Shown: piece after piece, positions 1 through 64,000 of the stretch | Position numbering within the stretch: the stretch's first letter is position 1 | Layout of the letters: each line of letters begins with the position of its first letter | Assembly: GCA_036924285.1 (NCBI GenBank) | Contig: JAYKYS010000011.1 | Coordinates: forward strand, 3,410,001-3,474,000 | Direction of reading: 5' to 3' | Source of the DNA: Asterella californica | Lineage: Eukaryota > Streptophyta > Marchantiopsida > Marchantiales > Aytoniaceae | DNA length: 64,000 bases | The notes under the pieces: generated by a model | What the model was told of the DNA's origin: nothing | Seen by the model: only the letters and a program-made list of their open reading frames with translations | The model's database searches: none | Position numbers and translations under genes: made by a program

Positions 1-553
1 AGCCTCCGAAACCAAGCCATCGTTTTTATTTTCTTTTTCATATTCCACTTGTCTCTTTCTCTGCTATCCTTGCTAGTTCTTTTGGGATGCATATTTCTCT
101 TGTATATTTATGAAGATGGAGAGGTGGAAAGTTTAATTTAATACCCAACCCTTTTGATGGGAAGAGTTAGTTAATAAATAATGTCACCATAATTTAATGA
201 TTATCCTAAGATAGGGCCCCAGTCTTATGGTTTTGGCAGCGCGGCAGGTCACTCACTTTTGGCAGCGCGGCAGGTAACTGGACTCAGGTAGCTTGTGATT
301 CTGGTAATAATTAAAAGTACAATTTGATTTATAATTATATTTTTATCTAATATATATAATTTTAAAAAACCTAAACAAGAACATCACAACACATAAGAAA
401 AAAATCAAAAGTTATCCTCAAAATAATCCTTGCGTCCATCTCGCCTTGAGAACAAATCCAACTCTCTTTATTTTCTCTTTCCTGTCTCGTTTATCCTCTT
501 CTCGACTATCCTGGACTAGGTGGCTTGGACTGCATATTGACCTCATCTTCTGG
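1..553. other. AT-rich intergenic spacer with short direct repeat
   Basis: No coding region is supported here. A perfect direct repeat of about 18-19 bases (ttttggcagcgcggcaggt) lies at 231 and 257, 26 bases apart. Around 86-128 there is a degenerate copy of the GCATATT/GATGGAGAGG hairpin motif that recurs elsewhere in the window. Confidence 0.6.
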
Positions 554-877
554 CATGCATATTCATCCTCTTCTGAGTTCGGAAGAGAGGGAAATGCATA
601 ACCATTTTATTTAATACCTCACTGAAATAATGTAATCGTGAGTACAACTCCTCGGTTCTGTATCTTCTGAAGCGCGAGAGCCAGCTCATCACTTATGGGT
701 TTTTTCATGCTCTTCCCGTGTTTCCAGGCATGAGGTAACAAATAATATTTATAAAAAATTTTATTTTTTATGTTTATTTTAGTATATATTTTCTGTTTAA
801 CACTTATATATTTTCTGGATAACCATAAACGAGCAAAAGTTCACAGAGTTCATCGTGCATGCATATTGATCCCACGT
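554..877 (-). repeat. Dispersed hairpin-ended AT-rich element, copy A (inverted)
   Basis: Reads as the reverse complement of the elements at about 25.56-25.85 kb and 57.55-57.94 kb. Shared pieces are an imperfect hairpin with GCATATTC and GAAGAG arms at 554-597, the string around cttctgaagcgc near 665-680, acttatgg near 690, an AT-rich core ending in tttaacacttatatattttc, and gagcaaaagttcacagag before GCATGCATATTGATCCC at about 860-877. No protein is encoded. It looks like a small non-autonomous element, possibly MITE-like or Helitron-like; exact ends and target duplications are not resolved. Confidence 0.55.
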
Positions 878-2169
878 CAAGTTCGTGCCGTTGTAAAATA
901 CAAGCGTCAATAAAAGAAATATGCATGGTAGATCAACTTCGGAGAACTTTTGTTTGCTTATCATTATTACAATAAACATAAATATTATATTTAAATGTAT
1001 ATTTAAGTATCAACAAAATTTTATAAATTACAAGTGTTAAATAATAGTTACATCTAGAGTTGCAGAATGATTAACATAATATATAAAGCGAAGACTGAAA
1101 GACACGTTATGAAAACTATAAGTGCGGAATGCTGATAACAAACACATATGAACTTAAACCAAGTAATAAATTTGCATAGTTACCTCCTCCATCAAAAGAT
1201 AGAAGAGATGAATATGCAATATTGAATGAAAATATCATTGAGTGTAGGAATGTTGTTTCCCTCGAAAACATTAAGTATACATGTCTGATTACACAAAACT
1301 ACGGAATGAAATTGGCTTGGACCGAAGGAACCACCCAAAGTGCAAACCCTTACTATAAGGGTTAGAAAGTAGTTATATCATAAAGTGATTTTTAATATTC
1401 AACCTTTAGGGAAAGCAAACCAAAAATCCTTTAAACTTCCGTTGCGGATATATAATATATTTTAAGAGTGATATGCAACTTTAGAGCCAGCGATTGAATG
1501 GGTTAGCACTAATTTTCTCTTTTCTTTCGAGGTGTTGATTGTTTGGTCTTTCATGTCTCTCTTTTTTCTTTTTTTCCGACTTGATGAGTCTTCTTATCCG
1601 TTTGGTATACATTGCATCGCTTTATCCAAGTATATAAGCAAAATTTGGATTGATCACACCCCCAGTAATTTTTTTGTGATTGAGACAAGTCAAGAAGATC
1701 AATGTTGTGTTGATTCTCCTCCTCCCAAATTTACTCCTTAGAAGAAAGTTGTTTTCCTCGATCATCTCGTTCTCTTTTCTCCTCCTAATTTGAGCTCGTC
1801 TAATTCTACTTGCTCGTCCAAATCCTCTTTTGAAGATCGTGTTTAATTTCCTTCATCCTAACACCATAATTGACAACATTGATAAATACATTAGCATGTA
1901 TCGTCATGTAATCTCCGATTTGTTTTTTCAACCCTCTTGAACCATCCTCGGCTTGAAAGAGAACTCTCATATCTTTTCTTGTTTTCTTTTGGCAAAAAAG
2001 TCAACTGCTTCTTGCACAACCTCTCAATATATTGTCAACCTTTCTTCATCTTCATATATTCCAAAAGTTCATCCGCAACTTGAATAAGTAACTCTGTCTT
2101 GAAGATTTCCACAATAAGCTTTCAACCCTAGAAAGTTGAAAGAACTATCTCTCAAACTCCATAAATAGC
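878..2169. other. AT-rich intergenic spacer
   Basis: No gene is supported. One more hairpin-motif fragment lies near 1183-1220 (cctcctccatc followed by gatgaatatgcaa). Short open frames such as 1532-1741 have no recognisable domain and the composition of spacer. Confidence 0.6.
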
Positions 2170-2640
2170 TCAATAAGATGTAAATTTTGTTGGATTCAAA
2201 AATGATTTTTTGGTCGCTCTATCCGAATCTTCCAAGAAATAGTCATGTCGTAATGCTCGTGAAAATGACTCTCAATTATTCCCAAATCGTTTCTTCATAT
2301 TTGTCAGGTTTTTCCTTAGCTCAAACACCACAACGAGTCTAACCTCTCGATCATCTCTTTCTCTAACACTTGACTTAGCTCCATCTCTTTTTCGTATAAT
2401 CTCACAAGTTTTGAGATATCCTTCAAGTCGAACTGATCAAGCTTGTCGATCACTGTTCAAAGCACCTTGATACCCAAATCCTCCTTTTGCATGTTTTCTT
2501 GTTGCTATTGCATGAATAACACCAGGCTTGAAATATTTGTGCAGTTGATGAATCCAACTATATCTCTTGTATCCTTGCTAATCCACTAGTTCCGTCCTTA
2601 GCCATGATCGTATTCGCATTTTCTCAATATTATCATCCAA
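2170..2640 (-). pseudogene. Decayed retrotransposon gag-like relic
   Basis: The minus strand carries broken stretches of gag-like protein. The clearest are FDLKDISKLVRLYEKEMELS (about 2380-2440) followed by EKEMIERLDSL, and EDSDRATKKSFLNP near 2195-2240. They parallel the better-kept gag relic at 18.0-19.3 kb, where the matching pieces read FDNKDVTKYRWEYVREMKL and EEDFDRVTKRKFLDW. Stops and frameshifts separate the pieces, and no protease or RT follows. The retroelement assignment rests on resemblance to plant LTR-element gag and on the second copy. Confidence 0.45.
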
Positions 2641-5600
2641 TTCTCCCAAAACCATTATATATCATTTCTTTTCGATCCACAGCATCCTCTAGAACATCCA
2701 ATTCCATATCTATCGATCCTCATGATTAGTTTCTTGCTTTTCAACCTGACACAACCTTATATTCTATACTTTTCACGTCGAGTTCACCATCTTTCGTATT
2801 GTTGGACGCAAAAGGTGTGTCTGGGAATACACGAGGTATCTAGTTATAAAAAGTGTTTGTGTGATAAAAAATACAAGAAAGAAAGCACGAGTAGGAGAAA
2901 GTAAAATAATCAATCTTAATTTGTAATCCAATTTATTACACTTTTATATATACAAAGGTTTACAAGACATACTTTGGAAGTATGTGGAATCCTCATGTGT
3001 ATCCCAACCCTCAGTTTTATCAACATAGATATGTAGCTCCCTAAATTCTCTATCCAACGGTATCCCAAACCACTCTAAACAGATATCTCTGATAAAAATT
3101 GTGGCCATCCAAAGTATTTGACTTCTCTTGTCAGACAAGTTCTCCACCTGTTTTTGAACCTTGAATCTGTAAATTCCAATAGAAAGTACTCAGAAATACC
3201 TTACACACCCCAATCTGATCTCCACACAAAAATTAACAGCCCTCATAAGTCAAAAATATATTTCAGAAAGAAAAGTGCGTGAGACCTCCTGCAGTTTTGT
3301 TCTCTAGTGCTAAAATCTCCTTGGAACTTCAAGCGATCAATGCTCCCCCAACACAGCTCCAAATCTTGTGATTTGGGTCTCATTGAAAAGTCACAGAAAA
3401 GACTTATCCAACGGTACCAACCACATCTCAAACTGATCACTACAGAAAAAACTGCAACATCTTGAATATTTGATTCGCTCACGAGTTTTTTGTTTTTGAA
3501 GTCTTTTCCCCGCACACTTCAATGAAGTGTGTGAGCCCTCCTGAGCTTCTTATTTCCCAAGGCAAAACATGTTCTGACCACTAAAGTGCACGAGTCCTCA
3601 TGCGCTTTTGATCTCTCAACTAGTAAAGTGCACGAGCCCTCTCACACTTCTCCGATCTTACACAAGAACACATGTTGGTTGACGAGTTCGACCTCGACCC
3701 AATCCGATCCAAAACTATCAAATTTTGGCAAAAATTCGACAGCCTCTCGACGTCTCATCCAAACTTCTTCACTCAATGACCCTCGTGAGATCTCTTTATA
3801 TACTTAAAGCAACCGACTTGAAGGTAACAATTGTCACACCACTTGTCAAACATGCGGTCTGTCACATGTCCATCATGCAACATGTCACCTTTGCCCTAAG
3901 TCTAGTCAATATTCGGACAATAAGCACGTCTTTGTCCATGTCGTAACCAACCAAACCTTGATACGTCATAACAAATCCACATTAGCATTATGACGTATTG
4001 TCATTTTTCCACCTCACCCTTCTTTGTGCCACATCAGCTTTTCCCGATGCCACCTCAACACTCACGATATTGTAAACCCTAAATCTTCACTCACACATAA
4101 ATCCTTCTCTGTAGCTTGGTTCGGTACGACCCAATAACTAATTTTCATCTTCACAACAACCTCTATGCGATGGTGTTGTCAAATCTACATTTCAAGTAAG
4201 TTGTATAGAAATCCTCCCAAACCTTAGTTTCTCATGCAAGTCGATTTATGACACGACACCAGGTGTTGCTAAATGACTAATATATAACGAGCTTTATCTT
4301 CGAGGATCGTATTCTTTGATCGATCAATCAAGTGTATAGGAGAACTTTGTATAAAAAGGATTTATAATTTTGGATAAATTGGTGCACTGTGTCTAAGTGT
4401 CATGTTGTATGAATGATTCAGATCCGTTTACAAGGGACTCTTGCATACTAGTGTGAATCATGAGTAACATTTTGGTGACCATGCTGGAGAACATATCAAG
4501 CGTAATAACTAGTGAGATCTTTAAGTGACGGACCTCGAACGGTCCGTTTGCAACACAAAAGAAGAAGAGATACTTGGATAACTAAGCGAGTGAAGAGAAG
4601 AGAACTTGTCGACTTTGTCGGATGAAGAACCAGAACAAGAAATTGTCAAAGTATACTCATTACAACTTGAAGAACTAGTTTACTTTATCGATGAAGAAGC
4701 ATAACTGCTACAATATAGAGAACTTACGAATAGAATGTCGGTCCTAACTCTCGATACGGATTACATTCTCTATCACCAAAATCCAATCGCGACATGATCC
4801 GTGTACATTCGACTAGGAATTAACAAAAAGAATATAGTTTTATTCTCACTCGCAAACAATTTTTGTATTATTAACATGTTGTTGCATAATCTGAAATACT
4901 ACAACTCTGTTAGAGGAATCTCAAAATTGTTATCCAACTCTATAAAGATTCACAGTGGAATATTGTTATAGATAGAGATCAAACATGAAGTCTTTAAAAT
5001 AGTTCTCAGAAACATATCACAATCAAGCTACTCGTATGAAACAATGTCTGGAGACACGTCAGAAGGTGATGTAAAATCAATTCAGAAGATTGACTTCAAA
5101 GAGTTATGTAAAACATCAACCGGATGAACTTTTCATCAGAAGATCTTGCATGAAAATAAAAATAATCTACATATGGTTGGATGTCTTATTGGTCAAGGAA
5201 GCTGAAAAAAGACTTAAGAGAGAGAAATCTGAGAGAACCACGAGAGAAATTTACTATCCTCCTACAAAAATACGATGAACAACAAGTACTTAAAGAAAAA
5301 AAGAACAGTTGAAATTGAACTGGGCATCAAGTGTTAAGTGGTTCTGAAACTACCATCTCTCGAACTAACCAGGAGGAATACTTTGAACCCACATCCATTA
5401 TCGCACTAAATAAGAGAATGTTTTCATTTTAACTTAAATTTACTTGATCTCACTCTTCATACGTTTTTCTGATTTGATCCCACCCCTCTTAACTTTGTGT
5501 TACTTGACTCCATCTTTGACTGGCTACAGTTCGTTCAGTAGATCAAAATGTCATGTCATCAGAATGCAAGAAATGCATGATAGAACTCAATTATGTATTT

Positions 5601-5670
5601 ACATGAAAAAGTTAATTTGAAATAATTTTACATCAAATATCAACTCAGATTATTCTGATTTATCTTAATG
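2641..5670. other. Intergenic spacer, repeat-derived in part
   Basis: No gene is supported. At about 3510-3650 a phrase near aagtgcacgagccctc repeats three times in slightly different form. The short open frames in this stretch lack domains. Confidence 0.55.
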
Positions 5671-5673
5671 TAA

Positions 5674-5790
5674 TTTCTTTATATAACAATAAACTTGCTA
5701 AACAGACTATCAACAGTCAAAGGTGCTATCAATTCTTTATATAACAATAAACTTGCTAAACAGACTATTACCAGTCAAAGATGCGATCAA
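5674..5790. repeat. 58 bp tandem duplication
   Basis: Two adjacent copies, period 58 bases, contain tctttatataacaataaac, ttgctaaacagactat and cagtcaaag; they differ at a handful of positions (for example caacagtcaaaggtgc versus taccagtcaaagatgc). Non-coding. Confidence 0.85.
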
Positions 5791-8151
5791 ATAATGCAGA
5801 TTTAAGAGGGGTGTAGTAAAGTCTTACAAACCTATTAGGGGTGGGATAAAGTAAAATTATAGTTAAACCACAAGTACCGCTATATTAGCGGTGGGGATCT
5901 CCAGCGCTAATCATTTTTAATCTTTGCTAAGTAAGTTCGACACAGGCGAGGGCCCCGGAGAGATTTGCGCAACGCGTCACCATCGCAGTATAGCCCAAAC
6001 ACTGTGATCTTGGTAGCAAAATGAGCAGAAAAGAAAGAGCTTCAAAATGAGTCCATGATGAGCTCAGGAGGACTACGGACGGCTTCAAAATTATCAAGTG
6101 AATCCCGAGTCACTGAAAATCACAGAAATAAAATATTTTGAATTTTGAAATGTTCTACTACCCAGCATATTTTGTTATAATCACTTACCCTCACGTTACC
6201 ATGAACCAGCAGCTCTTTTGAGACAAGGAGCTCCACAAGGACCTTGGCCTCCGTACTCTGACTGAGAGAAGAAAAACAACTACAGTGAAAAAAGTCCGCC
6301 GCTCTGGAAGTCAAGCCTTTTATACCCCTACTAGTGGTTTAAAGTGGAGAATTGTACGAGCGAATTACGAAGATATAATATGAGAAAACTCCGAAACAAT
6401 CCACGAATACCAACAACGATCTGAATTAGTTCCGCTGCCCAAATACAGCGAATATGAACAGGAGCACGGTAGTCTACATACGCCGTCCTCTGCTCTTCCG
6501 TCAGTGCGACAGAATAGTCAGTCGGTACAGTACGTTCCAGCAGCGAGACAACTAGTTTGTTCCGAGGACTCTTGCCGGAATGGCCGACTGATTATATTAC
6601 TCTGCCATTCTCTCTCTTTCCTTTTCCTTGGACTGACGAGAAAATGCGTCAGTTTCGTCCACTTCACTGACTCACCTACTCGCGCGCATACACACGTCGG
6701 TCTATCACTCCACTCTCTCTACACATATTTTGCCCGTTCGCTGGCTGATTTGCGTAGCTTTTAAAGCGTGTTCTCGATTCCCTCTGCTAGTTAGACTCGG
6801 CTCGACCTTGAGGATGATTTCTTCGGTGGGAACACAAGAGAATTGCTGGAGCTTGCCTGAGAGCTGGATGCTTTCACTTCTTGAATTTAGGAATTATGCG
6901 GAAGGTGTTGAGGGACCAACGAGTGAGGTGGCTGGTGGTCGCGTGGTTTCCTGTAAGCTCTGAAGAGCTTGCGGGCTTTGCAGCTCCGACGAGCAGCAGC
7001 AGCAGGAGGAACAAGTTGAGTGTTGGGAGGTATGGGGGCTCCGAGTACTGGTTTGCAGCTCGTGAGAAGAGGTCAAATGAGTAGTCGAATGACCTGAACT
7101 GAATAAGCGGTGCAGAGGATCCTGGAGGAGCAAAGAGAGAGTTGAAATGACTGTCCGAATGAAACGCCGCTTTCTCCGATTGATTCTGTGATCAAATTCT
7201 TCCGTCTCATGGTTTGTTTTGACGGGATGTGGTTGGACCAAGCGCCCGCCGAGGAAAGAGTGAGCTCTGGAGACTTGCCTGCCGCTGTCGAGTTTTCGGG
7301 TATTTCTTCTACCGAATACAAGGCAGGGTTTAACAGTTCAACAGCTTGAGACCACCCTACGGTTGTCCCCTGCCAAGGCCTCCAAGGTAACCCCTTGCGA
7401 AACTATCCAGGGTGTGTTCATTCGTTATTTGACGTGGCTAATCCTTGGCCACGTCAATCCTTGGCATCTGGCGCGTATGAGTCCTTGTTGCACAGATCAG
7501 TGTGGTCGAAGGCTTGAATACTGATTTTGTAGGAATGTAAGTAGAAGCTGATGATTTTCGTACTCAGTGTAATAGTCGATAGGATTGTCGAACCGTCTTC
7601 CATTATACCCTGTTTTACAGTAAACGATAGCATTCGTTTCTGATATGGTGTCACAGGAGCTTGGTCCCTCATGATTGGATCTTTATGTATTTTACTGGAT
7701 GTGGGGGCGGTGTAACATTGTGCTTGTTTAGTCGCTTTCTTGATGTAAGTAAGCTAACATCCTACCCTGAATTCTTTGGCTAGAGCTAATGACAGAAATG
7801 TTGGTAACACATAATTGTCGGAACCCGCCTCGGTTCAGTCAGCCACTTATGAGACCCCGTGCCTGACTCGAAACGTTCTTCTAAAGTGTCTTGAGTTGAG
7901 GTCTATACAGTACTCAGCTTGCAGATTGCATTCCTGACATTCTGATAAGTTGTCTTCTGTATGATACTCAGAAGAATATCCTGCGCGTACCTTAATGTCT
8001 CATTGTTCTGTACGGCCAGTGACATGTTCCTCTTGTACGTTAGCAGCATGCTTCGTACCCCCCAACCTGTAAGCAAGAAGGGAAGTGAGGGTTAAACAGC
8101 TTGCCTAGCAGATTTCCTTCCACAAGAGCTTCCTCCTTTCGCACTGTTATC
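5791..8151. other. Upstream region of the 8.15 kb gene
   Basis: Composition rises in GC from about 6.4 kb, which would suit a promoter and 5' untranslated region for the gene whose ATG is at 8152, possibly with untranslated exons. No domain-bearing reading frame was found and no transcription start can be placed. Confidence 0.4.
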
Positions 8152-10076
8152 ATGGCGGGCTTGCATGCAAGATCGGCAACAGTGGATCTGGGGAGGCCCG
8201 GAAGGAGTGCAGCTCACACCCGACAACCGTCCGATATCGACAGGTATGTCAAACCCCGCTCAAGCACGGACTGGGATGATTTCGTTTAGATATTCTACCT
8301 TCAGACATCAAATATTGCTTCAGTTTCCAGCATCAGTGATCTGCTCTCGCTAGTTTACTGATATCTTATGAGCGTCACTTATAAACTGTCGTTTCCAGTC
8401 TCTCTCCGGAAGTGGTTGCAGCCCTCCAGTCAACTTTCGGGGGAAAGCTGAGCGAACTGAGATCGAAGGGCTCACTGGAAACGCAAAGGCCGGAGTCGAA
8501 ACCTTCTCCACTTCAGCCACTTCGTCCAGAAGCAGATTCTGAAGAGGTAGACTCGGAGAATGAAGGAACGTTTCTGGTAATAGCTTATGTGGCAGGGATA
8601 TTAGCGTCCATTATAGTTCTTCTGGCAGCAGGCGGTAGGAAAGAGGACCAGGACGAGGATGTGTCGTGCAGAGGTGGAGGAGATAGCAGATGTGTGCGAC
8701 TGTATGGCTACATATTACCCATCGGAGTTACTGGAATCAGCCTCGTTTACGCGCTGGTGCTATCCGTGTTCGATTTATCATTCGGGGTGTACAATGTTCT
8801 TACTACCACGGAGAAATTCTTCCTGGCAGCTACCGTCAGGCTTTCTGATGTCCCGCAACTGGTTCTCGCGTATACTATTGACATTGGCTTCGTGGGAGTC
8901 GCAGTTTCCTTGCTCTGGCTGGCCAAAGCCTCGTCAGTGGATCCATTGTTCACTCTATGCGAGGAAGGTATCAAGCTGTATTGGACTTTAGGGTTGACAA
9001 CAATGGGGACTGTTATTTTCTGGTGTGCAGTGAACTCAATAAAAAATCCAGTGTCTACGCACCTGTTTATGAGAAGAGCTGCAAAAGTTGTATCCATACT
9101 GTTACTTTTCTTCAGCGCGAGCTCTCTCATGTTTCAGATCGTTGCTCCTCCGGAAGCGACTCGTCCATGCCAAGCCCCTCCTAACGACGTGGAATTGAAC
9201 GGGACCGCCACCGAGGATAGCCAGCCGCAGCTGTACTATAAAGGCTGGTTGTTAGAAGTTCCCGACCTAGAATCCAAGCAGGTGCGACTCTACAGTGAAG
9301 CACATCAGTATGATTGGGTCCCGAGCTATGGCGCTCCACGGTGCCCCTTGCGTGAAGAACTTCCTCGATGTAAGCCTCGAGTGAAGCCCGATGTTTGTGA
9401 GGTGAAGGAGGATGATGACCTAGAAATGTGCCCGGCGCGAGGGACATGTGAGGCGAGGTATGGTGAGGGAATGTGCGAAGCCAGGTACGATAGAGGAACA
9501 TGCGAAGCGAGGTACGATCAAGGAGTGTGCGAAGCGCGTTATGACCAAGGAACATGCAAGCCCCGGTCGGATCAAGGAGTGTGTCCCCCGAGGTGGCACA
9601 ACGAAATGTGCGAGTCGGTGGAGTGGGGGGAATGCGAGTGGCCATGGCTTAAAAGGATCGAAGTATACGAGCGCAAGGATAAGTGCCGGTACGATCTTCC
9701 TGTCTGTGACTGGCCAGTGGCCAAGCGGATCCAGGTTTACGAGAGCAAGCAGCTGTGTAAGTATCATTGTCCGAGCTGCGATTGGCCCCTGGTCAGGCGC
9801 ATTCAAGTGTATTCACGAGACGATCGGTGTGGCACTTTGGTGCTTCCACAATGCGACTGGCCCTACTTGAAGCGGATTCAGCGGTACGAAGCTAAAGGGC
9901 GATGCTATCGAAACGACCGACCACAATGTGAGTGGCCTTTTCTGAAGCAGATCCAATCTTACAGGCCGTGGAACTGGTGCTCCGCACTGCATTATCAAGA
10001 CTGTGACTGGGCCGGAAAGTCGAGATTGGTTGAAGCCAATGAACGTGTTAATGAATCTGTTTCGCCACCTGCGTGA
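8152..10076 (+). CDS. Multi-span membrane protein with two families of Cys-rich repeats
   Basis: Two-exon model, 8152-8243 and 8399-10076: donor CAG|GTATGT, acceptor TTTCCAG, codon split AG|T, giving about 589 residues. The family is not recognised. An acidic N-terminal segment is followed by about five hydrophobic spans (near residues 88-109, 133-155, 185-206, 223-245, 260-279). A hydrophilic region follows with six nine-residue repeats of type CEARYDQGV (9447-9608; 27 bp period) and then five to six 24-25-residue repeats of type CDWPLVRRIQVY (9634 to about 10010). The evenly spaced Cys suggest an oxidising extracytosolic compartment with disulfides (inference). No signal peptide is evident. 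The chosen start is the only ATG linked in frame by consensus splice sites. A further open frame with a hydrophobic segment at 10120-10497 might belong to a longer C-terminus. Existence as a gene is likely; function unknown. Confidence 0.6.
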
Positions 10077-11797
10077 CTTGGACGCTGCAAGTAGGTTTAT
10101 CGGTGCCTCTGCTCGCGCAGCACATACAGCCAAAGAACTTTCCTTGCGGAAAGATAAAAGTAGAAAGCATTATTCCGTCAAAGACCCCACTTTTGGTATT
10201 TCGGTAGAACTCTGCAACAAGCACGTGCCTACAGCATTGATTGTAACATATGAAAAGTCCAGCGAATTCCAGCTAGCACTTGAGCAACTGAAGCTGCTAC
10301 TCTATGCGATCTTCTATCCATGCCTGGCGCTTTTCATCATCATGAAATTGTACGGGTCTAATAATCAACGGCGAATTTGGTACTGTCAGAGCAGGGATCT
10401 TATCGTTTCGGGCGGAGCCACAGGAATGGCCTGTGGCTATCGCATAGTTCGCACAGAACCGGCATTGAGTGTATTCTCAACCGGCACGATTTCTTAAAAA
10501 ACCGAGAAACCTAAATGATAATCGGTTTAAAACTGACACCAAAAACTGTTTTCTTCAAGAATAAAGAGACAGCTATTTTATTTAACCGGGAAGATATTCT
10601 TTCAAGCCGCCTTCTGTTTATACCGGAACCATGCACTGTATACTCGCACTTACAGTAAGTCTTCCGGTTAGCGCAAGCAGCTGCGATGGTACTTTCAAGT
10701 TCAACTTTCTGTGCACTGTCCGGATATGCCACGTCTTGTTTTGCGATTGCAAATCTGGTCTTCTCCCACGCAAGCAGGAAAATCCACCGCCTGAGTTGTA
10801 ACTGTTGTTCTTCCGACGACGCCGGAAGTAGATTAGATTGTACGACAATTCACTTCCGTATCATGCAAAATACAACTTTCTGTACCAGCTTCTGTTTGCA
10901 GTTTTGCCATGTCCAGTCGCTGTATGGTAAGATTTAAGCCTCCGCATTTGTTCTAATACATGCCAGCGCTGTTCCGTTTCGTCAGCTTTCGTCAATCATA
11001 TCGTCCTGTCTCAAAGTTCATACGATCAAGAGTCTGCAATGAAAGGGTGCCAAGATAATTGATCTCGAAGGAGTCTCATAACTGCAGCGTGTAACTATGA
11101 GGTCTGAAATTCCACAATCGGCATTGTAAACAACCAACAATCTTTCACCACAACAACCCACGACCCTAGTGGACGCTTACGCGAGTGAATCGACTCTTGA
11201 CTCAGGATATAAGATCATGAGCACTGAACAGACAAGATACAATATGAGCAAATTTCCTCGTCCACTGCAGATATAAAATTTCACTGAGCCTCCCAAGCAA
11301 GGTTTGCTTACTCGAGGGTCATCAGCCTGAGCCAAACTTCGGCTTGTGCTTGCTTACTTGTTTAATCGGCAAAACCATTACAGAGGTAATGGGAAACAAT
11401 ATTGGACTGCTTAACCGGGAAAGGACTTACAAGTTGAGGAACAAGTCAACTGTCTGTGAAACTCAGTAAGGGATTCCTACCTAAAGAGTTGGTTTCTGGC
11501 AATTGTTCTAAAAGGCCAGAACCGTTAACTGGACTGGACTGAGGAATATGACCTTACCTGCATAGCCACGCAGATGTGTCCAGACGTTTCTACACCTCAG
11601 TTATTTCGCCTAACAATGAATGGATTCCCTTCGGTCACCCTTGGGAGCCGGGTTTTGTAACAGCCAGCAAAGAATAATTCGAAACCTAAAATCTTACAAG
11701 ATAACTCATCCGGCGACAAGATTGATGTTCCGACGCAATCTCCACCATGGCTGCGAGGTGCACTCGCTTCAGAAAACGGTACAGAGCTGAAAAGGGA
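10077..11797. other. Intergenic region downstream of the repeat-protein gene
   Basis: From 10077 to 10497 a second frame stays open and encodes a hydrophobic stretch (LLLYAIFYPCLALFIIMKLY, about 10300-10360), which could be a missed last exon of the preceding gene. Beyond 10500 nothing coding is supported. Confidence 0.4.
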
Positions 11798-14307
11798 TCA
11801 TTTGCAGCGCCGCTTTGCTTCGCTATACAGGATGACCCCAAAGACCGTTAGACCATAGCCTAGCATCCCCGTCACGGAGACTGGATTCCTGAAGATCAAA
11901 ATCGATACAACCACGGCCACAGCTCCCTTGGCGTTGCCAAGCACCTGTAACATTATCACAAAAGGGTCACCAATTAGATTCCGAAGTCCATAACCACCAA
12001 ATGCCTCAAAGCTACAACTTCTCTGGCAATCCTCCACCTGACAGTCACCGAATTATCCGATACCTGTAGTCTTCCAAACTGAAGAAAAGTAATGCCATTA
12101 CTACGACAATCCGTCCTCTTTGAAACTCTTTCCGCAGAACTCGGTGCATATCTGACCATATTTACACTAACACCACGAACCCCTACACCCACAAGTGGTT
12201 CTTTCACCTGCCCCAAACCTAATCCCGAGTCAGGTACTCGGACTGTGAAAAACCTAATGCTTCAAGTCCTCGGCTGCACTTTTGCGGGAAACTGATGTCT
12301 ACAACTTCTTCCAGCAAGGATTCCCACAACAAGGCCTAAGAGCTAATCTACCGTTAAGAGCGACGTGACAAGATCTTTGCAGGTAACTATTCCTTTCAAT
12401 CTCTGAGCGGTATCTCCATTTCTTACTCTCTATCGAGTTACGCCAAGAAACCCGAAACCGCGAGGCCATCTTGCGAATGTCTTATATCTACTGCGGCTTC
12501 GAACATAAATGTTCCAAGCAATCAATCATAATCCACCATCGTTGCTTCAGTTCCAAGGTAAAGTGGACATAATTAGCATATCCTCTGAACCGCATATTCT
12601 GAGCGACAGCAAAACCTGACAACCAAACGGCAACCTCAACTCGCCTCTAACTCATGAATTCCGAGCCATTTCTTATTCCGTTATGATTAAAAAATCTCTA
12701 GTTACCTGACTCCCACTCCCACTAGGGATACTCCTGAATTTCCATCGGTAACAGACGACGCTTCTTGGCCACCTTCATAAATCGTGCGGAATATAAAAAT
12801 CTTCAGAAGACAGATGTGGAAGTCTAGCTACTAACTTCTACGCCGAATCATACTCACCTGGAGAGTCAAAGCACTTGTGTGTTTGGTAACAAGAAAATTC
12901 GTCAAGTTGACAAAGTACGCCATGGCAGAATTAATCCCCAGTAGAAAGACGATGCCTGGGTCGACACGAGCTTGCGCAATTGCAATCCCTAGCACGTTTG
13001 GCTCCAGTAATAGAGTCGCTGGCAACAGTACCACGACCGCAATTGGCGCCATATAAAGAAGGAGATTCATAGAATTCAACTTCTCCCTGCACTCAACCAA
13101 GCCTAGTATGTAAGTCAATTCCGTGCTTACAACCACCCCTGGGTCAGGGCAAATACGCGACTGCAATCATCTTTATCGACCTATCTCAAACTGAGACCTA
13201 AGGGAAGTATCACTACTGGACATGAATCAGCGATGTCCATGCGAAATTTGCAGATGGATGAGAAAGCGAAAACGCAGGAACTAGTCTTAGAAGGATGAAA
13301 ATTAATTCGCAATTACAACGATTACTGCACCACAAATCAAGGAGCTTTCGGAAACGACGTAACCACGAATCATCCGTACCCTTCATTAGACAGTAAAATT
13401 CCTTGAAGGACAGACTTGAGGGCCCTGGCAGCTGTAGCCGTTATGCACATGATGAAACCATAGAGATGAAAGCTCGGCTCTCCCTGTAGGCCACAATGAC
13501 AGAAGAAACACAAAATTAGCTACAGACAACAGAGCCAATCGAAACTTAGAGAATCCCACGACAAACCACAGGGAAGATAACGTCAGACGAACAGACAAAG
13601 ATGCCCAGCTTCTCTGCTGACTGAAAAGTCTGCAGATCTAATCAATCAACCCTGTGCTAATCAGCCAGCAGGAGAGAAAGGCAAAAAGTGGCTCGGGGTG
13701 ATCAGGAGAAAAACCAGTGTCCGCGCACATCCAATCGCGCAACTGCAACAACGGACAACGGACAACTGAGAGAACTTACCCCGCTTGCAATGATGACTCC
13801 GGTGACAACAGGTATCAAGGTGACGTAGGTAAGCCACGCTTCTCGCCTGAGTGTCATGATGTAGGCGAAAACTGCCGTAAAGAAAGGTGTGGTGGCCCCG
13901 ATAGCTTGATTGAAGGACACGGGTAAGAACCGAAGGGAAATGTTACCGCTCACAACAGACGTGCAAAAGATCACACTAAGCGCTGCAATTTTCATAAACT
14001 GTGTACGAGATCTGACTGCCTGCATTGGTACCAGCTTCATCCACGCGATTGCAATGTAGCTGAACAGCGCGCAGGCTGTCATGTGACACATGGTAAGAAA
14101 TATGGGAAATTTGAACCCATAATTGCTAAGGAGATACTTGTTCAGTAGAAGCACACCAATGTTCGAAAAGTACCATGATACAATTAGTCCTATAGTGGAA
14201 AAACTGGTGGGGGCTTTGGTCTTTAAATCGGCAGGTGTCAGATGGTTGGGGTTTGCACCGCCTCTCAAGAAAGGCTTCTTCTCTTCGTAGTCCGTTGTGC
14301 CCCCCAT
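11798..14307 (-). CDS. Nucleotide-sugar transporter, TPT/NST family (UUAT-like)
   Basis: Four exons on the minus strand: 13780-14307, 13380-13483, 12858-13086, 11798-11944. All introns are GT-AG (donors GTAAGT, GTACGG, GTGAGT) and phases agree, giving 335 residues. The protein has the ten-span triose-phosphate-translocator fold pattern. Diagnostic stretches are [20 protein letters not shown] in exon 1, [14 protein letters not shown] in exon 2, [14 protein letters not shown] and [14 protein letters not shown] in exon 3, and [20 protein letters not shown] in exon 4. From memory it is closest to the Arabidopsis At5g05820/At1g12500 group of Golgi UDP-uronic-acid transporters. The expected role is exchange of a UDP-sugar against UMP across the Golgi membrane for cell-wall polysaccharide synthesis; the substrate is inferred from family. 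Length suits the family and no defect is seen. A truncated copy of exon 1 and upstream DNA lies at 34036-35250. Confidence 0.9.
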
Positions 14308-16130
14308 GGTTGTAGGATATACCGAGATTTCTCTTTCAGTAAAATATGACTTCCCTCGTGGAAACCTAACTACATTGACCGGTCCTGTAGCATTGCAACT
14401 TTAGAATATCCATGCCCGCCAGGGATAACGAACTAAATCCACGAAACAGAGATCTGAGTCCTGATCCTAGAAGTAATCCAGTTCCAGACGCAGAAACTCT
14501 CGTCAGATCAACTCCGTTTTCTGAACCAGATCTAAATAGAACACAGGCAAAAAGTGATCTCACCACCCCTACCAAATCCAATTCTCAATCCTCAAACACA
14601 GAGCAGTCTCTCAAACTCCAGCGGCAAGTCTTCTGAAGGAATGGCCCCTCTTCAACACTACTCTACATTCTCCTCAGAACCCCGCAGTCCTCTTTCTCCT
14701 CTCTAGTACTAGTAAGTCGACCACCTCAGCAAACACGTCCGCGATGCCACCAGATCTAAAGTATTTCTCCCCTCGTTCCTCCTGCTCTTCACAGACGCTC
14801 ACCCAGAAGAAAGCCGTTCCACGCCCGACGATTTGACTCCCTCACCAAGAAGCTCCAGCCGATGCTCTAGCTGCTTACTCACTCGCTCAAAACGTCCTAA
14901 TCCAGCAGTTTAGTCGGACGCAGCGCCCAGCAGAAGGAGGAGGAGCAGCACAACCTCTATAGCCAAGAAAGACTAGCCCTTGCCCTGCCTGGGTCCCGAG
15001 GGAAAAAGCTAAGTCTGGTTGAGCACAGCCAGCAGCATCATCAACAGCAACTGGATTCAAACCTCGGGGCAAGCTGGCAGGCAAAAAGCAGTGGATAAGT
15101 ACAGAGGAAGGAAGAAGAGAGAAGAGCAGCAGAGAGAAGCAGGGGAGGAAAGACCAGCCGGGAAGGAAATGAAACAACGACAATGGGGTAGCGGAACCGA
15201 TGCAGGCGCGTGGAGCAGTGAGTTGAGTTTACTACAGTATGCACCAAGAAATTAACGGAAGAAGAAGAGATGATGCATCCTTTTTCTCCAGACCACGACA
15301 CTATACTACACTAGACTACGGTACCCCGACGGTATAGCCCTGCTTCTTCACCTCTCGTCTCCTCTGACTTCTGTCTCCACCTCCTGCCACCACCAATCCT
15401 CTCCTCTTCCTTGGCTTCTCTTCTTATTCCTCCTCCTTCTTTCTTCTTCTTCCTTCAATTGAACTCAATCGGCTTTTGCTACTTTCTTCCTCCCTTGCAC
15501 TTGCAGAGGAGCTGCAGCTGCTGGCTGAAAAACCACGAAAACGACAATATACTCCCCGGGAGCAGCCAAGATGAACCGAAATGGCAGTCTGCATGTCTTT
15601 CGCGTAGACCTTTGACCCGGCTGCCGTCCGCGAGCTACCGACGGCGTCCGCTGATCAAGTTCCCGGTCAATTTGGGAGCGTGCCTTGATCAAATTCCCGG
15701 TCAATTTGGGAGCACTTACTCCACTAAATCGTCGCGCTTGATCTGGACCGGGACTGGATACGCATCTATACCGTGCAGTGCCTGACGCCCGACGACTGAG
15801 ATAAATCCGGGACTGACATAGCACGTCAGCCGCGGCTCTCCACGCGGCACCTGAACGTTTATAAGCGTGCGCGACATGGAAGTAGACGGTGGACCTCCTC
15901 TCCTACAGTCCAGCGGCTCCAGCCGTCCAGCTTCCCATCTATCCGCCTATTCAGGCGGTAGTTGCCCTGCATTTTCCCATCATCTCTACTATCGTGGAGA
16001 TGAGGTTTCCTGTTCGCTAGTTCTTCCTCCCCCTCCCCCATCTTCCCTCTATTACGGCCGTTTGACAATGCCATTATAAGCACAGCTCAGGGCCGGATTC
16101 TGTCGGCGAGAGAAAGGGAAACATGACCCA
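14308..16130 (-). promoter_or_regulatory. Upstream region of the transporter gene
   Basis: The DNA upstream of the ATG at 14307 is fairly GC-rich and purine/pyrimidine-biased to about 15.5 kb, as expected for a 5' untranslated region and promoter. The part up to about 15171 is duplicated next to REX1B (34.4-35.25 kb). A near-repeat with 'caatttgggagc' occurs twice at 15660-15715. Short open frames on both strands lack domains. Confidence 0.45.
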
Positions 16131-17515
16131 CTTTATTAATCCCTACAACTACGGTATTTTTTATTTTTATTTTTATTACTATTACTTAGTTTATTATTAT
16201 TCCTACCGGGTCGGGTCGGAGAGTCCGTTGATCGTAACCATCAAGGGACGGGCGTGAACGGAGAACCCTTTGCTCTATTCGATATTCCGATCCTACTGTA
16301 CTGACAGTCCTCGTCTCGTTCCTCACCACGAACGAGGTAAAGTGAAAGGGGAATCAGGTTGTAATGCACTTCGGACGACCCAGTTTTGTATTACTACGTA
16401 AAACTTTCTACTCTAAGATGGGAATCATGCCCCAGTAAATACGGCACAATCCAAACAGCAGTGCTTCTTGTCTTTTCTGATTATCATCTCTGCTGTAGAT
16501 ACGGCCCTCGTCACTAGACTAGGATTGCCCATAATTGTTCTGTAAGTGAAGCCTCTGTCATCCATCACGTATTTTACTACGTACGTATTTCAGCTGGCAA
16601 CGAAGCGAGGCCTGGGAACGACTTATTAGGGACTGTCAAACCTGGAAACGAATATTCTTTTACTGAAAAGAGGATTGACGATTGATTGAAGTTGAACTAA
16701 CATATCTTTATGTCAAGGTTTCCATGGTACTTGTAGAGACAGTTATGCCAACGCAATGGGTTTGAAAGAAAGGCGTTCTAAACCTTCCCAATGGATGTTC
16801 TTTGTGTTAGCAACGTACGTTCTCGCCTCAAGATCATAAACTCTCCAAGTAATAGGTCGACTTTAATCGCGAGTGGTGCGTCGGATGTAATCTTCGCGAG
16901 AGTTCCGGATATTATTAGACAGACTTCCTTGCATTATCACCTCTTCCAAGTTCGGAAGAGGGGAAATATGCAAGGGAGTTTAATCTATCATCTAACTTCT
17001 CAGGCGGGAAGGGTTAGGTGATAAATTAAGCTGCATAAAAAATAAATAATATGAAAATATTTTAACTTGTTCTTATTTTTCATGTTGCGTGTTCCAAACT
17101 ACTTTCCTTATGGATTTTTTTTGTAACATCTGGCATGTATTTCAAAGTTAACATATAATATATATATATATATAATTTTATTTCTAATATATTAATTTTT
17201 ATTTATAATATTCCTATAATTTCCATCCACATCTCGAAGGCACCCACGCTGGTGTTTCTGGTCCAGTGACCCAGAAATATATATATTAATATTTTTTTTG
17301 TTTCATCTCATAGTTTGCCATGTCAGCTCCTAGACATTTTTGCTCTTTGTTTTTTACGTTTGTCTTTTTCCTCCACCCGGCCAGAAGTACACTTTGGATG
17401 CATATTCATATGAGAGTTTAGAAAATTTAGTTGAATGAAGCTGAAACCAGTCAGTTTGAAGTTGAATTCTACAGGTCAAAGATTGAAGCTCTAATTTTAA
17501 TATCGATCTGATTCT
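16131..17515. other. AT-rich spacer
   Basis: No gene is supported. It holds a hairpin-motif fragment at 16934-16975 (cacctcttccaagttcggaagagg then aatatgcaagg), the associated string gggttaggtgataaattaag near 17010, and (TA)n microsatellites near 17150-17200 and 17275. Confidence 0.6.
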
Positions 17516-17910
17516 ATGGCACCTAAACCTCCAGTGGCTCCATCGAAGAAACTTCAAAGACTTCATGCTGCAGACTATGAGAAAATTGTTCAGTACATCG
17601 AGGATGTTGTTAATTTTCAATCTTTGTATGGAAGTGGAAGATGAACCAAGATCGGTGGCAAATATCAATCGAAAGTAGTAGCTCTCAATGTTATGACTAC
17701 ACGGTTTTCAAGAGAAAATGGATTTCCTAGTGTCACTGGTCCAGTTTTACAGAAAAATATGAGCGCTACATAGATTCATACAAAAAAGTCAAGGAGTTTA
17801 TGAATAGTATTGGTTCGAACTTGACGGAGAGTGAGATGTTTGCATGCATGACTTTGGAGCAAAAATGGAATTTAAATATCCTTTATTTTTTAGAATGCAT
17901 GTTTTGTTAG
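17516..17910 (+). pseudogene. Relic of a transposon-associated or SANT-like protein
   Basis: Starting at ATG 17516 the plus strand encodes DYEKIVQYIEDVVNFQSLYG, then a TGA at 17642, then VVALNVMTTRFSRENGFPSV. After a one-base frameshift it continues with YERYIDSYKKVKEFMNSIGS and LTESEMFACMTLEQK. The layout (short N-terminal block, a 'KK..EF...TG..LTE.E' block, then 'TLE.K') reminds me of Myb/SANT-like proteins of repeat families in plants and oomycetes. That assignment is from memory and weak; the decay itself is plain. Confidence 0.4.
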
Positions 17911-17994
17911 GATATCACGATTGCTTGCTTCTAAAAACGCTCGAACAAAATTTGCATCTACATGGTCCCTCCATCTTGTAACTCTCTTAATATT

Positions 17995-19319
17995 TTATGC
18001 GTCTCTCTTCATCATTTCAACTGAAACTTCAGCAGCTTGCTCAACCATAGTTGGATTAGAGCGCACTTCAACTCTTTCTGTATATGCATCAGTCTCTGCA
18101 GATCCCGTAGTCATTGCTGTAGTGTTCACACCATTAAGTGTTGGAAGCAAACTCCTCATCCCCCTCTTCCAAAATGCATGTTCAAAGGTTCCCGAATGAC
18201 GGTCAAATGTAACATGTTGTGTTGATAGTTGATCACGTCCTCTCGCAAAACAGCCTCTAAGTCTTGGCAATCCTCTGTGAGATGATCTGGACTATCACAT
18301 CAAATACATCTCCTGGTAAAGGTTCCTCTTATATGTCAAGCACCTGGTGCTATTGGTCGTTGATCTCTCTTCAGATCGATCATCTCAACTCTTAAATTTC
18401 TCAACTGTTGAGTCAGCTCTTCAATCATGGTTATGTTGATTTTGATTCTCAATAGGTCGCTGTCTATGACTTCTTTGTGCTGAAACAAGCACTACAGATG
18501 TACAAGAAATCGCAACATGTACTTGAGGAACCACTCGCTATTTTGACAAGGTCGTTGTATCTAGTTGTCCAGCTACTTCCATCCTGCCCCGATCATTGGA
18601 GAAGAGTAGATATTGCTTCTTCTACTCTTCTCCAATCAAATGTAACTCCCCTCTCTTCTCCATGATCAGCTAACACAAAACAAAGTCTATCTGCTATAAA
18701 TTCGTCCATAGTCCTCAAGAACAACTTTATCTTTCTTGCGTTTATGAATTAGTTGATCCGTGAGTTGAGTTCACGGATCAACTCATTCAGTCCCATGGTA
18801 CGCCTAGGTTGACGCTCCACCCAATCAAGAAATTTTCTCTTGGTGACTCTATCAAAATCTTCTTCTCGGAATTTCTCCCTCATTGCACATTCAAAAGAGA
18901 TAATCCTCCTATATGTCTCCTCTCTATACTTATTACTTTCTCTCTTAGTTCAAGAACAACAATCAACTCAAAACTCATAATTATCTCAACTTTAGGTGCC
19001 CCACTAGTTTCATTTCTCTCACATACTCCCACCGGTACTTGGTAACATCTTTATTATCGAATCGTCCACATCGACCAACAACCACTTGTAGAGACTTTGT
19101 TGATTTCTGCTCAGCTCCTCCAATTGCAAGTTGCTGCTGAATCAAAGCAACTAACGATTGAAGAATCCGAGTTGTATCAACAACAAGTTGTGCACTTGCC
19201 ACTAGAGCTGCACTAGGTACCCCTTGAGGAGCAACGTCATCTTGATCAGGAGTCTCTGGAACATGAATACCTCGAGGAGTAACACCTTGAACAACAACAT
19301 CATGATCCATCTTCTTCAC
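17995..19319 (-). pseudogene. Decayed LTR-retrotransposon gag with zinc knuckle
   Basis: The minus strand carries an N-terminal gag-like segment from ATG 19319 with FDNKDVTKYRWEYVREMKL near 19000-19060. It continues in broken frames through EEDFDRVTKRKFLDW (about 18820-18864) to a CCHC knuckle at 18267-18308 (C-x2-C-x4-H-x4-C, with a TGA in place of the residue before the second Cys). Stops and shifts make it non-functional. An imperfect inverted repeat (agttgatccgtga / tcacggatcaact) sits inside at 18751-18783. The neighbouring solo LTR at 19489 lies in the opposite orientation, so it is probably not part of this element. The same gag family occurs as a relic near 2.2-2.6 kb. Confidence 0.55.
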
Positions 19320-19488
19320 TCAATCCAACAAATTCTCCAAATCAATCACCCAATGACTCTTAATAGAAGCATATGATGTCGTGAAGAGAGTCTTTCTTGA
19401 TGAGCGCGGACCTCTTATCTGTGATTGATTGTGAGAGTGACCAAAAGAAAAACAAATTGTTGCTTGCAAACTCTCACAATCACTCTTT

Positions 19489-20375
19489 TGTAACTACTTA
19501 TGTTACACACAGGAAGTTTGTCTAATAGTAAAGTGTTTAGTTATAACTAAGTGTGGAGAATCTTTATTTGTTACCCAAGTACTTGAAGGAAATATCAAGT
19601 TAGTCATTACTAGTTAAAGCTATTTATGGTTAAACTTAGCTGTACTTTTGGATAAAATTCAGATATTTCTTAAATAGTGAACACTACTATTTTGTCATAT
19701 TATCTAAAGATAGAAAGGATGTAGAAAATATCCCTTATCTCTTTTTTGACTTGATATTAATGGTGAGACTAAAATTATTGACTTTATGGGCATTAAAAAC
19801 AATAGAGATTCACATGTCTCTTTTTTAGTGAGTCCTATTGTAGAAAGGGGTGGAAATTAGAGATTCATTCAGAATGTTTTAGAATCTTTCTAGAAGTTGT
19901 TGACTTTGAGGGAATAAGTCCATGTGAAAAAGTAAGAAGCTTATGTGATTAATGTTTTTATCTTAGATAATATTTTAGTAAAACTCGATAGAAATAGTTA
20001 CGACTGAGTTATCAAAAAGTACCAAAGTAAAAACCTATAATGTATAAATAGAGGAGTAGAGAAGAGCTCCTCATCCTTGTTTTCACATCATCGTAATAAT
20101 ATTTTAGCAATATAGAGAGAGTGTGTGTGAGATTTCAGAATGTGAGAACTTGAGAGACGTCGTTAAGAATGTAGAAATTTAGTTTATGAAATTATGGTTG
20201 TGTGAAGGATTGAACTTAGCATTTTTCTCTTCAAGTTAATGATGTGCTTCCATCAAAGTCATCAGAGATAAACCTTGAGTGAGAGACATGTCCAACATGT
20301 TGCAGGTTGATCGATGATCATCATGGAGGTTGAGAGATTTAGGGTAATTGATCGATATGATCGTTGAGGGTTTAC
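19489..20375 (+). mobile_element. Solo LTR (same family as 51202-52112)
   Basis: About 887 bases starting TGTAACTACTTATGTTAC and ending GAGGGTTTAC, alignable end to end with the 51202-52112 LTR, though clearly diverged. A TATA box (TATAAATA, 20043-20050) followed by gaggagtagagaagagctcc marks the likely promoter and sets the plus orientation. Flanking pentamers tcttt (left) and ttttt (right) could be a worn 5 bp target-site duplication. No internal region of this element is recognised next to it. Confidence 0.75.
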
Positions 20376-22740
20376 TTTTTTGGTTCTATTACCGGGACCT
20401 CACTTGAAGAGATCGTTGAAGAACTTTTAGAGTTTAGTTCTACATTCGACACAATGAGATCACGCGAGAGCACATGGAGAAAAACTTGAGAGGAGAGAGA
20501 GCTAAAATTTATAGGATTGTAGCCTAGCTGATAAGCTACCAGAGGAAACAAAAATCATGAGAAGATGAGGTCTGGAGAGGGAGAAATAATTTTTCAAAGT
20601 GGATGGGGTTGACAATCATGAGTGAAGTCAAAATATACAAATTTCAATTCTCTGAAAATTTATACAATCAACACCATTTCTTCTGATTAAAGAGTTTTCT
20701 GTTCAAATTTTATTAGTTATTCGTCTGGAGGTTGAGCTACTAGTGGACACAAAAATCTTGGAGAGATCTCTTACCGACTAAGAGATATACGTTCCGGTAT
20801 ATTAAGAAGATCTTGAAGATATTTCATGAGGAATCTAGTTCGAGTGCCGAGAGAAAAAAAGAGACGTTTATAAGTTCGAACAGAGATAGAGAAGCACGAA
20901 TTAAGTATAAATGAGTTGAACACGCATCTATTGCTTTTGGGGTGACCTCTTCACTCTATGTCGAGAAGCTTCTGAGATCATTAGGACAAATGTGAAGGAG
21001 GTGGAGTTAATTTTCCTATCCCGTCTTAACTTATGACTCCAACTTGCATCTTGCTTTCCTTCTCTATCCACTCAATTAGAACATCTCCATGAAGGTCTAT
21101 TTTTGTCGTCATTTGTGTTTCAAATCTCGTTACCTTCTGATCGCTTCGATAGACCTTCCTTCTGATCTTAATTTTCTTTGTCGACTTTGTTTGTCTCACC
21201 GCTGTCAATGACAATTTCCGTACGATGACCCTTTTCTTTTGCTACATCAACTTTTACAAACAGCTATGGAGTTCCTTAACCTGCTCCCCCGTTCCAAGTC
21301 ATCTGTCCATCGGACCCCTCTTCTTCGGCTCATCCAACAAGACATTGTGCTCGTTTGGCATCGACTCTGATCCACCAAGTTTGTATTCATTAGCCCATGG
21401 GATGCTAGTCTATCCTATTACTATTCTACTTTGGTCATAGCATTACTTGATCTTTTACGTAAGTGTGCTCTAGACTTTCTTGTTCAATTATACATTAGTG
21501 AATGTCTGTCCGCTACACCCCAATTCTTCCTCCCTCATATGGTGGTGGCATGGAGGTATTTCAGCATTGTTTTTTTCTCTCTCTCTCTTTGCAATTTCAC
21601 CTCCATTTCCAAATTTTTTTGCTTGGAGCTATAGTAAGCTCTCTTCTTTCTTGGTGGAGCTACGAACTGAAGACCTACTTGGTGATGATCTCATTCGTTG
21701 TACAAGTCTCTCAAAATGAGAGTGTTGGTATTCACACAGAGATCATCATCTCCAATATGATGATCTTGACCTATATAGAGAGAGAGATCTCTTGAGATGA
21801 TAATTGTATCTGCAACATGAACTAAGTTTATTACTATTACGTCAACTTGATGTTCTCTAACGATCACTTTCAACACATGAATTTGCAAAAAAGAAGAAAG
21901 ATGAATCGCTCTGATGTAGGTGTTTTTTCCTCCTTGCTCTAATGTGACTTGAAGATGGATCCAATTGGATCTTCGTTTGTAGAAATCTATATCCTGGTGA
22001 GTGGCTTATGTAGGTGTTGCTTCCATGATTCTTGTGTATCACTTCTAATAAACTGAACAATCTCTATGGAATGAGTTTGTTCTCCATCCAATGGACTTGA
22101 TGATGGAATCAAGAAGATGTACTTTGCTTTTACATCCATAGATGTATTTTGGTTTTTCTCCACCACTTTAGCATTAGTATTACTCCATGTTGCAATCAAA
22201 ATTGATTGTTTCTCCACTAGTTGTGGAATCCATATTGAAAAAGGACAAGAGACAGCCATCATCCGAACTTGTATGCACTTCCACAAAGATTCTTTGCTCA
22301 TCATTTCTACATGAGATCTATTGGATGGACAAATTGAGAAGATCTTCTCGAATGCAACAACATTGTTTAGAAAAGAGTTACTTTATCTCCAACAAAGATT
22401 TCACAGCTCCTCATTATATTCATCTGCAAAGTAATCAAAATACATAGCTACTTATACATTTTCACTTAAGAGAACCGAGGAAAAAAGAAGTAGACTTGTT
22501 AAAATACAGCTAATGGTGGAAATTGGTTTCATACTTATAGAACGTATAACAACCATATTCTGTTTTATATGCTCAAATGTCAAACTTGTTTTAAGTTTTG
22601 TTTCCAACAAGAATAAACTTGCATAAGGAATATGAAAAAAGTTATTGAAGATATTTTAGATAATTTATCTACTAACTTAGTTCAGTAAATAAATTTGTAG
22701 CTCTTTTTGTTAACACTAATAATAAAAAGTAGACAAACTG
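20376..22740. other. Intergenic, probably old repeat sequence
   Basis: No gene is supported. Several short open frames (for example 21225-21440 and 22187-22447) lack any recognisable domain and overlap one another. Confidence 0.5.
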
Positions 22741-23640
22741 TGTTGTCTTGTGAACATTATATACGGTATTGTTAGACTGCATTAGACATTGTCAACTAGG
22801 GTTTATGGAGTACTCGTAGCTAAGGTATGCCATATAAGCAAAAGAGTACACGATAATAATTTCAATAGAAATAGTGATAAAATAGGATACTTTAAATCAT
22901 CTATATTCTTTAACTTAGTTCCGTAGATAGATGGTTCTGCTAATTTATATTGTTCACCAAATATTCGGAATTCGAATGTTTGATCTATATCTTTAATTAT
23001 TGGAAAATTATTAAGTTCTTGTCTCAAACCTTGATTTATAAAACGATGAAATCCTTCGAATGTTAGTAGTCTTTCTTGTCAACGCAAATGATAAAAAAAG
23101 AAAAAACTACGATAAGTCTTGTGAACACTATATTAATTATGTTAGAATGCATTCGAATTTAGGCATTATCAACTAGGACTTAGGGCCTGCTCCTAAGGGT
23201 GCCATATAGCAAAAAGAAAGAACATGACATTCATTTTCATCGAACATTGGTTAAATAATATACTTTGAATAATTCATCTGTTTTCACTTAATTCAGTAGA
23301 TAAGCAAGTAGTTGTTATTGTTAACTACTAATGATGAAAAATGGAGAAATTGTGCTAAGTCTTGTGAATACTTTATAAATTATTGTCAGACAGCATTTGA
23401 CATTATCAAGTAGGGATTGTTGACAACTCCTAGCTTCGGCCTGCCATATGAGCAAAAGTGAACATGACTATAATCTTCATAGAACCAAGAAAAAATAATA
23501 TACTTTCAGTAATCTGTCTACTTTAACTAAGTTCAATAGATACATTACTTATTCTCCTTGTAACCTTTATAATAAAATATATATACTAAGTCTCGTGAAC
23601 ACTATATAAACTGCATTAGGCATTACATAAATTTCTAAAA
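22741..23640. repeat. Diverged tandem array, four units
   Basis: The phrase gtcttgtgaacactatataaa recurs (with changes) at about 22744, 23116, 23358 and 23588, each followed by a version of gcattagacattgtcaacta. Between the anchors, versions of gccatatgagcaaaag, aataatatacttt and cttagttcagtagataa recur in the same order. Spacings are about 371, 241 and 230 bases. Non-coding. Confidence 0.65.
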
Positions 23641-25559
23641 ACTATGTCTTAAACTAGACGTTGTTTGGATTAAAAGGACAATCGATTTTCAGAAAAATCA
23701 AAACTCATTATCGGCAAAATATTACTGTACTATTAAGCAACTTCCGGAAAACTGAACCAATTTCTGTCTGGTTAAAAGTTCAATTTAATTCTGGCATAAA
23801 GCCATTTTGGTATCATTTCTCCAAGGCACACTCTCTTGGATTTCGAGTATTGTTTATGAGGTAAACTTTTCAAGACTTTCCCTAACACGAGTCACGATGG
23901 AAAGTTCTCGTGCCCGTGCCCAAGCCCATCCCTTTTCAAGCACACTAGGTCAGTAAAGCTGAAGGAAATCGATCATGGACAATTCGCATTGCAAATCCAC
24001 GAGAAGTTTGGCTACTAAGTTCTGAATATCTCATTGCTGATCTGTTTCTTAAGGACATTTCGGGGCTTTCAGTCTACCATGTCGATCACAAATACTGGTG
24101 TGTTCATACATACGAAGCAATGTTTTATGGTAGTTAGTTTCCTTCTCTTGTAGAGCTTCAAAATGTGGCACAAATGCAGTTTAGGGTTGCACATTCTATA
24201 TCGTAGCACTTCGTGAGTTGATCAACATCATAGGGCTTTGAAGTGTAGAAGAATCGAATAAAGGACCACAAGTGATCAATAGTATTGCATATACTACTAT
24301 TCATGACAGAGAAAAACATATATCAAACGAATAGTTCAAAAGTAGAAGAAGGAAATATAGAGAATCAAGTATATATCTTAATGAACAAATCGAGGAGGCG
24401 AAAGATTTGAAGTCAAATGAATCTTTGGTTCAAGCAGATCAAGATTTCGAGGAAATCATCAATAGGTGTGACTAGTGGTTAACATTCTAATTTTGTTCGA
24501 AATCAAAATGTTGTGATATATGCAAAAGAAATGAAGTGTCTTGGTTCAATAGATCACAGTTGTGAATAAATCACTAGTGCTTGTGACTTCTATAGTTAAC
24601 ATGAAATGTAAGTGTTTTGTATAAACTTTTTGAATCTTCTACCTCGAGGTTGCAAGAGATAAGAGAAGACAAAACAATATTCACATAATGCAATGTTCTC
24701 TGCATCTCCAAGTGAGAGAAGAAAAGAAAAAGATGCCAAACTGATAGGTGAATCAGAGAATTACATGTCCTCTCCAACATGTATAGTATAGCTCGATATT
24801 TCGTCTATCGATCTTTTTCCAGCTTTTATCTTCTTTCTAAGGAAATTACTCATTTTATCCATCAATGAATTATTTCTCAAAGCTGAGCTACCATGGATAA
24901 TTGGGAGTAAATTTTCTTTCTAGGGAGAAGTGATGGACAAGTATTTTTGTACAAAGCAACCCATGCTTCAAAATATTTTGACATTGCTATATGGTCGACC
25001 AAGTCTCCTAGAACAGTCAAGAATTTTGTAGAATTTCTTTTCATAGAGGACAAGATGAAATCTTTGAAATTTATATGGGATGAGAAAATATGTTTCTGTA
25101 CTCTTTACATAGACACGAGTCGTCAGTTTTAACCTTTTCTCATGAAACAAAGTTACAAAATCATTGGATAAGGTTAGAGATTTTAACTACTTCAATACTT
25201 TACTATTAGATTGAAACCCCATCATGAGTATGGACAATCTTCCGTACTGAGTTACTCATCCGGGGAAAAATTAGGAGACCGAGAGACAATTACTTGATGA
25301 AATATTTGTTACCATACCCGTAAACTCTTTCCATTCCACTTGATGTCCCTTGTCATGTAAGAGATACAACTCTATTTGATAGTCAGCTAATATACATCCA
25401 AAGCTAACGTTTGGGGAAAAAGCGAAGCGGACAAGCAGATCTTGCGCCAGCAAAAAATACAGGTGGTGGATAGGGCAGCGGCTGTGGGCGGGACGGGACG
25501 TTGGAGGTTGGTTTCTAAATTTCTCAACCACCACAAAATTTATCTCCTGTTCTCTTATT
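23641..25559. other. AT-rich intergenic spacer
   Basis: No coding region, RNA gene or clear repeat is supported in this stretch. Confidence 0.5.
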
Positions 25560-25860
25560 ATATTAGAAATATATATATATATATTACATAAAATATATAT
25601 AATATATATATAATATATATATTAAAATATTTTATAAAAGTTATTTGTTAGCCATGCTTGGAAATACAAGGAGAGCAGGAGATAAACCATAAGTCTTGGC
25701 TGGACTACCGCGCTTCAGAAGGTAAAAGACCGAGAAGCCATACTCATTAATACATTCAAATACATACAGTTTAATATAATACAGAAAGGGTTAGGTGTTA
25801 AATTAAACGCATATATATTTTCCTCCTCCATCTTCGAATATACAAGGAAGTATACAATGG
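25560..25860 (+). repeat. Dispersed hairpin-ended AT-rich element, copy B
   Basis: Collinear with copy C at 57.59-57.94 kb: a (TA)-rich core, ttaaaatattttataaa, ccataagtcttg, cgcttcagaaggta, gggttaggtgttaaattaa (about 25787) and cctcctccatcttcgaatatac (about 25823-25845). The left part beyond the TA core is not clearly shared. Non-coding. Confidence 0.5.
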
Positions 25861-28800
25861 GCTAAATTTCAACGAAGACAACATGTTGTATAAAATCTCT
25901 ATTGGAAAAAATCAATTCCAACCTCCTCTTAGTTTAGCATCCAAAGATGTTGATTCTATCTCAAAGAGAGAACTGAATATGATAACTCATTTATCTTCTA
26001 TTAGTTCTTTAAGTCCGATAATGAAATTTCAATGGACAAGAGCATGTGTCTTTCCAGGAAGCGAAAGACCAAAATCAATCTCAGTGACAGATTTTTAATG
26101 TAATACTTTAATATATGTATGAAGATAAAAAGATCATTTATTTTGCATACGATTATTCATGAATTTCAGTGTCGATGTGAATTTCATTGCGTGACTTATA
26201 TCATTCAGTAAGTATCTATCTTGCAAATTATTTTGCTCTGATTTCTTTTGTCTTTGGTATTATCTACACATTATCAATTATATAGTATAAGTTGAATTGA
26301 AACTTTTTTGGCTAAATAAATTTGATAACTTTGCAGGATATTTATAGTTGACTAAGATGACGATCCTGAAGTCCTGGATTACTTTTTCTTCTTTTGTGAT
26401 CAGAAAATCTTACTAAAGATAAATGTTACAGCAGTGTGAGAGCAAGAAAAGTAATCATTACTCTATGTAACAACAAGAATATTATAATAATCAAAATATA
26501 GTACTCTAAGGTTAGATAATAAAATATTTTAATTATCATATTACCCCCTTCAACATTCATTTCTCAAATTGTGAAGGTTGGCTTGGCTATAAAGTTATAG
26601 TTTATAAGTTGGCTTAGTTTTTATTGAACGGTTATTACTGTACCGGCTTAGACTGTGCGTGCTTGAATTTAATACTATGTTAGCTACCATTGAGCACAAA
26701 ATATGCATAAGAGCGTATTTCTCATTCTAATACTTAAAATCCTTCGATAACAAACGACATTACTGCATGTTTTCTGATAATTGTCTAGAAAAATATAATC
26801 GCAATGATTATTGGTATAGATGAAAAGAATACCGGTAATTAATGTAGTCATTACATAACCACGATTATGAATTATGTTTCCCTAATGAAAATATATCATC
26901 ACATCATTAATGTGGAATTGTCTTCATTACAAAACTAGATAAATATATATTAAATATTACTCTGATAAAAATATTATACTAACTTCTATACTTCATAAAG
27001 ATAATCATACCGGAAGATAATTGTATATAATGTTTAATAAAATATTAGCATAAATCTAACTTGCATAATATTACCATTTGGTTTGTAGAACGCATGGGCT
27101 ACTTTCTGCACATTGATGAATGATATTCTTAAACTATACTGTGAATATTAAGTTCCTTGCATATTCAACTTTGAAGAGGCTATATGACAAAGATGTTGCT
27201 GGAGCATGTTTTCCATTTGCATGGATTGCGTAAAGAGAGTGTCAAATTTGGATCGCATATGTTATAATGAACTCTTGATGGCATTGTTTAAGTGCCGGTG
27301 AGTACAAGGGGAGCCTTACTGATGTGTTAGCCCTCTAAATAATTGTAGAATAATCCTAACTAACTCAGTAAGCAATCTACAAGAGTTTAGGACAAGAAAA
27401 AACACATTGACAACATTTTGTGAGTAAGAGACAGATCAGTATATTAACTAAAACTAGACAAAGTTGAGTCTACTATTGAAGTTTGACGATTTAATTATCA
27501 TTAATCAATGTCTACAGAGCTTGAAATTGTTTATCATAATTCAAATTTTTGTTATTACATTGTGTACTATTACATAACATTAAGATAAAAAAAAGCTATA
27601 CATATGTGAGTAAGTGCGTGATAAGTAGGAATAGTAGAGCAAGATAAATATTAAGTAAACACGGAAAAATAATCCATCCAATAAGAGGAAATAGTTCTGA
27701 TATTTTTGTTGGAAAGATATGAAGTATCCCATACAAAATTAGATACGATGTTAAATGAGAAAAACAAATAGTTATATAATCTTATCACTGAATTCTAATG
27801 TTTTACATTTGGATCTCTATCTTTATTTTGAATTGTCTTGGAAAAATCATGATCAGTAGATATTATTTATTGGTTTAAAGCATTCGTATTTGCAATAATC
27901 TATAATCTAGAACCAAAATTAGTAAAAAAGTTAATGATTACGTGTAAACCCTCAAATAACTTTTACTCATCGTGAACTAAACTACAGCTCTCTTAGAACA
28001 AGGAAAGGTTTTATAAAAGTAGACATGTTGATGAGTGTTTGAGAAAAAGAAAACACATACCCTTAAACACTAAACCCTAAAGATACTTTAGGTTGCAAGA
28101 GGGTTTGCCTGCCACGTGTGCCTTTGCCCACGTCAAACTTCCTTGATCTAAAGGAGGAAAGGGAATCTTTTTCTTTTCTCCTCGTGTACTTTGCTTTGAA
28201 CAGAAGATATTCTTTCCAAGAAACTAATGAATTTTCAGTTAATTGTTTTTAATCGGTATTCAACCATTTATTTCAAAATGAATTATAAATCTATAAAGCT
28301 ATCAGACAAATTCTATCCTAGAAGGAGAGTGTAATAAGCAAAACTATTATAGATTTATCGGTTAGATTTCTTTGTTCCCTAGTAACTATGTGTATAAAAC
28401 AAGTGTTCTTTGGGAATTAAATAATTTTACTTTACTTTACAAGAGTGCTCTTATAAATCAATAATGTTTAACGTGCTCTTCGAGGATAACCCTTACAGTC
28501 CATAGCACCCTCTTGCCGGTCCTTCCTGAAATAAATAAATATTTCCTTTTGAGAAATAATAGAGCTTCTCCTCACCATGTACAAATGACAAAAAGATTAA
28601 AGTTTAAACCCATAAACCTCAAGTGCCAGAAACTACTAACGTCCATTTGTAAAATTTGGTAAATGTTCTGTTTACATCAAAAAATACATAACATCTTGGA
28701 AGGAGCCACTGTGACGTGTTACGAGCTGAGGTTTGAGACTCCATAGTCTAAGATAACTTACTAACACTTAGAAAGCAGGAGGGATTTTGATTAATTTACT

Positions 28801-28999
28801 CGTTAACAATCCGACGAGAAGAGTGAAGGCATACATGTAGATGAAATGACGTTCTTTTATTAATAACTTAATAGGGTCCTGGTATTATACTCCTTGTAGC
28901 GCGTGATTCAGTGCTTCACTTACGAGTTATGTACGAATTTGTTAGAAACTATGAGACTGCTTAACATTTAATAGTTATAGATATTTTATAACAACTTTG
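25861..28999. other. AT-rich intergenic spacer
   Basis: Very AT-rich, with no supported gene. The open frame at 25883-26098 has no recognisable domain. Nothing else stands out. Confidence 0.55.
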
Positions 29000-31929
29000 T
29001 ATACATATATACATAACTCATACGTGTTTTTCAGTAACAAAAAACGCAATTCGATGTACAAGTACGTGGAGAAGATGTTTAGTGTTAAAAACTTCTGCAA
29101 CTGGAAAAGGTGCCACGTAGTTGAAAATGTGGTACTTTCCGGTAAGAAAATCATTTCTTACCGTTTTCCTTTTCCGACTATCGCAAAAGTCCTCCCGAAC
29201 ACTGGTCTGTAGAGTTCCAGTCTGAAACTGTTCTTCACGCCTGTGGCACTGAAAACTAATCAGAAGCATTCCGTCCTTAAAACATGAGTTGGTGATGCCA
29301 CATGTACTATAGCAGACAGCTTTGAGAAGCACGCGAAACTAGAGTTTCTCCCAGCAGCAGGTTATACTGATTCCTTTTACCAGAATGTTGACCAGAATCG
29401 AAAGTTCGGTTCCGAGTGTTTCCCGCCCTTTCCGACTTCACCCCGTTCTGTCCATGCTTCGCTTCTTCTCACTGCCGCGTCATCTGTTGGAGCCTTGCGG
29501 TACCTTTTCCCCCCTCTAATGAACATAGTAAGGGTTTCCTTCCGCCTGCAATGTCCCGCTGTTCTGTCAGTTTGTAGAGACCGCATTTGAAGTTATGTGC
29601 AGAGAAAGAAATCGTTTTGCAAGGAGCGGAATGAAAGTTCGGTTCTATTTGTTTGGTTAGTTTCTAGAGCTGATTAGAGTGGCATGTACGAGATGCGACG
29701 ACGAGAACGAGGTCGAGAACGATGACGAGATGCGACTCCTCCTTTCCGCGATGACACTCATGTCGTTCATCATAACGGGGAATTGCGGACCGGAAATGTG
29801 GGAGCATGTGTATGAAGTGCGATTGTGGCTGATTTGACTAGATATGGAGTAGACTTGCCAGCGCATGGTTCAAAGCTCTTCCCGGAAGACAGTGTCTGTG
29901 AATGCGTTGGTCTTGACTGTTATAAATTTTCGTGAATTCTGGTGTTTTGCAGCGCCGCGCATCTCAGACAGTTTTCTTCTTTTCTGAAATGAGAATCCTC
30001 TTTCTCACAGAGGAAACCGCATTGGACATCGCCATTTTGGTAGCATCGGTTCGGAGTAGATGATCATCCGCAGTGAACCACTTGACCCAACTCAGTTTCA
30101 GGCCTCTTTGCAGTGGGGCCTTATGCAACAGGACGCCGCTGCGCTTTCACAGGACAGTTGCTAACAGTGCCCAGCAATCATGCACTTCGAGCTCGAGTAC
30201 GGATTGCCACAAGGGTTTGACATCAAATCGAGAGAGAGTGGATTGACAGCAAACAGACGTGTAGAGAATTTCAACTATGAAACTATCTCGGCGTCCTAAA
30301 CTTCAGGGGACGGGCGAAATTACGGTCAAAATCGCGTACGTTACGACTGGCTGCTTGCATGCATCGGATTTCTTGTGGTCTTCTTTTGCATTCAAAAATC
30401 ACATTTTACGGTTTGATTCAACAATGTGACAATTTGTGGAGAGCCTTCTTGGGGGAAGAAATCTGGGAACCAGCAGAGTTCGTGCGCATCTTGTTCAGAC
30501 AAGTCTATGCGTCATATCATCTGAAACTCGGTGCCGGCATTGGAGATTTTTACGAGGGAACCAAGAGCCCGGGTTCTGGCTAGCGATATATTGTTCGAAG
30601 GCGCACCGCAAACTCTAGAAAATGTGTGTACTGACAGTCGTCTGTTCCGCTTCGACCCTGCCGGGCTGCTTGAAATTCACCTTCTTTCCAGTTAGAATTG
30701 TGGAATGATTTGAACAGTGTCCAGGCTACATTTCCATAACATAGGCACTCCGTGAATTTCTAGTCACAGTCAAAGTATCCGCGGAGGATTGGCTCTGGAA
30801 AATAAATTCCGAAGCGTCGCTCTCCTCGACTTTGAGGAATGGAATTTAAACTCTGTTTGGCGGGTCCACTCCTGTAGCTGTCGAGTGTAGACCCTTCAGT
30901 TCCACTTCTTTCCACCCGCCTGTAGTGGTAGTGGCATTGTCCTTCTGGCTTGGAACTAGCTTCACTCGTGCGGCCATCAACGACTGGAAAGGTTTACTGT
31001 CGAACGTCTCATTTTTGCAGATGAATGGTTGGTCGAGTCTCTCCGTATCTAGTTTCTATCGAGGAAACTAGACTAAACAACTGTTCTTTCTTGCTTCAAC
31101 GCATCCGGTTTCAACGGAATTTTCAAGGTGTCCGTCGAACTGCCAATCCGTTTCCGCTCAAGGCCCAACAAAAGATGGGTTTGGTGCACACCAAGGAGGT
31201 GAGTTTGGTCTCAGAGACTTTGGCAGCAGCAGATGAACACAATGACATCGACCTGTCGGAGAACATAAGGCCGAGAAGTCAGTCCTGCACTTGGTCCTGT
31301 GGCTGCAGGCAAACACTGTCCCAAGAAGAGGAGGCCCAAGTCAGCTTAAAAGTTGGAACTTAGAATTCCGAACTGTCGAGTCGCGTGACCCGGTCAACCA
31401 TGGAGAAACGAAGGGAGAAATATGGGTACTCCCGAGAAGAAGACCGAGTGGACAGGACAGGATAATGTGGAGTGACAAAGAGACTCCCATGAAGAGAAAA
31501 CCGGAAGGAACACTCTGAAGTGGTCTATGAAACGTTTGTCTGTCAGGTGTTGACAAGTCAGGAGAGGTAAATCCAGTCCAGGTCAGTGTTCCCATGACAG
31601 AAGAAGCAGGGCCTCCTCGGGACTCGGGAGCGAGAAGGAATACTCGGAAGGCTAGATCATGCATGGAAAAGTCAACGAAGAGGGCATCTACGAAACATGG
31701 TGGAGCGAAGGTTGTCACAAGTGATCCCTCTCCGTTAGTAACTTTATCCACTTCTTGACTTACATGTAGCCGGCTTGCGAATGGGCCGGGTCCGGTAGTT
31801 GGAGGAACTGTGCATCTCGTCCAGTGCCGCGAAGGCAGCTGTTAAGCAGTTTGAGTATTGTCACCATTGCAGTAAATCAGAACACGAGTTTGCCTCAAAC
31901 TCGTCCAAACTTTTACGGCAGTACCAATA
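29000..31929. other. Intergenic region, possibly former bZIP 5' region
   Basis: Composition is more gene-like than the preceding spacer. A frame at 31173-31200 (MGLVHTKE then donor-like GAG|GTGAGT) could be an old 5' exon of the bZIP relic that follows, but no exon chain can be built with confidence. The remaining open frames lack domains. Confidence 0.35.
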
Positions 31930-32207
31930 CTGTTGCTTCTCATAGATTAGAGAACTCTCCCTCTCCTAAAAGATCCACACTCTCTAAAAGAGCACATCTG
32001 CAGTATGTAAGCGATTTGGAAGAAAATTTGTCCACAGCAGAGCTACCGCAAGCAGATGTGAAGGTAGACACAACTTCTTCCACGCTTACGAATCCGAATG
32101 GTGCCCATGACGGTCGTCCCAAATTATATGCAGAACTCGCAGGTGCAGAAAACAGGCGCCAAGATACAGAGATGATGCACTTAAAGCTGTTCATCGGAGT
32201 TATGTGA
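31930..32207 (+). pseudogene. Decayed bZIP transcription factor fragment
   Basis: The plus strand encodes HRLENSPSPKRSTLSKRAHL then QYVSDLEENL, and after a scrambled 30-residue stretch LYAELAGAENRRQDTEMMHL. This order matches plant bZIPs with the 'LQYVSDLE' signature (bZIP34/61-like) followed by the coiled region. The basic region keeps its Asn, but the usual R/K at the N-x7-R position is Thr, several other basic residues are lost, and leucine heptads are interrupted before the stop at 32207. I read it as a relic that no longer binds DNA. It converges on REX1B with about 30 bases between stop codons. A rapidly evolving real exon is the alternative. Confidence 0.5.
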
Positions 32208-32239
32208 ACTGACTGGAAGTTGAGGAGGTTACTGTAAGT

Positions 32240-33783
32240 TTAGGGATTCTCCGATTGTATGTGTTCCAAGTCCTCGATCTCATATCTTATTTCCTCCATA
32301 TGGTCGTTGATCGCAAGTATTGCATCTTGCAAAGATCCAGTTGCCTCCTTAACGGCTGCCTCAAACTCAGCTTCGAACTGAGCCATTTCTAAACCCCCCG
32401 TTTCGGCGTCTAGACCATGAGAACAAACGTGTGGAGAACCTTTTGAACGTTCATGCTTATGCTCAGCAATAGTTGCACGTTCTGATGGTCGACCCGCCTT
32501 TCTCAGCACCTGGAGCACACTGGTCTGTTGGACACACCAAGTTCCAAGGTTGTACCGATTCAGTTTCAGGAACACCGCCTCTTCAAGTAAAACTCTTCAG
32601 TGGTTACAGCTATCTACCCTCGCAATGAAAGCTTCCGCGTTGATATATTCTTCCACTTTGAACAACAAACTATTGAACAAAATCTTTCCTTAATCGTGAC
32701 CATGCACATAACATGAGAGCTACTAGAACTGAAGAAGCACACGCATATGACTCGACATGAACGTTCGATGGTTCCTTGACTTACCATTCGTAACTTTTGG
32801 CTTTCCTGGATCTGCACTGCCTCTAGCACTGCTGCTAGATCTTCACGTGCTAGGCTTCCATCTTTGAGACGGGCAATTATGTCTTTGACCTGTAGGAGTC
32901 AATAAATACAATGACGTACAATGATTAGGTAGACCTGTTAAGCGTGCCCCAAAAGTTCCACGACGAGGAGAACACACTCGTGACGTGGAACCTCAAACAT
33001 GAAGCTTTCGGCAAGCTACAAGGACGGCAAACTGCGACAGAAATTGTGTACAATAGCAGTCACTCCCCAATATCACAAAGCGCCTTCTATACAATGCGCA
33101 TATAAGGATATTGCCAGTTGTTGGGAGGAAAGAGTGAAAACTTCCATTACCTGCCTTGAACATTCACTAAAATCGACTGTGACCTCACCGCAAAGCTTGT
33201 TAAACGCATCATCTGAGCTTGATTCCATGTATTCAACAAAACCTCTGTCAAACAAAGAGCGTAATAAGAGTTCGACAGCCCGTCGTGCAATTCAAAGAGT
33301 GTTAAGAAATTCCGCATGCGACCCGGACATTTAAATGAAAATTTTATTGGTGACGAAATTGTCTATTACCTAACGAGCTAGTGGAATATCCTTGCAATTT
33401 TAAATCCTTTTCAATTTCGAGCCGGAATACACTTTCACCCTTTTAGCAGATATAAAGCTTCCACTGAAATTACACCTCATGCGTGCCAGAGGCAAAACTG
33501 TTAAAAGGAGACCATATAACACAGTCTGCTGAAAGCCCATATCGGATAAAGTCCTGAATGAACAATCCACTATTTCTCCAACTTCTAAACCAAACATCAG
33601 GACTTCAATAAGCCGCAGGCTATGCACAAACTTTCAGGAACAGTTACGTTTCGAATATCAAGCCTTCGCTTACCTGTGCCAACGAGTGTAGACGGAAGCA
33701 CGACGGTGCTGTATGTCAAGAAAGTTGCGAAGCAGCTGCTGCATTCCGAGACTTTCACCAGCGTTGTCCATCTCCTCGACCAT
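32240..33783 (-). CDS. REX1B: REX1B-domain protein (required for excision 1-B)
   Basis: Four exons on the minus strand: 33674-33783, 33151-33244, 32785-32889, 32240-32524. Donors are GTAAGC, GTAATG and GTAAGT; acceptors are GACAG, CTACAG and CAACAG. Phases agree, giving 197 residues. The start ATG (33783-33781) follows an in-frame TGA two codons earlier. Recognisable REX1B-type blocks are LLRNFLDIQHRRASVYTRWH, GFVEYMESSSDDAF with LCGEVTVDFSECS, DLAAVLEAVQIQESQKLRM, VLRKAGRPSE, and a C-terminal helix with LQDAILAINDHMEEIRYEIE. The family takes its name from the Chlamydomonas REX1 locus implicated in DNA excision repair; its biochemical role is unclear. The gene looks intact. Its upstream flank is split by a transporter-derived insert at 34036-35250. 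Confidence 0.8.
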
Positions 33784-33871
33784 AATTCAACACAACTTGC
33801 TCTTCCTTCTAATCAAATGCGATTCTCGCAGGGAACCACGATCCCTTTACCAATCAAGCATTCCTCCAGAT

Positions 33872-34035
33872 CGACCAATCTGTCGAGCGAAATGCAGCTG
33901 GTAAACCTGCCCGCACAACACTTACGTAAGAGTATGACTACGTGAAAGTGAAATACGGGTACGTGAATTAACCTTGAGAAGTTTCAGGGGGACTCATTCA
34001 TGGCAGGCAGGACTGTGAACAGCAGCCAGAAAGTA
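33872..34035. repeat. Direct repeat of REX1B upstream flank, proximal copy
   Basis: Starts cgaccaatctgtcgagcg and ends agcagccagaaagtaaaa. It aligns with 35251-35385 with several indels and substitutions. It begins 89 bases upstream of the REX1B start codon, so it is proximal promoter or 5' UTR. The two copies bracket the transporter-derived insert. Confidence 0.8.
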
Positions 34036-35250
34036 AAAGGTGTCGTGGCCACTACCTGATTGAACACTACGGGTAAGAATCAAAGGGAAATGTTGCTGCT
34101 CACCATATACGTGCAAAAGATCACAGTCAGCGCTGCAATTTTATAATATGTGTACGACATCTGTCTGCCTGCATTGATACAAGCTTCATCCAGGTGATTG
34201 CAATGTAGCCAAACAGCGCGCAGGCTGTCATGTGACACATGGTACAAAGACGGGAAATTTGAAACCATAATTGCTGAGGAGACACTTGTTGAGTAGAAGC
34301 ACACCAATGCTCGAAGTACCAGAATACAATTAGTCCTGTAGTGGAAAACTGATGGGGACTTTGCTCTTTAAGTCAGAAGGTTAAAGTGGTTGGGGTTTGC
34401 ACCACCTCCCAGGAAAGGCTTCTTCTCTTCGTAGTCCGTTGTGCCTCAATGCTTATAGTGTGTACCGGGGTTTCCCTTCAGTGAAAATGACTTCCCTTTT
34501 GGAAACCTAACTACACTGACCGGTCCTGTAGCCTTGCAACTTTATAATATCCATGTCCGCCAGAGGTAACTAACTAGATCCACAGAAGAGGGATTTGACT
34601 CCTGATCCTCGGCAGCGATAGCGTTCCAGACGCGGAGACTCTCGATCAGTTCCACTCGGCTTTCTGAACCAGATCTAACAGAACACAGGCAGAAAGTGAT
34701 CTTACCAACCCCACCAAATCCAATTCTCAATCCTCACACTCAGAGCAGTCTCTCAAACTCCTCTTCAGTACTCTACATCCTACTCATAACTCCGCAGTCC
34801 CCTTTCTCCTCAAATACGACTGCGATGCCACCAGATCTAAAAATATTTCTCCCCTCGTTCCTCCTGATCTGCACAGACGCTCAATCAGAAGAAAGCCGTC
34901 CACGCCCGACGATTTGACTCCCTCACTACGAAGCTCCAGCCGATGCTCTAGCTGCTTACTCGCTAAGGACGTCCTCCACCTAATCCAGCAGTTTAGCTGA
35001 AAGCAAAGGCACAGCAGGAGAAGGAGCAGCAGCAGAACGTCTATAGCCAAGACTACCCCTTGCCCTGCCTGGGTCTCGAGGGAAAAAGCTAAGTCCGGTT
35101 GAGCACAGCCAGCACCATCGACAGCAACTGGATTCAAACCCCGGTGCAAGCTGGCAGGCAAAAAAGCATTGGATAAGTACAGAGGAAGGAAGAAAGAAGA
35201 GCACCAGACAGAAGCAGGGGAAAGGCGAGGAGGAAAGGAAATGAGTTTAC
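34036..35250 (-). pseudogene. Truncated duplicate of transporter exon 1 and upstream region
   Basis: Aligns collinearly with 13884-15171: the distal part of exon 1 of the transporter gene (here about 34036-34455) plus its upstream DNA. It is inactive: the start codon is lost (catggttg has become aatgcttat), several one-base deletions shift the frame (for example near 34140, 34315 and 34380), and exons 2-4 are absent. Divergence is roughly a tenth of positions by eye plus indels. The insert ends exactly where the flanking REX1B direct repeats begin. Confidence 0.85.
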
Positions 35251-35385
35251 CGACCAATTTGTCGGGCAAAAGCAGATGATAAACCTGCCCTCAACACTTA
35301 CCTACGTACGTGAATTAACCTTGAGAAGATTCAGGGAGACTCACTCATGGCAGTAAGGACTGCGAACAGCAGCCAGAAAGAAAAG
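35251..35385. repeat. Direct repeat of REX1B upstream flank, distal copy
   Basis: Starts cgaccaatttgtcgggca and ends agccagaaagaaaag. It shares acgtgaattaaccttgagaa and catggcag...ggactg with the proximal copy at 33872-34035 but lacks about 25 bases of it. Confidence 0.8.
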
Positions 35386-37457
35386 CCTGAAATGACACAC
35401 TCAAAACCTACAAAAGTCTACTGAACATAAACGGCACAATGAATAGATCTAGTACGTAAGCAAAGAAAACTTGTCAACTAAGGTACTATTGTCTTAAACC
35501 CCGCTTTGGAACGATCTTCTTCTTCGCCCCTCATTCTGCAAAGCGAACCTCAGTCTCTCCGGCAAAAGCTAGGGTATGCGATCCACGATGATCTAATTTG
35601 TACGCTAAGTACAGTCGTTTCGAGTATAAGTAAACCGAGAGGAATCACTTGTCACGGTCGGTTAGCAGTTTGAATGTGTCGTAAGTAACCTTAGCTGCAT
35701 ACATCCTCCTTGAGGGTGAGAAGATGGATGAGCCTGTTAACAAAATCTTCGTGTCGATGTCCTAATCGTGAAACTTCTTTTCTTAAGTACTACTCTTGAA
35801 TCTTTCATTTTAGCTGTACGTAAGGGAAGGATCTTTCATGTCTTAAGAAACCATAGAGAAGGGCAAGTGAAGGACCTAGGTGCACGTACACCTGAAGGGA
35901 GCTTGCTTACGTATGAATACTTAGTGTCGTGGTAAAAACACAATTTTCTTGATTCCCCGGGGTGCTTTACGTCCCTTATTCGTAAGAAGCTTGATAGGAG
36001 TTTACGTTATTTACGGTATCTGCATCTATGTACGATATTTACAATATCCACATAGCACTCCTAAAAGAAGGCTTATGTCTGTGAAGAGATTTGTACATCC
36101 CATGCACAAATTTGTGCATGGGATGTACAAATCTGGCAGACGGCAGTAGAATTTGACATTCACTTATAAGTTTCGATATGTCATCAAGTCAGGTAGGTGA
36201 TGTGCTTCAGTATGGAGTACAGGTGATGAGAATAGTACAGAGGAAAATAGTGTTGTACTATTTTACTACCAAACACAACATTCACCAACTACTGCCCACA
36301 ACCTGAGTATCTACAAAAACATCTAAGTAGCTACACAACCAACCCGGCAAACCTCTAAATGTATCTGTCACAATTCTGACTTCAGTGGATGTAACAAGTA
36401 AACATGTTTACTTAACAGCAATTATGGTAGGTCCTGTACCTCATATTGCCTGATACTCAGAATTAGTTAAAATCCGCAGCACTCATCAATCGTCAAAACC
36501 CTAAACCCATGCAGCTCCTTACAGTTCGAGAATCACCCATCTGTTCACCGTGGTATTACTGGTAACCTACATTTGGGCATATTTCACAATTTGTGCATTC
36601 GTCCCACAATTTGCCCTAGAGTTCGAAGTAATCCACTACCGCGTTCAGTTCCATTGACTGGACTCGACACTAACGCACATAACGGGAGTAAGGCACACAA
36701 GACATACCCGGAGAGAGGTGTGAACGGGAATAGTAATTTGAACCCGCAATTCTTGTTGTCGTGCTCCGTGAATTCTGTAATCGCGAAACGAGGGAAATGT
36801 CCGAATCAGAAACACGCATCCCAAGAATTTCAACGAAAGACGTCTGTAAGACCAGCACACGGCCACTCGTTCGTCACTTGTCGATGGACGGGGAATTCTC
36901 GTTGTGCCCTTCAAAGTTTTGAGGGTTCTTGTTCGTTCTCTATCGCGAAACAGCGAAGAGCAGCCAAACTATATGGATGGTAGACGAGATTGCTTTTCGA
37001 GGCAATGTGACCTTCTGTTCAGTAAATTTCACTCTAGTCAGGACACATGGTCGTGAGTAATTGCCAATATTCCGGTTCTATTATAGCTCTGTAGTTTGAC
37101 AACTTTGGAGATAACACCTCAGTTGATGACGCGTCGTTTAGAGAGCAAAACTACAGTACTACAAATAGCAGTAAAAGAGAAAAGCGACACAATGAATAGC
37201 AAACAGATCCCATCAAGCCTTACACGGGAAAGAAGTACCCGAAGGGTAAAACAACTAACACCTCGAAGGGAAGAACACCCGTGCTAACCTAGCTATCAGT
37301 AGTTCTAATGTCGCTTATCTTTCTTGTAATATCTGAAACAAATAAGTCAGCGGACCTGCAAACGACATGTGCACATGAAGTAGCATCGTCTTCTGCAATT
37401 GTTCTCTTATGAACTGTTCTTACGAAAGCTCTCTGTAGAGCAATGAAAATTCGTTGT
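35386..37457. other. Intergenic region with a perfect palindrome
   Basis: No gene is supported; the open frame at 36573-36983 has no recognisable domain. The 48 bp palindrome at 36087-36134 is listed separately. Confidence 0.5.
36087..36134. repeat. 48 bp perfect palindrome without spacer
   Basis: The left arm (36087-36110) begins agatttgtacatccc and ends gcacaaa; the right arm (36111-36134) is its exact reverse complement, tttgtgcatggg... to acaaatct. Symmetry stops at the next base pair (g/g). It could form a cruciform or, if transcribed, a 24 bp stem with essentially no loop. Confidence 0.95.
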
Positions 37458-37730
37458 CTAAAAAACATAGTCCAAAAAGAAAGAGAAAGTAATATCCTTG
37501 GCGTCTCTCATGGTAGGCTCTAGCACAATCTCAAAAGAAGACGTCGACTCCGAAGTTGTTGATCCGTATATCTCCAAAGCTAAAGGGATGAAGTGATGTC
37601 TCACCTGCATACCTCTATACTTAGTCACCTTCGTTGCTGCCACCACGCATGCAACCCATCTTGAGAGATGGATGATCACATATGCCGCTACTGAATCCTG
37701 AGTCGGATCCGTGACAACCACATCTGTCAC
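37458..37730 (-). pseudogene. C-terminal relic of a non-LTR-type RT element
   Basis: The open minus-strand frame contains GMQVRHHFIPLALEIYGSTT. This matches from memory the conserved 'VRHHF.PLALE.YG' block found after the RT domain in a class of reverse-transcriptase elements common in early land plants and oomycetes. It may be the downstream end of the RT relic at 39.86-40.92 kb, now separated from it by the 38438-39790 repeat. Confidence 0.5.
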
Positions 37731-37984
37731 TCAGACTTGATCCTCTTTCATCATGTATAGATCGGCTCTAGATGATCCTCCCGTCTGAAGGACGTACCAA
37801 CGCTCTCTCTACGTCATGTAACCGCTCTCTCGTGCTAAGACGAACACGACATCCCTATCGCTTGGAGAGCAATATGCGGGGAGACTTGCACAAGATTCAA
37901 GCATGGGAAATGGTTGAATTGATGACATCATGAGTGGCTTTTCTTTCTCCACCGTGAGCACAACGAGCAAAGTGTCGACTCGAG

Positions 37985-38331
37985 ATGTCGAGCGAGATCT
38001 CGCACTCACAAGTGGACAATGCCGAAGTAATAGATTGGACCAAGCCTAAGCGGAACATCGCTATAGAGAAGATAGTCGATGCGAGTCGGAACGCTCTAAT
38101 GCAAGGTCGAGCTATGAGCCAAGAGCTTGCGTCTTTGTCCGAACAAGAGCGGAGTCGAGCTCTAGTATCCCGTGAGATGAAAAGATCCAGTAAGAGCGCA
38201 TGGAGAACATGCTGGAAGTAATGTCCCGTCAGAGAGGACTCTGCGAGATCCATCAGAAGCTAGGGTATCGAATCGAGAGTGTGCCTCACATTGTCGTGCT
38301 AGGAGTTAATCTCTCTGAGTGAAGTTAAGAC
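37985..38331 (+). pseudogene. Relic frame with coiled-coil character
   Basis: The plus strand encodes KRNIAIEKIVDASRNALMQG, then MSQELASLSEQERSRALVSR. After a frameshift near 38180 it continues with ERMENMLEVMSRQRGLCEIH up to a stop at about 38321. The Glu/Arg/Leu pattern suggests a coiled coil. Family not recognised; probably part of a repeat, since it abuts the dispersed repeat starting at 38438. Confidence 0.35.
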
Positions 38332-38437
38332 GTCAGAGAAGTCCATTATGGAGACTGTGGACATTGGCGGCTACGGGTTACGCTTCTACTCCGAACTTGA
38401 GAATCAGTAACGGTAGAAGTTAGCTTGATGTTACTCC

Positions 38438-39790
38438 TAGTCCTTCATGCATATATCAACACCGTTGTGTTATACGTTTTAAGTCATAGTAGACTGATAG
38501 TATGCTAGTTATCTTGTTCAAGCATTTGTGCACTTGTGCAAGTGACTTCTTACTTGTCTATGATGTTCAATGTACATAACTTAGATTTATCATGTTGATA
38601 GGGTTTAAGCTCATGGGTTGTATTTACGTGTTGCCCATGCACGCTTTTTAGCTTGTTTAAGTTTATTTTCAGGACTGCGTGTCGTTTTAGGTAGTTTAAG
38701 CTTTACGTTGGCATTTTAGGGGAGCTAACGTGATAGCCTGTGAGTGAAGTTAAGTTACCACGTGGATTAGGGTACTAGAGGATAACCAAGTGGAGCTATG
38801 AACTCCCATTGGTTAGTTTTTGTCTTTTGTAAAACTCTAAATTTAGAAATCGAGGTCTAAAGGAGAGTTCGAGCATTTGGTGAGGGTGCTGCAAAATCTG
38901 AGAGCAAAGGAGAGTAGAGCTCGTCGTGCTAGTCGATTTCAGTCAAATTTTTGATCGATTTGGAGCAATAAAGAGAGAGTTATGGCAATTTGAAGTTGGG
39001 ATTGAGTTGAAATTGCTTCACTTTTGTTGGATTTAAGGTTTTCAGTGTCAGTTGCAGCAGAATTGAGGAAATCGGTTCAAAACTTCGTGGTTGCGTTCTT
39101 TGTCAGTAGGGCTACGACAGCCTAAAAAGTTTCATGTGATTTGAGTGACTGAGTAATTCAGGGCGGCCGCTGAAGCAGAGGGGGTCTGAAAAGCTCTCAA
39201 TCTAGAGCAACAACTTCAAATAACGAGATCTAGAGTTCTGTGTACAATCAGGAGTCTCAACTTCACAAGGACTTTCAACATCCTGTAGACTCCAAATCTT
39301 GTAAGAATCTTTGAAAGTGATCGAGCCAATTTTCTGTTATAGGTCGATATAGCTGTCTGAGTATCAGAAATTGCCGCAATATCTTTGATCAGAACTTTTC
39401 TGTCCATATCTCGATGTCAGAATTTGATCTCAAGCTGAAACTTCGTGTGTGTGCTCAGTGGGGCCTCTTTTACATGTAAGAGAAATTTAGGAGTCAGAAC
39501 CATCATAGTTTTTCTCTTCTTGAGTGTTAAAGTTCACCGCCTGATCCTATTACTATCAGTTAGACTTGAACTTTGCCTTCTGAGTGAATGAGAGGTTCAT
39601 GCAGACCTGTATGAGTTGTCATAGTGCTCTGTTGTAACCTGAAAGGCCTATCCCTTGAGTAATCCACCACGACCAGAAACCCAACGCTTCTCTGAGTAAG
39701 CACAACACAGCCTTCACAGTTAAATCACAGCCAGAAGGTTCCGCCTTTCGCAGGAAAACTCTCAACTTGACAACGTGTCTCAAGAGTCAA
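38438..39790 (+). repeat. Dispersed 1.3 kb repeat (inverted copy at 59.91-61.22 kb)
   Basis: Begins tagtccttcatgcatat. Shared landmarks with the other copy include caacaccgttgtgttat, gcacttgtgcaagtgactt, gtttaagctcatgggttgta, ggggtctgaaaagctctcaa and cagtggggcctcttttacat, in the same order but on opposite strands. Substitutions and small indels are frequent. No protein is recognised, and no TG..CA ends or target duplication could be assigned. Confidence 0.75.
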
Positions 39791-39860
39791 GCTATCTCTT
39801 GCCTCACGGAGACACAACTGTAGCGAGTAGGAATCATCTTCCACCTCTATCACGTAGCTC

Positions 39861-40919
39861 TCAGAATAGGTCTATCTCGCACGAGAAAACGACAAGAGCG
39901 TCAAGGTGTTGAGAGGGTCCAACTACCCGGAAAGATTGCCGAAGCAGTTTCCTCCATGGATAATAAGCCCACCCCGTCACATGATATCGCAGAGATGTCT
40001 GCCTACATGCGAGAGGTCCTGCCACACAATCAAAGGTCCATGATCCTATGATGTCACCAAAAACTTCCATGATCCTCCTATCAAACTCTCTAAGGTGCGA
40101 GATGAAGATTGAAGATAGAGGTACTGTGCGGAGTAAGTAACCCGGACGACGTGCAATGGAAGAGGAAAGGATGTCAAAAAGCAACTTGTGGATCCTCTAA
40201 CATAGAGAGATCCCTCATATGCAAAACGTCCTCCGTCAGAACAACATCTAAGAATCGAGAGATGAAGTCTTCTGTACCCACTAGTACTCCGAGGATGGGT
40301 AAACCATCTCTAGGTGTAACAAATCTCTTTAAGAGATGGAGGTCCGACGGTATAGCTATGATAGACCAAGCCTTGCACTTTGACACCTTCACTCTCAACC
40401 TTACCAAGGTCAATTGAGAGACGAGGTGACCAAAGGCAACACATACTTGATCCGTCGGATCTATGATATGCGTATCATCAGCAAGAGATGAAAAAACACA
40501 ACCTGGAGCAGCCAAGACGGTGGCCAAGAGAGCTCTTAAGTGAGTTAAAGCAAAGAGAGGTCTACCGAAATGATCTCCTTGACAAGTACTTGTAGCAGAT
40601 CTGATGACCTTAACCTCCTCTATCGAAGGACCATGCTGGTAACAAAGGGGAGTGGAAGAACCATAGAATGAACGCACGAAGAGAACGAGACTCGTCAGAG
40701 ATCCACCACCATCCATTAGTTCTCTAAAGATGAAAGCGCGTGACACGGTATTAAAAGCGTTTTCCACGTCCACTTGTAGGACGACCTAATTGAGATGGAT
40801 GTCCAAGAGAATTCTAATGCCGAAGGACGTAGACTCAAACCCTTTCGGAAAAAGAAGTTAGATGATAAATAAAGCTTGTTTTCTTGCTCCATCTTCAGAT
40901 GGACGAGGTGAATATGCAT
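39861..40919 (-). pseudogene. Decayed reverse transcriptase (non-LTR-type element)
   Basis: The minus strand has an RT-like frame from 40773 with MDVENAFNTVSRAFIFREL, then CQGDHFGRPLFALTHLRALL and LADDTHIID (the RT catalytic Asp-Asp box). A separate frame at 39861-40184 has REFDRRIMEVFGDIIGS and similar blocks. A frameshift upstream of 40773 and several breaks between the blocks show decay. The repeat starting at 38438 lies downstream, and the probable C-terminal block is at 37458-37730. Confidence 0.65.
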
Positions 40920-41094
40920 GCAATAAAGAATTCTTTGGTAAATTTGCTGGAGTAATTGGTGTGCTGATGATCTCGATAAGCATGCTTAATGTGATATTAA
41001 ATTCGAGATAATATGATATAAATTTTGTATCATTTTATTATATGCATGTCAATCTACATTTTGTGATAAATATTATCAAAATAACATATATACA

Positions 41095-41110
41095 TATAAA
41101 AATATAGACT
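41095..41110. repeat. LINE target-site duplication, left copy
   Basis: TATAAAAATATAGACT, identical to 55811-55826. It is directly followed by a T-run (41110-41117), which is the poly-A tail of a minus-strand LINE. This pair fixes the outer limits of the nested block. Confidence 0.88.
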
Positions 41111-43221
41111 TTTTTTTAAAGAACCAGACGGCGCCGGAAGACGTTTATGAACCGAGGAGAGCAAGAGGCATCCACCTCTCTCCCCCCGTGACTCAGCCCA
41201 ATAAGTTGTTTGGAACAAGTGTTAACAGGCCTGGCGGTCTTTTCTCTCGCGGTGTACTTTCTGCTCGACTCTTTTCTATCCTGTCTAACATTCTCATCCT
41301 TACTATCGCGTCCATGGTTAACGATGATACTATCGATGTTCTGATTCCTAATCCTGTTCCTGCTGCCATCTCTGCTCGCCACATGTCTGTTGCCACCTTG
41401 ATCGTTCTTCCTGAAGCCGCCTTTTCTCTCGTCCATTTGTCTTCTGACGGTTTGGTTTCGCTTCGCGGTACCCTCCTCCTTCTTGTCCTCAATCTTGCGG
41501 GAGTCCGTAGCAGTGAAATTGGCTTGATCGCTGTTGGGACTTCTGCTTCGCTTGCACTGATCGTGCCAATCCTCGACCATCTCCTGTTCTCTATCGTGAC
41601 AGGTATCGCTGGTTTTTTGCTCAGTCCTTGTCATCGCATTGATATGCATTTGACAATGGAGTTGTCCGAATTGAGTGCCTTTCCCAATTGGCAGCATTCT
41701 TCATTGTTTTCCTCTTGGAGATCCTTCTCAGTTCGCCTGTGTACCTTTAATCATCATCGTTGTTAGCACGTTGTTGTGCGTTTTCCTGGACAATCGCTCT
41801 ACTGATCTGTTGGCTGGTGGCATTGGTGCCCTCCTGTTGCAGGTCGCTCTCGTTGCGGTGTCTGATTCTCATCGACTCTTCTCTTCTCGTTTGTCTGTGC
41901 TCCGTCGGCCGTCTGTTTTTCAGCTGTTGCTGGAAGTAGGGCACTTTGCTTCTATTGCGTAGATTGTTCAGTTCCTGCATGGTTTGCTCCTCGATCTTCT
42001 TCCTTTTCGCGTCTTGGTCACTTCTTTTGGTAAGTGCTCTGACCTTCCTCTCAATGTTAGCAATGGTGACTAGCATCAGTATGTCCCTCTCTTTCTCTTT
42101 GAACAATTTGTCATTACGTTCAATCCAAATCTGCGTTAGAATTTCCATCATACCATTCTGCTTTATTGTATTCATTCTTCTGTTTGCTTCATCGATGGCT
42201 TCCAGTAGAGTTCCAGACCGTGTGGTGCCCTGTCGTGTCTCTTGCGTTATCTTGAACCATTGTTGCCATTTCCTCTGAGCTTTGTGACATTTCCAGAAGC
42301 AGTGTAGGAAGGATTCTTCTTCGCTGTTGCATCGTGGACATACTCCACTCCCTTTTTGCATTCTCGTCATTCTCTGTCCTGTCGGGAATCCTTGTTGCAT
42401 GATCTTCCATAACCACGTTTTGTCTCTCGTGAGGATACGCGCGGTCCTGACTCTCCTCCACCTCTTCCTCCATACTTTTGCCGAGTCTTCTCTATTCCAC
42501 TTTTTGTTGAATCTGCTGTGGTGCGTGTCTTCATTTTCCAGCATTTGTCTCCAATCTTGTGTATTTACGTCCCATCCCTCTGCTTTCTTGTTTTGCTTTA
42601 CTCTCCAGTTCCACCCTTCCACCTCTTATAAAGGTTTGTGTATGTCCTCAGCTTGAGTCGTTTGAATCCATTCTCTAACCTTCCTTTCTACTTCTGATTC
42701 GTCTTCTCCTAATCCCCTGTTCCGGTTATACCAGAGTTTGAAGAGGACTATCGAGGGCTCCTTACTCTCCTTGGCTAGTTTCCTGATCTTACTAACCACT
42801 TCCTGATCGATCCTCCCTGCGGTCTCATCCAGTAGCGTGCCTTGCAACACCGTGGTGTTTCTCCCGTATACTCTTCCAATCACCTCTTGATGTAGCTTTT
42901 CCCTGAGTTCGCACCATAGGTTGCGAAATGTGTTATACATTCCTGCTCTGACGACTTTCGGAGGAGTGGACAGTAGCCATATCTCTTGGACCGACCAGTT
43001 GGTTCTCTCCTTCCTCCATCTCCCTCGTTGCACGTTGTCTTATGTCAATTTTTCCGCTATTTGGATCCAGTCTTAGTCTTCTCCTCTTATGAACCGCGCG
43101 CAGTGCTTGGCCTTAAATACTTTTTGCTGTACTTCAAAGGCGATGAGCCCTACGTCACCTTCTCGTCTTTTCCTTTTGAATTCGTTCCATGCTATCATTG
43201 GCACTTTACGTTGGCCATCTC
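41111..43221 (-). pseudogene. LINE (non-LTR retrotransposon), 3' part of ORF2
   Basis: This is the downstream half of the LINE interrupted at 43221/53911. Read on the minus strand from 43221 it continues the RT protein with RDGQRKVPMIAWNEFKR and EGDVGLIAF. Next come frames at 42626-43033 and 41747-42622 carrying a zf-RVT-type knuckle (CPRCNSEEESFLHCFWKC) and a Lys/Arg/Glu-rich tail, then a poly-A tract at the target-site duplication. Stops and shifts (for example after FIRRED) show it is inactive. Confidence 0.8.
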
Positions 43222-43515
43222 TGTCACGTCAGTTTGGGCACCTCGTCTAGGTTGACCGAGTGCGAAGTGGCGCATCCCGGTAAGGCCGTTAGTGCCGTTA
43301 GGACGAGTTGGGAGGAGAGTCCACTAGGGGTAAACTACGCAGGTAGGGCTTGGAGGCCTTAGTTCTTTGAGTTGAGCCTTCAAGCTCCAGGCTATGGTGG
43401 ATAGTCTAGTTGAGTGTAACCCGGATTCTCTTCGTGTTTAGAGTGGGTTTGGCTTGACCGTTTGTGAATAATCCTTGTTGTGGTGTTGGAGATGGTAATT
43501 TCTCTATTCAGATTA
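43222..43515 (+). repeat. Left LTR copy (lacks its first 108 bp)
   Basis: Starts TGTCACGTCAGTTTGGGC directly at the target duplication and ends ctctattca + gatta. It matches 53510-53803 over 294 bases. Compared with the right LTR it lacks the leading block present at 53400-53507, so it is truncated or permuted. The bases after gatta (ctcaaagaactgag) should hold the primer-binding site, but no tRNA match could be assigned. Confidence 0.85.
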
Positions 43516-45239
43516 CTCAAAGAACTGAGTGCAGGTCGAGATGGAGTTCAGTAGGAACCCGCTGATCTGAAATCGTCCGCTGGTATCTTCGGGCGTTGTC
43601 GTTCGTGCTTGATTGTTGGAGTTGTGATCGAGGTGTGTGGGCGCATGCTACGTTGCTGGTCGCAGATCGATTTGCTGTTGTTGGGGTCGAGTGGAGATTT
43701 CTGTCATGCGGAAGCGCTGCAGAAATTTTGCGGAATGTTCTTGAAGTGTGTTGTTGGAGCCGGATTGCGCGTTTGGGCGTGGCAGACGGAATACTTGTCA
43801 ATGTCAGGCCGGAGTGGGCTCTTTGGAAGCGCATTGGAGAGACGATTCTAGCGCATTAAGTCTCGTGGAGTTTGGTCAAGGATTGAAGAAGTTATGGCAT
43901 GTCGAAGTTCGCTGCCGTGTCACCCGGAAGCACAAAAAGGCTAGTTACGTCAGATTTTGGCTCAATTTCGTGTGGAAACTCGAGTTTAGGAGTTGTTTTG
44001 TGTGTGTGTGCATTCGCGAAGTGTGTGTGGTGCATTTGCGAATCTGTTGTGGTGGTTTTCAGGTTGGCTTTGGGTGTTCTTGCTGTTTTACGTCAGATTT
44101 TGGGTCACCCGTGTGCACCCGCAAGCTGTTTTCGCTGTTTTGGAGCCTCTTTTGGTGCAATCTTCTGCAATTCGAGGTGGAGCCGAGCCTCTTCTGGTGT
44201 GTTGTATCTGTTCGACTCTACTTCAAGCGGAGCGGAGCGGAGAGTGCGTGTTAGGAGGCGTTTAGAGACTTCGAGGAGCAGAGGTGCGTGAGTGCGGAGG
44301 CGTGAGAGCGGAGTGCGAGAGTGCGGAGGCGGAGCGGAGCTGAGCCTGAGCCCGAGCCCGCACCCGCCGCAAGCTTGCTTGCTGGCGTGCGTGAGAGAGG
44401 TATCCAAGCTTCAGTTGTGTGGGAAGGGTAAAACCAACTGGTCACCCATCCCAACACTATTCCTGGACCTGGACTCCTGACTCTGTAGTCTTAGCTTTGG
44501 CTTTACCACTAGACCAATAGCTCTTGGTGTCCTACAGGGATGCGTGCAAATACTTATGGACTTGTATAAGGTAGTAGGAGACCTTCTCGCACGTCCCTAG
44601 AGGAGTGGTAGGACGACCTCACAGTATTAGGAGGAAGCTATAGTTGTGGTAGTGTTTGCCTACACCGTAGAGGCGCGTATGGAGGCAATTGGTGGTAGTT
44701 GTCTTGGGTGAGCTAGTAGAGCTACCACGTGGATGTTTTTGGAGCTACTAGAGGTGTAGACATCTAGTTAGTGACCTCAAGTGTCAGTTACGACAGTTGG
44801 TGATCATATATTGTGCATGTGATCACCGACGAGGAGACGTCAGTCCGGGTGGGGCTGGGTTTCTCTTTATGTGAATGTTTGAGTGTGGAGGGTTATCGTT
44901 TGGACTTCTTGTGGTTGGAACCCCTCCATATTATGCTTCCTGTTTGTGCGCCGCGTTTGCTTGTGTTGGCGCTTGATTTCGGAGTGAGTTCACTCCAGTG
45001 TGCTGTCGGTAGTGAGGCTGGAGTTGCGGACCAGTCAGACTATCTTCGTCTCTCTCACGATGCGGTTGGAGTGACGACCAACAGACCGTGAGAGGCTGCT
45101 TGTGGTGATGGCAGGTACAGGTTGCCCTTACCTTGACCGTCCTAGTAGGAGATAGGTGAGCTCAGTAGGAGCGGGGTTAGACAAGTGGTGGTTACGGTGG
45201 TGACGGGGATTGCGACATTCCAGTTGGGGAGTGTGTTAG
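43516..45239 (+). other. Long 5' leader of the Ty3-type element
   Basis: About 1.7 kb between the left LTR and gag. It includes a GC-rich tract of degenerate gcggagcg repeats (44226-44345) and a tRNA/5S-like fragment on the minus strand (44440-44522). Several overlapping short open frames have no domain. A leader this long is unusual and may have been lengthened by insertion of other sequence. Confidence 0.5.
44440..44522 (-). repeat. tRNA/5S-like fragment, candidate SINE piece
   Basis: On the minus strand tggtctagtggtaa (44503-44516) fits a pol III A box (tRNA D-arm). Further on, gggatgggtgacc (44440-44452) is identical to the 5S rRNA-like string seen in many plant sequences. No B box and no foldable tRNA is present, so this is not a tRNA gene. 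It may be a captured SINE fragment. Confidence 0.3.
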
Positions 45240-45866
45240 CGAGATTCTCTCATCACGGAGTTCTCGGGAGGTTCTGGTGAGGACTTCTCGGATAGTGGGT
45301 ATACACGGAGTGGGGTGAGGTACCGACTACCTACACCATTGCCGTCGGTTGTTCCAGAGGACGAGTCAGACGCAGACATCACGTTTTCTGGTGGTGAGTC
45401 TAGTGTCGCCACACCGTTGTTGTGGGACATGGACGAGATCTATAGGACCACGAAGGGACCTCGGCGTTACTCGAGTACAGTTGGTACCATTGAGCTGGAT
45501 GACTTCATCCATGAGTTCGACAGTTGGTGCGATCTGCAGCAGATGCGAAACCTACAGTTGTTTACACCCTTCATGGCGTGGAAGGGTTTGTTCCAGCACT
45601 TGGAAGGACCGCCGATGGACGATTATCATGAGTTCAGGCGAGATTACAGTGTTGAGATCGAGTTGTGGAGACAACATTGGTCTCCCAACTACGTTTCTAT
45701 CACTACTGGCACAGTTTCGGGAGGCGTAACACCTGCGAGTTCGGGTGCCAATAGCAGTGATACAGCCGCAGGTGGCGGAGTACCTACTATCAGCGGTGCG
45801 TCCACAAGTAGTGGAGCAGGTGGTAGTGTGAGTGGGATACCACCAGGGTTTAACCCTGTTGTTTAG
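45240..45866 (+). pseudogene. Gag, N-terminal part (ends at in-frame TAG)
   Basis: The frame is open from the stop at 45237 to TAG 45864-45866; the first ATG is at 45429. It encodes an acidic N-terminus, a helical block with DFIHEFDSWCDLQQMRNLQL and WRQHWSPNY, and a Ser/Gly/Thr-rich linker. The downstream gag continues in the same frame with CLRKNYQGVRTDKLRSLQEF and LREAFTRMRRLI, typical of Retrotrans_gag. The TAG lies inside gag, is followed by TTC TTC (not a readthrough context), and is best read as a CAG codon mutated to TAG. Confidence 0.65.
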
Positions 45867-48800
45867 TTCTTCCAATGTTTGAGGAAGAACTATCAGGGTG
45901 TGCGGACCGACAAGTTGAGGAGTCTGCAAGAGTTCCAGCGGAAGACTGGAGAGAGCCTACGCGAGGCGTTTACTCGCATGAGGCGGTTGATCAGCGTTAT
46001 CCAAGGGGTGACGGAAGCACAGGCAGTCCAGTTCTGGTATGGGATACTAGACCGGGAGCTGCGTAGGAGAGTTGGAGATGCTACTCTCCTTAGAGATACC
46101 GCTCCGACGTTGGCGGTTGTCTTTAGTCTGGCTGAGCGGATTGAGCTCAACATGGTGGAGGAGAGGGTGGTGGTTGCTGGGTTCAGCAAGGAGACACCAC
46201 ATGGAGCGACCACCTCTTCTCGACGATCACAGGCTACGCAACAGGGTGGTGGTGGTGGTGGTAAGGATCGTGCGGAGCAATCACGATCTCAGGGAGGTGT
46301 TGGAGGATCTAGTGGGCAGAAGCCCATGCCGTCCTTCTCTAGTCATCAGCAAGCAGGTCCTTGCTGGACGTGTGATGGTCCTCATCAGCAGAGGGACTGT
46401 CCACAGAAGAGAGGTTATGAGACGTCAGGGACGTCTCAAGCAATACCTAGGCAATGTGAGCATTGCGGACGACCTGGTCACAGTAGTGACCGTTGTTTTG
46501 ATCTCCATCCCGAGTTGCGGCAAGGGAAGGCTGATCGTGGACGAGGCGGAGGAGCTCAGGGAGGCCGTGGTGGTCGAGCTGGAGGTAGAGGTCCAGCACC
46601 TGGGAGAGGACCGGTCGGTCCACCACCTACTACGACGTCAAAAGCAGGTATGGCTGCTCGGATTGAGCAGTTGGAGCAGAGGATAGCTAGTATGGCTATG
46701 GCTCAGCGGAGATCAGGTGGAACAGAGGCTTCCACGTCTTATGGAGGAGAAGGAGGTGACTTCGACTTCATGGCTGGTGTGGCGCAGATTGAGGCATCTG
46801 CGGCAGTGACTAGAGGTGCAGTACGTGCCTCTGAGCCACGAGGTGCAGTACGTGCCTCTGAGCCACGAGGTGCGTCAGTGGAGTTGGATCCACAACGCGG
46901 GGAGGCTGGTAGACAAGCCAGGCTTCCCCAGTCGTTCACATTATCGGAGGCGTTGAGGACCACATCTATGGTTCCTAAACGACCTATCGATGGTGCAGTA
47001 GAGTTTGAGGTATCGACATCCAGGAGTGTGTGTGACGTGAGTCCACCTTCGACGTCTATGGATGCGACGTCGAACTCGATGTTGGGGACAGCTACCAGTG
47101 GTACTTGGCAAGCGGCGGCTGCTAAGTTAGATGAGTTACAAGCTAGGCCGACGATTGACCGTGCTGGTTTGGCACCAGGTGTGGTGTTGTTGGACAACAG
47201 AAGTGGTATCTTCTGTTTGGTGGCACCTTCAGGGAAAGTGTATCGACCCCAGAAGGTCTTGTTAGACTCTGGAGCCCAACCGTTGATGTTGGGAAAGGCG
47301 GCGTGTATTGGTTTGGGTCTGAAGAAATCCGAGATAGAGAGATGTCCATTCCAGTTGCAGACATCTCTAGGGGGATCAGGAGGTACGGCTCTACATATGA
47401 CACGTGAGATGTTGATGGTGAGAGTTCGGCCAGATCTCCCCACGGATGGCTCTGTGGTGAGAGCCAAGGCCATCGTTACAGCCGCAGAGTCTTATGATGT
47501 ATTGGTGGGAGGTGCTGTGTTGTACCCTATGGGGTTTGTGATCGACTATTGGGCGGAGACAGCATCTTACAGATCAGGTTGGCAGTCCGGTGAGGGACGA
47601 GTGAGCCGCTTACCAGTGCGGTTCAGTGCTAGAGTTGGGACGACGGAGCCTACACTATGGACGATGGCATCCGTTGCAGGGTTCAGTTCGGTCATCACTT
47701 GGCCGGGCGAGTTGTTGGAGGGCAATGCCCATGCGGAGGATACTCCGGTCTTTGAGGAGGTGGAGGACATGCCTAGCATGTCTACGTTAGTACCATCTGC
47801 CTTGGATGTTCCACTCTGGAGTTCGAGTGGAGAGTTGCAGCAGTATGCTGATCAGTTGGTGCAGCAGGCTTGGAGTGAAGCCTTTGTACCACCAGTAGAG
47901 GAACAAATGGTTGTTCCTGCTACTGGCCCTGTGACCTTATCACCATTGGATACAACTCCCATTGTATGGCAATATCCAGAGGAGGGTGTGTGTGTGCTGG
48001 AGCTGTTTGGAGAGATCAGCACAGGTTTGGTTGCGGTATTGCAGGCAGGCATACAAGTACAGCGATACTTGTATGTGGAGAGAGATGAGATTGCGAGACG
48101 CATCTCATTGCGACATGTGGTACGTTTGGTGCAGAGATATCTTGAGTTGTTGCCCTTATCAGCTGTTAGAGGATACCAGCAAGCATTACCGTCAGATATT
48201 TCGCTGCTGGGGGCGCATGATCTTACGTTTGTTGGCACCATTCACTTCGTGATAGCCGGATGGCCATGTCAAGATCACACACGTGCTGAGAGAGGTCAGG
48301 GTTTACATGACCCGCGATCTAGGATGTTTTGGGAGATGTTACAGATCTTACGACATCTCCAGATGCATCAGGTGGATTCTCCAGCGTACATCTTGGAGAA
48401 CGTTTCTTTGTTGGGTGATGCTCGTACACAGATGATGACGAGTGTGCACCAAGTGCGGTCTTGGACTGGACCAGCAGTGTTGTTGGATGCAGCGAGAGTA
48501 GGATCTCGTGCACATCGTCCACGGTTGTGGTGGACGAACTTGTTACCGAGAGAGGTGCTTAAGCGCGCACACGATGGAGTGAGACGACCAGCGCATCTCA
48601 CGGTTGATAGCATCTTGGATGCAGGACGACGATCTCAAGTAGTGAGAGTCGTCGATAGGTCACCCATGGCAGTGGTGAACCTAGTGGGACGGCCCATGGT
48701 AGCGTTACCCACTTTGGTAAGCTTTCCAGCGTCACATGCTTACAGAGATGGAGGACCTGGGCTTGTGTGGGATGCTCAATTACGGCAGTTGGTGGAGTCC

Positions 48801-49187
48801 AATGCCGATGAGAGAGAGCGAGCGATGGGTTTCCCTACGGGTACGACGACTGTAGCTTCGGTGTCGGAGGCTTCACGTCGTCAAGTATTGGATCAAGCAA
48901 TGGACTTGAATTGCTTGACATGGATTGTTAACCTTGGATTGGTTGAGCAGCGTCGGATGCGATCGACGGGTGTTACTGCTCGAGCACTCTTGAGCTCTTT
49001 GCCTACCGGGTCGGTGGAGGCAAAGGCTGGGGGCGAGGCACGTGGAGTTCGTCATCCTTGGACATCATGGGATGTCATAGGAGAGAGTGTGGAGCTTGCA
49101 GCTAGAACTGCAGAATTTTTACGCATAGTAGCGGTGGAGGTTGTTGGTGGTGAGCAGAATGAAACTGCTCCAGAGGCTACAAGATAG
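45867..49187 (+). CDS. Gag (C-terminal part)-protease-cytosine methyltransferase polyprotein
   Basis: Open in one frame for about 1,105 codons. Numbering from the codon at 45879: capsid-like gag 1-95; CX2CX3HX4C (about 163-175) and canonical CX2CX4HX4C (CEHCGRPGHSSDRC, 46455-46496) knuckles; an Arg-Gly-rich stretch (about 221-245); a 30 bp tandem duplication (46815-46874); retropepsin with LLDSGAQPLMLG (Asp codon 47265) and ESYDVLVGGAVLYPMGF; a linker; then a C5-methyltransferase (about 702-1022). It ends at TAG 49185-49187, after which RT follows in the same frame. The expected role is virus-like-particle formation, polyprotein cleavage and DNA methylation. Apart from the TAG at 45864 upstream, the frame is unbroken, which suggests recent selection on the methyltransferase. 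Confidence 0.88.
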   Translation, partial: FFQCLRKNYQGVRTDKLRSLQEFQRKTGESLREAFTRMRRLISVIQGVTEAQAVQFWYGILDRELRRRVGDATLLRDTAPTLAVVFSLAERIELNMVEERVVVAGFSKETPHGATTSSRRSQATQQGGGGGGKDRAEQSRSQGGVGGSSGQKPMPSFSSHQQAGPCWTCDGPHQQRDCPQKRGYETSGTSQAIPRQCEHCGRPGHSSDRCFDLHPELRQGKADRGRGGGAQGGRGGRAGGRGPAPGRGPVGPPPTTTSKAGMAARIEQLEQRIASMAMAQRRSGGTEASTSYGGEGGDFDFMAGVAQIEASAAVTRGAVRASEPRGAVRASEPRGASVELDPQRGEAGRQARLPQSFTLSEALRTTSMVPKRPIDGAVEFEVSTSRSVCDVSPPSTSMDATSNSMLGTATSGTWQAAAAKLDELQARPTIDRAGLAPGVVLLDNRSGIFCLVAPSGKVYRPQKVLLDSGAQPLMLGKAACIGLGLKKSEIERCPFQLQTSLGGSGGTALHMTREMLMVRVRPDLPTDGSVVRAKAIVTAAESYDVLVGGAVLYPMGFVIDYWAETASYRSGWQSGEGRVSRLPVRFSARVGTTEPTLWTMASVAGFSSVITWPGELLEGNAHAEDTPVFEEVEDMPSMSTLVPSALDVPLWSSSGELQQYADQLVQQAWSEAFVPPVEEQMVVPATGPVTLSPLDTTPIVWQYPEEGVCVLELFGEISTGLVAVLQAGIQVQRYLYVERDEIARRISLRHVVRLVQRYLELLPLSAVRGYQQALPSDISLLGAHDLTFVGTIHFVIAGWPCQDHTRAERGQGLHDPRSRMFWEMLQILRHLQMHQVDSPAYILENVSLLGDARTQMMTSVHQVRSWTGPAVLLDAARVGSRAHRPRLWWTNLLPREVLKRAHDGVRRPAHLTVDSILDAGRRSQVVRVVDRSPMAVVNLVGRPMVALPTLVSFPASHAYRDGGPGLVWDAQLRQLVESNADERERAMGFPTGTTTVASVSEASRRQVLDQAMDLNCLTWIVNLGLVEQRRMRSTGVTARALLSSLPTGSVEAKAGGEARGVRHPWTSWDVIGESVELAARTAEFLRIVAVEVVGGEQNETAPEATR
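47985..48945 (+). other. DNMT3-like C5-cytosine methyltransferase domain
   Basis: Motifs occur in the normal (non-permuted) order. Motif I is VLELFGEISTGL (47994-48029), with RYLYVERDE as motif II. Motif IV is IAGWPCQDHT with the catalytic Cys codon at 48267. Motif VI is ENV (48396-48404). Motif VIII is AHRPRLWWTN (from 48510). The motif IX/X region contains ERAMGFPTGTT (about 48815-48845) and ends LTWIVNLGL. The motif I and VIII wording resembles DNMT3 ('LF.GI.TGL', 'AHRARYFWGN') more than DNMT1/CMT; the order excludes plant DRM enzymes. All catalytic residues I can check are present, so activity on CG or other sites is plausible but unproven. Confidence 0.88.
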
Positions 49188-49193
49188 CAGTCA
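49185..49193 (+). promoter_or_regulatory. Candidate stop-codon readthrough site (UAG CAG UCA)
   Basis: TAG ends the gag-protease-methyltransferase frame and is followed by CAG TCA. The same frame then runs into RT. UAG-CAR-YYA is the known leaky context of tobamovirus-type readthrough (established knowledge). Here CAG = CAR and UCA = YYA. This would give a minor fraction of gag-pol fusion, as gammaretroviruses achieve by UAG suppression. Confidence 0.6.
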
Positions 49194-51050
49194 ACGACTT
49201 CGTCTTCTACCTCTAGCATGGTGACAGAGGATACTTGGGAGCCGGAGATTGGATCCAAGCTTATAGGAGAGGAGAGACGAAGAGTCCAAAGATTCCTGAA
49301 GAGCTATAGGAATTGTTTTGCCTTCAGTATGAAGGATTTGGGTACCTTGAAGGGACCTGGTATACGGATCGACTTGGCTAATGACACGTCAATCTTTCGA
49401 CGTCCTTACAAGTACAGTGACATGGAGAGAGCCTTGATCCAGAGTCGGACTCAAGACTTGTTGGAGGCTGGATTGGTGGAGATGTCACATGGAGAGTATG
49501 CATCTGCCACAGTTATGCCAGCCAAGAAGGATATGTATGGCAACTACACGGATAGGCGGATGTGTGGAGACTACCGTCTTATCAATCGGCAGACGAAGTC
49601 CGGTAAGTATGTCATGCCGACACCTGAGGAGATCTTTGATGCAGTGGGGCATGTGAAGGTCTTCAGTACTTTGGATCTTCGAGCAGGGTATCATCAGTTG
49701 CCAGTGAGAGAAGAAGATAAGTCCAAGACAGCATTCTGGGGAATTGACTCTCACGGCAAAGATTGTTTGTATCAGTGGCGGTTCTTACCATTTGGGTTGA
49801 AGAACGCCCATGATGAGTTCCAAAGGGTGATGGACAGAATCCTAGCAGGATTGGATTTTGTCAGATGTTATATTGACGACATCTTAGTCTATAGTGCTAC
49901 AGTGGAGGAGCACGAGAGACACTTACGGGATGTGTTTGAGCGGTTGAGAGCTCATGGGTTGAAATTACACCCTGGGAAGTGTAAGTTCTTCCAGGAGTTG
50001 GTAGAGTATCTGGGCCACACCATCTATCCAGGTGGATTGGGTGTTCAACAGATGAAGGTTGAGGCTATTGCACGTATCTCACGTCCCACAGATGTGAGTC
50101 GAGTTCGAGCATTTGTTGGTTTGGCGAACTTCTATCGTCGATACGTGAAAGGGTTTAGTGCAATTGCGAAGCCGTTGACCAAGCTGATGAAGGTGGACCA
50201 AGAGTGGCAGTGGAGAGATGAGCAGGAGCGAGCTTTTGTAGAGCTCAAGGATAGGTTGACATCTGCTCCCATCTTGAGGAGACCCGTTAGGGGGCGTCCT
50301 TTCCAACTACACACCGATTGGAGTATGTTGGGACTTGGAGCAGTGCTGACTCAACATGATGATGAGAAAAAGGAGTTCGTGGTGGCGTATGCCAGTCGCT
50401 CCAACAATTCAGCGGAGGCGAGGTATAGTTCGTATGAGGGAGAGTGTTTGGCGGCAGTGTGGACTGTTGCACACTTTCGATGTTATCTGTTTGGGAACCC
50501 CTTTACTCTCATCACTGATCACCAGCCGCTCAAGTGGTTGATGGAGTCCGACAAGCTTACAGGAAAACTTGCACGATGGGCTCTGATCTTACAGGAGTAT
50601 GACTTCCAGGTAGTACATAGACCTGGAGTTGCAAACCTAGATGCCGATGGGTTGAGTCGCAACCCGTGCACGAGTCAGCAGGATCAGACTGGGGCTCGAT
50701 GGCATGACGAGGTTGATGAGGAGATAGTGCCAGGGTGGCATGCATCTGCCTTTCTTTGTGTGTTGGTCATGAACTCTAGTATGGAGGGCCAAGTTGTATC
50801 TTTCTCTGGTCAGAGAGTAGATGATGAGTCTCCAGATCCTGAGGGTGGAGATGATGTTTCAGACCAGCGAGATATCCATGATGATGTGACCGTGATGGAG
50901 TATCTACGTACTGGTGTGGTAGTAGGCACAATAAATGCCAAGGAGCGAGATCGTGTCCTTCAACGAGCGAAGAGATTTCGACGAGAAGGACGACATGTAC
51001 TTCGAGTGTGGGGTGATGGGAGGATACGGATAGTGTCACATCCATCCTAG
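49188..51050 (+). CDS. Reverse transcriptase-RNase H of the Ty3-type element
   Basis: Continues in the frame of the preceding polyprotein (first ATG at 49218) and is open for about 620 codons. The RT domain carries CGDYRLINRQT, STLDLRAGYHQLPV, the catalytic box YIDDIL (codons at 49869-49886), a KCKFF..LVEYLGH block and FVGLANFYRRYVKGFS. RNase H of the Ty3 type follows: HTDWSMLGLGAVL, SYEGECLAAVW and LITDHQPLKWL supply the D, E and D residues, ending VHRPGVANLDADGLSR. It ends with a linker (VMEYLRTGVVVGTI...RIVSHPS) at TAG 51048-51050, beyond which the integrase zinc-binding motif continues in frame; that TAG interrupts pol. RT copies element RNA into DNA inside the particle. Confidence 0.9.
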   Translation, partial: QSTTSSSTSSMVTEDTWEPEIGSKLIGEERRRVQRFLKSYRNCFAFSMKDLGTLKGPGIRIDLANDTSIFRRPYKYSDMERALIQSRTQDLLEAGLVEMSHGEYASATVMPAKKDMYGNYTDRRMCGDYRLINRQTKSGKYVMPTPEEIFDAVGHVKVFSTLDLRAGYHQLPVREEDKSKTAFWGIDSHGKDCLYQWRFLPFGLKNAHDEFQRVMDRILAGLDFVRCYIDDILVYSATVEEHERHLRDVFERLRAHGLKLHPGKCKFFQELVEYLGHTIYPGGLGVQQMKVEAIARISRPTDVSRVRAFVGLANFYRRYVKGFSAIAKPLTKLMKVDQEWQWRDEQERAFVELKDRLTSAPILRRPVRGRPFQLHTDWSMLGLGAVLTQHDDEKKEFVVAYASRSNNSAEARYSSYEGECLAAVWTVAHFRCYLFGNPFTLITDHQPLKWLMESDKLTGKLARWALILQEYDFQVVHRPGVANLDADGLSRNPCTSQQDQTGARWHDEVDEEIVPGWHASAFLCVLVMNSSMEGQVVSFSGQRVDDESPDPEGGDDVSDQRDIHDDVTVMEYLRTGVVVGTINAKERDRVLQRAKRFRREGRHVLRVWGDGRIRIVSHPS

Positions 51051-51201
51051 AGGACACAGTTAGTGCGACATGCCCATGAGGAGTTGGGACATTTTGGAGT
51101 GAAGCGTACGCATAGCTTACTCCAAGGACAGTATTGGTGGCGTGGTATGCACGTCGATGTGCAACAGTTTGTCGCACGATGTGTGGTTTGTGATCGAGTA
51201 C
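51051..51201 (+). pseudogene. Integrase N-terminal HHCC domain, interrupted
   Basis: In frame after TAG 51048-51050: RHAHEELGHFG gives the His-His pair and CVVCD the Cys-Cys pair of the integrase zinc finger, with QYWWRGMHVDV between them. The reading frame is cut at 51201 by the solo LTR and resumes at 52117 in the same frame. Confidence 0.85.
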
Positions 51202-52112
51202 TGTAACGACCTATGTTACACATAGGAAGTTTGTCTATTAGTAAGGTGTTTAGTTATAACTAAGTGTTGAGAATGTTTATTGGCTGCCAAAGTACTTTAA
51301 GGATGTATCAAGTTAGTCATGACTAGCTAAAAGTTAGTTATGGTTAAACTTAGCTGTACTTTTGGCAGAATTCAGATATTTGCTAAAGAGTGAGCACTAC
51401 TATCTTGTCATCTTGTCTAAAAGGTAGAAAGGAGGTGGAAAGTATCCCTTATCTCCTTTTTGACTTGATATTAGTGGTTGGATTAAAGTTGTGGACTTTG
51501 TGGGCATTAAAAACAAGAAGAGATTCCACATGTTTCCTTTTTAGTGGGTCCTAGTGTAGAGGGGGGATGGAAATTCGAGATTCCTTGAGAATATTTCAGA
51601 ATCCTTCTAGAAGTTGTTGACTTTGAAGGAATAAGCCATGTGAAAAGGTAAAAAGCCCATGTGATCAATGCTTTTACCTTAAGTAATATCTTAGTAAAAC
51701 CCGATAAAAGTAGTTACGGCTGAGTTACCGGGGGTACCAAAGTAAAAACCTAGAATGTATAAATAGAGGAGTAGAGAAGAGCTCCTCTTCCTTGTTTTCA
51801 CATTGTCGTAATGACAACTTGAGTAATATAGAGAGTGTGGGATATTTTTAGCATGTGAGAACTTGAGAGACGTCGTTAGAATGGAGGATTTTAGTTGATG
51901 TGTTTAAGGAGATTTTAGTTGATAAGTTTGTGGGTGTATGAATGAGTGAACTCAGCATTTTCTCTTCAAGTTCATGGTGTGCTTCCATCAAAGCCATCAG
52001 AGGTGACCCCTGAGTGAGAGACAGGCCCGACATGTTGCAGATTCGTGGATGACGATCGTGGAGGTTGAGAGATCGGGGGGTAGTTGATCGATAGGACCGC
52101 GGAGGGTTTACA
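51202..52112 (+). mobile_element. Solo LTR of another family inside the integrase
   Basis: 911 bases, TGTAACGACC... to ...GAGGGTTTACA, flanked by GTAC (51198-51201 and 52113-52116; AGTAC if the LTR ends in TTTAC). A TATA box TATAAATA lies at 51758-51765. It is homologous throughout to 19489-20375. LTR plus one target copy is 915 bp, a multiple of three, so the host frame resumes unchanged, although the LTR itself contains stops. A solo LTR arises by recombination between the LTRs of a full element. Confidence 0.92.
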
Positions 52113-52116
52113 GTAC

Positions 52117-52733
52117 GAGCATCGTTTAATGCTCATACTCCACAGTTACACCCCTTATCGATTATGGGGTTGGGTTACCGTTGGAGTTTGGATTTTGCGG
52201 GACCCTTACCGTTGACCGTACGTCACCACCGGTATGTGTTGGTGATGATGGAGCACTTCTCCAAGTGGATTGAGTTGGTGGCATTACCAGACAAGGCGAG
52301 TGAAGGGACGGCGTACGCGTTCTTAGATCGAGTATTGAGTCGTTTTGGAGCACCAGTTGAAGTGCTGACAGACCAAGGTACAGAGTTCCTTGGTGAGTTT
52401 CAGGCCTTGTGTGATCAGGCGCTGATTGATCATCGGACTACATCTCGAGATCATCCTGAGGCGGATGGTTTGGCGGAGAGGGTAGTTCAGACGGTGAAGA
52501 GAGGATTGCGCAAGTATGGCTTGCAGAAGGGCCACTTGGGAGACTGGGATGTGCAGTTATCATGGTTGGCTATGGGTTACCGTTTCAGCCGACAAGCTTC
52601 TTTGGCTTCCTTCTCACCGTATTTTCTATTGTATGGCCGAGATCCAGATCTATCTTCGGCCATTCGTCGTGATTCTGCTGAGGTGCTGGACCTTGATGAC
52701 CCGGATATGTGGGTGAGAGCATGTTCTCAATGA
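52117..52733 (+). pseudogene. Integrase catalytic core of the Ty3-type element
   Basis: The DDE core is intact: SLDFAGPLP (first Asp, about 52188), VLTDQGTEFLGEF (second Asp, about 52370) and DHPEADGLAERVVQTVKRGL (Glu, about 52458), with the usual about 35-residue D-E spacing. It ends at TGA 52731-52733, after which the same frame continues (AEIFRRVMPMAFE). The TGA is best explained as a CGA codon that lost its methylated CpG. Integrase would join element DNA to the genome; this copy is disabled by the LTR and the stop. Confidence 0.88.
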
Positions 52734-53228
52734 GCAGAGATATTTCGGAGAGTTATGCCTATGGCTTTTGAGAACCTAGCGATTGCTCAGCATAGAGACA
52801 CGTTGCGATATACGACTATCCGAGGAGGAGGTTATCGGCCGTCGATTTGCAGGTTTCATCCTGGCGATTATATCTATCTACAGCAGACTGCACCGACGAC
52901 GTTGGATGTGACCGTAGGGCGCACTATTTTACGAGTGCGTGAGGTGTTACCTTCTGGAGTACTCATGTTAGAGGGCCGTGATGGTGTTGTTTGGAAGGAC
53001 CATGTGCGTAATTGCGCGCCATGTCATCTTCCCAACATTAAAGATACCGTCGACCCAAGCTTAGCAGTTGTACGTGCGGGCTTGAAGTGTATGTTGTGTG
53101 GGTCTGCTGGTGGAGCAGCCCGTATGTTAGTGTGTGATGGTTGTTCGAGAGGTTGGCACATGTCATGTTTGACTCCACCTCTCAGTGTCATTCCTACTGG
53201 ACGGTGGGTTTGTCCTCGATGTATATAG
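52734..53228 (+). pseudogene. Integrase C-terminal domain with PHD finger
   Basis: In frame with the core. It has a small beta-barrel-like stretch of the kind that follows Ty3 integrase (FHPGDYIYLQQTAPTT, RTILRVREVLPSGVLML, then RNCAPCHLPN). A PHD finger follows at 53088-53222 with the C4HC3 pattern: CMLC, LVCDGC, GWHMSCLTPPL, WVCPRC. The frame ends TAG 53226-53228. Chromoviruses carry a chromodomain here; a PHD finger is a different histone-tail reader (many bind H3K4 states) and could steer integration (inference). The finger itself is complete. Confidence 0.85.
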
Positions 53229-53401
53229 CGGAGATAGTCGATTAGATCTTTGCGTGGTATGGATTGCAGACAGGCGACTAACGATGAGACGATGTAGCAC
53301 CCGGCCTCCTGATCCTTGCACCCATGAAGGTGTGTATCACGTAGTTGGGATATGGAGCTATCTGGAGTTAGAGGGGCCTAACCGCCAGTTAGGGAAGCGA
53401 T
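53229..53401 (+). other. 3' untranslated region and probable polypurine tract
   Basis: Short non-coding stretch between the PHD finger and the right LTR. It ends agggaagcgat just before TGTGGTAC. The purine run at about 53391-53400 is the likely plus-strand primer and marks the true left edge of the LTR at about 53402. Confidence 0.6.
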
Positions 53402-53803
53402 TGTGGTACACTTGTGTATGTGTATGACATCGTCCATGTGTTATGTGTATGTGTGGTGTACCTCTGACAGCGATGTATGTTGTGTAGCGATGTGTATGCG
53501 CACGACAGCTGTCACGTCAGTTTGGGCACCTCGGCTAGGTTGACCGAGTGCGAAGTGGCACATCCCGGTAAGACCGTTAGTGCCGTTAGGGCGAGTTGGG
53601 AGGAGAGTCCACTAAGGGTAAACTTCGCAGGTAGGGCTTGGAGGCCTTAGTTCTTTGAGTTGAGCCTTCAAGCTCCAGGCTATGGTGGATAGTCTAGTTG
53701 AGTGTAACCCGGATTCTCTTCGTGTTTAGAGTGGGTTTGGCTTGACCGTTTGTGAGTAATCCTTGTTGTGGTGTTGGAGATGGTAATTTCTCTATTCAGA
53801 TTA
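53402..53803 (+). repeat. Right LTR, full length (about 400 bp)
   Basis: Runs from TGTGGTACACTTG (after the polypurine tract) to CTCTATTCA plus gatta, giving TG..CA ends. Its last 294 bases (53510-53803) equal the left LTR. Inside it, at the joint of the two blocks, is CACGACA-gc-TGTCACG, which looks like an LTR-LTR junction with two extra bases. Confidence 0.7.
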
Positions 53804-53910
53804 TTGTGGTACACTTGTGTATGTGTATGACATCGTCCATGTGTTATGTGTATGTGTGGTGTACCTCTGACAGCGATGTATGTTGTGTAGCGATGTGTAT
53901 GCGCACGACA
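53803..53910 (+). repeat. Extra 108 bp copy of the LTR start
   Basis: Identical by eye to 53400-53507 (attgtggtacac... to ...gcgcacgaca). It follows the full right LTR directly and abuts the LINE target duplication TCTC at 53911. It completes a permuted arrangement with the shortened left LTR. Confidence 0.92.
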
Positions 53911-55810
53911 TCTCTGTTAGTTCCTCATATGAACTTTCGGCACATAGCTTCCATTGCTTCTATCGTAGGTTTTCTGAAGGATGGGCGCGTCAGTATATGT
54001 GTCGATATTGAACGTACTACATGTTTAGCCACCACTATCTTCCCAGCCATCGAGAGCATCCGGTAAGTCCAGTGCCTCAACTTCCTTCCCATCTTTTCAA
54101 GAATATATTGAGTTTGTTCTACTTCTGTGACCTGCCAACCTATTGGGTAGCCCAAATATCTAACTATCTCCTTCTTCTGTGCCACATGGCAGCCTGTTTG
54201 AGACATTCATTCTGGAACATTTTCCATCGCCAGTGGAATGATGGTGGATTTTGCAACGTTCAGCTTGGCTCCGGATATCATTTCATATTATCCTATTACT
54301 TTCTGGAGATTGCAAAGTTTCTCATAGTTCCTTCTAGGCTTATCCCTGTGTCGTCTGCAAACAGTTGGTGCAGCAGTGTCCTGTCTCTTTTTGGAGTTAA
54401 GGGGATTCCTTTTAGTTCTCCTCTTCTCTCAGCTTCATCCAGCATGCACATGAGCGGCTGTGTAGCTAGGGCGAACAGGAGAGGGACCAGGAGACATCCT
54501 TGTCTTACCCCCCTCTGCAAGTCTATGTCTTCGGTGAAGAGGCCGTTCACATGTACCTTGGAAGTGATCCCCTCCACTAGCCCTTTGGTTAGCATAATAA
54601 ATCTGTCATCTATATTCATGCTTTCCATAGTTTCTCATAAGTACTTGTGACTAACACGGTCGTACGCTTTTTCAAAATCGAGCTTTACAAACATTGACGA
54701 GCACTCCTTTCTTTTGGCCCATTCTCTTCCTAAGCTGAAAGCTAAAAAATTATCTGCAATATGCTTACCTTTGATAAATCCTTTCTGTCTTCTATCCACT
54801 AGCGTATGTGTTATTTCTATGAGTCGGTTGGCTAGGAGCTTACTTATTATCTTGTACGACGTGCAGAGCATCAATAATGACCTCCAGTTCTTCATCGCTT
54901 CCAAGTCGTCTTCTTTGAGGAGTAGTTTTATTACGTCTTGTGTCATCTTCCACGTCATCCTCTTTTCCTCTCAGTACTTTCGAATTACTGCCATGAAGTC
55001 GTCTTCCATAACAGACCACATCCCTTGCACGGTTTCGTTCTTCATCTCGTCTAGTCCTGGTGTCTTTTCCTTTCCCAGATTTTCAACCACTCCTCTGACC
55101 TCCTCTGGGTGAGCATTCTGGTCAAGTATTCATTGTCTTCTCTGCTGACTTTCATCTTCACCAAAGCTAGAGCCTTCTTTCGTTGTCCCCTTGCTTGTTC
55201 TGTTTCTTTGTCTTTGGTGAACAGTCGCTTGTAGTATGTGTGGATTTCCTTCATGATATCCATTTCTTCTATCAAAGTTTCACCTTCTTAAGTATGCAGC
55301 ACCGTAATTGACTCCTTCATCCTTTTTGCCTTGGTTATTGCGAAGAAAAATTTGGATGGTGCTTCCCCATCCCTTAACCACCTTAATTTGCTTAGTCTCC
55401 TCCAGTATTCAGCTTTCTCTCGTTCTAACTCTCCTATTTCTCTCTCCATCTCCTTCATTTCCTGATCTGGTACATTGCATTTGTTCTTCGCCACCATTAT
55501 TCTTTTGCTTTCCAGTGCCTCTAGTCTCTCCATCCTCTTCTTTCTTTCTTTCCTTATCTCCATCTCTTCATTCCGCATGATCTCCTTCGTCTTCGTCCAC
55601 TTTAGTTCCCAGGCCATTCTTGGATCTTTCGTTTGACCTCCTGTTTTCCTCCACATTTCTTCGCTCTCCCTCATTGCTTTGTTGAACTTGAGAGCTTCCG
55701 CTGAAACTTTGTAGTACGTGCTCTTCTTACTCTGTTCTTGATTGCTTTGAGTCCATGTCATCAGTACAGGCAGATGATCCTATTGTTATCTGCTTCCCAT
55801 CATGTATTGT
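53911..55810 (-). pseudogene. LINE (non-LTR retrotransposon), 5' part of ORF2 with RT
   Basis: The minus strand, from 55810 down, gives the end of an endonuclease-like segment and a linker with SKLRWLRDGEAPSKFFFAIT. The RT follows: LLMLCTSYKIISKLLANRL, FIKGKHIADN, KLDFEKAYDRVSH, LQRGVRQGCLLVPLLFALA, LFADDTGISLEG (catalytic Asp-Asp) and YLGYPIGWQVTEVE. Several stops and frameshifts break it, including a TGA where FIWG is expected just before the 53910 junction. The 5' end is truncated at the target duplication, as is usual for LINEs. Confidence 0.85.
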
Positions 55811-55826
55811 TATAAAAATATAGACT
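55811..55826. repeat. LINE target-site duplication, right copy
   Basis: TATAAAAATATAGACT, identical to 41095-41110. It marks the truncated 5' end of the LINE. Confidence 0.88.
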
Positions 55827-57550
55827 AAACAAGCATAATAAATCAAAACATAGTATAACTGTTAAATTATATATCATAGTGAGAGTTCCAAAAAGAACCC
55901 ATACCTGAAATGCTTGTAAACACTTCATACACTACGTGAGCGAGAGACTAAAAATTGAAAAGAATAATTTTACCGAAGGTTTAATAAGTTAAACCCCTGC
56001 ATAATTGCCATAATTGAAGATGGAGTAATTGATATTATGCAGGGAAGTAGGAATACCTGGTATGCAAATAATGGGGCCCGCTACCGGAGCCTTCACTCAG
56101 AAAGAGCCCGTCAGAGGTTTTAATTCTTCTTCCCAACTTCCTTTCTGTCAGAATACACTACAGTAACGATGGACGCAGTAAGCAGGCGTTACAGTGTACA
56201 AGATCTTTGCAAAATTGTCTTTTTCCTTTATATATATATATTTATTTAAATTAAAGCCGGCGGTACGCGCCACAACCATATTAAAAAGAAACGGAAGTAC
56301 AAACCCAAGTAAGACGGAAAAAGCAAGGACCTCGGCTGAGTTATGATACCCAGAGCCCAGAATACTTTGTACAGCCGGTGGCGAGGCGGAAACAGAAAAC
56401 CGGCCCTAAAGACCTCGTGACCAGAAGGACAAAGTGGGTATAGGCAGATAACTCTAGCCCCTGAATCCCAAGAAGCCGGAGCAGAAGAGGAGAACGTGGG
56501 ACGGTGCGGGTTAGACTCTATGAGAGCTCATCTGCACTTGCAGTTTTAAAATTACAAATACAATTTATTTTATTTTATAGATTGTTTTGGGGTTTTATAG
56601 TCTCTCACTCGTATGTATATTCACCCCGGTGAACTCTTCTGCGTGCATTTCAATGTTGATTTATTTTTGAGATTATTTATTGAAGTAACCAATCCAGAGA
56701 CATCCTGGGAGGTTTATTACAGAATCAATTTTCAGTGACACCCCTATAAACTGTTCAGTTATATGGAATTAATTTTTTCTGTTTGAACCTAACTCTAGAG
56801 GAGAAGACGAGTTCTTTTTTGTTTTCGTGAGCTTATTTAGAAAGGATTCGAACTCAGGTTGCCAACTTCCCACGCACAGCCTGTTTGCAATGACCCATGC
56901 ACATCCTGGGAACAATTCCTACGTACAGTTGATATTACTTATAGACTTCACCGCTTCCTCAGAAAACCAGGCAGGGAACACGACTTCCCAGAAAGAAAAA
57001 GTCCAGGAAGAGAAAATCGTATGTATTCTGTATTAAGCACCACTAAACAAAGAAAACTGATCAGGTAAATCCGGTGAACAGGCACAGCCAAGCAAAGAAA
57101 GTCGAGGATTGAGTAGCCTAACGAATCCGGTTTCCTGATTTTTTCTTCCGTGTCGTCCGGTTGTCCTTTTCCTTGTTTTTCACAGAAGTGCGCTTGGGAT
57201 GTATATTCTCTCACAGTTTGTGGAGTATCAAACATTTTTGAAAAGTTATTCACACTGTGATCATAGTTTTGATTCTTCGCTGAGGTGGAGACATGTAGAG
57301 GTCCAGCAAGAACATCTTAGCACTTATTACACCCAAAATTGTACATATGAAACTCAAGCCCACTCGGCTAAAATCCCTCTCCAAAAATATTAAGTTGTAC
57401 GTTGCAACTCCAACCCTATTTGGGAAACTGAAACTATATACAATTTGTACTGCTGGTTATTAGGAACTCTGTACTGCACGCGTGAAAACTGCTGATGTGT
57501 TTGAGCTCTTAGCATCCCTAACGATTTCATTCAGCAGAGGGTGCGAAGGA
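55827..57550. other. AT-rich intergenic spacer
   Basis: No gene is supported. Overlapping short frames at 56827-57253 have no domain. A short (TA)n run lies near 56231. Confidence 0.5.
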
Positions 57551-57940
57551 GAGAATATGCATGCTGGATGAATTCATGGGAACTTTTGCTCGCTTCATGT
57601 TATCGGGAATATATATAGGTGTTAAGTAAAAAATATATATTAAGTAAATATAAAAAATTAAAATATTTTATAAATATTATCTGTTACTCATGTCTAGAAA
57701 CACGAGAAGAGTAGGACATAACCCATAAGTCTTGCCCTGAGTGCCACGCTTCAGAAGGTACAAGTCTGAGAATCCACACTCGGTTAAATCATTAATATAC
57801 TCTGATGTTAATTTAATACTTAACCCTTTAAGTATATTGTATATTTAATACCTAACCGTTCCTACCGGAAGGGTTAGGTATTAAATTAACCACCTGTATA
57901 TTTACCTCCTCCATCGAAAGATGGAGGAGGTGAATATGCA
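57551..57940 (+). repeat. Dispersed hairpin-ended AT-rich element, copy C
   Basis: The best-kept copy. It starts gaatatgcatgctggatgaa, passes gggaacttttgctcg, the AT-rich core, ccataagtcttg and cgcttcagaaggta. It ends with two stem-loops: taatacctaaccgttcc / ggaagggttaggtatta (about 57849-57886), and tatttacctcctccatcgaa with agatggaggaggtgaata (about 57898-57935). Copies A and B match piece by piece. Confidence 0.65.
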
Positions 57941-58854
57941 GGTACTTCATCTGTGGTGTCATTCTAGAATGCAGTACATTTTTCTTTCGTGAGAGTGAAT
58001 CACAGTCATTTTTAGCAGAACCTTCAAGCGGTTCTGGTTTTTGCCAAGCATGATAGAGTTTACCAAAATGACAAGTTTAAATGAGATAACAAATCAAAAT
58101 TTATTCTTAATCCAGACATTAATTTATTACTTAACTATTCTTGACTGAAAAAATAAGTGATAACTTAAGCTTATTGTACTCTTCTTTCTTCATATAGAAG
58201 CATAAACAAAAGACTATGCTTGCAATGGAATTGCGAGGTTATGCGTTAAGGATGAAGAGTGTCAAAGTTAATAACTCAAATTTCTTCATGCCGAAATGAA
58301 GATCCGCCGTAAAAAAACCATTGTCCATCGTGATTTAACTAACAGTTAACTTTGTGTTCAACCTTTTTTCCGATCGTAACCTTTTTACTTGTACATCACC
58401 AAAGAAAAATGTTCATGGTAATGAACAAACAGTGGCCGCTTTTTTGGCAATATGATTACCGTGACTTAAAAATGTTTCAGAAGCATTATAACTTGGACAT
58501 CTCTATTTATCTAGATCTAAACTCTTTCTCTTTTTGGGTTTCATAACGACTGTCTCTGTCGGATTGTTACGCCGCCAAGTACCGTACTGCTATTCTAATT
58601 TGCTACTTGAAGAATTAATATTTTAAGAATCGCGAAGTTGGAAATATATTCAATGTCATATCAACGAACAATACATAATATTAAGTCGATTTATCACGAA
58701 GTCTTAGAAAAGATGTGAGTTTAATACATATGACGATATTTTCTATATTTGATGAACACTCCAAATTATAAAAAATCTTCCAATGAACTGGAAAAGAATA
58801 AAGAATTACACCGTTAAAATAATGCTAAAGTTGTGTATAAAGTCACTTCTTGTT
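57941..58854. other. AT-rich intergenic spacer
   Basis: No gene is supported; the open frame at 58352-58546 has no recognisable domain. Confidence 0.5.
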
Positions 58855-58993
58855 GCTAAAAAGATCGTAAGATCATCTTCCTTCTAAGAAAGCCGTAATC
58901 TTAAGTAACAAAGCTTCTTCAGTTATACAAACAAGTTATTAATCTTAAAAATTTCAAAAATTCGTACTTCCTGTAAATTGTGGGCACCATAGA
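58855..58993 (+). repeat. Inverted arm, left (partner 61228-61365)
   Basis: Reads atcttccttctaag ... gtaaattgtgggcacca. The reverse complement is found at about 61228-61365 with moderate divergence. The two arms enclose about 2.2 kb. Confidence 0.65.
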
Positions 58994-59369
58994 GCCCTCG
59001 CACAGATCATTAGATGCCAATGGAGATTAGGGTTCAAGGAGTGATATGAGGAAGCATGACGTTTGCTATGTGATATAACTCCTCGAGAGTGTCGCTCCAT
59101 GTTGACGTTCCGTTGCTACTCGTAAGATATGCTTCTCCTCCTTTTTGTCTCTTCTTATTATCCGATTTGGTAATCAACGCACATGATTTAATCTTGGGTG
59201 GTTCGTTTGGACGGCTATCATGCAAAGTGTCAACTAGCACGCTTGAAGTCGATTTAGTATGCCAGACCTAAACCTAATAAGTCTAATTGGTGTTTCCTTC
59301 CTCCAGAGGGTGTAAACCATGATGATTGACAGCTCTTGTTGTCATTATAACCGTCCTTCTCTTCTCTCT

Positions 59370-59651
59370 GCTCCTTTGCTTCTCTAGGCTCTATCATGCA
59401 ACACATTGCAGACATTCCTTTGGCAAGTTATAATAGTTCAAGTTTGTCGCATTCTTCAAGAGCAGTGTTTGCATATCCTCACGGTTGTGCAAGTTTAGTC
59501 CAAGCACTCTGCTCCTCTGCTTCTCTAAGCTCTATCAAGCAACACATTGTGGACATTCCTTTGGCAAGTTACAATAGTTCAAATTTGTCGCATTCCTCAA
59601 GAGAAGTGTTTGCATATCCTCACGCTTGTGCAAGTTTAGTCCAAGCACTTC
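59370..59651 (+). repeat. 141 bp tandem duplication, open on the plus strand
   Basis: Two adjacent units (59370-59510 and 59511-59651) differ at about a dozen positions. The period is 141 = 3 x 47, and one frame (59396-59740) stays open through both, giving a 47-residue repeat with DIPLASYNSS and VFAYPH in each unit. Family unknown; it may be a repeat-borne frame. Confidence 0.75.
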
Positions 59652-59909
59652 TTCTCGCTAATGTGCTATCTTGTGTGCTTCTTACTTTAGCTTTCGAATG
59701 GACCTTGGTCATATTCTTTTCACACTCAACACAAAAATGATCTTTCCTCTCAGATCTAGCTCACGAGGCAAATAAAGGAATCTAATCCAAAAATTATCTT
59801 TGAATTAAAATGTCAGGTATTATCAAGGCCATCAGGTTTATCTGTTTTCTCTTGGTCTTGGCGCGCTTTGTTCTTAGCGGTAGCGGACAATCTTACAATG
59901 ATGTGATGG

Positions 59910-61224
59910 TTGAAGAATGAAGCTATGGCTTCGGCACGGTGTCGAGGTGAGAGTTTCTTGGGAAGGACGGAACCTTCTGACTGTGGTATGACAGTGAAGA
60001 TTGTATGTGTCTACTCAAGGAAGCGTTGGGCTTCTAGTTGTGGTTGCTAACTGAAAGGGGTAGGCTTCAGGTTACAATGTGGCACTGTAAAATACTCATA
60101 CAGGTCTCTTGACTTTTTTGATATGTTCAGGAAATGAACATAGACATCTAAACATCTGTTCAGGTTTAGACTCCTAAACTTCTCCTACATGTAAAAGAGG
60201 CCCCACTGGACACACACACGAAGTTTCAGCTTGAGATCAAATTCTAGCACCGAGATGTGGACAGAAAAGTTCTCAGTAAGAAAATTATTACAATTTCTAG
60301 TACCCAGATAGCTATTTCGACTTAGAATAGAAAATTGGGTCGATCACTTTCAATGATTCTTACAGGATTGGAGTCTACAGGATGCTGAACATCTTTGTGA
60401 AATTTGGCCTCTTGATCGTACACAGTTCTCCAGATCTTGTTCACTAAAGTTGCTGCTCTAGATTGAGAGCTTTTCAGACCCCCTCTGCTTCAGCGGTCGC
60501 CCTCAATTACTCACTTGCTCAAATGACTTGAAACATTTTGGACAGTCGTAGCCCTGCTGACAGTGAACGCAACCACGAAGGTTTGAAGCGATTTTCCTCA
60601 ATTTTGCTGCAATTGACAGTGAAAACTCCAAAATCAATAGAAGTGATGCAATTCTAGCACAATCTGAACTTCAATTTGGCATAACTCCTTCTTTATTGCT
60701 CCAAGTCGATCAAGAATTTCACTGACAGTGACTTGCAGGACGAGCTCTATCTTCCTGTGCTATTAGATTTCGCAGTGTCCTCACCAAATGCTCAAACTCC
60801 TCTTTAGACCCCTTCGTCTAAGTTTAGAGTTTTACAAAAGATAAAAATGGACCAATGGGAGTTCATAGCTCCACTTTGTTGTCCTTTAGTGCCCTTATCC
60901 ACATGGTAACTTAACTTCACTCATAGGCTATCACGTCAGCCCCCTAAAGTGCCAACGCAACCTTAAACTACCTAAAATGACATGCAACCCTGAAAGATAA
61001 CTTAAACCAACTAGAAAGCGTGCATGGGCGATAAGTAAATACAACCCATGAGCTTAAACTCTATCAACATGATAAACCTAAGTTCTGTACTTTGAACATC
61101 AAAAATAAGTATGAATTCACTTGCACAAGCATACGAATGCTTGAACAAGATAAATAGCATACTATCAACCTACTAGGACTCAAACCATATAACACAACGG
61201 TGTTAACGTATGTATAAAGGACTA
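59910..61224 (-). repeat. Dispersed 1.3 kb repeat, inverted copy of 38438-39790
   Basis: On the minus strand it starts tagtcctttatacata and carries the same ordered landmarks as the 38.4 kb copy, including caacaccgttgtgttat and cagtggggcctcttttacat. Between about 60080 and 60180 the two copies differ strongly (local indel). Confidence 0.75.
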
Positions 61225-61227
61225 GTG

Positions 61228-61365
61228 TGGTGCCCACAATTTACAGGATGTACGAATTTTTGAATTTTTTGAAGTTAATCACATGTCAGTGTAATTGAAA
61301 TAACCTTGTTGTTTAAGAATACATCTTGCTTAGAAGGAAGATGGTCTTAAGAACTTTTTGTAAGA
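61228..61365 (-). repeat. Inverted arm, right (partner 58855-58993)
   Basis: Begins tggtgcccacaatttac just after the dispersed repeat and ends cttagaaggaagatggtc. It is the reverse complement of the left arm. Confidence 0.65.
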
Positions 61366-62992
61366 GAAGTCGATTTCTTCCGAAGACAGAAGAAGGACAT
61401 CTTCCGAGAAGACGTCTTCCCTGACCAGGTCTACGAAAGACGGAAGACGGAAGATGTTGACCGTGACAGCGACTACGACTGCAGAGACCTAACCGCGTAC
61501 CACCCAGTAGGAGGGTAGGTGTACCTACCAGGTAGAAGGTAGTAGGTAGGTAAGGTAGATCGACGGACCCTTAAACTGCACGAGAAGATACGGGAGAAGC
61601 GCATTAGCGTAGACTCATCACCGCTTCCTGCATCGAGGACCTTTGCGTAGAAGAGTAGATTAGGAGGTGCCGAAAATGAGCGAGGAGGGCTAGCAGAGTG
61701 AAATCGAGGTCAGCAAGGATCAATTCGCAGCTAAAGAGAAGCGAGGACAAATTTCTGAGAGTAGGAAGCACTATCGAGTTGAAAGAGTCTCTTGTAGATT
61801 TCTGGAAGTAGACATTGAAGGGTGATTGAAGAAGAATCTGAGGTGGAACCCTGATTGATTGAGAGGCAGCAGGACATTGACGGTAGAAGCAACTCTGTGG
61901 AGTCGCATTCGAGCTAAGGTGGAGCCGGAAGCGTACAAAAGACTGAAGGCACTACGAGAAGCAGACAGAAGACTGTTTGAGGTTCTTCCCATGTTTTCTA
62001 CCCTTCCCACTGCTTCTCGTCTCTTGTTTAGTATCCCCCGCGCTTCCCCGTTTGTTTGCAGGTAACCCATCGATCCTTTTCTTCATCTCACATTTTCCTT
62101 CTGTGAAATTGGGCGCGGAAGTGCTGCCCAATTTCTGTCAGCCATCTTCTCGCTTCTTCATGAACTATAATCAAGCTTCCATGTCCGTCGTTCTCAAATT
62201 CGATCCCGTAGCTATCAATTTCTCTATTCTACTGCACCTCTACTCCTGAATCCCTGAACAGAAGACGCTTCGGAAGATCTGAACATCTTCGGAAGATCCT
62301 TCTGAATCTGAACATCTTCGGAAAATGCTTCTGATGTCTGATGTCTTCGGAAGACGACTGTGTGTAATTTGTATCAAGAGTGGATTGGATTTGCTCTTGT
62401 GTTGAGAGAAGCTTGGTACGAATCCTAAGTGACTTGGTGAGTTGTTTGTTGTTTCAAGAAGTTGGAAGTTGGGAACCAGGCCTGTGCCTCCCGATCTTCC
62501 AAGCTTCTCAAATCCACATCTTCCTAGAGAGACTAGAAGTCTGGAAAGGCTGGCAAAATGCGCAAGAAGACGTGAGGGTCCTTTACGGATCTCTTCTGTC
62601 AGACCATAGCAGCCTATTCCTTCTTCTTCCCGAACTTAGAAGAGAGTTGTGAGACGTCTTGCTGGTAGAATCTGGAGAGAATGGTCGAGGGTCATGTCTT
62701 CCCGTCATGCAGCAAGCTTCTTTTGAGTGTGTATGAGAGGTGAGAAGTCGGAAGAATAGAGTATGAATCTTGTGTCTGTTGTGAGGTTAGATTGTGTGTC
62801 GGAAGCAGAAGACGTGTGAGACCAGTGAAGAGAAGCCTGGCTTCGAGAAGTCTTCTGAGAACGTTATTGAATCGGAAGCTGTCTGGGGAGTCTTCCTGGA
62901 GGCCACTGTCATCGCAAGAGCTCGCGACCATCATCTGAACTTTTCATACACTGTGCTTCTCGCATATCTTCTATCTTCAGTTAGGAAGTAGG
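61366..62992. other. GAAGAC-rich intergenic tract
   Basis: More GC-rich than the spacer to its left, with many gaagac/cttcgg/ggaagat words (for example 61380-61450 and 62260-62355, where atcttcggaagatc-like units recur). No gene is supported; short open frames have no domain. Confidence 0.45.
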
Positions 62993-63577
62993 ATGAAATG
63001 CAAGGTGGGTTGTCTTCTTATGTTAGTGGAGTGCAAGGAGTGCATGTTCCGTTACTTGGATCGGCAGATAGAGAGAGTGAAGACGCTTTACGGTCTTATC
63101 TCGATACTGCCACCAGCAACTGCATCTTCCCAAGCCGCAGGACTATCGATCGGATCAGACTTGGAGAAGGAGGAGTTCGACCTCGCTGTCCACTTGGTAG
63201 TGACAGCGTTGGAAGCCGAGAAGATCACGGAAGAAGCCCCGGAAGACAAGGTGTCTTCTGGAAGATAGGAACAAGAGTTGTCTTCCCAGGTGTTTCGAGT
63301 GGAGGAGGTGACTTCCTTGGACCCCTATGAGGTCACCATGGTCCCCAGCGTCGAACTAGTGCCTCAGAAGAGCGAGGAAGCACAAGTCGATCCAGCTTCC
63401 CAGAAGATGCTTCCGTCTTCCGAAGCAGCAGCAGCAGAACCAGCGACGAATATTGAGGAAGAAGCCACCTCAGTAACACCTGAGGTATTCGCAAGACTTC
63501 TCAGCTTATCAGAAGTCAACTTAGAAGTTCCGATAGGAGCAGATCAGGTGGAGATTGCATCCGAGCAATTAGAGTAG
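62993..63577 (+). other. Two adjacent open frames of unknown nature
   Basis: Frame 62993-63268 includes FRYLDRQIERVKTLYGLISI and ends at TAG. Frame 63278-63577 is acidic, Glu/Ala/Val-rich, with ASQKMLPSSEAAAAEPATNI. The first has a helical gag-like flavour and the second looks like a disordered linker. They could be pieces of a retroelement gag or of a spliced host gene. Not recognised. Confidence 0.3.
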
Positions 63578-64000
63578 ACAGCAAGCGCAGAAGACAAGTT
63601 AACCTTGTCCAAACTTAGTAGAAACTGAACATGCTATCTTAGGAGGTGGCAGTTCTAGTGTAATTTTAGTTAGGCGATCATGTGGCAGAATAGGCAGCGC
63701 AGGAGTAGCAAGGTGGATAGCTAATCAGGAAGGGAACCGCTTGCATGTGGGGTGACAGCCTCCTGACAGTGCCCATTTCTCCCTGGTTGTAGTTGAAGAT
63801 GAGGATTCTCTCTGTTCCTCAAAGCAGATGCTTAAGTAGGATCAAAGAGTAGATTTTGGAGCGCACTAAACACACACACGCACTACTGTAGATGGAGACA
63901 CATTAGACATTAGATGCGTACAGTGTACACTACATCAATGTGAGAGACATACGAATAAATTGGGATTAAACCAAAGGGGTCTGCATTCTCTCGTTGCCAG
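63578..64000. other. Intergenic end of window
   Basis: Nothing coding is supported in the last 420 bases. Confidence 0.5.

What the first reader, a model, noticed from the sequence alone, without database searches (positions are those of the whole stretch)
47985..48945. A Ty3-type retrotransposon carries its own DNMT3-like cytosine methyltransferase
Seen: motifs I, II, IV (WPCQ), VI (ENV), VIII (AHRPR) and IX/X lie in canonical order in the same open frame as gag and protease, directly before RT. Known: Ty3 pol normally has only PR-RT-RH-IN. I recall a published report of C5-methyltransferases captured by retrotransposons in dinoflagellates and charophyte algae, so the idea has precedent, but whether this family and host are covered must be checked. 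Inference: the element may methylate its own cDNA or the host to evade or exploit silencing, or to protect from CG-sensitive defences.
Basis: partly seen in the sequence, partly recalled or inferred. Interest (0 to 1): 0.93.

Follow-up and report, generated by a model that had tools for sequence, protein, structure and literature searches.

The report
Retrotransposon carrying its own DNA methyltransferase
This genome holds more than a hundred copies of a virus-like jumping gene that includes a predicted DNA-methylating enzyme, kept by purifying selection and likely used to mark the element's own DNA before insertion; such an element was described in one alga, and relatives turn up here in liverworts, peat mosses and green algae.

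Summary
Confirmed. Window 47985-48960 encodes a complete DNMT3-like C5-cytosine methyltransferase (MTase) domain (PF00145; nearest solved structures by sequence and fold are DNMT3A/B), in frame behind gag zinc knuckles and a protease motif and in front of a Ty3-type RT. It belongs to a multi-copy family, not a chimaera. The motif-IV PCQ is present in 45 of 45 ungapped copies, and the domain is under purifying selection on internal branches (omega 0.20; terminal 0.95). The window copy itself is decayed. KnitGypsy-Dnmt3 of Klebsormidium nitens (PMC5890265) is clear precedent, so this is a new variant of a known kind.

Not seen in the papers I searched: relatives in bryophytes; a PHD finger behind the integrase; a conserved TAG-CARYYA (plant leaky-stop motif) between MTase and RT, predicting MTase dosage at Gag level; one MTase clade in two gene orders.

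The ends are A-body-B-A-B with 4-bp target duplications (16 of 17). The inner B|A junction never varies (17 of 17 readable). The A|B junction varies between copies and once carries the purine tract, as LTR-LTR circle joins do. I infer that end-joined, probably circular, cDNA is recut at B|A and inserted by the DDE integrase.

What the MTase does is inferred, not tested.

The parts
43218..43221 (.). target-site duplication, left copy (TCTC)
   Evidence: matches 53911-53914; 4-bp duplications perfect in 16 of 17 copies with both flanks readable, of 21 examined
43222..43515 (+). terminal repeat A1, begins TGTCACG
   Evidence: 285 of 292 identical to A2
45315..45866 (+). gag, N-terminal part, ends at a premature in-frame TAG of this copy
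   Evidence: same frame as 45879-49187; many other copies have open frames of about 1370 aa
46362..46496 (+). two gag CCHC-type zinc knuckles
   Evidence: read from the translation
47259..47285 (+). aspartic protease active-site block (LLDSGAQPL)
   Evidence: read from the translation; no Pfam protease match, so by motif only
47985..48960 (+). DNMT3-like C5-cytosine methyltransferase domain
49185..49193 (+). TAG-CAGTCA, in-frame stop with the plant CARYYA readthrough context
   Evidence: in-frame TAG plus CAGTCA/CAATCA in 58 of 60 loci readable there and in L101; motif function from PMC2754532
49218..51050 (+). Ty3-type reverse transcriptase and RNase H, cut short by a TAG
   Evidence: PF00078, PF17917, PF17919; 4ol8_A 1.2e-71
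51204..52147 (.). foreign stretch inside pol (about 0.94 kb, TGTAAC...GTTACA ends, looks like a solo LTR), with loss of some pol sequence
   Evidence: read by comparison with L101; ends approximate
52164..52733 (+). DDE integrase core (rve)
   Evidence: PF00665 2.2e-14
53088..53222 (+). PHD finger at the C-terminus of the integrase frame
   Evidence: PF00628 8.4e-12; complete in 8 of 10 right-end pieces, the other 2 pieces without match; nearest solved PHDs
53387..53400 (+). purine-rich tract before B1 (likely plus-strand primer site)
   Evidence: AGTTAGGGGGGCGA in the 8 other copies printed in full and in 2 printed in part; role inferred
53401..53507 (+). repeat B1, ends CGACA
53508..53509 (+). 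B|A junction spacer GC inside the palindrome GACAGCTGTC
   Evidence: identical in 17 of 17 readable copies
53510..53803 (+). repeat A2
53804..53910 (+). repeat B2, element end ...CGACA
   Evidence: 106 of 106 identical to B1
53911..53914 (.). target-site duplication, right copy (TCTC)

Best explanation
This is a decayed copy of an abundant Ty3/Gypsy retrotransposon family whose first reading frame is gag-protease-DNMT3-like methyltransferase and whose second, behind a predicted leaky stop codon, is RT-RNase H-integrase-PHD finger, and the methyltransferase likely methylates the element's own cDNA before it is inserted. Shown: domain identity, domain order, the conserved TAG-CARYYA between the two frames, conservation and purifying selection of the enzyme domain, the A-body-B-A-B ends with 4-bp target duplications.
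For: Identity: AF2 pLDDT 78.8, pTM 0.81; all 50 listed Foldseek rows are DNMT3-family entries, best DNMT3A 1.9e-19. Retention: PCQ and ENV in 45 of 45 ungapped copies; two-ratio codon model, 31 stop-free copies: omega internal 0.20, terminal 0.95, 2dlnL 47.5 over one ratio, 73.8 over internal omega = 1; RT of 40 copies 0.11 and 0.67. Gag-level dosage: TAG plus CAGTCA/CAATCA in frame in 58 of 60 loci readable there and in the distant L101; CAR YYA after UAG reported essential for TMV readthrough (PMC2754532). PHD; 83 of the 91 held relatives of 1500 aa or more also match a PHD profile. DDE integration. Recut join: invariant B|A (17 of 17), variable A|B (8 of 32 readable deviate, one with a 25-nt spacer, one with the purine tract); two copies whose MTase DNA differs at 1 of 1083 sites (L024, L025) have different A|B joins. 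Copies differ by C/T at CG and CHG sites 1.6-1.7 times as often as at CHH, compatible with plant-type methylation of inserted copies.
Against: No activity, methylome or expression data for this family. The isolated MTase of the nearest described relative gave no methylation in yeast, which its authors call inconclusive (PMC5890265). In the algal architecture the MTase lies behind RT, so Gag-level dosage is not general. The selection signal is weaker than for RT. K. nitens copies carry CHG/CHH methylation like other silent elements there, so pre-marking may be superfluous. Single-ratio ML omega for all branches is 0.61, much higher than the NG86 median 0.235. 24 of 32 A|B joins have the same spacer, which a templated join would also give. 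1 of 17 target duplications is imperfect.
Confidence: 0.5

Rival explanations
1. The enzyme acts on the host genome: it methylates chromatin around insertion sites or at host silencing genes, to disturb or exploit silencing, rather than its own cDNA.
For: A PHD finger on the integrase would bring the complex to chromatin; copies show a CG/CHG transition excess. DNMT3-type enzymes act on chromatin (established knowledge).
Against: The MTase is in a different reading frame from integrase and PHD and is predicted to be made with Gag; no methylome data held here.
Confidence: 0.2
2. The enzyme's substrate is RNA, or it is kept for a non-catalytic role such as nucleic-acid binding in the particle.
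For: DNMT2-type enzymes methylate tRNA (established knowledge); the first authors raise RNA as a substrate for their LINE enzymes (PMC5890265).
Against: PCQ and ENV kept in 45 of 45 copies argues for catalysis; sequence and fold are nearest to DNMT3, with DNMT2 only at E 0.38.
Confidence: 0.15
3. A host gene fragment carried as a passenger (transduplication), without function.
For: Retrotransposons do carry host gene pieces (established knowledge); the window copy is dead.
Against: Purifying selection on internal branches; one MTase clade with 100/100 support spanning liverworts and green algae.
Confidence: 0.03
4. Assembly chimaera or a single odd insertion.
For: None found.
Against: 113 of 113 scored places align over the full domain on many contigs; of 67 distinct fetched MTase-query loci, two of them host genes, 60 hold the MTase end and the RT start together; clean 4-bp duplications.
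Confidence: 0.01
5. The A-body-B-A-B ends arise as in DIRS/PAT elements, by template-directed ring closure over the inner B1A2 stretch, not by end joining of an LTR cDNA.
For: Same repeat order as PAT elements (PMC4157794) and as KnitGypsy-Dnmt3 (PMC5890265); 24 of 32 A|B joins share one spacer.
Against: No tyrosine recombinase match in the five element frames scanned, a DDE integrase instead; 4-bp duplications; the A|B join varies, with filler and purine tract, which a templated join would not be expected to do.
Confidence: 0.25

Closest known systems
KnitGypsy-Dnmt3 of Klebsormidium nitens (de Mendoza et al. 2018, PMC5890265; sections 6, 9, 10, 11 and 15 read, passages found for others)
   Same: Gypsy element with a Dnmt3-like domain; A-coding-B-A-B repeats (its Fig. 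4c legend); catalytic residues conserved; purifying selection
SymbioDIRS-Dnmt3 and SymbioLINE-Dnmt of Symbiodinium (same paper)
   Same: Retroelement with a captured C5-MTase; two domain orders coexist in the DIRS kind
   Different: Tyrosine recombinase (DIRS) or LINE machinery, not Ty3 RT with DDE integrase
Chromoviruses (chromodomain Ty3/Gypsy; recalled, plus abstracts listed)
   Same: Ty3/Gypsy with a chromatin-reading domain behind the integrase
   Different: PHD finger instead of a chromodomain, plus an MTase
DIRS/PAT elements (split direct repeats; PMC4157794, passages read)
   Same: A1-body-B1-A2-B2 repeats; DIRS-group elements carry a putative MT domain
   Different: They encode a tyrosine recombinase; this element has a DDE integrase and 4-bp duplications
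Host DNMT3
   Same: Catalytic-domain fold and motif order
   Different: No ADD or PWWP match in the ORF; retroelement MTases form a group apart from human DNMT3A and the host's L001 gene

Membership tests
C5-cytosine DNA methyltransferase (PF00145) | profile match above curated cut-off with motifs I, IV, VI, VIII, X in order | tested here: met
   29.6 bits against cut-off 22; motifs located
DNMT3 family | catalytic domain nearest to DNMT3, unrearranged | tested here: met
DNMT3 family | N-terminal ADD/PWWP modules | tested here: not met
   only PF00145 found in the ORF; so filed as DNMT3-like, not as a DNMT3
DNMT3 family | falls inside the cellular DNMT3 clade | tested here: inconclusive
   33 retroelement MTases are one group (100/100) beside human DNMT3A plus host L001, on a stem of 1.9; only two cellular references and five viral outgroup rows
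DNMT3 family | de novo methylation activity | not testable with these tools
   -
Ty3/Gypsy (Metaviridae) | Ty3-type RT, RNase H and DDE integrase in the order RT-RH-IN | tested here: met
Ty3/Gypsy (Metaviridae) | two complete flanking LTRs | tested here: not met
   A-body-B-A-B in 17 of 19 right ends readable for it
Ty3/Gypsy (Metaviridae) | short target-site duplication | tested here: met
   4 bp, 16 of 17
DIRS/PAT | split direct repeats | tested here: met
DIRS/PAT | tyrosine recombinase; no target duplication (the latter recalled) | tested here: not met
   rve integrase; duplications
Chromovirus | chromodomain behind the integrase | tested here: not met
   PHD finger, no chromodomain match
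KnitGypsy-Dnmt3 lineage | common descent with the K. nitens element | not tested

The most novel reading that the evidence does not exclude
A Ty3/Gypsy lineage, from green algae to land plants, that writes 5mC on its own cDNA with a Gag-level DNMT3-like enzyme, reads unmethylated-H3K4 chromatin with a PHD finger on its integrase, and inserts not the linear LTR cDNA but an end-joined circle that its DDE integrase reopens at a palindrome inside the LTR. That would be the circle-junction route once proposed and rejected for retroviruses (recalled, no call), used as the normal route.
Probability: 0.35. Interest if true: 0.9.

Novelty: new variant of a known kind. Interest (0 to 1): 0.72.

Why it matters
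A retroelement whose silencing mark may be written by its own protein makes a long-standing question testable in a well-equipped model: does a transposon gain by being methylated? Relatives are annotated in Marchantia polymorpha. [quoted passage not shown] the liverwort and Sphagnum hits correct this for bryophytes. The permuted ends with an invariant B|A and a variable A|B join would be the first sign known to me of a DDE-integrase LTR element that uses end-joined DNA as its integration substrate.

Tried and rejected
Chimaera, passenger and single-copy readings were rejected. Pairwise NG86 (median omega 0.235 MTase, 0.155 RT) was replaced as main evidence by a two-ratio ML model, because kappa is about 9 and single-ratio ML gives 0.61. 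A first MTase tree of 53 rows held two very long rows (vir_L099, P0035); in it the RT-MT architecture and the viruses were each not one group. I rebuilt it with 40 rows, dropping those two and eleven further rows, and it is cleaner. Viral relatives: 12 IMG/VR loci at 22-29% identity, six used and five as outgroup. The one prokaryote hit, L101 in a cyanobacterial MAG, holds gag-PR-MTase and RT-RH-IN frames and is probably algal contamination (inference). PHD on Gypsy integrases: the one listed Gypsy paper with a PHD finger (PMC3286476) means a neighbouring host gene (passage). Host identity: not settled; protein kin point to a bryophyte-like host (inference). Exact copy number: not obtained; the pattern census did not complete. 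Insertion preference: not tested. PBS primer: not identified. Second structure job not used.
Full report
OBSERVATION. The element lies at 43222-53910. Its first long frame holds gag zinc knuckles, a protease DSG block and, at 47985-48960, a C5-cytosine methyltransferase (MTase) domain. PF00145 matches at 29.6 bits (cut-off 22); human DNMT3A is the best PDB sequence match (5.8e-10), DNMT3B follows, while DRM, HaeIII and DNMT2 are far weaker (0.044, 0.05, 0.38). An AF2 model on 34 sequences (pLDDT 78.8, pTM 0.81) finds DNMT3A first in Foldseek (1.9e-19) and DNMT3-family entries in all 50 listed rows. Motif names are recalled from the literature.

STATE OF THIS COPY. It is decayed: in-frame TAG at 45864, TAG at 51048, a foreign stretch at about 51204-52147, TGA at 52731, and departures from most copies at one residue in each of two MTase motifs. 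A1 and A2 are 285 of 292 identical. It is inserted in an older LINE on the opposite strand: RT-like pieces (motifs recalled) lie on one side of the empty site and a weak zf-RVT match, below its cut-off, on the other.

COPIES. The assembly is 516.7 Mb. The MTase query gave 4393 first-look candidates; the best 113 were scored and all align over residues 1-361, 93-95% identical except the window itself. PF00145 gave 1250 candidates and 123 scored places, at least two of them host genes. So 113 is a lower bound, and the candidate numbers are loose. I fetched MTase regions of 60 places, chosen by rank and by open frame, besides the eight loci (L001-L008); L009 duplicates L004, so 67 distinct loci, two of them host DNMT genes. 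45 copies aligned without gaps over the whole domain; PCQ and ENV are in 45 of 45, and 31 have no stop. Choosing by score and open frame favours younger copies.

SELECTION. A codon model with separate ratios for internal and terminal branches gives MTase omega 0.20 internal and 0.95 terminal (31 copies; 2dlnL 47.5 against one ratio, 73.8 against internal omega 1). RT (159 codons, 40 copies) gives 0.11 and 0.67. Topology and relative branch lengths were taken from IQ-TREE and only scaled; copies with stops were left out. This is the pattern of a domain needed while elements are active and neutral after insertion. A single ratio gives 0.61 and 0.45. Pairwise differences in the MTase DNA are C/T at 4.9% of CG, 5.3% of CHG and 3.1% of CHH sites, against 0.8% transversions (46 sequences), compatible with CG/CHG methylation of inserted copies; no methylome was available.

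TWO FRAMES AND A LEAKY STOP. Between MTase and RT there is an in-frame TAG followed by CAGTCA or CAATCA in 58 of 60 loci in which both the MTase end and the RT start could be read; the other two are frameshifted there. L101, 46% identical in the MTase, has TAG CAATCA. CAR YYA 3' of UAG is reported as essential for TMV readthrough (PMC2754532, passage). I infer that Gag-PR-MTase is the main product and RT-RH-IN-PHD the readthrough product, so that the MTase would be a Gag-level particle component.

PHD FINGER. Pfam PHD 8.4e-12. It is complete and followed directly by a stop in 8 of the 10 right-end pieces; the other two gave no match. The nearest solved PHDs include CHD4, MLL3, PHF12, DPF2/3, KDM5A/B, BHC80 (PHF21A), ATXR5, BAZ2, AIRE and UHRF1; that most of these read H3 unmodified at R2/K4 is recalled, so the predicted ligand is an inference. 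The search for Gypsy, PHD finger, integrase, retrotransposon and LTR found five papers (listing); in the one on mosquito Gypsy elements the PHD finger is a neighbouring host gene; the other four were not opened.

DISTRIBUTION. Three protein searches: 35, 157 (120 listed) and 233 (120 listed) hits. Of 269 proteins held, 91 are 1500 aa or longer and match the MTase profile; 90 match RT, 88 IN, 83 PHD, and 82 have all four in the order RT-MT-IN-PHD (the PHD profile was built from seven stretches, six of them from these hits). Of 34 proteins with bryophyte names, 8 have MT before RT, none RT before MT, 1 has MT-IN-PHD and 25 show the MTase alone. In a tree of 40 rows the 33 retroelement MTases are one group (100/100) apart from human DNMT3A and the host gene L001, and the RT-MT-IN-PHD rows split from the rest at 100/99 (in the 53-row tree they did not form one group, with two very long rows among the 53). 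RT gives the same split at 100/99 with Ty3 as the only outgroup. I read this as one old capture followed by a move of the domain within the polyprotein. Only two cellular DNMT3s and no MTase-free sister Gypsy were sampled, so several captures are not excluded. The 2018 paper concludes an acquisition in the K. nitens lineage; its element was not at hand to be placed.

ENDS. The repeats are A-body-B-A-B, seen in 17 of 19 right ends readable for it; L020 is A-body-B, and one piece shows A2 and B2 but not B1, probably because it starts too late. Of 21 copies examined 17 show both flanks, and 16 have a perfect 4-bp duplication bounded by TGTC...GACA; L014 has 3 of 4. Of 39 right ends, 17 show the inner B|A junction, all GACAGCTGTC; 32 show A|B: 24 with the common spacer (one of them with a change beside it), 3 AATT, 2 TATT, 1 GATT, one with a 25-nt spacer, one holding the purine tract; 7 were not readable. 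L024 and L025, whose MTase DNA differs at 1 of 1083 sites, have different A|B joins. A purine tract precedes B1 and the body starts right after A1, so ordinary reverse transcription would make [BA]-body-[BA]. The inserted form is its circular permutation cut at B|A. Variable joins with small indels are the mark of end-joined LTR circles (PMC9324142, passages). I infer end joining in each cycle, probably into a circle (a linear concatemer is not excluded), and cutting by the DDE integrase at B|A. L020 with its duplication CCTC fits a one-LTR circle, or later B1/B2 recombination. The 2018 paper notes the same repeat order in K. nitens; I saw no explanation of it in the sections read (Fig. 4c legend). 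My searches on split direct repeats with Gypsy and integrase listed no title or abstract that describes this (one paper's passages).

LITERATURE CHECK. Ten searches of an open-access library. The 2018 paper is the precedent. PMC12344493 repeats it (passages). PMC6338049 mentions DAM- and DCM-type methylases in Gypsy/DIRS elements of, among others, green algae and charophytes and their absence from land plants such as tracheophytes (passages). In these listings and in the passages opened I found no report of liverwort or moss MTase-Gypsy elements; most listed papers were not opened, and subscription papers and Repbase entries were not searched.

VERDICT. It is a new variant of a known kind: known in one alga, here in bryophytes and further algae, with a PHD reader, a leaky-stop motif, one MTase clade in two gene orders, and ends that point to a recut end-joined cDNA. 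The role of the enzyme is inferred.

Noticed in passing
43222-53910 and 38 further right ends (loci between L074 and L141): A-body-B-A-B ends with 4-bp duplications, invariant B|A and variable A|B joins: signs of an integration substrate made by end joining of LTR cDNA, with a DDE integrase.
   Followed up: yes
49185-49193: Conserved in-frame TAG-CARYYA between MTase and RT frames, the TMV-type leaky stop context, also in L101.
   Followed up: partly
53088-53222: PHD finger behind the integrase, also in 83 of 91 held relatives of 1500 aa or more.
   Followed up: partly
L101:1-6218: A contig filed under a cyanobacterial MAG in GTDB encodes gag-PR-MTase and RT-RH-IN; likely algal contamination of the MAG.
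   Followed up: partly
51204-52147: Foreign stretch with TGTAAC...GTTACA ends inside pol, probably a solo LTR of another element.
   Followed up: no
41747-43217 and 53911-56000, minus strand: Pieces of a decayed LINE on both sides: the element is nested in it.
   Followed up: partly
L001, L002: Two host DNMT genes: an intron-split DNMT3-like gene and a gene with the rearranged motif order of DRM.
   Followed up: partly
8412-10076: 554-aa frame without Pfam match at E 0.01.
   Followed up: no
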